A stretch of 44,669 nt of DNA from an uncultured Oscillospiraceae bacterium (GTDB lineage Bacteria > Bacillota > Clostridia > Oscillospirales > Oscillospiraceae), in NCBI GenBank assembly GCA_947632175.1, contig CANROC010000021.1, positions 1-44,669 of the forward strand. The letters run 5' to 3'. Positions 1 to 44,669 of the stretch are shown here, piece by piece. The notes below the pieces were generated by a model that ran no database searches, was not told the DNA's origin, and saw only the letters and a list, made by a program, of their open reading frames with translations. Made by a program: the position numbers and the translations under genes. Every line of letters begins with the position of its first letter. Positions within the stretch are counted from its first letter, which is position 1.

Positions 1-558
1 TGCCATGAGCGCATCTCGGTCCGCTACCCGCTGACGGAGCTTCTGGGCGCGGCGCTCTTCGCCGGGACGTTCCTCCGCTTCGGCCTGACGGCCTACACGG
101 CGGAAATCTGCGTCCTCACCGCGTGCCTCATGCTCCTCTCCTTCATCGACTACGACACCATGCTCCTCCCCGGCGCGCCCATGCTGGCGGCCCTCGTGAG
201 CTGGTGCGCGTTCCTCCCCACCCACGCCGACTGGCGCCCCCGCGCCCTCCACGGCGCCCTCACCGCCCTCATCGCCGGCGCGTCGCTCCTCCTCATCTCC
301 CTCCTCATGGACCGGATCTTGAAGAAGGAGACCCTCGGCGGCGGCGACATCAAGCTCCTCGCCCTCGCGTCCCTCTACCTCGGCCCCTGGCCCACCCTCC
401 TCATGCTGATCCTCTCCTGCCTCCTCGGCCTCCTCTTCGCGTTATGCTCAAGGTCCACAGACCACCCTTTCCCCTTCGGCCCCTCCCTCGCCGCCGCCAC
501 GTGGATCGTGCTGATGTGGGGGGAACCGGTCATAGAATGGTATGTGGGGTTGTTCTGA
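1..558 (+). CDS. pilD: prepilin peptidase (A24 family), 5' end cut by window
   Basis: Membrane aspartyl protease that removes the leader of type IV prepilins and N-methylates the new N-terminus. The reading frame is open from base 1, so only the C-terminal 185 residues are present. It begins with CHERISVRYPLTELL, which matches the segment just after the cytoplasmic zinc-binding Cys cluster of the family. The two expected catalytic aspartates lie in FIDYDTMLLP and GGGDIKLLA, and the remainder is hydrophobic membrane helices. The methyltransferase part should lie upstream of the window. Four prepilin-like substrates are encoded downstream (giant pilin and minor pilins), so it is most likely their processing enzyme. 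A hairpin-containing repeat follows the stop directly. Family assignment is confident; the symbol is by analogy. Confidence 0.9.
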   Translation, partial: CHERISVRYPLTELLGAALFAGTFLRFGLTAYTAEICVLTACLMLLSFIDYDTMLLPGAPMLAALVSWCAFLPTHADWRPRALHGALTALIAGASLLLISLLMDRILKKETLGGGDIKLLALASLYLGPWPTLLMLILSCLLGLLFALCSRSTDHPFPFGPSLAAATWIVLMWGEPVIEWYVGLF

Positions 559-836
559 GGCGGCGAAAGGTTTGCGGCTTCGCCGCATTCTTTAGATTCC
601 CCACCCGCCCGCCCCCGCCGCCGCCAATAATTGCGCCTCCGGCGCAAACCTCTTTTACCCCCTTTTCGGAAAAGGGGGGGCAGGGGGAATTCGAGCCCCC
701 GTCCCCCGTCCCCGCCGCGCGGACAAATCAAAGCCGCGGCGCAGCCGCTCCATTTTTACCCCCTTTGGGGCAAAGGGGGGCAGGGGGGATTCGAGCCCCC
801 GTCCCCGCCGCAGCGGACCATGATGTAGAGAGGGTG
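559..836. repeat. GC-rich palindromic repeat block between the peptidase and DUF559 genes
   Basis: No gene is visible here. Straight after the stop is TTTGCGGCTTCGCCGCATTCT, a short hairpin also found at about 27248 and 29635, which could act as a terminator. Two copies of a longer module follow, at about 653-748 and 753-819. Each starts with a dyad of the type CCCCTTTTCGGAAAAGGGG or CCCCTTTGGGGCAAAGGGG, continues with GATTCGAGCCCCCGTCCCC and ends in GCCGCGGCGCAGCCGC in the fuller copy. The same module recurs at 1375, 1477 and 27761. Confidence 0.8.
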
Positions 837-1316
837 ATGCTGGTGCCCACCGACGAAATGCTGAAACAACGCGCCAGAGAGCTCCGAAACAATGCCACAG
901 CGGAGGAAAATGACCTCTGGTATAAATATCTCAGAAACCACGAGGTCAGGTTTACACGTCAAAAAGCAATGCCCCCGTACATTGTTGATTTTTATTGTCC
1001 CAAGGCGCGTCTGGTCGTTGAGATCGATGGGTCCCAGCATTACGAACCTGATGGGATCGCCCATGACGAGACGCGAACGAGGTTTTTGGAGAGCCGATAC
1101 GGGGTCAAGGTGATTCGTATTCCCAACAACGAGATCCATTCCAATTTATCGGGAGTTTGCGATTACATAGACCAGGTCCTCCGGGAGCGCATGGCCCAAA
1201 TCGGCGACAGGAAGACCTCCGCCGGAAGGCAGCGTTCACCGGAAGCGGCAGTTACGCTCAACGAGCTCGAATACCCCGCCGCTGCGGCGGCACCCCTTTT
1301 TCCGAAAAAGGGGTAG
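837..1316 (+). CDS. DUF559 endonuclease-like protein whose C-terminus is repeat-derived
   Basis: A 159-residue protein of the DUF559 family, which has the PD-(D/E)xK fold of very-short-patch-repair (Vsr) and restriction nucleases; its cellular role is not established. Visible family signatures are TAEENDLWYKYLRNHEVRF, then RQK, YIVDFYCP and VVEIDGSQH, with the Asp and the Glu-x-Asp as candidate metal ligands. The ATG at 837 is preferred because AGAGAGG lies just upstream; the same frame is open much further upstream, but that part is antisense-like peptidase sequence. The family domain ends near residue 125. The last residues, ELEYPAAAAAPLFPKKG, are encoded by a repeat module also present at 27643 and 30007. 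The gene is surrounded on both sides by palindromic repeats and separates the peptidase gene from pilM. Confidence 0.85.
   Translation: MLVPTDEMLKQRARELRNNATAEENDLWYKYLRNHEVRFTRQKAMPPYIVDFYCPKARLVVEIDGSQHYEPDGIAHDETRTRFLESRYGVKVIRIPNNEIHSNLSGVCDYIDQVLRERMAQIGDRKTSAGRQRSPEAAVTLNELEYPAAAAAPLFPKKG
1264..1315 (+). repeat. copy 1 of the GCTCGAATACCCC repeat module, forming the DUF559 3' end
   Basis: The segment GCTCGAATACCCCGCCGC followed by the dyads GCCGCTGCGGCGGC and CCCCTTTTTCCGAAAAAGGGG is nearly identical to 27643-27692 and 30007-30056. Weaker similarity extends upstream (CCGGAA..., GTTACG...) to about position 1231. Here it is in frame and supplies the last residues and stop codon of the DUF559 gene. 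Confidence 0.85.
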
Positions 1317-1592
1317 GGGAATAAGGATGCGGCTTCGCCGCCTTTAAATAAATTGCGCCTCCGGCGCAAACCTCTTTTACCCCCTTTGGGGCAAAGGGGG
1401 GCAGGGGGGATTCGAGCCCCCGTCCCCCGTCCCCGCCGCAGCGGGTAAATCAAAGCCGCGGCGCAGCCGCAACCACTTTTACCCCCTTTTCGGAAAAGGG
1501 GGCAGGGGGGATTCGAGCCCCCGTCCCCCGTCCCTGCCGCAGCGGGTAAATCAAAGCCGCGGCGCAGCCGCAACCACTTTCCCCCATTCTCC
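1317..1592. repeat. palindromic repeat block between DUF559 and pilM, including a 102-base direct repeat
   Basis: No gene is seen. After an ATGCGGCTTCGCCGCC hairpin and a TTGCGCCTCCGGCGCAA dyad, two head-to-tail copies of the dyad-GATTCGAGCCCCCGT module start at 1375 and 1477 (period 102). They differ mainly in the first dyad (CTTTGGGGCAAAG versus CTTTTCGGAAAAG). Both end in AAATCAAAGCCGCGGCGCAG and ACCACTTT. The pilM ribosome site follows directly. Confidence 0.85.
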
Positions 1593-1609
1593 TGAAAGGA
1601 GTCTCAACT

Positions 1610-2596
1610 ATGTCCAACAAATCGGTAGGCTTCGATATCGGCGCACGGACGGTGCATGTGGCGGTGAACGACGGCAAGACCTTGCGCGTCGTCAACGAGC
1701 AGACGCCGGAGGGGCTGGTACGGGAGGGGCAGATCCTGTCCCTTGAGGCGATGAGCGAATTTCTCCGTAACCTCAGGAAAGATCGGAAGCTCCACTGCAA
1801 AAAGGCCTCGCTGGTCCTGCCGGCGTCCCAGTGCTACTGCCGGCGGCTCACCACGGCGTATATGTCCGCCGAGCAGCTGGCGTTCAATCTGCCCTACGAG
1901 TTCCGGGATTTCATCTCCGGCGACAAGGAGGACTACTATTACGACTACGCGGTGGTGAACACCGTCGCCGGCGAGGACGGCAAGCCCCGGGAGCTGGACC
2001 TGATGGCCGCCGCCGTGCGGCGCGACCTGATGCTGGACCTGGAGGCCATGTTCAAGCAGGCCGGGTTCAAGCTGGAGTCGGCCATGCCCGAGGAGCTGGC
2101 GTACATCAACCTCATGCGCGCCGGCGGCCTGACGGACCACGGGCACTGTCTCCTGGACCTGGGCCACAGCTCCGTGAAGTTCTACATCTTCGAGGGCGAC
2201 CGGTTTGAGAACATCCGCGCCCTGGATTTCGGCCTGGAGGCCCTGGACCGCGCCGTGGCGGACCACTTCAGCGTGGACGAGCACGTGGCGTCCTCCTATC
2301 TCCGGTCCGATTACAACGGCTGCACCGGGCTTCCCCAGTGCATCGACATCTACAATTCCATCGCGGTGGAGGTCACCAAGGCCGTGAACTTCTACCGCTT
2401 CAACTCCGGCGGCGGGGAAGTGGAGCATCTGCACCTGTGCGGCGGCGGCACGCGCCTGTGGGCGCTGGTGGACACGCTCCAGTCGCAGCTGTCCATCCCC
2501 GTGGAGAGCATCGACGAGTGCTGGCCGCTGCTGGAGGACGAGTCCTCCGCCGAGGCCGCCGTGGCAGCCGCCGCCGTCGGCGCGGCCATCCAGTGA
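1610..2596 (+). CDS. pilM: type IV pilus assembly protein PilM
   Basis: Actin-like cytoplasmic ATPase-fold protein that binds the N-terminal tail of PilN and links the cytoplasmic motor to the inner-membrane alignment complex of type IV pili. It has 328 residues, close to the family norm. The nucleotide-fold motifs are visible: GFDIGARTVHVAV near residues 7-19 (phosphate 1), LLDLGHSSVKFYIFE near 183-197 (phosphate 2) and LCGGGTRLWALVDTL near 281-295 (adenosine loop). The ATG at 1610 has GAAAGGAG eight bases upstream. It is the first gene after the repeat-flanked DUF559 insertion and is followed at 15 bases by the pilN-like gene. Confidence 0.92.
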   Translation: MSNKSVGFDIGARTVHVAVNDGKTLRVVNEQTPEGLVREGQILSLEAMSEFLRNLRKDRKLHCKKASLVLPASQCYCRRLTTAYMSAEQLAFNLPYEFRDFISGDKEDYYYDYAVVNTVAGEDGKPRELDLMAAAVRRDLMLDLEAMFKQAGFKLESAMPEELAYINLMRAGGLTDHGHCLLDLGHSSVKFYIFEGDRFENIRALDFGLEALDRAVADHFSVDEHVASSYLRSDYNGCTGLPQCIDIYNSIAVEVTKAVNFYRFNSGGGEVEHLHLCGGGTRLWALVDTLQSQLSIPVESIDECWPLLEDESSAEAAVAAAAVGAAIQ

Positions 2597-2611
2597 AAGG
2601 GGGCGAGGAGC

Positions 2612-3259
2612 ATGGCCCAACAGACCATAGAAAGAGCGCCCGAGGCGGCGCCCGCCGTGACGGAACCCGTAAAGAAAAAGCCCGTAAAAGGGAAGAAGCA
2701 GACCGCGCCGGTGAAGCGCACGCTGAACCTGGCGTTTAAGGAAAAATCCACCATCGACTGGCGAAAGGCCGTTGTGGGCGTACTGGTCGTGGTGCTTTTA
2801 GCCGGCGTCTTCGCCAAATTCGCCGTCATGGACCGGTTCGACAAGCTGGAAAAGGCCGAGGCGGATTTAGCCGCCATGAAGGCGCACCTCGAGGAGACGC
2901 GTGAGGCTTACGCCGACTACGACGAGGTCCGGGAGCAGTACAACCGCTACAACTACACCGGCTACGACAAGACCATCGTGGACCGGCTGGACGTCCTGGA
3001 CATCCTGGAGCGGCAGATCTTCCCCGTGTGCAACGTCACGAGCCTCTCCGTCTCCGGCGCCACCGTCACGCTGAGCCTTTCGGACCTTGACCTCAACCAG
3101 GTCAGCCACCTCATCGTCACATTAGAGGCCGAGCCCCTGGTGGAGCGCGTCTACGTGCCCGTGACCAACGAGGGCGAGGCGCAGGGCATCGGTACCGCGT
3201 CCATGACCATCTATCTGGTGAACGCCACCACCGTGGAGAAAGGGGGAGAGGCGCAATGA
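2612..3259 (+). CDS. pilN: PilN-like type IV pilus assembly protein
   Basis: A 215-residue bitopic membrane protein. It has a long basic, Lys/Pro-rich cytoplasmic N-terminus (about residues 1-50), one membrane helix (about 53-73, VVGVLVVVLLAGVFAKFAV), a predicted coiled coil (about 75-110) and a C-terminal ferredoxin-like domain. This is the layout of PilN, whose N-terminal tail docks into PilM and whose periplasmic-side domain pairs with PilO. Sequence identity to Gram-negative PilN is low, so the call rests on topology and gene order pilM-pilN-pilO. GAGGAG precedes the ATG. The stop overlaps the next start (ATGA). Confidence 0.82.
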   Translation: MAQQTIERAPEAAPAVTEPVKKKPVKGKKQTAPVKRTLNLAFKEKSTIDWRKAVVGVLVVVLLAGVFAKFAVMDRFDKLEKAEADLAAMKAHLEETREAYADYDEVREQYNRYNYTGYDKTIVDRLDVLDILERQIFPVCNVTSLSVSGATVTLSLSDLDLNQVSHLIVTLEAEPLVERVYVPVTNEGEAQGIGTASMTIYLVNATTVEKGGEAQ

Positions 3260-3819
3260 GGCAGAACGTCATGAACCACAAGCTCTCCAACCGCGAAAAG
3301 GTCCTGCTGCTGGTCCTGGTCCTGGTGCTCCTGGTGGGCCTCTACTTCTACGTGGTCCACTATCCCATCACCAACCGCCTCAGTGAAATCGAGCTGGAGC
3401 GGGACGACCTGCTGGTCTCCCAGGCCGTGGCCGACACGCGCCTCCAGATCTACAACGACATGCAGGCGGAGCTGGAGGAGATCTTCGCCATGCCCGAGGA
3501 GGAGATCACCGTCATGCCCGCGTACAGCAACCGGGAGACGTTGCTTCTCTACTTCGACAAGATTTTTGCCGGCACCAGCCAGGTCCTGAACTTCGATGAC
3601 GAGCGGGAGACCGACAACATCGTGGAGCGCACCGTGCGCTTCAGCTTCAACGCCGACAGCTACGCCAAGGCCCGCCAGGTCCTCACCGACCTCACCGTGG
3701 GCAGCGGCTACCGGTGCCTCTTGGATTCCCTCACCGTCAGCCCCGTGGAGGGGAACATCGAGTCCGGCGCCCTGCGCATCTCCGGCACCATCACCTTCTA
3801 CGAGTACAAGGCGGGCTGA
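3256..3819 (+). CDS. pilO: PilO-like type IV pilus assembly protein
   Basis: A 187-residue bitopic protein with a short cytoplasmic N-terminus, a membrane helix at about residues 14-34 (VLLLVLVLVLLVGLYFYVV), a coiled-coil stretch at about 36-75 and a C-terminal alpha/beta domain. This matches PilO, the heterodimer partner of PilN that connects the pilus platform to the cell-envelope side. The first ATG at 3256 is chosen because GGGGGAG lies seven bases upstream and the start overlaps the pilN stop, implying translational coupling; an ATG five codons later is possible. It is followed by a 286-base leader before the giant pilin gene. Confidence 0.82.
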   Translation: MRQNVMNHKLSNREKVLLLVLVLVLLVGLYFYVVHYPITNRLSEIELERDDLLVSQAVADTRLQIYNDMQAELEEIFAMPEEEITVMPAYSNRETLLLYFDKIFAGTSQVLNFDDERETDNIVERTVRFSFNADSYAKARQVLTDLTVGSGYRCLLDSLTVSPVEGNIESGALRISGTITFYEYKAG

Positions 3820-3866
3820 AAACGGGGATGTTATGGTAACTCAGGGGAGAGTTATGGTAACCGAGA

Positions 3867-3885
3867 TTATGTAAACTTTACATAA
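3867..3885. promoter_or_regulatory. 19-base perfect palindrome TTATGTAAACTTTACATAA
   Basis: Nine-base arms around a single central C, placed between the two groups of GTTATGGTAAC dyads. It resembles a repressor or activator operator more than a terminator, because it is AT-rich and has no following T-run. It partly overlaps a degenerate copy of the dyad element. Confidence 0.55.
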
Positions 3886-3942
3886 AACCGAAAATTTGAG
3901 GACAAAAAAGCGGAAAAAGAGGGAGAAACTTACCAATATTTG

Positions 3943-3964
3943 GGGCCGACGAAACCGTCGGCCC
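3943..3964 (+). other. leader hairpin (9-bp stem, AAAC loop)
   Basis: GGGCCGACG and CGTCGGCCC form a perfect nine-base-pair stem around AAAC in the leader of the giant pilin gene. There is no T-run after it, so it is not a simple terminator. It could be part of a structured 5' leader, but no known riboswitch core (including c-di-GMP classes I and II) was recognised around it. Confidence 0.5.
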
Positions 3965-4105
3965 ATCGGTGCGCTTCCAGAGGCTTACAGTTTTGACGAA
4001 AACCGCATGACCCGCCGGCGACAGAGTTATGGTAACCTGCGGTGTTATGGTAACCGAAAATTCTTATGTAACCCACTGCTCGGGAACGTTTTTGTGAGGT
4101 GCGAT

Positions 4106-7100
4106 ATGAGAGTTTTGAGAAAAAATAGGGAAAGCAGGGGCTTCTCGTTAGCGGAGCTTCTGATCGTCGTGGCCATTATCGGCATCCTTTTGGCCGTCGC
4201 GGTCCCCAATGTGCTCTCATATTACAGGGAATTGAAGATCACCGAGCTGGACGACGACGCCCGGACCATCTTCCTCGCCGCCCAGAACCAGCTCACCGCC
4301 CTCGTCAACAGCGGGGAGAAGCTTGACGGCATTGGCGAGACTGCCTCGCGCCTTGCAAAAGCCGGCGATCCATCTCCCAAGCTTCACTATGTGGAGTACA
4401 AGGCCGCCGACGCAGCCACCACCACGCCCACGGCACCCAGCGCGACAGGTTTACGTAAGATCCTCCCCGGCGGCGCGGTGGACACCCACTTCCACAAATA
4501 CAACTATGTCATTGAGTTCGACACCGAAAGCGGCGCCGTCTACGGCGTCTGGTACTGGGAGAAGGAAGACGGGTTTGAATATACCAAAGACGCCAAAACC
4601 GATAACCAGAAAAAGGAAGCCCGGCTCAAGAACAACCTCATGGTCGGCTTCTACGGCGGCGACCAGATCGACCGCCTCCAGTTCTCCCACCTCCCTTATC
4701 CCTCCGTCCAGCTCATCAACGCCGAAGAGCTGCGGCTGGAGATCACCGTCCCGAATATTGAGAAGGCCACCGGCGACTTCACCATCACCGTCTCCGCCGA
4801 CGACGTGGTACTTCTGGAAGACGCGAAGCTCAAGAAGAACAACATGGGCACCGTCGTCCTTGATACCCTGAAGGTCACGAACGCCTATTCTGCAAGCTTG
4901 ACGGAAGCGAGAAATAATGCCAGGACCGCCAGCGATTGGGTCGTGGGCATGAAGTACAAGAAATGGAGAGAGGCGCTTGGCGAGCTTCCTCTTCCCGGCG
5001 ACGACATCACCCTCACCGTCAAAATGTCCTACACGGGCGAAATTGACGGCAAATCCCTCACCCCCTCCACTTTGGTTGTTACCGGCAACACGCTGTTCGA
5101 AAAAGTGGAAGAAGATTCCACCGGCGATAAAACCGCCTACATCGCCTACGGCCGGCATTTGCAAAACCTCCATGATAGCGGACCCACATCCACCACGGAC
5201 GGGATTGCTTGCTCCGGTGTTTTGGACAATGTATCCATTAAGAAAGCTGAGCAGACGAAGAATATCAATTTCGCATTTCTAAATAACACTGGTGATAATA
5301 ACAACGATGTCTATTATTGGGCCAGCATCTACGGCAGGACGGCAGCCGGTACCCATGACGAGAAATATATTTCGCTCCATCCCATTTATAATAAGAATCT
5401 GACTTTTTACGACGGGCATGGCTTTGAGATTCGCAACATGGATACCGGACGGAATTACTATGGAGGAATGTTCTCCTATATCGTCGGCGGGACTTATCAG
5501 AACATTGTCCTTGTCAATCCCCATATTCACTCTGACTTTACAAAAACAGATCTTGGTTCGACGGTTGATAAGCAGTTGACAGCCGGAGCGCTGGTGGCAA
5601 TGGTCAAGGGTGAAGTTAAAATTACCAATTGCCATGTCTATAACGAGTATGTTGAGGACAAGGATAAGAATGTAAAGCCGGAAGGCGACTATGCAGAAAA
5701 TCCTTGGTTTGGTGCCACTGGTTTTAATTTGAATGGATTGAAAATAAAAGACTCAAGCGGTGATGCGGTCCAGTATAAGGATACAAACGGCGATGGAATA
5801 GTTGATGAGATAGTGCCCATCGAGGGCCTGTATGTTGAGAGGCTTCAAGAGATGCCGCATATTGGCGCGCCCGGAGCGGGTTCCATGTCCGGCGGTTTGA
5901 TTGGCGAGATCCAAAGCGGTAGTACGGTGACTATCACCGGTTCCTCCGCCGCCGTTATCAACATCGGCGCGAAAGCCGTGGGCGGTCTGGTAGGGAAGTC
6001 CGCGGGGAATTTGACCATTGATAAGTCTTATTCCGCCAGCTTTGTTTTCGGCAACCGGAACGTGGCCGGATTGGTTGGATTTGTGGAGGATACGACGGCA
6101 AATACCACAACCATTACCAACAGTTATGCCGCCGGCGAGATCGTGAGCGGGTACGACAAGGGATTCAAAGGCGCGGGACTGCTCCATTATAACGAGGAAG
6201 CAACCACAGAAACAACGCCAACCAACATTAAGGTTGAAAACTGCTACGCCGCTGTCCGGTACAATGGAGAGGGTGTAGATGGTCTGCCTCGAAGGGACGA
6301 CCAGGAAAAAAGAGATAATAAATTTTACGTTGTAGGGTATATCTATGGCACGTTTAAGGGTGACAATAGTAACCTGTATGTAAAGCAAAACGGCATATCC
6401 TATGGATATGACATAAAAGGCATTACGGTTACTGGTGGTAAGGGCGGAGAGTATATTACAGACAAGGGAGACGCCTCCGCTTGCGGCACTCCTATCACCA
6501 CTGCCGAACTGACTGCAAAGGTCACAAGCGGCTTCGGCGGTGAATGGAGCACTACACCGGGTACAACAGCCAACACCCACGCCTATACCCTCCTGACCGA
6601 GACGAAGGCGTTGGAGGGGGAGGCATACCCCTACCCCATGCTCAATGTTACGAAAAACGGCGTCACCACCGTCATGCCCCACTACGGCGACTGGCTGGAG
6701 GAGGACCCGACGGCGGCTTCGCTGTGCTATTATGAGAAATATGAGGGGGACACTTTCGGCGTCTGGGGCTATGTGACCGATAAGACGACGGACAATCAAA
6801 TACCGCTCAACTCCCTCAAGCCCGGCGACCCCGGCAAGGGCCCGTATGCCATAGCGGACGGCTACTGCGTGGCCGTAGAAGACGGCGCCAACCTGATCCC
6901 GCCGGAGACGATTACGGTAGGGTCGGAGACGTATAATGTCGATCGCACTTCCATTGGGACCACTGATAATGCAGGCAAAACCTACAACCTCTATCGGATC
7001 ACGGGCCTTGACGGCATCACAGTAGGCACAGACTATTATTACACCGCGACCGTGAGCGGGCAGGACTATTGGTTCAACCCGTTCTTCGCGTGCGAGGTGT

Positions 7101-10100
7101 TGGAAGCGGACGGCACAATGCCCACAGCGCCCCAAGCTAAAGAGGGCGCAAAGGGTAAGGACGATAATACTTCTACAGCCGGTGTCGTCATCCGCACCGC
7201 GCGCCAGCTTGCCAATTTGGCGTCGCAAACCGGGTCAACATTGAAAGCAGATAACCCCGCCCAGCTGCGTGCCTATACCCAGCTGTTGGATATTGATTAC
7301 GAACAGTATGAAACCTCCATCAAGGGACAGAGCGGCGGCACCGATGCCCAGTCCCCGGCGGCGCTGAGTGGTGCCGGAAGCTATAACGGCAACAGCTTTA
7401 TCATCAAAAACCTCTTTATCCAGGGAGACAGTAAAACCGGCCTCTTTGGAGAGTTGTCTTTAAGCGGCACTCAGGGCGTCAGAAACGTTTTCCTGGTGGA
7501 CGTGACCGTAAACGGGACGGGCAGTAATGTGGGCGCTTTGGTCGGTTCCGCCGCAGGCAGCACGGTTATAGATAACTGCGGCGTTTACGCGAGCAGCGCG
7601 GAGAACTATAAAACTCACTCTGTGACCGGTAATACGACCGTCGGCGGCCTCATCGGTATGGCGGGGAGCACTACCGTTATTAAGAACAGTTTCGCTGCTG
7701 TACAGGTCAAGGGCGATACAGCCGTTGGCGGCTTTGTCGGACAAATCAATGGGAACAAAAGCAGCGGTTCTCTTGAAAACTGCTATTCCGGCGGATTTAC
7801 CGAGAGCGGAAAGTATGAAGCCAGCTCGGCGAATGTAACCGCTAACGATACTAACGGCATTGCCGGCGGCTTTGTCGGCAAACTGATGAACTATTCCAAT
7901 GATAATGGAGGCAATCCAACCTACAATGGCCTTAAATTCCAAGGAACGATTTATACCACATGCTCTGTGAAAGGAGCAACTGTTGGGCTGTTTTCGGGGC
8001 AAAATTCTGAAGGAGCGGGTACAGGTCAACAGACGATCGAAGATGCTTTGACCGCCACCGGCCTCACCCTCTATGCGACGGGTAAGGCGTTCAATGCTGA
8101 CGGAACTGACGCGACGGCGCGGCCGGAGACTTACCTCAAGACCGGCAGCGATGTGCCCAAGGCTGTCGGCACCGGCGTGACGGCGTATCCGTATGACGGG
8201 ACGCTGAAGGATCCCGGTTTAGACACGGGTACATATCCGTATCTGACCAACCTCGACGAGCACCACGGCGACTGGGCGGACGTTTCGGAGCCGGTGCCGG
8301 AGATGATGCTGGCGTATATTGAGGAATACGTTGGCGTCACCGATCCCGGCGTGTACATGGTGAACTATAACGGCACGGTTGCGGACGATGTGCAACATAA
8401 TATTCAATTCGGTGCGGTCGTGAAGAACGACTATTACAGGATCCTCAGTACAATTGACTTGAGGACTGGCAGCAGCGTTACTGACATTACGCTGGACGGC
8501 ACACCATTTACAACAGGTGACTTGGTATCTCAAGGCACGGTCAAAATTGGCACTACCGATTACTATGCCTATACGCTTGGCGCCGACTGGGACAGCGCGG
8601 CAAACTACTACCACAAGGTCGAGTTGAAACTGGCGACTGGCGAGACCAAGACCTACCTCTACAACCCGTCTTTCGCCTGCGAGGCGTTTGACGTGACCGA
8701 TGCGGCCGGTACAGTTACAACAACAGATATCCTCCCCAAGCCCAACGCGGGCGGGACTATAACGTACACCAATACGGACGTGTTGATCAGGTCCGCGCGC
8801 CAGCTTGCCAATGTGCAGGCGTATACCAACCACACGACCTATGGCGCCACCGCGCAGGAGTGGACCTATGACCAGCTGCTGAATGTGGACTTCGACGGCT
8901 ACACGGGCACGCTGGCTGGGGGCAAGAGCGACAGCGACCGTCTCGGCCCCGCCAAGCTGACTACCGGCACCTACAACGGCAACGATCTCACCATCTCCAA
9001 CCTCTACCTCGGCGCGGGCACAATCGGGTCGGACGCATACGCCGGCCTCTTTGGGACGGTCAATGGCACCGTCAGCCACGTCCTCCTTGTCGATGTCAAC
9101 GTGAACGGCGACGCCACCGGCGTTTCCGCCCTTGCCGTCGGCGGCCTTGTCGGCCAGCTCAACGGCGGCAGCGTGGACAATTGCGGCATCTATGTGTCCA
9201 ATAAGGATAACTATGGCAAATTCACCGTCTCCGGCTCCGGCGGCAACGGCGTCGGCGGCCTCATCGGACAGATGACGGGGGGCGCCGTCACCAACTCCTT
9301 CGCCGCCGTGATGGTGCGGGGCACCGACGCGACAAATGGCGGCACTGGCGGCACCACCCTCACCAACCCCGCTGGCGGCTTCGTGGGCCAGGCCAACGGC
9401 GGCGAGTTCAAAAACTGCTACGTCGGCGGCTTCGTGGGCGCTTCCAAGACCTACGACGACGCTTCCATCAACGTCATGGGCAACAACCGCGTGGGCGGCT
9501 TCGTGGGCAGCATCTCCGGCACGGTCAAATTCACCGGCACCAACTACTCCACCGCCTCCGTGGGCGGCCCCGACCCGGCCAACCTCGGCCTCTTCGCCGG
9601 CAACGGCACGCCCTCCGGCACCGGCAGCACGCTCTACGCCGTTGCCAAGGCGTTCAAGAGCACCACGACCGGAACCTCGACGACCTACGACGACGTCGTC
9701 GCTCCCAGGGACGAGACTGCGTACCTGACGAGCGCCCCCGAGGCAACAACGGTGACAACGACGAACGTCTACAACCAGACGGGCGATTTCCCCTACGCCA
9801 GCGGGCAGACCGAGCACCACGGCGACTGGATCGGCCTGACCAAGGGCGTGTATTATGATACCGTGGTCCAGAACGCGGGGACTTCGCCCTCGCCTATTAC
9901 CGGCTACTATGCCAACGGCGCAAGCGGTTTGGACGGTAGCACCGGTAGGCTTGCCGCTGGTAATGCTAACGACGAATTATTGGATTACGCCACGGACGAC
10001 GGGTATATGTTCCTGTCGGAGACGGACCTGGGCGAAAAGGTGGCTCTCGGCATCAACGGCGCCAGTTTCCCAATGAGCAGGGTAAGGCTGACCACGGAGC

Positions 10101-13100
10101 TTGATGGGAACCAGTATGCCTACTACGTCCCGGCGGACGCGCTGAACACGATGCCGACGGACGGATATTACTTCACCGTCACCGTCAACGGCCAGTTCTT
10201 CACCGCCAACTTCGCCTTCGCGGGGGAGATCTTTGACGGAAAGGATGTTGACCACAGCAAGCCGGCGAAAAAGGACCTGCTGACGACCGCCGGCGTGATG
10301 ATCCGCACCCCGCGCCAGCTGGCGAACCTCGGCATAGCCACCAACAACGGCACCGAAGCCGGCAAGGCCCTGCGCGGCCTGAAGTATGTCCAGCTTCTGG
10401 ACCTCGACTACCGTGAAGGCAAATACGACAAAACCAAGATGCCGACTATCACGGACAAGGCCGGCAAAGAGTATAACCATGTCCCCATCACGCTTGACGG
10501 CCCAGATGCCGGGTATAACGGCAGCGGATACACGGTCCGCGGCCTGCTCCCCGGCACGCTGGTAGACGGCGAGTTTGCCGAAAACGGCATGTTCGGCAGC
10601 GTAAAGAACGGCGCAACGCTGGAGAATATCACGCTCGTCAACGCGAGAGTGGTGACGGATAATGATGTCAATAACGCCGTGATGAACAACGGGACACCGA
10701 GTGCAAGCAGTAGTAGTGGAACTCTTCGCGTGCTTGGAGATGATAATCTGACTGCGCGCAAGGCAACAACAAATGAAAATTTTACCTGCAGTGATGGAGA
10801 TTTTAATTTCAACATTTATCTCCAAAAAGATTCGGAAATACTGGACAGTGGGAATAAAACGATTAATGGGACAACAGCAAAAAAATATGTTAAATTTAAG
10901 GGTAGCGCGAAGATAAGCAATGGAGAATTGATTGATGGGATTGTTTTCACTACTAATTACAAAGCTTCGGTGAATGTCTGGTGGACAGATCCTTCTAAAA
11001 CGGATGTGCGACAAGTGAGAATCAACAGCTACGATTTTTCCAAAAAAGAGTTGACTGAAGTCGAAACTTCAACAAACGGTGTAGTAAACGACCAAATAGT
11101 ACATTCGACATTTGAACTGTCTTATGCTGGTACATTCTGCATCGGAAGTAAGAGCAGTGGTATCAATATTTATCGTATAGAGATAACAGAGTATACGCCT
11201 GCTGGTCCTGGAACAACACCTCCGGTAGCGGCCAACACGCCCACAGGGACAACTATACCCACCACCGCGAGAGTCCGCGCCGGTGCTCTTGCCGGCATCG
11301 TGGACGGCGCGACGGTCACCAACTGCGGCGCATATATCGAGGCGGAGACTGGTACGGGAGCGACTTACAAAACCGCTGACGAGGCGTATAACAGCTGTCT
11401 TGTCAAGAACGGCTACAAGAACAGCTCCGAGGACAATGTCGGCGGACTGATAGGGGCCGTGGAAAATTCCACCGTCACCAGCAGCTTCTCCGCCGTAAAA
11501 GTGCAGGGCATGAACTTCGTGGGCGGCTTTGCCGGTAAGCTCGGCGGCGACGGAGAGACTACCATTGAAAACTGCTACTCCGGCGGGCACACGCATAACG
11601 GGTCGTACTATGACGACGACGGTGCCATGACCAACGTCAGGGCAGACGGCGAAAACACCGGCGCGGGCGGCTTCGCGGGGCTTGTTTCAAAGAGCGGGAC
11701 CGTGGTATTCAAGGGCGTAAACTATACCACCAGCTCAGTAGGGCTGAATGGAAAGGCGACAGTGACCGCGGTTTCGAATCCGGAAAATGATAAAGACACA
11801 AACGACCCGCAGGTCAACAATGTGGAGACGGGCACTACGATCGGCGCGTTTTTCGGCAGGGTGGAGTATGTGAAGAATCATACCAACATCGTCACTACCG
11901 GCGCCATCAACTATGCCACCGGCACGCTGTTCAGCAACGGGAGCGCGATCAAGCGCAACGCAACGGCATCGACGACAAACGGCTATCGGTGGGATACAGA
12001 TAAATGGATTAAAGCAACAAGCGAAAAAAAGGCGTCGGTCCAGTATGTGACGGCGGATGAGAGCTTTACAAACGCCCTGGTCACCATGCTCGATCCGAGG
12101 ACGTCCGGCGGCGACGCGCCGTATGACTCACTTGGTGACACTTACCCGTATATGGCTGCAAAAGCCGCTGACGGGACGACTGAGCTTAAGCACCACGGCG
12201 ACTGGACGAATAGGCTGGACTTCATCTATTATGAGGTGTACGACGAAGACCACAAGGTCGATATGGACGCAATAGCCAACGATAAGACTGTAAAGGATGA
12301 TAATCTTGTTAAACTAATAAACGATGAGAAAATAGGCTTTTACGGGGAGCTGCGCGGCACTGGAGTCATCAACACGCTGCGTGATGATACTGTTGTCTAC
12401 GACAGTGGCTATATGGTGGTCAGCGATGCAGACATCGGACCGGTGGATATACAGCTCAGGACAGAGTATACCAAGGAGGGCGAGAACAACCCGAACCACT
12501 ACAATCAGGGCACGATTCTGAATATTAAAGACGTCAGAGATGCGGGAATTGGCGATGGGGTGGACTATGTCTATATCGTTCCTCACAGCGTTCTGAACAT
12601 CGCACCCAGTGACCACTACTACATGCTGGCGTACGTGAACGGCGTGACGTATGTATTCAATCCGCACTTTGCCGGCGAGGCCATAAATGTGGACCTTATT
12701 GACCTGGATGGCGTAAAGAACAACACTATCGATCTGGACAAGGTACGCGTGAAAAAGGGGCTTGAGTATGTTGACGCAGCAGGTGTAAACCACGATGATG
12801 TGAACGGCGTCGCCATCCGCAGTGCCTGGAACTTTGCCAGTATCGCGAGATACAGCCGCTCCAGTAACAACGGAGCCATAAAGACAACTATCCGCCAGAT
12901 GACCTTCTACCAGCTGATGGATATTGACTATACGGAGTACAAACAGGGGAAGATATACGACGGCAACGACAACAACAGGGTAAAGGTGGGCGGCGAGAAC
13001 AAGGATAAGTCCGGCTCCAGCTTTATCTACGGCAATGTTCCAATCATTCTGGACCACGGCACATATGAGGGCAACGGCCATACCATCAAAAACGTCTACC

Positions 13101-16100
13101 TCTCTAACGACAGCGGAAACGACAACAACTGTGTCGGACTGTTTGGAACGCTCACGGACGGAAGTAAGGTCAGAAACCTGACGGCTGAAAATATTTATCT
13201 GACCACAGGAAGCTCGAACGGGTCGGCACCGATCTACATGGGCGTTATCGCCGCAAGTGTGGACGGTGGCTCTACCATAGAGAACGTGAAAGTGTTGAGC
13301 CCCACGTTTGATTTGCACAGGGTACCGGTCCTCAAAGAGACAAAAAATAGCAGTGGCGATAAAGTGTATGAGTGGACTTATGATTCAGCACAGGCCAATG
13401 TCAGCGCCATCGGCGGTATCGTTGGAAAGCTTATTAACGGTTCTGTGACAGGTTCTGCAACAGAACCTTCGGTAGTCAACATCAGTATTAACCTTGACAG
13501 TGGCAGATACTACTACTTGGGCACTGATGATAAGGATGAAAACACGGCAAGGAACTCGCTTGAGGAATATGATACGAAAAAATCAACGACCAAACCGGCA
13601 GACGCACACCAGGCCAAGAGTGTGGTCAAGGACAATACCCCCATCAACATCGGCGGCGCGATCGGCGAGATCGACGCCTCGGCGAGCGGGGCCAGTGTCA
13701 GCGTCAAGAACGTCTACGTGGTCAACCCCAGCATTAACGCGAACAATGAAATTGATTCCGGTAACGGCAACATCGTCGGTGGCGTGATCGGCAAGGCGGA
13801 CGGCGGAGAGTACGTACAAGGGTCGTTCGACCCGACGACCAGCCGGAATATCACCATTGAAAACGCCGGGACGTATGTGGACGGAAGCAAGGCTGTTCCT
13901 GCGACGGACAACCATACGGCGTACAACACATTTACTGTCGAAGCCAACGGCGCTGGCACCGACGACCTGACCGGCGGCTTTGCGGGACGTACGGACCCGT
14001 TTGTGAAGCTCATCAAATGCTTCGCCGCGGTGAAAGTCGAAGGCGGTGAGTACGTCGGCGGCTTTGTCGGGGATCTCCAAGGCTCTTACATCGAAGACTG
14101 CTACTCCGGCGGCCACACCAAGGATGGAGAGTACAAAGACCCTGCCAACGTCAAGGGCTCCGGCGACGTCACCGGCGGCTTCGCCGGAAAGATCGAGAAT
14201 ACCACTGATAATAGCCTTGTACTCAAGGGAACCATCTACACCACCAGCTCCGTGAGCGGTACGGGCAAGGTGGGCCTCTTCCAGAGCGGCGAGGACAACA
14301 AAAACGCTGTCAAGAACGCCATGGATGCCGGCGGTGCCACACTCTACGCCACAGGCGAGGTCATAAGCGGCACGCATATTGACGAATCCAACTACCTGCT
14401 GACCGGCTCGTCAATACCGAGGCAGGACAACACGGATCCGACCAAGTTCACCACTTCGCCGTATGAAGACGAACTGATTACCAGTAAGGCTGTCTTCCCC
14501 TACCAGACGAACCTGCCCGAGCACCACGGCGACTGGATCGACGTTAACAGCGCGGGAGCGTTCTATTATGAGCTCGAGGGCGGCGCGTACCACTTCTACA
14601 CCGTGGACAGCGCGGGCAAGATCGCGAACGGGCTCACTGACGAGACTAACGGCGCAAGAGCCGGTCAGGAGATCACGCAGTGGGGCTATGGGTACTACTA
14701 CGCTGACGGCACGACCGATCCGGCAATCGCCGGGGCGACAGAGGCGGCTGCTGGCCTTGTGAACGCGCTGGGGAAGACAGGATGCAAGGTGATGGTGGTC
14801 AATAATGGTACGAGTACGGCCAACGCGGATCAGACGTGGACCATCGGCGGCAAGACGTTCACGGTCAACACGGCGTATGCCGCGGCGATCGCGGTCGATA
14901 CGGGCACGTCGGCACCCTATCAGATAAGGACGAAGGGGCAGCTTGCGAATATCGGCGATAGCAACAGCGAGAGCTTTGTCCAGACCCACGACATCGTCTT
15001 TAGCTCAGACAACACCCCCATCAACACCTTCCAGGGCAACTACAACGGCGGTTTCTACCGGATCCTCAACATCACAGCGCCGGTGTTTGACACGCTGGTG
15101 GGTAGCGCGAACATCCACAACGTGATCGTCTACGCGCCGCAGGGGTATGGCAGCAAAACCATCACCGGCCAGGGCGGGATCGCGAATACGTCCACCGGCA
15201 ATGTGACCATCGAAAACACCATCGCCGCCGGCTTCACCATCGGCCAGGGCGACAATGCCGGCGGCCTTGTGGGCTCGGTTGGTGGCGGTACGCTGACGAT
15301 TACCAACTGCGAAGCCACCAACACGCTCAAGGGCGCCAACGCCGGCGGCCTTGTGGGCCTCGTTGGCTCCGGCGGTACATTGACCATCACCAACAGCTAC
15401 GCCGGCGGCAGCATCACCGGCTCCGCCACCAGCGCCGGCGGCCTGGTGGGCTCCGGCACGGCTGCGAGTATCACCTACACGGACGTTTACGCCTACGTGG
15501 ATATGACGGCACTTACCGGCACGCCCACGATCTACGGCATCGGCCCGGGAGCGACGGGCGGGGACGGTTTGTACTGGAAAGACAGACTGCCGAGCGGCGC
15601 GAGCGTCAGTGACGATTCAAGTAACGCGGTGGAGCTTAACGGGCTTAACGGTACCGGCGGAGCGGGTGAGTACATAGCGCCGGACAGCACAGACTTCGAC
15701 AAGGGGCTTACGCCGCAGACGGAACCCTTCCCGTTCGTGGCGGTCGTGACGGATGGTACCAAGACGTACCATTACGGCGCGGTGCCGACGATCAACACAA
15801 CAAAAGCAGCGGGGCTGTTCTATTGGGAGAAGGAGGTTATTGACGGAGTAGAGCAGTACCACATCTATGCGTATGGCGGTGAGATCGACGACAGCGGTGG
15901 TACGCTTGCAGTTGAAAGCGCTAAGCTGTTGGCTGATACGCTGTGCCATAGTCACCATTTGGATGGTGAAAGAGCGAGCATAGTAGACAGCGGGTACGGC
16001 GTGTTCTATTCGGGCGATGTGCGCGATCTTAAGTTGAGCACAAAGGACGGACCTATTTACGATGTAACTTCTCTTGACAAAGTTGACTCAGTTGTCGAAA

Positions 16101-17581
16101 ATGAGCTACTCAGCGCAGCTAAGCTTGTAGATGGCACAAATGTGTATATGTTGCCGGAATCTGCAAATTCCGGTAAAGATGATACATGGACGTTGGGGAA
16201 ATTAGACAGTAGTAATAAAAACAAAGACATAGGGCTTGGCAATATTGAGGTATGCCAGTTGTACGGAGCGGCGATAGACAAGAAATTTGGCAATGGAGGT
16301 GATGGTGGAATTGGTTCTGATGTTGCCAACATACCAGTACAGATTCGTACAATTGATCAATTGCAAAATATTAAGGATTTGAATAACTCGACAAGTATAG
16401 AGTATTTCGCAATCACGCACGATTTGGACGGAACAGCGTTGACTTCTGATTATGAGCCGGTAACATTAAAAATAAACGTATTTAACGGGGGAGGGTACAG
16501 AATCTTCGACTTGAATATTAACCCGTCAAGCGGTGATGCGGCTTTATTCAACGAAACAAATGGCAAAACGATTAAGAACGTCATACTCTATTCCACAGAC
16601 GGCAATGGGGAAATCACGTCCAATAACGGCAACGCCGGAGGCATTGTCGCAACTTTAGGTAATGCGACAATAGAAAACTGCGTTGTCGCGGGGTACACCA
16701 TCTCAGGGACAAAGTATGTTGGAGGAATTGCTGGAGAGGCCAATAATAGCAATGCAAAAATTATAAGCTGTGCGTTTGTTGGTAATTTGATTGGTACAAG
16801 CGCGAATGGTATCGGCGGTATTGCAGGATTAATGACAGCAAATTACAATAATAGCGGTAGTAGCGGTAACGACGGTTATTTGAGGAATTGCTATGCCGGC
16901 GGAACAATCACAGGGAACGCTACACACATTGGAGGTATCTTCGGAGAAGGAAATTTAAAGAACGAAAATAGTGGTGACGTAAGAATCAGCGGTTGCTATA
17001 CCTACATGGATATGAGTGGAGCAAGCGGGACTAACGTTTATACGATTGGTAACGTTGATGCAACCAATACGCGTCTATTTGACGCCGGTACTTGCTACTA
17101 CCTCGATGACAGCAACCGTATTCCAACCGGCGCAACGCAGCAGGGGACAGGCAAGAGTTACGACGATCTGAAAACCGCGCTGAGCGGTGATTCGATCGGC
17201 ACGGCGACGAGCAGCTATGTGCCTAACGGCAAACCCGCCGGAAGTACAAATAGCGCTGACGGAATGAAGGCTCAGACCACCAACTTCCCGTTCCCGGCTG
17301 TGGTGCGTGAGGTCAACTCTGACGGCAGCTACACCGCTACCTACGTCCACTACGGCGAATGGCCTGCGGATCCGGCAGGAGGCCCCGCCGGCGATCCCGG
17401 TATCCCGGAGGGCCCCGGGGTGATCTCCGCGCCGCTGGAGGCGCTGGTCCCGCCGGCGCTGAAGCTTCCCGATGAGACGCAGGAGGCAGACCCGGAGGAC
17501 GACAGCCACACCGAGGTCGTCCGCCGCCGCGTCCAGACCGCCCTCGTCCGCCGCGCGAAAAAGCGGACCCAGGAGGTATGA
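4106..17581 (+). CDS. giant type IV prepilin with GLUG-repeat adhesin body (4491 aa)
   Basis: The N-terminus MRVLRKNRESRGFSLAELL is a class III prepilin signal: cleavage is expected after Gly12, Phe13 becomes +1 and Glu17 is +5, followed by the pilin helix. A pilin-like domain runs to about residue 210. The rest is about six large modules. Most open with an IRTARQLANL-type motif, contain pairs of GLUG motifs (GGFVG or GGLIG, then an NCYSGG-like strand; at least 25 GGxxG cores seen) and close with YPY...EHHGDW, which recurs near residues 857, 1384, 1902, 2695 and 3471, with weaker HYGA and HYGEW near 3887 and 4413. GLUG repeats are known from bacterial surface proteins and adhesins. An AT-richer insertion at about 2195-2370 looks like a carbohydrate-binding beta-sandwich. 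DTNGDGIVDE at 559-568 resembles a calcium loop. The tail is basic and there is no LPXTG. The ATG at 4106 has GAGGTG upstream; the frame is open from 3896, but that part is leader. Ordinary pilins have 130-200 residues. Likely role, inferred: a pilus-tip or pilus-anchored adhesin. Confidence 0.88.
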   Translation: MRVLRKNRESRGFSLAELLIVVAIIGILLAVAVPNVLSYYRELKITELDDDARTIFLAAQNQLTALVNSGEKLDGIGETASRLAKAGDPSPKLHYVEYKAADAATTTPTAPSATGLRKILPGGAVDTHFHKYNYVIEFDTESGAVYGVWYWEKEDGFEYTKDAKTDNQKKEARLKNNLMVGFYGGDQIDRLQFSHLPYPSVQLINAEELRLEITVPNIEKATGDFTITVSADDVVLLEDAKLKKNNMGTVVLDTLKVTNAYSASLTEARNNARTASDWVVGMKYKKWREALGELPLPGDDITLTVKMSYTGEIDGKSLTPSTLVVTGNTLFEKVEEDSTGDKTAYIAYGRHLQNLHDSGPTSTTDGIACSGVLDNVSIKKAEQTKNINFAFLNNTGDNNNDVYYWASIYGRTAAGTHDEKYISLHPIYNKNLTFYDGHGFEIRNMDTGRNYYGGMFSYIVGGTYQNIVLVNPHIHSDFTKTDLGSTVDKQLTAGALVAMVKGEVKITNCHVYNEYVEDKDKNVKPEGDYAENPWFGATGFNLNGLKIKDSSGDAVQYKDTNGDGIVDEIVPIEGLYVERLQEMPHIGAPGAGSMSGGLIGEIQSGSTVTITGSSAAVINIGAKAVGGLVGKSAGNLTIDKSYSASFVFGNRNVAGLVGFVEDTTANTTTITNSYAAGEIVSGYDKGFKGAGLLHYNEEATTETTPTNIKVENCYAAVRYNGEGVDGLPRRDDQEKRDNKFYVVGYIYGTFKGDNSNLYVKQNGISYGYDIKGITVTGGKGGEYITDKGDASACGTPITTAELTAKVTSGFGGEWSTTPGTTANTHAYTLLTETKALEGEAYPYPMLNVTKNGVTTVMPHYGDWLEEDPTAASLCYYEKYEGDTFGVWGYVTDKTTDNQIPLNSLKPGDPGKGPYAIADGYCVAVEDGANLIPPETITVGSETYNVDRTSIGTTDNAGKTYNLYRITGLDGITVGTDYYYTATVSGQDYWFNPFFACEVLEADGTMPTAPQAKEGAKGKDDNTSTAGVVIRTARQLANLASQTGSTLKADNPAQLRAYTQLLDIDYEQYETSIKGQSGGTDAQSPAALSGAGSYNGNSFIIKNLFIQGDSKTGLFGELSLSGTQGVRNVFLVDVTVNGTGSNVGALVGSAAGSTVIDNCGVYASSAENYKTHSVTGNTTVGGLIGMAGSTTVIKNSFAAVQVKGDTAVGGFVGQINGNKSSGSLENCYSGGFTESGKYEASSANVTANDTNGIAGGFVGKLMNYSNDNGGNPTYNGLKFQGTIYTTCSVKGATVGLFSGQNSEGAGTGQQTIEDALTATGLTLYATGKAFNADGTDATARPETYLKTGSDVPKAVGTGVTAYPYDGTLKDPGLDTGTYPYLTNLDEHHGDWADVSEPVPEMMLAYIEEYVGVTDPGVYMVNYNGTVADDVQHNIQFGAVVKNDYYRILSTIDLRTGSSVTDITLDGTPFTTGDLVSQGTVKIGTTDYYAYTLGADWDSAANYYHKVELKLATGETKTYLYNPSFACEAFDVTDAAGTVTTTDILPKPNAGGTITYTNTDVLIRSARQLANVQAYTNHTTYGATAQEWTYDQLLNVDFDGYTGTLAGGKSDSDRLGPAKLTTGTYNGNDLTISNLYLGAGTIGSDAYAGLFGTVNGTVSHVLLVDVNVNGDATGVSALAVGGLVGQLNGGSVDNCGIYVSNKDNYGKFTVSGSGGNGVGGLIGQMTGGAVTNSFAAVMVRGTDATNGGTGGTTLTNPAGGFVGQANGGEFKNCYVGGFVGASKTYDDASINVMGNNRVGGFVGSISGTVKFTGTNYSTASVGGPDPANLGLFAGNGTPSGTGSTLYAVAKAFKSTTTGTSTTYDDVVAPRDETAYLTSAPEATTVTTTNVYNQTGDFPYASGQTEHHGDWIGLTKGVYYDTVVQNAGTSPSPITGYYANGASGLDGSTGRLAAGNANDELLDYATDDGYMFLSETDLGEKVALGINGASFPMSRVRLTTELDGNQYAYYVPADALNTMPTDGYYFTVTVNGQFFTANFAFAGEIFDGKDVDHSKPAKKDLLTTAGVMIRTPRQLANLGIATNNGTEAGKALRGLKYVQLLDLDYREGKYDKTKMPTITDKAGKEYNHVPITLDGPDAGYNGSGYTVRGLLPGTLVDGEFAENGMFGSVKNGATLENITLVNARVVTDNDVNNAVMNNGTPSASSSSGTLRVLGDDNLTARKATTNENFTCSDGDFNFNIYLQKDSEILDSGNKTINGTTAKKYVKFKGSAKISNGELIDGIVFTTNYKASVNVWWTDPSKTDVRQVRINSYDFSKKELTEVETSTNGVVNDQIVHSTFELSYAGTFCIGSKSSGINIYRIEITEYTPAGPGTTPPVAANTPTGTTIPTTARVRAGALAGIVDGATVTNCGAYIEAETGTGATYKTADEAYNSCLVKNGYKNSSEDNVGGLIGAVENSTVTSSFSAVKVQGMNFVGGFAGKLGGDGETTIENCYSGGHTHNGSYYDDDGAMTNVRADGENTGAGGFAGLVSKSGTVVFKGVNYTTSSVGLNGKATVTAVSNPENDKDTNDPQVNNVETGTTIGAFFGRVEYVKNHTNIVTTGAINYATGTLFSNGSAIKRNATASTTNGYRWDTDKWIKATSEKKASVQYVTADESFTNALVTMLDPRTSGGDAPYDSLGDTYPYMAAKAADGTTELKHHGDWTNRLDFIYYEVYDEDHKVDMDAIANDKTVKDDNLVKLINDEKIGFYGELRGTGVINTLRDDTVVYDSGYMVVSDADIGPVDIQLRTEYTKEGENNPNHYNQGTILNIKDVRDAGIGDGVDYVYIVPHSVLNIAPSDHYYMLAYVNGVTYVFNPHFAGEAINVDLIDLDGVKNNTIDLDKVRVKKGLEYVDAAGVNHDDVNGVAIRSAWNFASIARYSRSSNNGAIKTTIRQMTFYQLMDIDYTEYKQGKIYDGNDNNRVKVGGENKDKSGSSFIYGNVPIILDHGTYEGNGHTIKNVYLSNDSGNDNNCVGLFGTLTDGSKVRNLTAENIYLTTGSSNGSAPIYMGVIAASVDGGSTIENVKVLSPTFDLHRVPVLKETKNSSGDKVYEWTYDSAQANVSAIGGIVGKLINGSVTGSATEPSVVNISINLDSGRYYYLGTDDKDENTARNSLEEYDTKKSTTKPADAHQAKSVVKDNTPINIGGAIGEIDASASGASVSVKNVYVVNPSINANNEIDSGNGNIVGGVIGKADGGEYVQGSFDPTTSRNITIENAGTYVDGSKAVPATDNHTAYNTFTVEANGAGTDDLTGGFAGRTDPFVKLIKCFAAVKVEGGEYVGGFVGDLQGSYIEDCYSGGHTKDGEYKDPANVKGSGDVTGGFAGKIENTTDNSLVLKGTIYTTSSVSGTGKVGLFQSGEDNKNAVKNAMDAGGATLYATGEVISGTHIDESNYLLTGSSIPRQDNTDPTKFTTSPYEDELITSKAVFPYQTNLPEHHGDWIDVNSAGAFYYELEGGAYHFYTVDSAGKIANGLTDETNGARAGQEITQWGYGYYYADGTTDPAIAGATEAAAGLVNALGKTGCKVMVVNNGTSTANADQTWTIGGKTFTVNTAYAAAIAVDTGTSAPYQIRTKGQLANIGDSNSESFVQTHDIVFSSDNTPINTFQGNYNGGFYRILNITAPVFDTLVGSANIHNVIVYAPQGYGSKTITGQGGIANTSTGNVTIENTIAAGFTIGQGDNAGGLVGSVGGGTLTITNCEATNTLKGANAGGLVGLVGSGGTLTITNSYAGGSITGSATSAGGLVGSGTAASITYTDVYAYVDMTALTGTPTIYGIGPGATGGDGLYWKDRLPSGASVSDDSSNAVELNGLNGTGGAGEYIAPDSTDFDKGLTPQTEPFPFVAVVTDGTKTYHYGAVPTINTTKAAGLFYWEKEVIDGVEQYHIYAYGGEIDDSGGTLAVESAKLLADTLCHSHHLDGERASIVDSGYGVFYSGDVRDLKLSTKDGPIYDVTSLDKVDSVVENELLSAAKLVDGTNVYMLPESANSGKDDTWTLGKLDSSNKNKDIGLGNIEVCQLYGAAIDKKFGNGGDGGIGSDVANIPVQIRTIDQLQNIKDLNNSTSIEYFAITHDLDGTALTSDYEPVTLKINVFNGGGYRIFDLNINPSSGDAALFNETNGKTIKNVILYSTDGNGEITSNNGNAGGIVATLGNATIENCVVAGYTISGTKYVGGIAGEANNSNAKIISCAFVGNLIGTSANGIGGIAGLMTANYNNSGSSGNDGYLRNCYAGGTITGNATHIGGIFGEGNLKNENSGDVRISGCYTYMDMSGASGTNVYTIGNVDATNTRLFDAGTCYYLDDSNRIPTGATQQGTGKSYDDLKTALSGDSIGTATSSYVPNGKPAGSTNSADGMKAQTTNFPFPAVVREVNSDGSYTATYVHYGEWPADPAGGPAGDPGIPEGPGVISAPLEALVPPALKLPDETQEADPEDDSHTEVVRRRVQTALVRRAKKRTQEV

Positions 17582-17620
17582 CGCAGCCCTCAAGATCCCA
17601 AGCAAGGAGGTGACACGCGC

Positions 17621-18430
17621 ATGAGGCGCGCTGCCGAGAAACTGAAAAGCCATTCCGGGGCGACGATCCTGTTCGCCCTCCTCGTCTTCATGCTGTGCAT
17701 CCTGGCCGGGACGGGGGCGCTGACCGCCGCCGCGGCCAACTCCGGGCGCTATACGCACCTGAAGGAGGACCAGCAGCAGTACCTGTCCGTCAGCTCCGCC
17801 GCCAATCTCCTCAAGACCGAGCTGTCCGGTAAGACCTTCACCGCAAAGGTGAGAGTGACGGAGGAGGTAACATCTGATTCCAGCGGTGCGACCACAACGA
17901 AACGAACGGCAGAGTGGGTTGCACCGGCGGGAGGAGGGAACTCCTCTTATGACGGCGACAACTTAAAAACGTTGCTGATTGGCCAGCTTGAACAGCTGTT
18001 TGAGTACGGCGTATACAGCAGCGCAGGACCACTTGATACCACCAGTACATTCCATGTGATATCCACCCACCCCACAAAGTTGGAAAAAAAACTCACTCTT
18101 AACGCGGGCGGTGATATTCCCGCAGTCACGGCAAATCTGACCATGGGAACAGACGCGTCCGACCTCACCGCCAGCGACTTCACCATCACCGTCGTGCTCA
18201 ACGACGGGCAGAAGTACGCCACCACCCTGACGCTTGTGGCGACCTTCGCCGCCGGCGCGGGGGAAAACGGGCTGAATAGCACACAAATCAGTCAGGAAAC
18301 GACGGAAACCGGCGGCGTGAAGACCACGACCACCGTCACCGAGTACGCCATGGAGGTCCGCTGGCTTCCGGGGAACGCCCACGTGGCCGCCGTGCCGGAG
18401 CCCCCGTCCACCACGGGAGCGGGAGGTTGA
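17621..18430 (+). CDS. pilus-associated membrane-anchored protein (PilX-like position)
   Basis: A 269-residue protein with a basic N-terminus and a single hydrophobic helix, SGATILFALLVFMLCILAG (about residues 12-30), followed by a Thr/Ser-rich extracellular domain. The helix resembles a pilin N-terminal segment, but Phe stands at about +5 instead of Glu after the candidate Gly, so cleavage by the prepilin peptidase is uncertain. In pilus operons a gene of this kind and position often encodes a PilX-like minor component; that is inference. AAGGAGGTG precedes the ATG, 40 bases after the giant pilin stop. It overlaps the next gene at its end. Confidence 0.65.
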   Translation: MRRAAEKLKSHSGATILFALLVFMLCILAGTGALTAAAANSGRYTHLKEDQQQYLSVSSAANLLKTELSGKTFTAKVRVTEEVTSDSSGATTTKRTAEWVAPAGGGNSSYDGDNLKTLLIGQLEQLFEYGVYSSAGPLDTTSTFHVISTHPTKLEKKLTLNAGGDIPAVTANLTMGTDASDLTASDFTITVVLNDGQKYATTLTLVATFAAGAGENGLNSTQISQETTETGGVKTTTTVTEYAMEVRWLPGNAHVAAVPEPPSTTGAGG

Positions 18431-18432
18431 CC

Positions 18433-18744
18433 ATGAGGAAGCTTATGAACAGGCTGCGCTCCCGCGCGGGGGAGTCCTTCGCCGAGGTGCTTGTCGCCCT
18501 GCTGATCGTCGCTTTAGCGGCGCTGCTGCTGGCGGGGATGTACTCCGCCTCCTCCGCCCTGGACAAAAACGCCATGGAGAGCGACAAGAAGCTCTATGAG
18601 GCGGTGACAAAGCTGGAGACGACCACCGAACCCGGCACAACGGGTCATGTCACGATCTCGGGAGAAGCCCCAACGGCGTCCGACCCGACCATCCCCATCG
18701 AGATCTACACCGAGGACGGCCTGACCGCCTATCAGGGGAGGTGA
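18433..18744 (+). CDS. minor prepilin-like protein (PilV/GspI-like)
   Basis: A 104-residue protein with the prepilin signal SRAGESFAEVLVALLIVALA: cleavage is expected after Gly14, with Glu at +5, then a continuous hydrophobic helix and a short soluble domain. The ATG at 18433 is used because GGGAGG stands seven bases upstream; a TTG at 18427 overlapping the previous stop is the alternative. The short size and position in the operon suggest a minor pilin that primes assembly or caps the tip. Confidence 0.75.
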   Translation: MRKLMNRLRSRAGESFAEVLVALLIVALAALLLAGMYSASSALDKNAMESDKKLYEAVTKLETTTEPGTTGHVTISGEAPTASDPTIPIEIYTEDGLTAYQGR

Positions 18745-18749
18745 GCGCC

Positions 18750-19280
18750 ATGAGAAAGAAGCTTCGCTCCCGCCGGGGGTTCAGCCTGACGGAAGTGCTG
18801 ATCTGCGTGGTGCTCCTGGCGCTGATGAGCGCCGCCGGCGCCACCGTGGCCTCCGCGGTGCTGAGCACCCGCAACGACATGTTGGAGACCGCCGACGCCC
18901 AGGTCCTGGCCTCCACCGTCCTGGAGGCGGTGTCCAACGAGATCCGCTACGGCGAGTACGTGACGCTGACGACCACAGGCAGGACTACCACGCTGACCCT
19001 TACCAGCTCCACTTTCGGGGTGAATACAGAGTTTTCGGCTGAGAGCGGCCATGTCACCGTCGCCAGCAGCGTCATTACCTCCTCGACGGGCGAGTCCTAT
19101 AAAAAGCTCCTCCCCGACAGCGCCTACACAATGGGCCTTACGGTGACGGGTCTGACTTTCGAAAAGGGCGACGGAAACTCCGTCAAGATCACCGTCACCC
19201 TCCAGGGCCGTGGGGACCACGCCTGGACAAAGTCCCTGACGGTCACCCCCCTGAACGGCCTCACCGTAAAGACATCTTAA
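18750..19280 (+). CDS. minor prepilin-like protein (PilW/GspJ-like)
   Basis: A 176-residue protein with the class III prepilin motif RRGFSLTEVLICVVLLALMS: cleavage after Gly10, Phe +1 and Glu +5, followed by a beta-rich C-terminal domain. The ATG at 18750 follows GGGGAGGTG by six bases; a GTG at 18741 overlapping the previous gene is less likely. It ends the pilus gene run. A GC hairpin separates it from the signalling genes. Confidence 0.78.
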   Translation: MRKKLRSRRGFSLTEVLICVVLLALMSAAGATVASAVLSTRNDMLETADAQVLASTVLEAVSNEIRYGEYVTLTTTGRTTTLTLTSSTFGVNTEFSAESGHVTVASSVITSSTGESYKKLLPDSAYTMGLTVTGLTFEKGDGNSVKITVTLQGRGDHAWTKSLTVTPLNGLTVKTS

Positions 19281-19288
19281 AAACCGCA

Positions 19289-19309
19289 CCCTCCCCGCCC
19301 CGGGGAGGG
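19289..19309 (+). terminator. GC hairpin after the pilus operon (weak terminator or attenuator)
   Basis: CCCTCCCCG and CGGGGAGGG form a nine-base-pair stem with a CCC loop nine bases after the stop of the last pilin-like gene. The following bases (CGGCGTTGTGTTC) are not a clean T-run, so read-through into the signalling gene at 19350 is plausible. Confidence 0.4.
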
Positions 19310-19349
19310 CGGCGTTGTGTTCAATTTGATACATTTGGAAAGGCAAACT

Positions 19350-21470
19350 ATGGCAGTCAAAAACAAGCAGAAGATCCTCATCGTGGACGATTCCGAGATG
19401 AACCGCTCGATCCTGGCGGACATGCTGGGGGAGGAGTACGACATTCTGGAGGCCGAGGACGGCGTCCAGGCGGTGGGCATCCTCAGTAAGCAGTATTCCG
19501 AGCTCTCCCTGGTCCTTTTAGACATCGTCATGCCCAAGCTGGACGGCTTCGGCGTCCTCTCCGCCATGAACCAGAACGGCTGGATCATGGACGTGCCCGT
19601 CATCATGGTCTCCGCCGAGTCCGGCTCCAAGCAGGTGGAGCGCGCCTACGAGCTGGGCGTCACGGATTTCATCAACCGGCCCTTCGACGCGCTGGTGGTC
19701 CGCCGCCGCGTGGTGAACACCATCCTCCTCTACGCCAAGCAGAAGCGCCTCATCGGCATGGTGGAGGACCAAATCTACGAGACGGAGCAGAGAAGCTCCC
19801 TGATGATCGACATCCTCAGCCACATCGTGGAGTTCCGCAACGGCGAAAGCGGCCTCCACATCCTCCACGTCCGGACGCTGACGGCCATGCTTTTGGACCT
19901 TGTGGCAGCCAAAACCGACAAATACGCCCTGACGCCCCGGGACATCTCCCTCATCTCCACCGCCTCGGCCCTCCACGACGTGGGCAAGATCGCCATTGAC
20001 GGGGCCATCCTCAATAAGCCCGGGCGGCTGACCCAGGAGGAATTTTCCGTCATGAAGACCCACACCACCGTGGGCGCGGAGATGCTCCAGGCGGCGGTCC
20101 CCGGCTGGATGACCGACGAGGAATACGAGCTCATGAAGACCCACACCACCGCCGGCGCGGACATGCTGACCCAGATCCCCGTCCAGCACGGGGAGGACCT
20201 AATCAAGGTGGCCTACGAGATCTGCCGCTGGCACCATGAGCGCTGGGACGGCCGTGGCTACCCGGACGGGCTCAAGGGGGACGAGATCCCCATCGCCGCC
20301 CAGGTGGTGTCCCTGGCGGACGTCTACGACGCCCTCACCAGCCCCCGCGTCTACAAGCCCGCTATCCCCCACGAGGAGGCATTGCGGATGATTTTAGACG
20401 GCCAGTGCGGTCAGTTCAACCCTCTCCTGCTTGCCTGCTTTACCGAGAACGCGGAAAAGATCCGCACCGCCCTGGAGGGCGACGCCGCCGAGGAGATCCA
20501 GCAGCGCAACCTCCGCAGCATCTCCGAGGAGGCCCTGCGGGGCGAGGGCGGGGCCGTCTCCGAACGGACCCTGCGGCTTCTCGACTACGAGCGGATGAAA
20601 TACCACTTCTTCGCCGCCATGAGCGAGGAGATCCAGTTCGAGTATACCGTCTCCCCCAGTATGATGACGCTCTCGGCCTACGGCTCCAAGATGCTGGGCC
20701 TGGAGGAGATCTTCATGGACCCCCAGCACAGCGAGCAGCTCATCAGCATCGTGGGTAAGGACGCCCTCGACGAGATCGTCGCCCGCCAGCGGGAGACCAC
20801 CCCGGAGGCCCCGGATTCCTCCATGGAGGTGCTCGTCCACCTAAACGGCGAAAACCGCTGGTTCCGGGTCATCACCCGGTCCGTCTGGTCCGGCGACGTG
20901 CCGCCCCGGTATACAGGCCTCCTGGGCAAGGCCATCGACATCCACGAGGAGAAGATGAAGCTCCGGGAGCTGGAGCAGAAGGCGTCCCTGGACCCGCTGA
21001 CGGGCCTTCTCAACCGCGCCAGCGCCCGGGAGCACATCGAAAACCGTCTCCTCACCCACCAGGAGGCCCGTTTTGCCCTGGCGGAGATCGACATCGACGA
21101 CTTCAAGCGCGTCAACGACGAGCTGGGCCACATGTTCGGCGACCGGGTCCTCCAGGAGCTGGCCCGGCGGATGAAGCACTCGGTGCGCGCCTCCGACATC
21201 TGCTGCCGCGCCGGGGGAGAGGAGTTTTTCCTGTTCCTGGATTACAACACGGACATCGAGCACACCGTAGAGCGCATCTTCGGAAGCCTATGCTTTGAGC
21301 TGGAGGGCCGGAGAATCACCGTCTCCATGGGCGTGGCCCTGGGGACGGCGGCGGGGAGCGGCTACGTGGACATGTACAACGCCGCCGACATCGCCCTCTA
21401 TACCGCCAAGAACAGCGGCAAGAACCGCTTCTGCTTCTACGACGAATCCATGAAGGACCTGACGCCGTGA
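19350..21470 (+). CDS. response regulator with HD-GYP and GGDEF domains (c-di-GMP turnover)
   Basis: A 706-residue cytoplasmic protein with three parts. Residues about 7-125 are a receiver with phospho-acceptor Asp58 (LLDIVMP). Residues about 150-365 are an HD-GYP phosphodiesterase with His209-Asp210 in HDVGKI and HHERWDGRGYP from His295. After a PAS-like linker comes a GGDEF diguanylate cyclase with the active motif GGEEF at 622-626 and an inhibitory-site RxxD (Arg613, Asp616) five residues before it. All key residues are present, so it may both make and degrade c-di-GMP under phosphorylation control. The HD-GYP part has an in-frame 27-residue tandem duplication (MKTHTT twice, at bases 20052 and 20133). 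The ATG at 19350 has GGAAAGG upstream; a start at 19317 is also in frame. It lies between the pilin genes and the kinase, which suggests pilus control. Confidence 0.93.
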   Translation: MAVKNKQKILIVDDSEMNRSILADMLGEEYDILEAEDGVQAVGILSKQYSELSLVLLDIVMPKLDGFGVLSAMNQNGWIMDVPVIMVSAESGSKQVERAYELGVTDFINRPFDALVVRRRVVNTILLYAKQKRLIGMVEDQIYETEQRSSLMIDILSHIVEFRNGESGLHILHVRTLTAMLLDLVAAKTDKYALTPRDISLISTASALHDVGKIAIDGAILNKPGRLTQEEFSVMKTHTTVGAEMLQAAVPGWMTDEEYELMKTHTTAGADMLTQIPVQHGEDLIKVAYEICRWHHERWDGRGYPDGLKGDEIPIAAQVVSLADVYDALTSPRVYKPAIPHEEALRMILDGQCGQFNPLLLACFTENAEKIRTALEGDAAEEIQQRNLRSISEEALRGEGGAVSERTLRLLDYERMKYHFFAAMSEEIQFEYTVSPSMMTLSAYGSKMLGLEEIFMDPQHSEQLISIVGKDALDEIVARQRETTPEAPDSSMEVLVHLNGENRWFRVITRSVWSGDVPPRYTGLLGKAIDIHEEKMKLRELEQKASLDPLTGLLNRASAREHIENRLLTHQEARFALAEIDIDDFKRVNDELGHMFGDRVLQELARRMKHSVRASDICCRAGGEEFFLFLDYNTDIEHTVERIFGSLCFELEGRRITVSMGVALGTAAGSGYVDMYNAADIALYTAKNSGKNRFCFYDESMKDLTP

Positions 21471-21491
21471 CATGAAAAAAGGAGGAACCCC

Positions 21492-21854
21492 ATGACCTTA
21501 CAGGAATGCTACGCCGCCCTGGGCGGGGACTACGAGGAGGTGCTTTCGCGCCTGCGCAGTGAGAGGCTCATCCAGAAATTCGTCCTGAAATTCCTGGACG
21601 ACGGCTCCTTTGACCTCCTGACCGCCTCCATGGCGGCCCAAAACCGGGAGGAAGCCTTCCGCGCCGCCCACACCGTCAAGGGCATGTGCCAGAATCTGAG
21701 CTTCACCGCCCTGGGGAAGAGCGCCCACGACCTCACCGAGGCCCTGCGGAACGGCTGGGGCGCCGACGCCCCCGCCCTTTATGAGACGGTGAAGGCCGAC
21801 TACGCCCGCACCGCCGGGGCCATCCGGGAGCTGAAAGCCTCCCTGTGCCTGTGA
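21492..21854 (+). CDS. HPt phosphotransfer protein
   Basis: A 120-residue single-domain histidine phosphotransfer protein. AAHTVKGMCQNLSF carries the phospho-accepting His, and the rest is a helical bundle. It begins after AAAGGAGG, 22 bases from the regulator before it and 48 bases before the hybrid kinase. The kinase has two receivers but no HPt domain of its own, so this protein is the natural shuttle between the kinase and the receiver of the c-di-GMP protein. Confidence 0.9.
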   Translation: MTLQECYAALGGDYEEVLSRLRSERLIQKFVLKFLDDGSFDLLTASMAAQNREEAFRAAHTVKGMCQNLSFTALGKSAHDLTEALRNGWGADAPALYETVKADYARTAGAIRELKASLCL

Positions 21855-21902
21855 AAAGCCCGATTTGAGTTATAAAAGACGGCAGAGAAAGGGGGCGAGC
21901 GC

Positions 21903-24458
21903 TTGAAAAAACGCGCTTTCAGGGAAAACGGCATGGCGGCCACCGTCATCCTCATCGCGGTGATGGTGGTGCTGCTGGCGATCTCCTATTTCTTCATCAG
22001 CTCCACCATCAAGGAGCGCTCCCTGGGGCGGCTGGAGGAGGGCGTCAACACCGTCATCACCGAGATCCGCGCCAAGCTTGCGCGGGACAGCCGCATCCTC
22101 AACGCCACGGCGGACATCCTCTCCGCCGCCGACGAGTTCGACGAGGAGTCCACGCTGGAGCTGATGACCACCGTGGGCCCGCTTTTGGAGACCATGCGCA
22201 TCCGCGTCCTCCTGCCCACGGAAACCATCCTCTCCGCCGACGGCGCCGTCATCGACGCCTCCCAGGTGGACGATCTGTCTTTCGCGGCGGAGTCGAAGCT
22301 GGGGGAGCACATCTCCAACCGGGCGTACAGCGCCTACTACGGCACCCCGGTCCTCCGGCACTTCGTCCCCGTGGTCCGGGACGGGGAGACCGTGGCGGTG
22401 CTCTACGGCGTCACCATCCTCCGGGACCTGCCGAAGACCATCAACATCGACAACATCTACAACGCCTCCGCCCAGGTCCTCATGCTGGACACCCGCAACG
22501 GCGACCTGCTCATGGACACCCGCCATGGGGAGCTGGGCAGTCTCTCCGACCTCGCCACCGGCCGCCGCACCAAGGGCGGCGCCACGTGGGAGAGCTTCAC
22601 CCGGGACATCCTGGCCCTGGGCACCGGCTACGTGATCTTCCGAGGGGAGGACACGGACGGCTGGGAGTACCTCTACTATGCCCCGGCGGGGGTCAACGAG
22701 TGGGCCATCGGCGTCTCCGTCCCGGAGCGGGAGGCGTTCTCCAGCGTCTACGCCGTGCGGAACATCTGCGTCCTCCTGGGCGTCATCCTGCTCGTCGCTT
22801 TCACCGCCTATTACGCGATCATGCGTATCCAGGCCAAGCGCGGCACCGCCCACGCCGTGGAGCGGGCGGTCCTGGAGGAGAAGCTCCACAAGGCCGAGGC
22901 GGCGGAGCGGGCCAAGACGGCCTTCCTCAGCAACATGTCCCACGACATCCGCACGCCCATGAACGCTATCATCGGCTTCACCACCCTGGCGGAGGCAAAT
23001 CTCGACAACACCCAGCGTGTGCAGGAGTATCTGCGCAAGATCATGTCCTCCTCCAACCACCTTCTCAGCCTCATCAACGACGTGCTGGACATGAGCCGCA
23101 TCGAATCCGGCAAGCTCAACATCGAGGAGAAGGCGTGCTCCATCTCCGACATCTTCCGGGATATGCGCAACATCATCCAGACCCAGATGCAGTCCAAGCA
23201 GCTCAATTTCTTCATGGACACCGTGGACGTGGTGGACGAGGATATCTGGTGCGATAAGCTCCACCTCAATCAGGTGCTCCTGAACCTCCTGTCCAACGCC
23301 ATCAAGTTCACGCCCCCCGGCGGGGCCGTGTCCATGACCATCCGCCAGAAGCCCGGCTCCCCCAAGGGCTACGGCGCTTACGAGATCCGTGTCAAGGACA
23401 CCGGCATCGGCATGAGCCAGGACTTTGCCAAGCGCATCTTCGAGCCCTTTGAGCGCGAGCGCACCTCCACCGTCTCCGGCATCCAGGGCACCGGCCTTGG
23501 CATGGCCATCACCAAGTCCATCGTGGACGCCATGGGCGGCGCCATCGAGCTGGAGACTCAGCAGGGCAAGGGCACGGAGTTCATCATCGACCTCACCTTC
23601 CGCCTCCAGTCCGAGACGAAGCGCGTGGAGGCCATCCGGGAGCTCATGGGCCTCCGGGCCCTAGTGGTGGACGACAGCTTCTCCACCTGCGACAGTGTCA
23701 CCAAGATGCTCACCCAGATCGGTATGCGCGCCGAGTGGACGCTCCACGGGCGGGAGGCGATCCTTCGCGCCCGTCAGGCCGTGGAAATGGCCGACATGTT
23801 CTACGCCTACATCATCGACTGGGCCCTGCCGGACCTGAGCGGCCTGGAGGTGGTGCGCCAGATCCGGGCGCTGGTGGGGGAGGAGACGCCCATCATCATC
23901 GTCACCGCCTACGACTGGACGGCCTTTGAGGACGAGGCCAAAAAGGCCGGCGTCACCGCCTTTTGCAACAAGCCCATTTTCCTCTCCGAGCTGCGGGACA
24001 CCCTGGTCGCCGCCCTGGGCAAGGCGGAGCTGCCCCCGCCGCAGAGCGTCGTGGACCGGGAGGCCGCCCGCGGCCTTCAGGGCAAGCGCCTGCTGCTGGC
24101 GGAGGACAACGAGCTCAACCGGGAGATCGCCCAGGAGCTCCTGGAGGAGGCCGGCTTCACCGTGGAGACGGCGGAGGACGGCGCCAAGGCCGTGGACATG
24201 GTCCGCCATTCCACTCCCGGCTACTACGCCCTCATCCTCATGGATATCCAGATGCCCCACATGAACGGCTACGACGCCGCCCGCGCCATCCGCGCCCTCC
24301 CCGACGAGTCCCTGTCAAAGATCCCCATCGTCGCCATGACCGCCAACGCCTTCGACGAGGACCGCCGCGCCGCCCTGGATGCCGGCATGAACGCCCACGT
24401 CCCCAAGCCCATCAACGTAGAAAAACTCATGTCCGTCATCCGCTCCCTCCTCCAGTGA
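21903..24458 (+). CDS. membrane hybrid histidine kinase with two receiver domains
   Basis: An 851-residue sensor kinase. Membrane helices at about residues 11-35 and 284-306 flank an extracytoplasmic Cache-like sensor domain. HisKA follows with phospho-His347 (NMSHDIRTPMN). The HATPase_c domain has an N-box near 460 (LNLLSNAIKF), G1 near 499 (DTGIGMS) and G2 near 528 (GTGLGMAI). Receiver 1 starts at about 582 with Asp639; receiver 2 starts at about 730 with Asp781 (LMDIQMP). TTG is taken as the start because AAAGGGGG lies eight bases upstream; the first in-frame ATG is at 21933. With the adjacent HPt protein it makes up a full phosphorelay. The ligand is unknown. Confidence 0.92.
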   Translation: MKKRAFRENGMAATVILIAVMVVLLAISYFFISSTIKERSLGRLEEGVNTVITEIRAKLARDSRILNATADILSAADEFDEESTLELMTTVGPLLETMRIRVLLPTETILSADGAVIDASQVDDLSFAAESKLGEHISNRAYSAYYGTPVLRHFVPVVRDGETVAVLYGVTILRDLPKTINIDNIYNASAQVLMLDTRNGDLLMDTRHGELGSLSDLATGRRTKGGATWESFTRDILALGTGYVIFRGEDTDGWEYLYYAPAGVNEWAIGVSVPEREAFSSVYAVRNICVLLGVILLVAFTAYYAIMRIQAKRGTAHAVERAVLEEKLHKAEAAERAKTAFLSNMSHDIRTPMNAIIGFTTLAEANLDNTQRVQEYLRKIMSSSNHLLSLINDVLDMSRIESGKLNIEEKACSISDIFRDMRNIIQTQMQSKQLNFFMDTVDVVDEDIWCDKLHLNQVLLNLLSNAIKFTPPGGAVSMTIRQKPGSPKGYGAYEIRVKDTGIGMSQDFAKRIFEPFERERTSTVSGIQGTGLGMAITKSIVDAMGGAIELETQQGKGTEFIIDLTFRLQSETKRVEAIRELMGLRALVVDDSFSTCDSVTKMLTQIGMRAEWTLHGREAILRARQAVEMADMFYAYIIDWALPDLSGLEVVRQIRALVGEETPIIIVTAYDWTAFEDEAKKAGVTAFCNKPIFLSELRDTLVAALGKAELPPPQSVVDREAARGLQGKRLLLAEDNELNREIAQELLEEAGFTVETAEDGAKAVDMVRHSTPGYYALILMDIQMPHMNGYDAARAIRALPDESLSKIPIVAMTANAFDEDRRAALDAGMNAHVPKPINVEKLMSVIRSLLQ

Positions 24459-24480
24459 CCCCCTCTCACCGGACAAGCGT

Positions 24481-24509
24481 ATTATACCACAAATCAAGCA
24501 ATTTGTCAA
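24481..24509 (-). promoter_or_regulatory. perfect consensus sigma-A promoter pointing into the kinase gene
   Basis: On the minus strand the sequence reads TTGACA (24509-24504), a 17-base spacer, then TATAAT (24486-24481): an exact vegetative consensus. Transcription would start near 24474 and run antisense through the 3' end of the hybrid kinase. It sits directly after the terminator of the minus-strand collagen-like gene. Confidence 0.7.
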
Positions 24510-24521
24510 GTATTTTTTATT
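24489..24521 (+). terminator. weak terminator after the hybrid kinase
   Basis: ACAAAT and ATTTGT can pair around CAAGCA (24489-24506), and the T-run TATTTTTTATT follows at 24511-24521. The stem is short and overlaps the minus-strand promoter, so this is tentative. Confidence 0.4.
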
Positions 24522-24532
24522 AGAATATAAGT

Positions 24533-24571
24533 AAAAAATAATGCGCGGGCGGGTTCGGAACCCGCCCGCGC
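24533..24571 (-). terminator. strong hairpin terminator for the collagen-like gene
   Basis: GCGCGGGCGGGTTC and GAACCCGCCCGCGC (24543-24571) form a near-perfect palindrome. On the minus strand it is followed by ATTATTTTTTACTT. It lies about 290 bases beyond the collagen-like stop codon, after a repeat block. Confidence 0.75.
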
Positions 24572-24860
24572 CACGTTGCGTGACAGACCGGCTCCGACAA
24601 CCCGCGCCACCCCCGTCTCAGAGCCCCCTCCTCGTAGGAGGGGGGCAGGGGGGAAGCGAACGTGGGATACCAGACCGGCTCCGACAACCCGCACCCCTTA
24701 AAGCCCCTCCCTCCGGGAGGGGTGCCCGAGCGAAGCGATGGGCAGGGTGGGGGCGTCTATCGAACGGCTCCCATCATCGCCCCCACCCCCTGCCCCCTCC
24801 CGGAGGGAGGGGCATACCCCCTGCGGGGAGGGCCTCAGTCCTCCCCGCATTCATTCGTTC
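24572..24860. repeat. intergenic palindromic repeats downstream of the collagen-like gene
   Basis: No gene is seen. One copy of a dispersed element lies at about 24622-24690: arms CCCCCTCCT and AGGAGGGGG around CGT, then GGCAGGGGGGAAGCGA and a tail ending CCGGCTCCGACAACCCGC. A second dyad, CCCCTCCCTCCGGGAGGGG, lies at 24704-24722 and its reverse complement at 24794-24812. The two copies face each other and could fold together. Confidence 0.7.
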
Positions 24861-26165
24861 TTACGCCAGCTGCACCACGGTCAGATGCGCCGACACGGGG
24901 TTGCTCCCGCCGGTGCCGGAGGTGACGGTGAGGGAACCGGTACTGCCGGTGGGATTGACCACGGACAGCGTATCCCCGGCGGCCAGCGTCTGGATGCTCA
25001 CGCCCACGATCTGGTCCGTGCCGCCGCTGCCCACCACGGTGGAGTCCGCCGGCGTCCCGTTGACGGCCAGCGCCAGCTGACCCGACCCGGTGACGCCCAC
25101 CTGGAAGACCACCAGATACGTCCCGGCGTTGGCCACCGTGAAGGTGGAGTCGCCGGCAGGCGTGATCCCGCTGGCGGGACCGCTCTGCGGGAAGTCCACC
25201 GCGTCCCCCACGCTCACCGCCGTGGCGTTGTCGTCAGGCATCAGGGCGTAAAAGTCGCCGTAGCTGGCCGCCGTAGGCGCGGCCACCGGCAGGACGAAGT
25301 CCAGGACCGCCGCCGTGTCGGTGCCGGAGTTTGTCACCGACGGAGCAGCCCCCGGCGCGCCCGCCGTCACCGTCCCCACCGTCACCGTCGCCGCCGCCCC
25401 GGCAGGCCCCGTCGCGCCAGTCGCGCCCGTCGCCCCCGTTGCGCCCGTGGGCCCCGCAGGTCCCGTTGCCCCGGCAGGGCCCGCAGGCCCCTGGGGTCCC
25501 GTAGCCCCCGTGGCCCCCTGGGGGATCACGAAGTTGAAAATGGCGTCGGTGTCGGTCCCCGTGTTGGTCACAGCCGCCGCCGTACCCGGCGCGCCCGTGG
25601 TGACGGTGCCGATCTCAATCGTCGCCGCCGCCCCGGCAGGCCCCGCAGGCCCAGTGGCTCCGGCAGGCCCAGTCGCCCCCGTTGCCCCCGTTGCGCCCGT
25701 GGGACCCGCAGGCCCCGCAGGGCCCGTTGCTCCAGTTGCGCCGGCGGGTCCCGTCTCTCCCTGGGGCCCCTGGGGTCCCTGGGGACCGGCGGGCCCGATG
25801 GGCCCGGTCGCGCCGGTGGCCCCCGTGGCTCCCGTAGCCCCCACGGGACCAGCAGGCCCCTGAGGCCCTGTCGCGCCCGTCGCCCCCTGGGGGATGACGA
25901 AGTTGAGCACGGCGGCGGAGGCCGTGCCGGTGTTGGTGACGGCCGCCGCCGAACCGGGCGCGCCGGTGGTGACGGTCCCCACGGTCACCGTGGCGGGCGT
26001 GCCGGCGGGACCGGCGGGACCCGTGGCCCCCTGGGGACCGGGGATGCCCTGAGGCCCTCTGGGGCCGGGGCAGGGGGTGGACGCGCCGCCGCAGTTTATG
26101 ATGTTCCCCGTGCAGCCGCAGGGCGTCTCGGGGTAGTCGTTTGTATCGTTGCAGTTGTTTCTCAT
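24861..26165 (-). CDS. collagen-like triple-helix protein (BclA-like, spore or cell surface)
   Basis: A 434-residue protein. The N-terminus (about 1-33) is Cys- and Asn-rich with no clear signal peptide, as in exosporium proteins. Gly-X-Y blocks rich in GPAGATG and GPQG follow. They are interrupted three times by a beta-like module of about 40 residues ([11 protein letters not shown]...VTNTGT...NFVIPQG). The C-terminal 130 residues (from about 305, [12 protein letters not shown]) resemble the TNF-like C-terminal domain of BclA-type proteins, which trimerises. AGGAGG stands six bases before the ATG on the minus strand. Such proteins typically form filaments on spores or cells; which of the two applies here is not decided by the sequence. 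Confidence 0.85.
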
Positions 26166-26272
26166 CCAAGTCCTCCTGGGCTCAAAGTCGAGCCTACCCC
26201 ATCATATGCGCGTGGGACGCAAAGTGCCAAAGGCGCCATATTTATTTTTCGGGAAAAACGGAAAAATTTTAG

Positions 26273-26301
26273 TTGAATCGACGCCGGAAAAATGTTAGAA
26301 T
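26273..26301 (+). promoter_or_regulatory. sigma-A promoter for the P-loop/DtxR gene pair
   Basis: TTGAAT (26273-26278), a 17-base spacer and TAGAAT (26296-26301) lie 32 bases before the ATG of the P-loop gene, with AAAGGAG as its ribosome site. Confidence 0.65.
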
Positions 26302-26333
26302 AAGATAACCCCAAACATGAAAGGAGTGTTCCC

Positions 26334-26744
26334 ATGGTAAAGGTCATTATGGGACTCAAGGGTCACGGAAAAACAAAACAGCTCATCGAGCTCGTGCGTC
26401 GGGCGGCCGAGGAGGAGCACGGCAACGTCATCTGCATCGAGAAGGACGAGGCACTCAGGTACGACATCCCCATGAGCGTCAGGCTCGTAAAGCTTTCAGA
26501 CTATAAGCTCAGCGGCTACACCGCCTTGAAGGGCTTCCTTTCGGGCCTGCGCGCCGGCAACTACGACATCACCCACATCTTCATGGACGGCCTCTTCAAG
26601 CTGGCCGGCACGGAGTCCCTCAACGAGGCCGAGGAGTTTTTGGACTGGTGCGACGCCTTCTCCGCCCGGGAGGACGTGAAGTTCACCCTGACCATCAGCG
26701 CCGACGAGGCCGCCGCCACCGAGGGCATCAAGAAGTATTTCTGA
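26334..26744 (+). CDS. small P-loop protein of unknown function
   Basis: A 136-residue cytoplasmic protein. GLKGHGKT at residues 7-14 fits a Walker A motif (GxxGxGKT), and HIFMDGL near residue 83 could serve as Walker B. No arginine-finger, hexamerisation or DNA-binding domain is visible, so it is much smaller than PilT or RecA-like ATPases. It has its own promoter and lies 33 bases before a DtxR-family regulator, with which it probably forms an operon. The function is not known; nucleotide binding is the only well-supported statement. Confidence 0.7.
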   Translation: MVKVIMGLKGHGKTKQLIELVRRAAEEEHGNVICIEKDEALRYDIPMSVRLVKLSDYKLSGYTALKGFLSGLRAGNYDITHIFMDGLFKLAGTESLNEAEEFLDWCDAFSAREDVKFTLTISADEAAATEGIKKYF

Positions 26745-26777
26745 GAACCGCCGTCACGGACGAAAGGAGGGGAGGTC

Positions 26778-27152
26778 ATGGAGATCCACGAGTCCGGCGA
26801 GGACTACCTGGAGACGATCCTGATGCTGGAAAACCGCATGGGCTATGTGCGGTCCATCGACATCGCCACCGAGATGGGCTACTCAAAGCCCACCATCTCC
26901 ATCGCCATGCGCCGCCTCAGGGAGAGCGGCTATATCGACGTGGACCAGCGCCGGGACATCCACCTCACCGCCACCGGCCGTGAGGTTGCCGAGCGCATCT
27001 ACGAGCGCCACGTCACCCTCACCCGCATCCTGGAATCCCTGGGTGTCGATCCCGCCACCGCCGACCACGAGGCCTGCAAGATCGAGCACGACATCAGCGC
27101 CGACACCTTCTCCCGCATCCGGGCATACTTCAACGAGCATATGGACCAATAA
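26778..27152 (+). CDS. DtxR/MntR-family metal-dependent transcriptional regulator
   Basis: A 124-residue repressor-type protein with an N-terminal winged helix (about 1-65) and a dimerisation/metal-binding domain; the SH3-like third domain of DtxR is absent, as in MntR. Aligned by eye, the ligands are Asp9 (as MntR Asp8), Glu12, His78, Cys100, Glu103 and His104 (EACKIEH). Cys100 replaces MntR Glu99 and matches the DtxR/IdeR cysteine, so the metal choice (manganese or iron) cannot be predicted by simple analogy. The ribosome site is AAAGGAGG. It is followed by a strong terminator. No metal transporter is encoded nearby. Confidence 0.85.
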   Translation: MEIHESGEDYLETILMLENRMGYVRSIDIATEMGYSKPTISIAMRRLRESGYIDVDQRRDIHLTATGREVAERIYERHVTLTRILESLGVDPATADHEACKIEHDISADTFSRIRAYFNEHMDQ

Positions 27153-27158
27153 CAGCAC

Positions 27159-27186
27159 GGGCGGGTTTCCAAACCCGCCCTTTTTT
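27159..27186 (+). terminator. rho-independent terminator after the DtxR-type gene
   Basis: GGGCGGGTTT and AAACCCGCCC pair around CC, followed by TTTTTT, starting seven bases after the stop codon. Confidence 0.9.
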
Positions 27187-28010
27187 AACCTCCCCCCTGG
27201 GGGAGGCGGCGCGAAGCGCCGGAAGGGTTCCCCCGGCGGCGGGAAAAAGGTTTGCGGCTGACGCCGCATTTTTTATATTCCCCACCCGCCCGCCCATCGA
27301 TAATTGACCCGTCCCAAACACCGCCGTACGGGCCGCCGCCCACGGCGGCCCATACTTCCGTTGACTGACATGTACCGTTTTATCGAAACCGTCCCATCCC
27401 GCCACGTACCACGGGTGGACACATGGGTCCGCCCCTACGGGGAATGTGGAATGTTACCCCATTCAACCAACATGGGAGTTCATCGAAACGCGGGTCGCCG
27501 AGGACGGCGACCCCTACGGCATAATTGGGGCGGATTCGTTTTATCGAAACCGTTCGGACAACGCGCCCTGTAGGGGCCGCCACTCCTGGCGGCCCGCACG
27601 CAACACATCCGGTTTCCCGGAAACATCCGTTACGCTCCACGGGCTCGAATACCCCGCCGCTGCGGCGGCACCCCTTTTTCCGAAAAAGGGGTCAAGGGGA
27701 ATAAGGTTGCGGCGCTTCGCGCCGCCTTTTTAAAGAATGCGCCGCAATGCGGCGCAAACCTTTTTTGCCCCCTTTGGGGCAAAGGGGGTAGGGGGGATTC
27801 GAGCCCCCGTCCTTCGTCCCCCGTCCCCGCCGCGCGGGCAAATACAAAAATGCGGCGAAGCCGCAAACCTTTTAAAAGCCCCCTCCTCGTAGGAGGGGGG
27901 CAGGGGGGAAGCGAGCGTTGTGAGACAGAGCGCTTTCGACAAACCGCACCCGCCAAAGCCCCTCCCTCCTCACAGAAAAATCCCGAAAATCAACATTTTC
28001 CCCGCCCCAA
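27187..28010. repeat. 820-base mosaic of palindromic repeat modules
   Basis: No convincing gene. In order: a GGTTTGCGGCTGACGCCGCA hairpin (27248); GGGCCGCCGCCCACGGCGGCCC (27327); GGTGGACACATGGGTCCGCCCC (27410); GGGTCGCCGAGGACGGCGACCC (27488); GGGGCCGCCACTCCTGGCGGCCC (27574); the GCTCGAATACCCC module (27643-27692); a double dyad, GCGGCGCTTCGCGCCGC and GCGCCGCAATGCGGCGC (27704-27765); the CTTTGGGGCAAAG-GATTCGAGCCCC module (27761-27840); and the CCCCCTCCTCGTAGGAGGGG element (27878 on). The block at 29627-30189 repeats most of these in a similar order, so they may have spread as a unit. Open frames here are translations of the repeats. Confidence 0.8.
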
Positions 28011-28047
28011 CCTCGATTGATTTGTAGCTTTCTCCCCATTCTTGTGC

Positions 28048-28053
28048 TATAAT
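28048..28053 (+). promoter_or_regulatory. extended -10 promoter for the 28112 gene
   Basis: TGCTATAAT is a consensus extended -10 element 58 bases before the start codon. A -35 element at the right distance is not evident; TTGATT is about 25 bases upstream, which is too far. Confidence 0.5.
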
Positions 28054-28111
28054 GACCCCAAAACCAAGCGCCGCGCCTTTTCCGGCGCGGGCGGGAACCG
28101 AGGGACGACCG

Positions 28112-29626
28112 ATGGATAAAACCTTTCAAAAATTTCTCCGCTGCGGTATCGACCTTGCGCCGGTGGGCGTAATACGCCGCGAGGACAGCGCGCCGTATTT
28201 TTGTACGCCGAGGGGCGCGTCGATCTTTGGCTGGGCCGGGGTGGACGGGATCCACTTTTGCTTTATCCGCGGCTTCGGCGGGATGGTCTTCGCCGTCAGC
28301 CCCATGAATTTGTCGCCCAACTACGTCCACCCGCTGGCGAAGGACTTTGCGGATTTCCTGCGCCTCCTGTTGGCCTGCGGCGATGTGGCGGCGCTGGAGC
28401 AGGCGTGGATGTGGGACGAGGCGCAGTTTGACGCCTTTTTGCGGGACTATCCGCCCACGCGGGAGCAGGAGCAGGTCCTCTCGGAGCTCGCCAAGCAATT
28501 CCGCCTGACGCCGATGGAGCGGCCCTGGGCGTACATCAAGGAGCTGCAGGCCTCCTTCGATTACGGCAAGCTCAAATATACGGAGGACTACTATGACACG
28601 GACATGAACCCCGCCGCGGAGCCGGCGCCGCCGGAATGGAAGGTCTATTTCGACGGGAATTTCTGGGGCCATCAGGGAAAAGACCGCGCCGGAACGGAGA
28701 TCCCGCTGGGGAAAGCGTTTGCCTGGACCGGTCATCGCTGGTTGGTCCCGGCGGCCTATGCCTGCGCCAAGGGTCTGGTGGTGGATTTTTGTATGCGGGC
28801 CGAGTCTGAGGCGATTCGCGGCTTTAAGGAAAAATGGAACCTGAATCGGGAGAGTGAGACGTTCCAAAATCTCACTTGCGAACAGCGGATGTGGATGGAA
28901 GCCGAAAATCCCCTCGGTCTGAATTTTTGCCCCCGCCTGGAATTGAACGGGAAGCCTCTGCGGACCACCCACGGATGCAGTGTGTACTTTTATCCCTGCG
29001 CGACGGAGGAAGAGATCAACTCACCGCAGGCAAAATGGACCGTGGACCACTACGGGCTCGACCCCGCGTACGGCTGGGTCATCACGCGGAGCATGTTCCC
29101 CTGGAAAAGAAGGCCGCCGAAGCTGGACGCGCTCACGGTCGTCATGGAGCAGCGGCCTGTCCGCCTCCCGGGCCCGCATTTTATCGCCCGTCAGCCCGGC
29201 GACACCTTCGCCTTTTCCCACCCGGTGAGCGGTACGGAATACCGGCTGACCGTGCGGGAGCTGGAGCGCCAGACCGTCCCGGCCGGCTCCTTCGGCTCAG
29301 ACCGCTGGTCGTATCCGACCCACACGGTGGCCATGACCTACACCCTCTCCCCGGACACGGAGGAGGACATTTTGATCCGTGACTGCGCGGAGGGCGACAA
29401 GCCGGTGGAGACCGCGCCGAAGGACCCCATGGCCCCCACCGCCACAGCCAGCGCCGCTGTGATCGGCATCATCGGCGGCGCCGACGGCCCCACCTCCATC
29501 GCGTCCGGCGGCAAGCCCCGCGCCGCGTATTCCTCCCTCCACTTCGCCCCGGTGGAGAACGACGTCGAGTGGCACGTAGAATTTAACGTCAAACAGTTTG
29601 GAGAAGAGCCGTTTATATTGCTATAA
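28112..29626 (+). CDS. protein of unknown function with a decarboxylase beta-subunit-like motif
   Basis: A 504-residue protein, apparently cytoplasmic, with no signal peptide or clear membrane helices. I do not recognise the main body, which is rich in aromatic residues (for example IFGWAGVDGIHFCFIRGFGG near residue 37). Near residue 455 is AVIGIIGGADGPTSI, which closely matches a signature of the sodium-pumping decarboxylase beta subunits (OadB/GcdB/MmdB). There it is part of a membrane protein, which this is not. The ATG at 28112 is preferred over an upstream in-frame start because GAGGGA precedes it and the upstream codons cover the promoter. It stands alone between two repeat blocks. Confidence 0.6.
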   Translation: MDKTFQKFLRCGIDLAPVGVIRREDSAPYFCTPRGASIFGWAGVDGIHFCFIRGFGGMVFAVSPMNLSPNYVHPLAKDFADFLRLLLACGDVAALEQAWMWDEAQFDAFLRDYPPTREQEQVLSELAKQFRLTPMERPWAYIKELQASFDYGKLKYTEDYYDTDMNPAAEPAPPEWKVYFDGNFWGHQGKDRAGTEIPLGKAFAWTGHRWLVPAAYACAKGLVVDFCMRAESEAIRGFKEKWNLNRESETFQNLTCEQRMWMEAENPLGLNFCPRLELNGKPLRTTHGCSVYFYPCATEEEINSPQAKWTVDHYGLDPAYGWVITRSMFPWKRRPPKLDALTVVMEQRPVRLPGPHFIARQPGDTFAFSHPVSGTEYRLTVRELERQTVPAGSFGSDRWSYPTHTVAMTYTLSPDTEEDILIRDCAEGDKPVETAPKDPMAPTATASAAVIGIIGGADGPTSIASGGKPRAAYSSLHFAPVENDVEWHVEFNVKQFGEEPFILL

Positions 29627-30189
29627 AAGGTTTGCGGCTTCGCCGCATTCTCATATTTTCCACCCGCCCGCCCCCGCCGCCGTGCCACGGGCGGACACAT
29701 GGGTCCGCCCCTACGGGGAATAGGGAATGCTATCCCATTCGACTGACATCGGAGGTCATCGCAACGCGGGTCGCCGGGGACGGCGACCCCTACGGCGTAA
29801 TTGGAGCTGGTTCGATTTTCCGGAACCGCTTTGTCATCCAACGCTCGCTGCCCCCCTGCCCCCCTCCTACGAGGAGGGGGCTCCGAGACGGGGGCGGGCA
29901 CGAATTTCCGGAACCGTTCCGACAACACACCCTGTAGGGGCCGCCACTCCTGGCGGCCCGCACGCAGCACATCCGGTTTCCCGGAAGCGTCCGTTACGTC
30001 CCACGGGCTCGAATACCCCGCCGCTGCGGCGGCACCCCTTTTTCCGAAAAAGGGGTCGGGGAAAAAGGTTGCGGCGCTTTGCGCCGCCTTTTTAAAGAAT
30101 GCGCCGCAAAGCGGCGCAAACCTTTTTCGCCCCCTCCTCGTAGGAGGGGGGCAGGGGGGAAGCGAGCGTGGGATGACAGAACGGCGCCG
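29627..30189. repeat. 560-base mosaic of palindromic repeat modules
   Basis: No gene. It repeats the series at 27187-28010: GGTTTGCGGCTTCGCCGCAT (29635), GGGCGGACACATGGGTCCGCCC (29689), GGGTCGCCGGGGACGGCGACCC (29768), an inverted CCCCCTCCT-type element (about 29840-29883), GGGGCCGCCACTCCTGGCGGCCC (29938), the GCTCGAATACCCC module (30007-30056), the double GCGGCGC dyad (30066-30127) and a direct CCCCCTCCT-type element (30129-30175). Confidence 0.8.
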
Positions 30190-30218
30190 AAAAAAGCGGG
30201 CGGGTCCAAAACCCGCCC
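30190..30218 (-). terminator. terminator for the small membrane protein gene
   Basis: On the minus strand GGGCGGGT and ACCCGCCC pair around TTTGG, followed by GC and a T-run (bases 30195-30190), about 17 bases after the stop codon at 30235. Confidence 0.8.
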
Positions 30219-30234
30219 CTTGCGTGGCCCGTCC

Positions 30235-30393
30235 TCAGATGCCAATCGCGTCGGAGATGTTCTCCACGATGTGGCCGGCGGTTTTGAGCATCTTGCCCAT
30301 GGCGGAGCCGCGCTTTTTGGGCATGGCGACGAGAGCGCCCACGGTGGCGCCGGCGACCATGCCGATGGCGAGTCCTTTGACGAGTTCAGTCAT
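30235..30393 (-). CDS. small YtxH-like membrane protein
   Basis: A 52-residue protein with one N-terminal glycine-rich hydrophobic helix (VKGLAIGMVAGATVGALVAM) and an amphipathic, positively charged tail. This is the pattern of short YtxH/DUF-type proteins of Firmicutes. AAAAGGGG stands eight bases before the ATG on the minus strand, and a clear terminator follows. The open frame extends further upstream, but those codons overlap the next gene's end region without a start signal. Function unknown. Confidence 0.7.
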   Translation of the reverse strand: MTELVKGLAIGMVAGATVGALVAMPKKRGSAMGKMLKTAGHIVENISDAIGI

Positions 30394-30457
30394 ATGAAAA
30401 ACCCCTTTTCTCAAGAAATCACTGTTAGATTTCCCGGAAAAGGGGACTTTTTGCATG

Positions 30458-30841
30458 TTAAAATTTCCCGGTTTCCCGGCACAGGCCGACCCACTCGCAA
30501 TCGCCGCAGACGGCCTCAAACTCCGGCGCCTCAATGACGCGCCGCGAGGCCTCTCCGGCGAGCTCCCGCCAGGGGAGCTCCTGGCCGTAGCCGTACCCGC
30601 ACAGACGCAGGACGGCCTCGTCCATGCGCCGGACCTTTTCGGCGGTGGCGCAGACGCCGCCGGCGTTGTGGGGGCAGGCCGTACACAGGTCGTCGCAGCC
30701 CTCCGTGAGCCGCACAAACGTGTTGGGCTGACGCCGGAGGGCGGCGGTCAGCTCGTCCATGTGCCGGGTGAAGGCCTCGTCGTAGCCGTGGCCTGTATAT
30801 TTTTGGATGCACAGCGCGTGGTGGGGGCGCAGACAAAGCAT
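30458..30841 (-). CDS. DUF1284 cysteine-rich protein
   Basis: A 127-residue protein of the DUF1284 family, starting MLCLRPHHALCIQ. It has several Cys pairs: CDDLCTACPHNAGGVC in the middle and CGDCEWVGLC near the end, suggesting an iron-sulfur or zinc centre. Function unestablished. The ATG at 30841 overlaps the birA stop in a TGATG arrangement and has GAGGGGG upstream; a GTG at 30850 is less likely. It is the last gene of a three-gene minus-strand operon. Confidence 0.8.
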   Translation of the reverse strand: MLCLRPHHALCIQKYTGHGYDEAFTRHMDELTAALRRQPNTFVRLTEGCDDLCTACPHNAGGVCATAEKVRRMDEAVLRLCGYGYGQELPWRELAGEASRRVIEAPEFEAVCGDCEWVGLCRETGKF

Positions 30842-31614
30842 CAGGACCACCCCCTCAGGGACACCTCGCCGGCGGCGAGGGCGCGGCGGGCGCCGTCCGG
30901 GAGGCGGACGGACAGGGAGAAGTCCGGCAGGATCGCCTCGGCGCGGGCCGGATAAGACCCGTCGGGGGTAAGGACGGTCACGTCCCGGCCCGGAATGAAA
31001 TTGCGGTAACAGTACTCCTCATAAAACGGCGTGTCCGGCAGGGCGGTATAGAGCCCGTAGAGCTCCCGCAGGAACGCCCCCGCCAGCCGCTCCCGGTCGC
31101 CGGGGGCGGCCTTTTCCGTAATAGCCCCCGCCACTTCGGCGATTTCCGACGGAAAGCCCCCCTCCGGCGGGGCCATATTGAAGCCCGCGCCCAGAACGGT
31201 GTACGCCGGGGAAGTCCCGCCGCCGTAGGACGACTCGGCCAGGATGCCGCAGATTTTTTTCCCGTGGAGATAGAGGTCGTTGACCCACTTGATCCCCGTT
31301 TCTACCCCGAAGCACCTGTCCACGGCCCGGGCGGCGGCCACGGCGGCGGCGGGGGTCAGGAGGGCGGCGCCGGTGGGGGAGAGGGCGGGTCGCAGGAGGA
31401 CGCTGAGGTAGAGCCCCGTGGCGTCGGGCGAAAAAAAGGTCCTGCCCAGCCGCCCCCGGCCCGCGCTCTGGCGGCGGGCGATGAGGACAAAGCCCTCCGG
31501 CAGCGCGCCGGCGCGCTCTTTTAAAAGCGTATTGGTGGAGCCGCACTCCTCCACCTCATAAACCTCAAAAAAGTCCGGGAGTTCCGGCAAACGGAGCGGT
31601 TTACCAGGGTTCAC
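30841..31614 (-). CDS. birA: biotin--[acetyl-CoA-carboxylase] ligase
   Basis: A 257-residue ligase that activates biotin with ATP and attaches it to the biotin carrier domain of carboxylases. The biotinyl-AMP loop appears as SAGRGRLGR (about residues 50-58) and the catalytic segment as IKWVNDLYLHGKKICGIL (about 108-125), with a C-terminal SH3-like domain. There is no N-terminal winged helix, so it is the monofunctional (group I) type and not a repressor. Its start overlaps the stop of the Cys-rich gene upstream (ATGA) and its stop overlaps the DUF1284 start. Confidence 0.93.
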   Translation of the reverse strand: MNPGKPLRLPELPDFFEVYEVEECGSTNTLLKERAGALPEGFVLIARRQSAGRGRLGRTFFSPDATGLYLSVLLRPALSPTGAALLTPAAAVAAARAVDRCFGVETGIKWVNDLYLHGKKICGILAESSYGGGTSPAYTVLGAGFNMAPPEGGFPSEIAEVAGAITEKAAPGDRERLAGAFLRELYGLYTALPDTPFYEEYCYRNFIPGRDVTVLTPDGSYPARAEAILPDFSLSVRLPDGARRALAAGEVSLRGWS

Positions 31615-31820
31615 AGGTCAAAATCCTCCTGAGAAAGCCCCTCGGTCTTCAGCGCCTCCGGTACCGGCGGGTCCCGTTTCAGAGGGTCGTATTTGAATTT
31701 CCCGCACGCGCCGGCGGCGGAGACGATGCCGCGCTTGAGGCACGCCACCTCCGTGTCGCTGATCTTCGCGCCGTATTCGCACCAGGAGCAGCAGGGCTCC
31801 ATGTCCCGTTTAAAGAGCAT
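31611..31820 (-). CDS. small Cys-rich protein
   Basis: A 69-residue protein with CCSWCEYG near residue 10 and later single cysteines (VACLKRG, GACGKFKYDP), fitting a small zinc-binding or metal-binding fold. GGAGGTG lies five bases before the ATG on the minus strand, and a TATAAT lies 21 bases upstream of the start, so it leads the operon with birA and DUF1284. I recognise it only as a conserved-looking clostridial type; the function is not known. Confidence 0.7.
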   Translation of the reverse strand: MLFKRDMEPCCSWCEYGAKISDTEVACLKRGIVSAAGACGKFKYDPLKRDPPVPEALKTEGLSQEDFDL

Positions 31821-31840
31821 AAGACCACCTCCGTGCCCCC

Positions 31841-31846
31841 ATTATA
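31841..31846 (-). promoter_or_regulatory. -10 element for the Cys-rich/birA/DUF1284 operon
   Basis: The minus strand reads TATAAT here, overlapping the end of ylbJ. The -35 region (GTGGAA at the expected distance) is poor. Confidence 0.45.
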
Positions 31847-33074
31847 CCCCGCCGCCGCGTTTTTTTCCACTGATTTTTTCACAAAGAAAGCCGGAAAGGA
31901 GAAAAATGCCCACCGCCGCCGCCGCGAAGAGGACGGAGGCCCGGAGCGCGGCGGAGAAATCCATGGCGGCCAGCGCGCCGATGCGGTCGGAGAGGAACGT
32001 CCCCACGGTGGTCTTCACCGGGACAAAGGGGATCACCACAGCCGCCAGCCCCGCCGAGAGGAGCGCGTGGAGGAGCTTCCCCAGAAGATAGGTGCGGACC
32101 TTGAGGCCCGTCTCCCCCAAAAAGGAGATGACCTGGCAGTGGACGGACAGCCCCGCCCAGCCCAGCATGAAAGCCGCCAGAGTGGCGCGGGCGGTCATGG
32201 TGCCGGCCTCGCCGCGAAGAGACCAGACGCCGCCGGTGAGCTCCACAAGGCCGGTGAGGAGCTTGGGAGCCAGCGTCCCGTCCAGCCCGAAAAGCTCCAG
32301 AAGGCCCCCCAAGACCAGGGACAGCCGGTCCATGACCCCGGACAGGAGCAGCAGCCGCAGGAGGACCGTGAAGAAGATCACGAACCCGCAGATACCCAGG
32401 CACCCGGTGAAGGCGGAGGACACGGAGGTCACAAAGGCCGCGATCTTGCCCCTGCCGGAGGGGGTCCCGGCGGGGGTATGAGGGGGGTCCGAGGGGCGTC
32501 CGAGGGGGGCCGGAGGGGGTCCCGAGGGGCCTCCCAGAGGGCCCCGAGAGGGGCCGTATCCCCGGAACACCAGACCCACCAGAAGAGAGGCGGCCATGTG
32601 GATGAGGTAGAGCGCCACACCGAGGCTGGAGCTTTCGAAGATGCCCGCGCCCACCACGCCCAGGATGAAAGCGGGGCCGGAGTTGTTGCAGAAGGCCAGG
32701 AGGCGCTCGGCCTCGGCCTTGGAGCACTTGCCGGAGGTATAGAGGTTGATGACCGTCCGCGCCCCCACGGGGTAGCCGCCGATGAGCCCCAGAATGAGCG
32801 CCGGGGCGCAGGGACCGCCCACGTTGAAGAGGGGCTCCATCACCGGGGACATGAGGCTTCCCAATCGGTCGGCCAGCCCCAGGGACACCGTGAGGTTGGA
32901 GACGACGAAGAACGGGAAGAGGGAGGGGATGAGCACGTTGAAGCACATCTCCACCCCCTCCCGGGCGGAGGCCACCATCTCCTTGGGATAGAGCACCAGA
33001 CCCGCCGTGACGGCCAGGAGGCCGAGGACGGCGAGGGTATCAAAGGCTTTTTGCCGAAAGGACGAAAATTTCAA
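31842..33074 (-). CDS. ylbJ: sporulation integral membrane protein YlbJ
   Basis: A 410-residue polytopic membrane protein of the nucleoside-recognition (Gate) family. Matching features are VLIPSLFPFFVVSNL near residue 50, GLIGGYPVGARTV near 95-108 and FCNNSGPAFILGVVGAG near 129-145. In Bacillus the homologue is made in the mother cell and is needed for heat-resistant spores. An unusual Gly/Pro-rich stretch at about 173-207 (bases 32455-32560) sits in a cytoplasmic or external loop. It is transcribed away from yqfC, and the short divergent region carries possible sigma-E sites for both. Confidence 0.9.
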   Translation of the reverse strand: MKFSSFRQKAFDTLAVLGLLAVTAGLVLYPKEMVASAREGVEMCFNVLIPSLFPFFVVSNLTVSLGLADRLGSLMSPVMEPLFNVGGPCAPALILGLIGGYPVGARTVINLYTSGKCSKAEAERLLAFCNNSGPAFILGVVGAGIFESSSLGVALYLIHMAASLLVGLVFRGYGPSRGPLGGPSGPPPAPLGRPSDPPHTPAGTPSGRGKIAAFVTSVSSAFTGCLGICGFVIFFTVLLRLLLLSGVMDRLSLVLGGLLELFGLDGTLAPKLLTGLVELTGGVWSLRGEAGTMTARATLAAFMLGWAGLSVHCQVISFLGETGLKVRTYLLGKLLHALLSAGLAAVVIPFVPVKTTVGTFLSDRIGALAAMDFSAALRASVLFAAAAVGIFLLSGFLCEKISGKKRGGGV

Positions 33075-33115
33075 GGCGCTGCCCCCTTTCTCGCGGGACG
33101 AAGCCCGCCGCCTTA

Positions 33116-33123
33116 AGTCTATG
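33116..33123 (-). promoter_or_regulatory. possible sigma-E -10 element for ylbJ
   Basis: The minus strand reads CATAGACT, matching the sporulation sigma-E pattern CATAnnnT, with CATTTT 13 bases upstream as a poor -35. Support comes mainly from ylbJ being a known sigma-E gene in Bacillus. Confidence 0.3.
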
Positions 33124-33133
33124 ACGGCGCAGG

Positions 33134-33161
33134 GCTAAAATGACCGGACGCCTCATAAGCT
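33134..33161 (+). promoter_or_regulatory. possible sigma-E promoter for yqfC-yqfD
   Basis: GCTAAAAT, a 12-base gap and CATAAGCT (33154-33161) resemble a mother-cell sigma-E promoter. It lies 33 bases before the yqfC start and mirrors a similar site for ylbJ. Confidence 0.35.
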
Positions 33162-33194
33162 TTGGGAGGAACAAGCCATGAAAGGGGCGGGCGC

Positions 33195-33473
33195 ATGAAA
33201 AGGAAGACAGGGAGGGCCGTCGCCAGGCTCACCGAGATGCTGGATATCCCCGGCGAGCCGGCGCTGGGGGTGGCGCGGGTCACCGTCACCGGCGGGCATA
33301 AGGTGCATATCGAGAACCACCGGGGACTTTTGGAATACGAGGCCGACAGGATCACCGTGAACACCATGGACGTGCCTGTGCGCATCCGGGGCCGGGGGCT
33401 GGAGATCGCCGCCATGAGCGACCTGGAGCTGGCGGTGACGGGAAAGGTGGACGGCGTGGAGTTTGTGAGGTAG
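33195..33473 (+). CDS. yqfC: sporulation protein YqfC
   Basis: A 92-residue protein matching YqfC, a short beta-rich sporulation protein found directly before yqfD in Firmicutes. The core is VTVTGGHKVHIENHRGLLEY, then ITVNT and the C-terminal ELAVTGKVDGVEF. The ATG at 33195 is chosen because AAAGGGG lies seven bases upstream; a TTG at 33162 is in frame but has poorer support. It ends two bases before the yqfD start. Confidence 0.9.
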   Translation: MKRKTGRAVARLTEMLDIPGEPALGVARVTVTGGHKVHIENHRGLLEYEADRITVNTMDVPVRIRGRGLEIAAMSDLELAVTGKVDGVEFVR

Positions 33474-33475
33474 GT

Positions 33476-34681
33476 ATGGGAGCGGTAATGGATCTTTTCT
33501 CGGGGTCCGTGCGGGCGGAGCTTACGTGCCGCTACGCCGAGCGGGCCGCCAACATCTGCGCCGCGAACCGGGTGGATTTCCGGGACATGAAACGCACCGG
33601 CGAACGGACCACGGAGCTGACGGTGAACATCCCGGACTACCGGAGGCTGCGCAGGCTCGCCCGGGAGACGGGGAGCTTTGAGGTGCGGGCCGTCCGGCGG
33701 CAGGGCGCGCCCTTTTTCCTCTGGCGTCTGCGGCGGCGGTACGCGCTTTTGGCGGGGCTTCTCGTCTGCGCCGCGCTTTTGGGGCTGTCCACTCTCTTTG
33801 TGTGGCAGATCGAGGTCACCGGCAACGAGACGGTGCCCACCACGCAGATTTTGGCCGCCCTGAAGGAGGAGGGAGTGGACATCGGGACCTGTATTTTGAA
33901 CATCAAAAATAAGTGGGTCTCCAACAGCGTCCTCCTGCGCATCCCGGAGCTCTCCTTCATCACACTCAACTCCCAGGGAAGCCGCATCCGGGTGGTGGTG
34001 CGGGAGAAGACGCCCAGGCCCGCCCTTGTGGACCCGGACGTGCCGGCGGCGGTGGAGGCCCGGACGGCGGGGGTCATCGTCCGCATGGAGGTGGAGGAGG
34101 GCTGGGCCCTGTGCGCTGTGGGGGAGACGGTGGACGCGGGAGATACGCTCATCTCCCCCTGGACGCCCTTGGGCAACGGCCGTATGAGCCACGCCAGGGC
34201 GCGGGTCTGGGCCAGGACGTGGCATGAGCTGAGCCTTCAAATGCCCCTGGAGACGGTGCGGAAGACGTACACCGGGGAGGTAAAGACCAGGACCGCCGTG
34301 ATTCTCGGCGGAAAACGGATAAATTTTTATATTTCCGGTGGAAATCCACAGACCAACTGTGATAAAATAGTCTCGTATACGCCCGTGACCCTCCCCGGCG
34401 GCGCCGTCATGCCGCTCACCGTTGTCCGGGAGCGCTTTGAGATGTACGAGACGGTGACCGACACGCTCTCGGAGGCCGAGGCGGAGGCCGTTCTGCGCGC
34501 CCGCCTGCTGGCTGTGCTGGAGGAGCGCATCGGCGAGGGGAGCGTCACCGCCACGCAGTTTACGTCCCATTTGGATGGGGGCATCCTCACCGTTACCCTG
34601 AACGCCGAGTGCGTGGAGGAGATCGCCTCGGAGCGGCTCCTCACCGACGAAGAGGCGGAGAGCTATAAAACCGCGTCATAG
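33476..34681 (+). CDS. yqfD: sporulation protein YqfD
   Basis: A 401-residue membrane protein of the YqfD family, required for sporulation in Bacillus. A cytoplasmic N-terminal part (about 1-88) is followed by one membrane helix (about 92-116, ALLAGLLVCAALLGLSTLF) and a long extracytoplasmic domain with VTGNETVPTTQILAAL just after the helix, a POTRA-like start reminiscent of stage IV and FtsQ-type proteins. GAGG stands before the ATG at 33476; ATG 33488 is an alternative. It is tightly coupled to yqfC and lies 18 bases before phoH. Confidence 0.92.
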   Translation: MGAVMDLFSGSVRAELTCRYAERAANICAANRVDFRDMKRTGERTTELTVNIPDYRRLRRLARETGSFEVRAVRRQGAPFFLWRLRRRYALLAGLLVCAALLGLSTLFVWQIEVTGNETVPTTQILAALKEEGVDIGTCILNIKNKWVSNSVLLRIPELSFITLNSQGSRIRVVVREKTPRPALVDPDVPAAVEARTAGVIVRMEVEEGWALCAVGETVDAGDTLISPWTPLGNGRMSHARARVWARTWHELSLQMPLETVRKTYTGEVKTRTAVILGGKRINFYISGGNPQTNCDKIVSYTPVTLPGGAVMPLTVVRERFEMYETVTDTLSEAEAEAVLRARLLAVLEERIGEGSVTATQFTSHLDGGILTVTLNAECVEEIASERLLTDEEAESYKTAS

Positions 34682-34699
34682 AGAGAAAGGATCCTACCA

Positions 34700-35695
34700 A
34701 TGACAGAACAGACCATGAGCATCGACCGCATGGAGAACGTCATCAACGTCTTCGGCTCCTTCGACGAAAACCTCCGGCTCATCGAGGCGGAACTGGGCGT
34801 GCGCGTCACGGACCGGGAGTCGGAGCTGAAGATCTCCGGCGAGGCGGAGGCCGTGATGTACGCCCAGAGGGCCATCGAGGGCCTGATGAAGCTGGCGGCC
34901 AAGGGCGAGACCATCGGCGAACAGAACGTGCGCTATATCCTGGGCCTGGTAAAGGCGGGGCAGGAGGACAAGATCGGGGAGCTTTCCCGGGACGTCATCT
35001 GCGTCACCGCCAAGGGCAAGCCCATCAAGGCCAAGACGTTAGGCCAGAAGAAGTACGTGGACGCCATTATGAAAAACACCGTGACGCTGGGCATCGGCCC
35101 CGCCGGCACGGGAAAGACGTATCTGGCGGTAGCCGCCGCCGTGGCGGCCTTCCGGGCCAAGACGGTGAACCGCATCATCCTGACCCGCCCCGCCGTGGAG
35201 GCGGGGGAGCGGCTGGGCTTCCTGCCGGGGGACCTGCAGTCCAAGGTGGACCCGTACCTGCGGCCCCTCTACGACGCCCTTTTCGACATGCTGGGGGCGG
35301 AGACGTACCAGAAGTATTTGGAGCGCGGCGACATCGAGGTCGCCCCCCTGGCGTACATGCGCGGCCGGACGCTGGACGACAGCTTTATCATCCTGGACGA
35401 GGCGCAGAATACCAGCCGGGAGCAGATGAAGATGTTCCTGACCCGCCTGGGCTTCGGCTCCAAGATCGTGATCACCGGCGACGAGACGCAGATCGACCTG
35501 CCGGCGGACAAGGTCTCCGGCCTCCGGGAGGCCGTCCGGGTCCTGGACGGCGTGGAGGACATCGCCATCATGCGCTTAAGCGCCGCCGACGTGGTCCGCC
35601 ACGTCCTGGTCCAGCGCATCGTGGAGGCCTACGACCGCTACGAGCGCGCCAGACAGAGCGGAAGCGGAGGCGGTAAGCCGGCCAGGAAAAAGTGA
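34700..35695 (+). CDS. phoH: PhoH-family ATPase
   Basis: A 331-residue cytoplasmic P-loop protein. A KH-like N-terminal region (about 1-110) precedes the PhoH domain. Walker A is GPAGTGKTYL (about residues 134-143), Walker B is IILDEAQN (about 230-237), and TRPAVEAGERLGFLPGD is characteristic. PhoH proteins are linked to RNA metabolism and usually stand beside ybeY. Here ybeY is 3 kb further on, behind three unrelated genes. AAAGGA precedes the start. Confidence 0.93.
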   Translation: MTEQTMSIDRMENVINVFGSFDENLRLIEAELGVRVTDRESELKISGEAEAVMYAQRAIEGLMKLAAKGETIGEQNVRYILGLVKAGQEDKIGELSRDVICVTAKGKPIKAKTLGQKKYVDAIMKNTVTLGIGPAGTGKTYLAVAAAVAAFRAKTVNRIILTRPAVEAGERLGFLPGDLQSKVDPYLRPLYDALFDMLGAETYQKYLERGDIEVAPLAYMRGRTLDDSFIILDEAQNTSREQMKMFLTRLGFGSKIVITGDETQIDLPADKVSGLREAVRVLDGVEDIAIMRLSAADVVRHVLVQRIVEAYDRYERARQSGSGGGKPARKK

Positions 35696-35747
35696 ATCAG
35701 ACGCGATTTTGCGGTCAAGCCGGATGCTAAAGAAAGGGGGGTATGAG

Positions 35748-36758
35748 ATGGGTGATGAGCGGGGAGAGATCGTGATTTATCAGACGGAGGATGGGAAGAC
35801 TGACATTGAGGTGAGGATGCAGGATGAAACCGTGTGGCTCAGTCAACAGCAGATGGCCGATCTGTATCAGACTTCAAGAAGCAATGTAGTTGAACACATC
35901 AGGCATATATACGAGGAAGGTGAGCTTGACGAGAGCTCAACCTGTCGGAAATTCCGACAGGTTCGTACTGAAGGATCGCGCCAGGTTTCCCGTGAGATCC
36001 CCTACTACAACCTTGATATGATCATATCCCTCGGCTATCGCGTTAAATCTCTCATCGCCACTCAGTTTCGCCGCTGGGCTACGGAGCGGTTGAAGGAATA
36101 CATGATCAAGGGCTTTGCGCTGGATGACGAGCGGCTGAAGGGCAACGCCGGCGGGATGTACTGGAAGGAGCTCCTTGACAGGATCAGGGATATCCGGTCT
36201 TCCGAGAAGGTCTTGTACCGGCAGGTCCTGGACCTCTACGCCACCAGCGTGGATTACGACCCCAAGAGCCCGGAGTCCGTCCGTTTCTTTCAGATCGTCC
36301 AGAACAAGCTCCACTACGCCGCCCACGGCCATACGGCCGCCGAGGTGATTTACGAGCGCGCCGACGCAGACCGGCCCTTCATGGGCCTCAGATCCTTTTC
36401 CGGGGACATGCCCACGAGGAAGGATATCGGCGTTGCCAAGAATTACCTGGACGCCGACGAACTGAAGATCCTGAACAATCTTGTATCCGGGTACTTCGAT
36501 TTTGCCGAGGTGCAGGCCATACGCCACAACCCCATGTACATGCGAGACTATATCGAAAGCCTTGACCGGATCCTCTCCACCACCGGCGAAAAGCTCCTGG
36601 ACGGCGCCGGATCGGTCAGCCACAGGCAGGCGCTGGAGAAGGCGCAGGAGGAATATCGAAGGTATCAGGCGCAGACACTGTCACCGGTGGAACGCGCCTA
36701 TATGGATACCATCAGGGAGCTTGAGAGGGACGCGAAGAAAAACGCCAAAAAGGAGTGA
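35748..36758 (+). CDS. rhuM: RhuM-family protein
   Basis: A 336-residue protein of the RhuM family, named for a Salmonella pathogenicity-island gene. Signatures are IVIYQTEDGKTDIEVRMQDE, VWLSQQQMADLYQTSRSN (a helix-turn-helix-like segment) and SLGYRVKSLIATQFRRWA, with a C-terminal Fic/Doc-like helical region that contains no clear HPFxxGN motif. Its biochemical role is not established; such genes are common in genomic islands and defence neighbourhoods. The ATG at 35748 follows AAAGGGGGG; an in-frame start further upstream is less likely. Lower GC than its neighbours and a position between phoH and ybeY suggest insertion into a core operon. Confidence 0.85.
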   Translation: MGDERGEIVIYQTEDGKTDIEVRMQDETVWLSQQQMADLYQTSRSNVVEHIRHIYEEGELDESSTCRKFRQVRTEGSRQVSREIPYYNLDMIISLGYRVKSLIATQFRRWATERLKEYMIKGFALDDERLKGNAGGMYWKELLDRIRDIRSSEKVLYRQVLDLYATSVDYDPKSPESVRFFQIVQNKLHYAAHGHTAAEVIYERADADRPFMGLRSFSGDMPTRKDIGVAKNYLDADELKILNNLVSGYFDFAEVQAIRHNPMYMRDYIESLDRILSTTGEKLLDGAGSVSHRQALEKAQEEYRRYQAQTLSPVERAYMDTIRELERDAKKNAKKE

Positions 36759-36764
36759 CCTGAA

Positions 36765-37238
36765 ATGCTGGAAAAACCTGAATACGGCTGGAGCAATTTC
36801 CAGCTTCCGGGGACAAAATCCTACCCACTCAGCTACCTCGACGACATCGCGGTGGACTGGCTGGAGGAGACGATCCATGGCCTGGAGGTAATGACGCCCT
36901 TTTGCGTAAAGGGCTTCATGGAGCCGGGCCGGGTTTTGTGCCTGGTGAGCTACTGGAACTGCCATATCATTTGCGAGCCCGATGAACGGGAGCCCTTTGT
37001 CCCCGGGGATGTGACACATGAGATTTCTCACACAAATATGCTGGAATTTTGCACGATTCTCTGCCAAGACATAAGAGAAAATCTTGATGAATGGGTCTCA
37101 TTTACGGATTACTTCGGCGATGAGGAGCTCTTTAATACGAAAAAAAGAAAACAAATGATGGAGGCGCTGCTTTCCCGGCTGGAGGAGCTCATAGCGAAAC
37201 GCGCCGAAGACTTTGGCGGGAACGTTACCTTCCTATGA
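36765..37238 (+). CDS. unrecognised small protein next to rhuM
   Basis: A 157-residue soluble, acidic protein. I do not recognise the family. It has no signal peptide or membrane helix, contains several Trp and Cys residues, and ends in an alpha-helical, charged region (KKRKQMMEALLSRLEELIAK). It starts six bases after the rhuM stop (GGAG ribosome site), so the two are probably co-expressed. Its size and position would suit a partner or immunity-type protein, but this is speculation. Confidence 0.6.
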   Translation: MLEKPEYGWSNFQLPGTKSYPLSYLDDIAVDWLEETIHGLEVMTPFCVKGFMEPGRVLCLVSYWNCHIICEPDEREPFVPGDVTHEISHTNMLEFCTILCQDIRENLDEWVSFTDYFGDEELFNTKKRKQMMEALLSRLEELIAKRAEDFGGNVTFL

Positions 37239-37267
37239 CGGAAAACACGTGAAAGGAGCATATACAA

Positions 37268-38764
37268 ATGAACGTCCAAGAGACCATTGAGAAATTAAAC
37301 GATCTGGAGCTCAAGGAGTTTGCGTTTGGGCACGCCATGGGGGTGCTGTCCTATGACGACGAGACGGTGGCGCCTAAGGGGTCTGTCATTCCCAGGGGGA
37401 AGACGATGGGGGTGCTCTCGGAGCTTTCCTACAAGCTCTCCACCGGGGATGAGGCCAGGGCTATATTGGACGGGCTCATGGAGCGCTACGACGAGCTCTC
37501 GGAGGAGGACAAGCGCCGGGCGGATCTGCGGGAGAAGCGGATGCGGGAGCTGCGGGCCATTCCCGTGGAGGAGTATGTGGCCTACTCGGAGCTTCTGAAC
37601 GACGCCTCCAACGTCTGGCGGGAGGCGAAAAACGCCTCCGACTACAAGCTTTTTGAGCCGTATCTTTCAAAAATTATCGAGGCGCAAAAGCGCTTTGCCG
37701 GCCTTGTGAGGCCGGACATGGACCCCTACGACTACTGCCTCGACCAGTACGAGGAGGGGCTGACACGGGAGAAGTGCGAGGCGTTTTTCGGGACGCTCCG
37801 GGCGCGGATCGTGCCGCTTTTGGAGAAGATCAAGGGGGCCAAGCCCATCGACACGTCCTTCCTGGCCACGCCATTCCCGGTCAACGCCCAGCGGGAGCTG
37901 ACGGAAAAGCTCATGGAGATCCAAGGGCTTCCCCGGGACAACTGTATCGTGGGCGAGGTGGAGCATCCCTTTACCACCGGTTTTTCCAAGCACGACGTGC
38001 GCATCACTACCCACTATTTTGAGGACAACTTCCTCTCGTCCATGTACTCCGTGATCCACGAGGGGGGACACGCGCTCTACGACCTGCACTCCGACGACAG
38101 GTTCTGCTTCACGTCCTTAGAGGGGGGCGTCTCCATGGGCGTCCACGAGAGCCAGTCGAGGTTTTACGAGAACATCATCGGCCGCAGCCGGGAGTTCGTG
38201 GGGCTTGTCTACCCCGAGCTCATAAGGCTCTGCCCGAAGCTGGCCGCCCACAGCGTGGAGGAGCTTTGGCGGGCCGCCAACGCGGCGTGTCCCAGCCTCA
38301 TCCGCACCGAGGCCGACGAGCTGACGTACCCCCTGCACATCATGGTCCGGTATGAGATGGAGAAGGCCATGATCGGCGGCGATGTCAAGACCTCGGAGCT
38401 TCCCGAGATGTGGAACGCCCTTTATAAGGAGTACCTGGGCGTGGACGTGCCGGACGATAAGTCGGGCATCTTGCAGGACTCCCACTGGTCCGGCGGCGGC
38501 ATCGGCTACTTCCCCTCCTACGCCCTGGGCAGCGCCTACGGGGCCCAGCTTCTCCACAAAATGCGGGAGGAATTCGACGTAAAGGAGGCCGTCCGGCAAA
38601 ATAAGCTTGTGAGGGTCAACGGCTGGCTGGAGGACAAAATCTGGAAATACGGCTCTCTCTACAAGCCGGCGGAGCTCATGGAAAAGGCCTTCGGCGGGCC
38701 CTTCGATCCCACCTTCTACACCGACTACCTGGAGCGGAAGTTCACGGAGGTGTACGGCCTGTGA
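37268..38764 (+). CDS. M32 metallocarboxypeptidase (Taq carboxypeptidase type)
   Basis: A 498-residue cytoplasmic zinc carboxypeptidase that removes C-terminal residues from peptides. Length and sequence fit family M32. HEGGH at residues 264-268 is the HExxH zinc site with Glu265 as the catalytic base, and the third ligand is expected in the following ESQSRFYEN segment (VHESQSRFYENIIGRS). DELTYPLHIMVRYEMEKAMI and HWSGGGIGYFPSYALGSAYG are characteristic of the family. AAAGGAG stands before the ATG. Its stop overlaps the GTG start of ybeY. Confidence 0.93.
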   Translation: MNVQETIEKLNDLELKEFAFGHAMGVLSYDDETVAPKGSVIPRGKTMGVLSELSYKLSTGDEARAILDGLMERYDELSEEDKRRADLREKRMRELRAIPVEEYVAYSELLNDASNVWREAKNASDYKLFEPYLSKIIEAQKRFAGLVRPDMDPYDYCLDQYEEGLTREKCEAFFGTLRARIVPLLEKIKGAKPIDTSFLATPFPVNAQRELTEKLMEIQGLPRDNCIVGEVEHPFTTGFSKHDVRITTHYFEDNFLSSMYSVIHEGGHALYDLHSDDRFCFTSLEGGVSMGVHESQSRFYENIIGRSREFVGLVYPELIRLCPKLAAHSVEELWRAANAACPSLIRTEADELTYPLHIMVRYEMEKAMIGGDVKTSELPEMWNALYKEYLGVDVPDDKSGILQDSHWSGGGIGYFPSYALGSAYGAQLLHKMREEFDVKEAVRQNKLVRVNGWLEDKIWKYGSLYKPAELMEKAFGGPFDPTFYTDYLERKFTEVYGL

Positions 38765-39249
38765 GCACGGTGACTGTCGCGCGGGACAAGCCGCGTCTCG
38801 GGCGCCCGGAGACGGCGGGGCTGGTGAAAAGGGCCGTGGAAGCCGCCTTGAAGGCCGAGGGGATCGGGGCGCCCTGCCATGTGGACGTGCTTTTGACCGA
38901 CGACGAGGGCATCCACGCCATCAATCTGGAGCACCGGGGCGTGGACGCGCCCACGGACGTGCTCAGCTTCCCCTTGAATGAGCTGAAGCCGGGGGACTTC
39001 GACCCGGAGGCGTGCGAGCGGGATTTTGATACCGGGGAGGTCCTGCTGGGGGACATGGTCATCGACATCCCACGGTGCGAACAGCAGGGGGAGGAGTACG
39101 GCCACGGATACCGGCGGGAGGTCAGCTACCTGGCCGTCCACTCCACGCTGCATCTTTTGGGCTACGACCACCTGGACGAGGGGCCGGAGAAGGCCAGGAT
39201 GCGCGGCCGCGAGGACGTTATTATGGAAAGTCTGCAAATCACAAGATAA
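38761..39249 (+). CDS. ybeY: endoribonuclease YbeY
   Basis: A 162-residue zinc-dependent RNase acting in 16S rRNA 3'-end maturation and ribosome quality control. The three-His zinc site is in HSTLHLLGYDH near residues 125-135, and TDVLSFPL near 64-71 is also typical. The GTG start lies in the 4-base overlap GTGA with the carboxypeptidase gene, giving translational coupling. It is followed by era at 27 bases, the conserved order in Firmicutes. Confidence 0.93.
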   Translation: MSTVTVARDKPRLGRPETAGLVKRAVEAALKAEGIGAPCHVDVLLTDDEGIHAINLEHRGVDAPTDVLSFPLNELKPGDFDPEACERDFDTGEVLLGDMVIDIPRCEQQGEEYGHGYRREVSYLAVHSTLHLLGYDHLDEGPEKARMRGREDVIMESLQITR

Positions 39250-39276
39250 ACGCTCAAAGAAAGTTGAGGATCACCT

Positions 39277-40167
39277 ATGATCAAACGTACAGCCTTAGTT
39301 ACCGTGGTGGGCCGGCCCAATGTGGGGAAGTCCACCCTTGTCAACGCCATGGTGGGGGAGAAGGTGTCCATCGTGACGCCCAAGCCACAGACGACGCGCA
39401 ACCGCATCTTCGGCGTGGCCGAGCGGGGGGAGACGCAGCTGGTCTTTGCCGACACCCCCGGCTTTCACCGGGCCCGCACCAAGCTGGGGGACTACATGGT
39501 TAAGGTCGTGGAGGAGTCCGTGGAGGACGACGTGGACGCCATTTGCCTCGTGGTGGAGCCCAAGGCCAACATCGGCCGGCAGGAGGAGGGGCTGATCGCG
39601 CGCATCAAGGCCCAGAAAGCCCCGGCGGTGCTGGTCATCAACAAGATCGACACCGTGGAAAAGCCGGAGCTCCTGCCCGTCATCGCCCTCTACGCCAAGG
39701 CCCACGACTGGGCCGCCGTGGTGCCCATCAGCGCCCGGCGCAATCAGGGCCTGGACATTCTCTTCGACGAGCTGGAAAAGTTCGCCAAGGAGGACCAGCA
39801 GCTTTTCCCGGAGGATATGATCACTGACCAGACCACCCGGCAGATGTGCGCGGAGATCATAAGGGAGAAGCTCCTTTTGAACCTCCAGTCCGAGGTGCCC
39901 CACGGAACGGCGGTGGAGATCACCACGTTTACCGAGCGGGACGACGGCGTTACGGAGATCACCGCCACCATCTACTGCGAGAGGGAGAGCCATAAGGGCA
40001 TCATCATCGGCAAGAATGGCGAGATGCTCAAAGCCGTGGGCGAGGCGGCGCGGCGGGACATGGAAAAGCTCCTGGAGCAGAAGGTCTACCTCAACACCTG
40101 GGTGAAGGTGAAGGAGAACTGGCGGGACTCCGGGGCGAACCTGAAGACCTTCGGGTATACAGAATAA
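39277..40167 (+). CDS. era: GTPase Era
   Basis: A 296-residue GTPase that binds the 3' end of 16S rRNA during 30S assembly. G1 is GRPNVGKST (residues 10-18), G2 lies around PQTTRNRI, G3 is DTPG, G4 is NKID and G5 is SAR. The C-terminal KH domain shows IIIGKNGEMLKAVGEAARRD. The length is normal for the family. GAGG precedes the ATG. It is followed by yqzL and recO as in Bacillus, although the cdd gene often found before era is displaced to 42548 here. Confidence 0.96.
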   Translation: MIKRTALVTVVGRPNVGKSTLVNAMVGEKVSIVTPKPQTTRNRIFGVAERGETQLVFADTPGFHRARTKLGDYMVKVVEESVEDDVDAICLVVEPKANIGRQEEGLIARIKAQKAPAVLVINKIDTVEKPELLPVIALYAKAHDWAAVVPISARRNQGLDILFDELEKFAKEDQQLFPEDMITDQTTRQMCAEIIREKLLLNLQSEVPHGTAVEITTFTERDDGVTEITATIYCERESHKGIIIGKNGEMLKAVGEAARRDMEKLLEQKVYLNTWVKVKENWRDSGANLKTFGYTE

Positions 40168-40235
40168 TTTCCCTCTCATAATCCGTTGCGGGCTGCGGAA
40201 ACTATACTTGCGACGGGAAGATGAGAGGAAAGAGC

Positions 40236-40343
40236 ATGGATATTGACGGACTGTGGAGGCTCTTTTGGGCCACGGGGGATATACGGTTATTCCTGGTGGC
40301 AACAGAGCTTGAAAAAGAGAGAGAGGAAGAACGGACGGCGTAA
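40236..40343 (+). CDS. yqzL: YqzL-like small protein
   Basis: A 35-residue protein, MDIDGLWRLFWATGDIRLFL followed by a Glu/Lys-rich tail. It matches the YqzL pattern (LWxLFxxTG...YLLxKELE) and stands in the expected place between era and recO. GAGAGGAAAG precedes the ATG. Its stop codon lies in the loop of a nine-base-pair hairpin just before the recO ribosome site. Function unknown. Confidence 0.8.
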   Translation: MDIDGLWRLFWATGDIRLFLVATELEKEREEERTA

Positions 40344-40353
40344 GCGCCGTCCG
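40332..40353 (+). other. hairpin around the yqzL stop, next to the recO ribosome site
   Basis: CGGACGGCG and CGCCGTCCG pair perfectly around TAAG, which contains the yqzL stop codon. The GGGGG that can serve as recO ribosome site begins at the last stem base, so ribosomes finishing yqzL could open it for recO translation. Confidence 0.5.
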
Positions 40354-40362
40354 GGGGCCGAG

Positions 40363-41118
40363 ATGTACATAACGACGTTGGGGCTGGTGCTCCGGGAGAC
40401 GGAATATAAGGAGTCCAGCCGCATTCTCACGGTGCTGTCGGCCTCCAACGGGAAGATCACCGTGAAGGCCCAGGGCGCCAAGCGCAAGGGCAGTAAGATC
40501 GCCGCGGCCACGCAGCTGCTGACCCTGTCGGAGATGACGCTTTTCGAGAACAAGGATCGCTTCACCCTGACGGAGGCCAGGAGCGTGGAGCAGTTTACGG
40601 GGCTTCGGGAGGATCTGCGAAAGCTGGCGCTGGGGTCGTATTTCGCCGAGGCGCTGGACAATCTGGCCGACGAGGACGCGGCAAATCCGGAGCTTTTGTC
40701 CTTGGGGCTCAACGCCCTCTACGCGCTGGCCAACGACGTGAACACTGAGGCCATCGTGAAGGCGGCCTTCGAGCTGCGGCTGGCGTGTCTGGCCGGCTTC
40801 GAGCCCCAGGTGGGCGTCTGCCCCGTGTGCGGGAAGAGCGCGCCCACGGCGCCGGTGCTGGCGCTTATGGGCGGCACGGTCTATTGCGCCGGATGCCGGC
40901 CCGAGGGGGTGGGGGAGTGCCTGTCCCTCTCGCCGGGGACGCTGGACGCGGTGCGGCACATCGTGTCGGCGGAGCCAAAAAAGCTCTACGCCTTCCGGGT
41001 GGGCCCGGAGACGGAGCGCCAGCTGGGGCGGGTATGCGAGGTGTACCTGCTGACGCAGCTGGGCCGGGGGTTCGGGACGCTGGATTTTTATCACAGTATG
41101 ATACTAATATCTAATTAA
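40363..41118 (+). CDS. recO: DNA repair protein RecO
   Basis: A 251-residue protein that anneals single strands and helps RecR load RecA. The N-terminal OB fold begins MYITTLGLVLRETEYKESSR, and the C-terminal zinc finger has CPVC and CAGC pairs (about residues 157-160 and 185-188). The length is close to that of the Bacillus protein. GGGGG precedes the ATG. The last codons (ILISN and TAA) lie within the left terminal repeat of a MITE-like element, so the native C-terminus has been replaced by a few residues without removing a domain. Confidence 0.93.
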   Translation: MYITTLGLVLRETEYKESSRILTVLSASNGKITVKAQGAKRKGSKIAAATQLLTLSEMTLFENKDRFTLTEARSVEQFTGLREDLRKLALGSYFAEALDNLADEDAANPELLSLGLNALYALANDVNTEAIVKAAFELRLACLAGFEPQVGVCPVCGKSAPTAPVLALMGGTVYCAGCRPEGVGECLSLSPGTLDAVRHIVSAEPKKLYAFRVGPETERQLGRVCEVYLLTQLGRGFGTLDFYHSMILISN

Positions 41119-41261
41119 AAGAAGCCATTCGCGACGGTCTTTTTCGCGTCATGCCGCGTCAGCCGCCTTGGGAATACACAAAGTATTCCCTGCGGCGTCT
41201 TCCTTGCCTGACGCGAAAAATCCTCGCCGCTCGGTGTCTCCTTTTAAATAGATATTAGTAT
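41101..41261. mobile_element. MITE-like element with 21-base terminal inverted repeats
   Basis: The left end (41101-41121) starts ATACTAATATCT. Its reverse complement, with one mismatch in 21, is the right end (41241-41261). Inside are nested inverted repeats: TTTTTCGCGTCA (41140-41151) with TGACGCGAAAAA (41209-41220), and GGGAATAC with GTATTCCC around ACAAA (41170-41190). The 161 bases can therefore fold as one long hairpin. No open frame is convincing. The left end supplies the recO stop; the larA ribosome site starts just past the right end. A clear target duplication was not resolved. Confidence 0.7.
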
Positions 41262-41277
41262 GAAATGAGGAATTTTC

Positions 41278-42528
41278 ATGGAATTTGAGCTGGGATTCGG
41301 CGCGGGGGTGCAGAAGCTCACCGTGCCGGATAGGAATCTGCTGGATGTGCTGACGCAAAACGACGTGCCTGTGGGCCTCACGGGCGAAGCGGAGGTCAGG
41401 CGGGCGCTGGCATCGCCCATCGGCACGCCGAGACTGCGGGACATCGTGAAAAAGGGGGAGACGGTGGCCATCGTCACCAGCGACGTGACGCGCCCCATGC
41501 CCTCGGCGGTGGTCCTGCCGGCGGTGCTGGAGGAGCTGGACGCGGCGGGAGTGGACCGGCGGGATATCACCGTGGTCTTCGGGCTGGGCAGTCACCGCCA
41601 CCAGACCGAGGCGGAGATGAGAAAGCTCGTGGGGGACGCGGTCTTTGACAGCGTCCGGTGCGTCGATTCCGACGTGGACGACTGCGTACATATGGGCGAC
41701 ACGTCCTTCGGAACGCCGGTGGATATCTTCCGCCCGGTGGCGGAGGCCGACAGGCGAATTTTATTGGGGAACATCGAATACCACTACTTTGCCGGCTACT
41801 CCGGCGGGGCCAAGGCGCTGATGCCCGGCGTCTCCACCCGCGCCGCCATTCAGGCCAACCACTCCCGGATGGTGGAGGAGACCTCCCGCGCCGGGAACCT
41901 TGATACCAACGCCCTCCGGGCGGATATCGAGGAGGCGGGACGCATTTGCGGGGCGGACTTCATCCTCAACGTGGTCCTCAGCGAGCATAAGGAGATCATC
42001 CGCGCCGTGGCGGGGGACATGGTGGCGGCCCACCGGGCCGGGTGCGCGTTCCTGGATACGCTGTACCTCAAAAAAATCCCGGCGCGGGCGGACATCGTCG
42101 TCACCTCCCAGGGCGGCGCGCCCAAGGACCTGAACCTCTACCAGACCCAAAAGGCCCTGGACAACGCCAAGCACGCCGTGAAAAAGGGCGGCACCGTCAT
42201 CGTCGTGGGCTCCTGCCGGGAGGGCATCGGCGAGCGGGTCTTCGAGGAATGGATCCAAGCGGCGCCCGACGCCCACAGCATGATCGACCGGGTGAAGCGG
42301 GACTTTCAGCTGGGCGGCCACAAGGCGGCGGCCATCGCCATGGTTTTGGAAAACGCGGACATCGTGCTGGTCAGCGAGATGCCGGAGGAGACCGTCCGCG
42401 CGGCGTTCCTTACCCCGGCCAGATCGGCCCAGGAGGCGCTGGACGCGGCACTCCAAAAATACGGCGAGGACGCCACCGTCATCGTCATGCCCCACGGCGG
42501 CTCTACCCTGCCCACCGTGGGCCAGTGA
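41278..42528 (+). CDS. larA: LarA-family protein (nickel-pincer racemase-like)
   Basis: A 416-residue protein of the LarA/DUF2088 family. Members bind a nickel-pincer nucleotide cofactor and racemise or epimerise alpha-hydroxy acids. Visible features are TSDVTRPMPS near residue 67, GLGSHRHQT near 102 (catalytic His region) and YHYFAGYSGGAKALMPG near 168-184, which contains the second His and the Lys expected to hold the cofactor. The cofactor genes larB, larC and larE are not in the window, and LarA homologues differ in substrate, so lactate is not assured. GAGG seven bases before the ATG lies just outside the MITE-like element. cdd follows at 19 bases. Confidence 0.88.
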   Translation: MEFELGFGAGVQKLTVPDRNLLDVLTQNDVPVGLTGEAEVRRALASPIGTPRLRDIVKKGETVAIVTSDVTRPMPSAVVLPAVLEELDAAGVDRRDITVVFGLGSHRHQTEAEMRKLVGDAVFDSVRCVDSDVDDCVHMGDTSFGTPVDIFRPVAEADRRILLGNIEYHYFAGYSGGAKALMPGVSTRAAIQANHSRMVEETSRAGNLDTNALRADIEEAGRICGADFILNVVLSEHKEIIRAVAGDMVAAHRAGCAFLDTLYLKKIPARADIVVTSQGGAPKDLNLYQTQKALDNAKHAVKKGGTVIVVGSCREGIGERVFEEWIQAAPDAHSMIDRVKRDFQLGGHKAAAIAMVLENADIVLVSEMPEETVRAAFLTPARSAQEALDAALQKYGEDATVIVMPHGGSTLPTVGQ

Positions 42529-42547
42529 GGGCGAAAGGAGAAAACTT

Positions 42548-42943
42548 ATGTCAACCGAGGAGCTTTGCCAAAAGGCTGTCGCCATGCTGGAGCTTGCTTA
42601 CGTGCCCTACTCCCACTTCCCTGTGGGGGCGGCGCTGGAGTGCGAGGACGGGACGGTCTTCACCGGATGCAACATCGAAAACGCCGCCTACGGCCCCACC
42701 AACTGCGCCGAGCGCACCGCCGTCTTCAAGGCGGTGAGCGAGGGATACCGCCGCTTTACCCGCATCGCCATCGCCAGCCGCTCGGAGGAGTTCTGTCCCC
42801 CCTGCGGCGTCTGCCGCCAGGTCCTGGCCGAGTTCTCCCCGGACATGGACGTCATCCTGACGACCCCATCCGGTAAAACCAAAACTCTCTCCCTCCGCGA
42901 GCTTCTCCCGTACACCTTTGACGGCGCGATGCTGGAGGGCTGA
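42548..42943 (+). CDS. cdd: cytidine deaminase
   Basis: A 131-residue tetrameric-type enzyme that deaminates cytidine and deoxycytidine to uridine in pyrimidine salvage. Zinc ligands are in NCAERTAVF (Cys53, Glu55 as proton shuttle) and PPCGVCRQVL, and NIENAAYGPTNCAE is characteristic. AAAGGAG precedes the ATG. In many Firmicutes it stands before era; here it follows larA. Confidence 0.95.
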   Translation: MSTEELCQKAVAMLELAYVPYSHFPVGAALECEDGTVFTGCNIENAAYGPTNCAERTAVFKAVSEGYRRFTRIAIASRSEEFCPPCGVCRQVLAEFSPDMDVILTTPSGKTKTLSLRELLPYTFDGAMLEG

Positions 42944-43375
42944 CGCCACGTTTTATCCCCCGCCCGCCCAGCGCACGCACCACCCCTGCCGCTGCGCGGC
43001 TGTCCCCGACCTGGGAGGGGGCAGTGCGATTTGTCGGAACCAGTCTGTCTTCCAACGCTCGCTTCCCCCCTGCCCCCCTCCTACGAGGAGGGGGCCCTGA
43101 GACGGGGACAGGTGCGAATTATCGGAACCGTTTCGTCAACGCAACGTGACACGGGCGGACACGTGGGTCCGCCCCTACGGAAAATAGGGAAGGTTATCCC
43201 ATTCAACCGACACCGGAGGTCATCGATACGCGGGTCGCCGAGGACGGCGACCCCTACGGCGTTGAACGAGAGGCAATCCGAAGCCTGCAACGCGGGCCGC
43301 CAAGAGTGGCGGCCCCTACGGCGATGATGGAACGTGATTTGGAAACTGTAGGGGCGGACCCGCCCGCCGTCGGGA
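42944..43375. repeat. 430-base mosaic of palindromic repeat modules
   Basis: No gene. It contains an inverted CCCCCTCCT-type element (about 43053-43097), GGGCGGACACGTGGGTCCGCCC (43152), GGGTCGCCGAGGACGGCGACCC (43232) and GGGCCGCCAAGAGTGGCGGCCC (43294, opposite in orientation to the copies at 27574 and 29938). The LacI-family ribosome site starts right after. Confidence 0.8.
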
Positions 43376-43387
43376 AGGAGGCATGGC

Positions 43388-44380
43388 ATGGAAGACAAGG
43401 TGCGCCTTGCGGATATCGCCTCGGAGCTGGGGCTCAGTACGGCGGCGGTGTCGTATGTGCTCCACGGCAAGACCGGCATGGTGTCGGAGCGGACGGCTGT
43501 CCGGGTACGCCGCGCTCTGGAGGAGCGGGGGTATCTGCCCCGGGCGGCGGAGGTCCTGCTGGCGGAAAATCCGGCGAGGATCGTGGGCGTGGTCATCCAT
43601 GACCACGAGAAATATGAGGCCCATATTCTGGAGGACGCCTTTATCGCCTCCGCCCTCAACGCCCTCAGCGCGGAGACGGCCGGACGCGGCCTGCAGATGA
43701 TGGTGAGGACCGTGAAGGACCTTGGCGAGATCGTCTCCTTCGCCACCATGTGGAATCTGGAGGGGCTGGTGCTCATCGGCTTTTGCGCCGCGGACTATCA
43801 GCGCCTGCGGGAGCGTGTCCGCGTCCCCTTCGCGGTCTATGACGCCTGCGGCGTCACGGCACAGCGCGTCTGCGCCGTGAACATCGACGACCGCCACGGG
43901 GGCTTTCAGGTGGGCGAATACTTCCGCCTCTGCGGGCACGGGCGGGCTCTGTGCCTCTCGGACAACGATGTGGACATGGACCGGGAGCGTTGGGAGGGCT
44001 TTCGCGAGGGCTTCGGACCCGGCGCGGAGTTTATGAGGATCCCCGAGACACGCGCGGAGCGGACGGCCTTCTACCGGAAGCGGCTGACGGAGATCAGGCG
44101 CTTCACGGCGGTTTTCGCCGTGTCGGACTATTACGCCGTGGACCTCATCCGGTTTTTGCAAAGCAGCGGCGTGGATATCCCGGGCGACATATCGGTGTGC
44201 GGCTTCGACGACACGCCCCTGTGCGGCCTCGTCTACCCGTCCCTCACCTCCGTCCGTCAGGACACCGGGGAACGCGCCAAAACGGCCCTGGACGCCATCG
44301 CCAACCTGCGGGCCGGGAAGCCCGTGGAGCCGGTCGTCACCCTCTCCACGACCCTGGTGGTCCGGGACAGCACGAGGTAA
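43388..44380 (+). CDS. LacI-family transcriptional regulator
   Basis: A 330-residue regulator. The N-terminal helix-turn-helix reads VRLADIASELGLSTAAVSYV (about 5-24), followed by a hinge helix region and a periplasmic-binding-protein-like effector domain with GFDDTPLCGLVYPSLTSV near residue 275, typical of the family. GGAAGGAGG lies six bases before the ATG. No transport or sugar genes adjoin it in the window, so its ligand cannot be inferred. A hairpin follows the stop. Confidence 0.92.
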   Translation: MEDKVRLADIASELGLSTAAVSYVLHGKTGMVSERTAVRVRRALEERGYLPRAAEVLLAENPARIVGVVIHDHEKYEAHILEDAFIASALNALSAETAGRGLQMMVRTVKDLGEIVSFATMWNLEGLVLIGFCAADYQRLRERVRVPFAVYDACGVTAQRVCAVNIDDRHGGFQVGEYFRLCGHGRALCLSDNDVDMDRERWEGFREGFGPGAEFMRIPETRAERTAFYRKRLTEIRRFTAVFAVSDYYAVDLIRFLQSSGVDIPGDISVCGFDDTPLCGLVYPSLTSVRQDTGERAKTALDAIANLRAGKPVEPVVTLSTTLVVRDSTR

Positions 44381-44402
44381 GGGCGCTCAACCGGCGGTAG
44401 AG

Positions 44403-44436
44403 CCGGCGGAAATCAACCGCCGGTTCCTGTCTTTCC
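44403..44436 (+). terminator. probable terminator after the LacI-type gene
   Basis: CCGGCGG and CCGCCGG pair around AAATCAA, followed by the T-rich but broken run TTCCTGTCTTT. An upstream AACCGGCGG (44389-44397) can compete for the same partner. Confidence 0.5.
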
Positions 44437-44481
44437 GCGTCCCTTTTTGCTATGCTGGAGCCGTGAAAGGAGGTGCCCGAT

Positions 44482-44619
44482 GTGGACCAAATCAAAATCG
44501 GAAAATTCATAGCTTCATGCAGAAAGGACCAGGGCCTCACCCAGGCCGCCCTTGCCGAGAAGCTGGGCATCAGCGACCGGGCGGTTTCCAAATGGGAGAC
44601 GGGAGTTTCCCAAAGTTAA
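44482..44619 (+). pseudogene. truncated XRE-family (HTH_3) repressor
   Basis: From a GTG after AAAGGAGGTG the frame encodes 45 residues with a complete helix-turn-helix: FIASCRKDQGLTQAALAEKL, then GISDRAVSKWETG. The normal family text would continue after WETG with a proline and the rest of the helical bundle; here the frame becomes VSQS and stops. The bases that follow do not restore the family sequence in another frame that I can see. It is a remnant, or a gene interrupted by insertion or rearrangement. An ATG two bases upstream opens only a ten-codon frame. Confidence 0.65.
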
Positions 44620-44669
44620 AGATACCACATCAATCCCACGCGGACTTTTGCTCAACCGATACAGCCGGA

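Follow-up and report, generated by a model that had tools for sequence, protein, structure and literature searches.

What does a protein that starts as a type IV prepilin and continues for thousands of residues do in a pilus operon? The question arose from a 44,669 bp stretch of DNA of an uncultured Oscillospiraceae bacterium (contig CANROC010000021.1), here called the window. The original prediction had described a 4491-residue product with a prepilin leader (Gly12, Phe at +1, Glu at +5), and our analysis confirmed both claims. The gene (4106..17581, + strand) is one uninterrupted frame of 4,491 aa with an ATG start and GAGGTG upstream, and the giant modular prepilin that it encodes was delimited by this frame, the leader models and the module ends. 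The class III leader peptide of 12 aa (4106..4141, +), with Gly as last residue, reads MRVLRKNRESRG/FSLAELLIVV. Two curated models recognised it above their cut-offs, namely Pfam N_methyl (26.2 bits vs 21.2) and NCBIfam TIGR02532 (23.3 vs 16.3).

The leader is followed by a pilin module (aa 13-200; 4142..4705, +; alignment A1) with a hydrophobic alpha1 helix carrying Glu5, as in type IV pilins, and then a conserved part. This helix is the single strongly hydrophobic segment of the giant: the top Kyte-Doolittle windows begin at aa 15-19 (3.0 to 2.8), and past aa 60 the top window reaches 1.26. Profile searches of the pilin module against solved pilins gave matches over alpha1 only (top E 2.2e-13). 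Next comes a conserved connector (aa 201-340; 4706..5125, +; alignments A1 and A2), which we guess to be Ig-like. Glu5 was invariant across 17 aligned giants. In the 60 loci described below it was found in 55 giants by a pattern that itself requires E, D or Q at this position, and four of the remaining five (the fifth being L088) showed it on direct reading. N_methyl was below cut-off or unreported in four of 12 relatives scanned (L054, L063, L077 and L064).

At its C-terminus the giant ends in a proline-rich and then basic tail (17366..17578, +) without LPXTG-like motif or membrane segment. A pattern search for LP.T[GAN] found no such motif in the whole protein, and the Pfam scan and motif search detected neither a sortase anchor (LPXTG plus membrane tail) nor an SLH anchor.

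The body between connector and tail was divided into seven modules, one more than the about six of the original prediction, based on the self-similarity of fragments and on H[HY]GDW-like ends. All are encoded on the + strand: module 1 (aa 341-863; 5126..6694, ending in PHYGDW), module 2 (aa 864-1390; 6695..8275), module 3 (aa 1391-1908; 8276..9829), module 4 (aa 1909-2700; 9830..12205) and module 5 (aa 2701-3477; 12206..14536), the latter four ending in HHGDW, module 6 (aa 3478-3894; 14537..15787, ending in HYGAVP) and module 7 (aa 3895-4420; 15788..17365, ending in HYGEWP). H[HY]GDW thus closes modules 1-5 at aa 863, 1390, 1908, 2700 and 3477, and the last two close with HYGAVP at 3894 and HYGEWP at 4420.

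At least 25 GLUG-type motifs had been claimed as well. The core regex [AG]G[LFI][VIAF]G found 25 in the giant, while 2,000 shuffles averaged 0.48 and never gave more than 5; however, the Pfam GLUG model (PF07581) reached 19.7 bits, below its cut-off of 20.5. Due to this score we call the repeats GLUG-type and do not count them as formal GLUG members. Among 12 relatives scanned, Pfam GLUG was above cut-off in four (L052, L057, L060 and L067), below it in three and unreported in five. The module profile matched PDB 3n6z, a putative IgA1 protease (E 1.1e-15), and phmmer with one module as query found no match among solved structures. A Pfam scan of the entire giant reported N_methyl and Glug only, without any peptidase domain; matches to Peptidase_M26_N below threshold were present in two relatives, L055 and L077. 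A pilin module is thereby joined to seven modules that are not pilus-specific, as the 3n6z profile match indicates, and this is the composition of a modular pilin.

Two more large GLUG-type proteins, alike in body but differing in anchor, are encoded on contig C2 of the same genome (L070 and L071; frames of 2,290 and 1,871 aa). Each carries three SLH stretches, the strongest near the C-terminus, and Pfam GLUG scored far above cut-off in L070 and just below it (19.7) in L071. Since both carry SLH stretches, GLUG-type bodies can be regarded as surface parts in the source genome. A separate observation concerns the 3,162-aa giant prepilin at L064:3448-12936 (-). By eye it has a C-terminal hydrophobic stretch and a basic tail, unlike the other C-termini compared, and it is perhaps anchored at both ends.

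As would be expected of a type IV pilin gene, the giant gene adjoins pilus assembly genes. The window starts with the gene for the prepilin peptidase PilD (1..558, +; Pfam Peptidase_A24 54.9 bits), whose 5' end is lost at the contig start. It is followed by genes for PilM (1610..2596, +; Pfam PilM_2 62.1 bits, cut-off 27), a PilN-like protein (2612..3259, +; Pfam PilN 17.6 bits) and a PilO-like protein (3256..3819, +; Pfam T2SSM 21.6 bits). Of the predicted pilM-N-O operon with minor-pilin-like genes, PilM scored above its cut-off and the minor-pilin-like genes follow the giant; PilN and PilO scored below their cut-offs and are named by position as well.

The last 77 bases of contig C24 of the same genome are exactly the first 77 of the window, and this contig supplies the pilD start. 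Additionally, it holds two T2SSE-type ATPase genes, a platform gene and two small pilin genes. The joined order is pilB-pilT-pilC-pilA1-pilA2-pilD-pilM-pilN-pilO-giant-K-I-J, in which the labels pilB, pilT and pilC were given from gene order, length and sequence. The putative second, PilT-like ATPase points to a pilus that retracts and not to a secretion system. Downstream of the operon lies a gene for a receiver-HD-GGDEF protein (19317..21470, +; Pfam), a possible regulator, which adjoins the operon in the genomes G117 and G020 too (L049 and L051). An Hpt gene and a hybrid kinase gene come after it.

Several further features of the locus were recorded. A run of 8 or 9 G is located exactly at the junction of leader and alpha1 of pilA1 in four related genomes (L047:11652 on contig C24, the upstream neighbour of the window; L080:1722; L050:4539; L091:211). 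Leader and pilin body of pilA1 are out of frame in two of these four assemblies, which suggests phase variation by slippage or else assembly uncertainty. A pilus switch by replication slippage is reported for Bifidobacterium breve in the accessible part of PMC9187656. In the gap of about 286 bp ahead of the giant gene, GTTATGGTAAC is found four times (window positions 3830, 3851, 4026 and 4044), together with the palindrome TTATGTAAACTTTACATAA. Near the same place two copies of GTTATGGTAAC are present in L048 and three in L083. Both elements are possible regulator sites or mobile-element remains. A DUF559 gene (Pfam) lies amid repeated G-rich units between pilD and pilM (window about 570-1600), and a similar-looking gene with repeats was read by eye between pilT and pilC on contig C24 (L047:9436-10100); perhaps this is a repeat element travelling with such a gene. 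An Rfam search of L047, L050, L052, L053, L097, L111 and L118 for riboswitches returned one tRNA only.

Three small minor-pilin-like genes directly follow the giant. Tip complexes of the H-I-J-K type are known as GspH-K and as FimU-PilV-W-X. The first small gene (17621..18430, +) encodes a protein with the N-terminus G/ATILF and without Glu5, here named K-like. The I-like gene (18433..18744, +; G/ESFAE) has Glu5 and weak ComGE and GspI matches below the cut-offs. The J-like gene (18741..19280, +) reached 26.9 bits with Pfam N_methyl, above the cut-off, and members of the J-like alignment showed weak PilV, ComGE and ComGF matches. F, M, L, I or V stood at +5 in 29 of 33 K-like proteins, the other four being unparsed, and PilX_N was found in one of 18 K-like proteins scanned. 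According to the accessible part of PMC9934059, the K subunit of H-I-J-K complexes is without Glu5 and caps the filament. We take the absence of Glu5 in the product of the first small gene as the mark of a putative tip-capping K subunit.

None of the specific minor-pilin models of Pfam and NCBIfam reached its cut-off with the trio proteins of the window, and searches of solved structures with the trio gave pilin N-terminal matches or nothing. The labels I, J and K were given from the order of the genes, the N-termini of their products and weak profile matches. As in H-I-J-K gene sets, four minor pilin genes stand together and one product is without Glu5; by exclusion, the giant would fill the fourth, H-like place. 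An orphan small pilin on contig C15 of the same genome is a rival candidate for H. Furthermore, the N_methyl search of the genome gave five matches and missed the K- and I-like genes, so that a diverged H could be missed too.

To see how far the giant form extends, three samples of genomes were compared. In the family sample of 150 genomes, 28 matched the first 335 residues at E<=0.001 (ordinary pilins included), and in 16 of these 28, the window's own genome counted, the match lay on an open frame of >=700 aa. In the order sample (295 genomes) at least 82 matched the profile at E<=0.001. Seven of 398 genomes of the phylum sample matched at E 1e-15, the own one included; long frames outside the order were found in G616 (2,182 aa) and G786 (1,244 aa), and G643 (1,893 aa, same class) matched over alpha1 only. 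The giant-pilin form seems to be centred on this order, judged by matches for which the E cut-offs of the order and phylum samples differ. Among the 20 genomes of the order sample with the best PilM matches, at least 12 appeared among the matches listed with a giant-type protein on a frame of >=700 aa, indicating that the giant is absent from some pilus genomes. The nearest named genomes were uncultured Oscillospiraceae bins. Of the 30 named loci, 26 came from 'Lapin' bins, which we read as rabbit, and no enrichment is claimed.

To compare gene neighbourhoods, we searched the fetched loci with profiles of the pilus proteins encoded in the window. A set of 60 loci, the window included, was defined by a giant-type N-terminus on a frame of >300 aa. 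Left out were duplicates (L081, L085, L087, L089, L103 and L107), L082 from another bin, where the giant is incomplete and stops at 1,407 aa, loci without giant start (L049, L051 and L059), loci replaced by L075-L078 (L048, L050, L058 and L066), the loci L069, L073 and L074, and matches of <=300 aa or E >1e-6, e.g. L106 and L130. Three giant-type loci per bin were present in two bins and two in three bins.

In 38 of the 60 loci two or three members of the K-, I- and J-like trio lay within 4 kb on the same strand, and 31 loci had all three. The trio followed the giant in 29 loci and preceded it in nine, with no mixed arrangement. This linkage survives rearrangement, which suggests that the products work together. 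In eight loci assembly genes were present and the giant ran off the available sequence; eight others lay near sequence ends, without a call on neighbours. Six giants were alone by the script test (>2.5 kb on both sides), although one of them, L123, has an adjoining K-like gene. Outside the 60, no trio was found at L069 (372 aa) and L073 (1,106 aa). Giant prepilins of 1,533-2,260 aa without any pil gene found nearby were seen at L065, L078, L084, L086, L092 and L096; of these L078, L084 and L096 are close to a contig end, and some lone-giant genomes also hold an operonic giant. Lone giants are possible spare tips for one machine.

The 49 complete proteins, window included, form a size series from 482 to 5,255 aa with a median of 2,260 aa; 42 had >=1,000 aa and 29 >=2,000 aa. 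Of the 20 regions picked from the order matches, 19 had been chosen for long frames or coverage; the twentieth, L130, extended the view around a short match, and the 30 named loci had not been picked by length. The original prediction had proposed a search for prepilin-GLUG fusions elsewhere, and this architecture was indeed found, on uninterrupted frames, in many other genomes.

A comparison with the sister genome G117 (same genus) showed which parts of the locus vary. PilM, PilN, PilO and the GGDEF protein were 91-96% identical in amino acids (dS 0.08-0.22). The giant was 81% identical in the pilin part, 75% in the connector and 43-58% in the modules, where dS was 0.53-1.83 or saturated. The K- and J-like proteins had identities of 69% and 75%, respectively. 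Nucleotide identity drops from the giant start, reaches its minimum or disappears over the modules and comes back once the minor pilin genes are passed. Further breaks lie at about 500-1500 (DUF559 gene and repeats) and near 24500. In every computable segment dN/dS was <1, with 0.26-0.66 in six modules and saturation in module 7. This makes the import or long retention of divergent alleles likely, and not relaxed constraint.

Judged by these identities, a conserved machinery carries a presumably exposed body that is hypervariable. Module 1 was 77% identical to L082 from another bin and 46% identical to G117, and modules 4 and 5 scored slightly higher with their counterparts in G020. On this evidence the modules are mosaic among genomes. 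In a tree of 55 N-terminal parts, whose bootstrap is not settled and which has some long branches, operonic giants occurred throughout and the others in several places, several of them near the window's clade; the label 'alone' in this tree also covers undecided loci.

From the leader, the modules, the operon, the trio genes standing with most giants, the series of sizes and the hypervariability, we assign a probability of roughly 0.6 to the following role: the giant is a modular minor pilin which, in an H-like place, forms a tip complex with the K-, I- and J-like trio and serves as a long multivalent adhesin. Processing, incorporation, tip place and adhesion could then proceed as follows. PilD would cut the giant after Gly12, and the Glu5-bearing alpha1 helix would pack into the filament like that of other pilins, with the module chain projecting outward. 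The four minor pilins would prime assembly, so the modules of the giant would exit the cell first and end up at the pilus tip. Retraction might then draw the cell toward whatever the modules hold. Similar giants in relatives stand mostly beside the same small pilin genes, and for this reason the giant is probably a built-in tip adhesin. A conserved machine with a hypervariable body is what would be expected of a surface facing a changing ligand, host or phage. A bolder form of this proposal, which we put at somewhat less than even odds, would see in the pilin set of this order a monoderm counterpart of PilY1: the H-place pilin would have turned into a mast, extensible module by module, that crowns the pilus, with mosaic exchange of modules on an unchanging machine and, in some genomes, stand-alone copies maybe acting as interchangeable tips.

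According to the original prediction, either the pilus machine delivers a tip adhesin or an adhesin borrows the pilin anchor. Gene linkage favours the former. If the pilin helix only held the giant in the membrane as a surface stalk that never enters a pilus, the lack of an LPXTG-like motif or SLH domain in the window protein would be understandable, as would giants such as those at L065 and L086, with no pil gene near them in the available sequence; for giants standing away from any pil gene found, the borrowed anchor may accordingly apply. As a general explanation we regard it as doubtful, because 38 of 60 loci keep the giant together with K-, I- and J-like genes, whichever side these are on, and because the other GLUG-type proteins of the genome use SLH, which makes a pilin helix needless for mere holding. 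A placement within the filament could also be lateral. Scattered along the pilus, the giants would make it brush-like and adhesive; Glu5 permits insertion anywhere in principle, and PMC8179133 leaves, in its accessible part, the body position of modular pilins open. The bulk of >4,000 residues, and a neighbourhood that includes a K-like gene without Glu5 as well as two more minor-pilin-like genes, render this improbable.

The divergence itself could be the purpose, with the body as a shield, decoy or antigenic surface, e.g. against phages or antibodies, and strong divergence is in fact limited to the body and its small neighbours. We think this very improbable, given that dN/dS is <1 in the six computable modules and the motif plan is kept, pointing to a structured function that is maintained. 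That the giant results from misassembly, or from a pilin frame and an adhesin frame joined by chance, might be considered for a draft genome of 82 contigs. Intact giants of up to 5,255 aa occur elsewhere, which makes a broken frame or misassembly unlikely. Since many genomes share this architecture on uninterrupted frames and dN/dS is <1 along the body, we gave the explanation hardly any weight and rejected it. The tip-adhesin reading accordingly remains our preferred one. The contrast of conserved machine and hypervariable body points to ligand, host or phage pressure, and the operon suggests that a pilin may carry a body >20 times the size of an ordinary pilin.

How does the giant compare with known systems? 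We take IPR011493 to be InterPro's GLUG entry. Modular pilins were defined in Streptococcus sanguinis and surveyed in InterPro, with >1,200 proteins in 264 architectures (accessible part of PMC8179133, 2021); one architecture named there, IPR012902-IPR011493, is read as an M26 peptidase, and the word GLUG is absent from the main text. If our assumption on IPR011493 holds, pairings of pilin and GLUG were probably already counted in this survey, and the reading as M26 peptidase is doubtful for such proteins, since no peptidase domain was reported in the giant. In light of the survey, the 'unusual surface system' of the original prediction has to be toned down, as pilins with grafted modules are already known. 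The spread over the order, the series of sizes and the hypervariable body lay beyond what that prediction could see.

According to the accessible parts of PMC8179133 and PMC9934059, PilB and PilC of S. sanguinis resemble the giant in having a class III leader, a pilin module with Glu5 and extra surface domains on the C-terminal side. Their genes, too, stand with those of further minor pilins, among them PilA, which is without Glu5. However, they have a mass of about 50 kDa and carry one or two extra domains, compared with seven repeat modules and 4,491 aa, and the most extreme modular pilin of the survey has 860 residues with 12 copies of one motif (PMC8179133). In the open-licence literature searched, as far as its text was accessible, we found no pilin of this size described; the 'large pilin locus' of PMC6958937 was rejected as a precedent, as there the locus is large and not the pilin. 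The size, the tip-like operon setting and the hypervariable body therefore appear to be new within that literature.

The GLUG-type surface protein 3n6z, a putative IgA1 protease, matches the module profile, while the giant differs from it by the pilin leader and by having no peptidase domain reported. The operon resembles H-I-J-K complexes in that four minor-pilin genes stand together and one, the K-like, is Glu5-less. Unlike in these complexes, one of the four would itself carry the effector, and the one-to-one identities are unconfirmed by profiles. In Tad pili, where KilN or TadG are the large subunits of tip complexes, large minor pilins likewise expose variable domains at the tip, but this is another pilus class with other domains (accessible part of PMC12075869).

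By analogy of function, the giant may also be likened to PilY1/PilC of diderm type IV pili, a very large effector that is presented at the tip and works together with minor pilins. PilY1 itself is no pilin, and its C-terminal beta-propeller was not found in the giant when the entire sequence was scanned with Pfam. Monoderms are said to lack PilY1, and in S. sanguinis modular pilins display the adhesive parts instead (accessible part of PMC9934059). For such adhesion in other monoderms, the operon of giant and trio, found in most loci, offers a concrete and testable case in gut bacteria. The giant could be the monoderm counterpart, in one polypeptide, of the separate PilY1 adhesin on diderm pili; in itself it belongs to the known kind of modular pilins, but is many times larger, stands in a tip-like set of four genes and has a form that is spread over an order.
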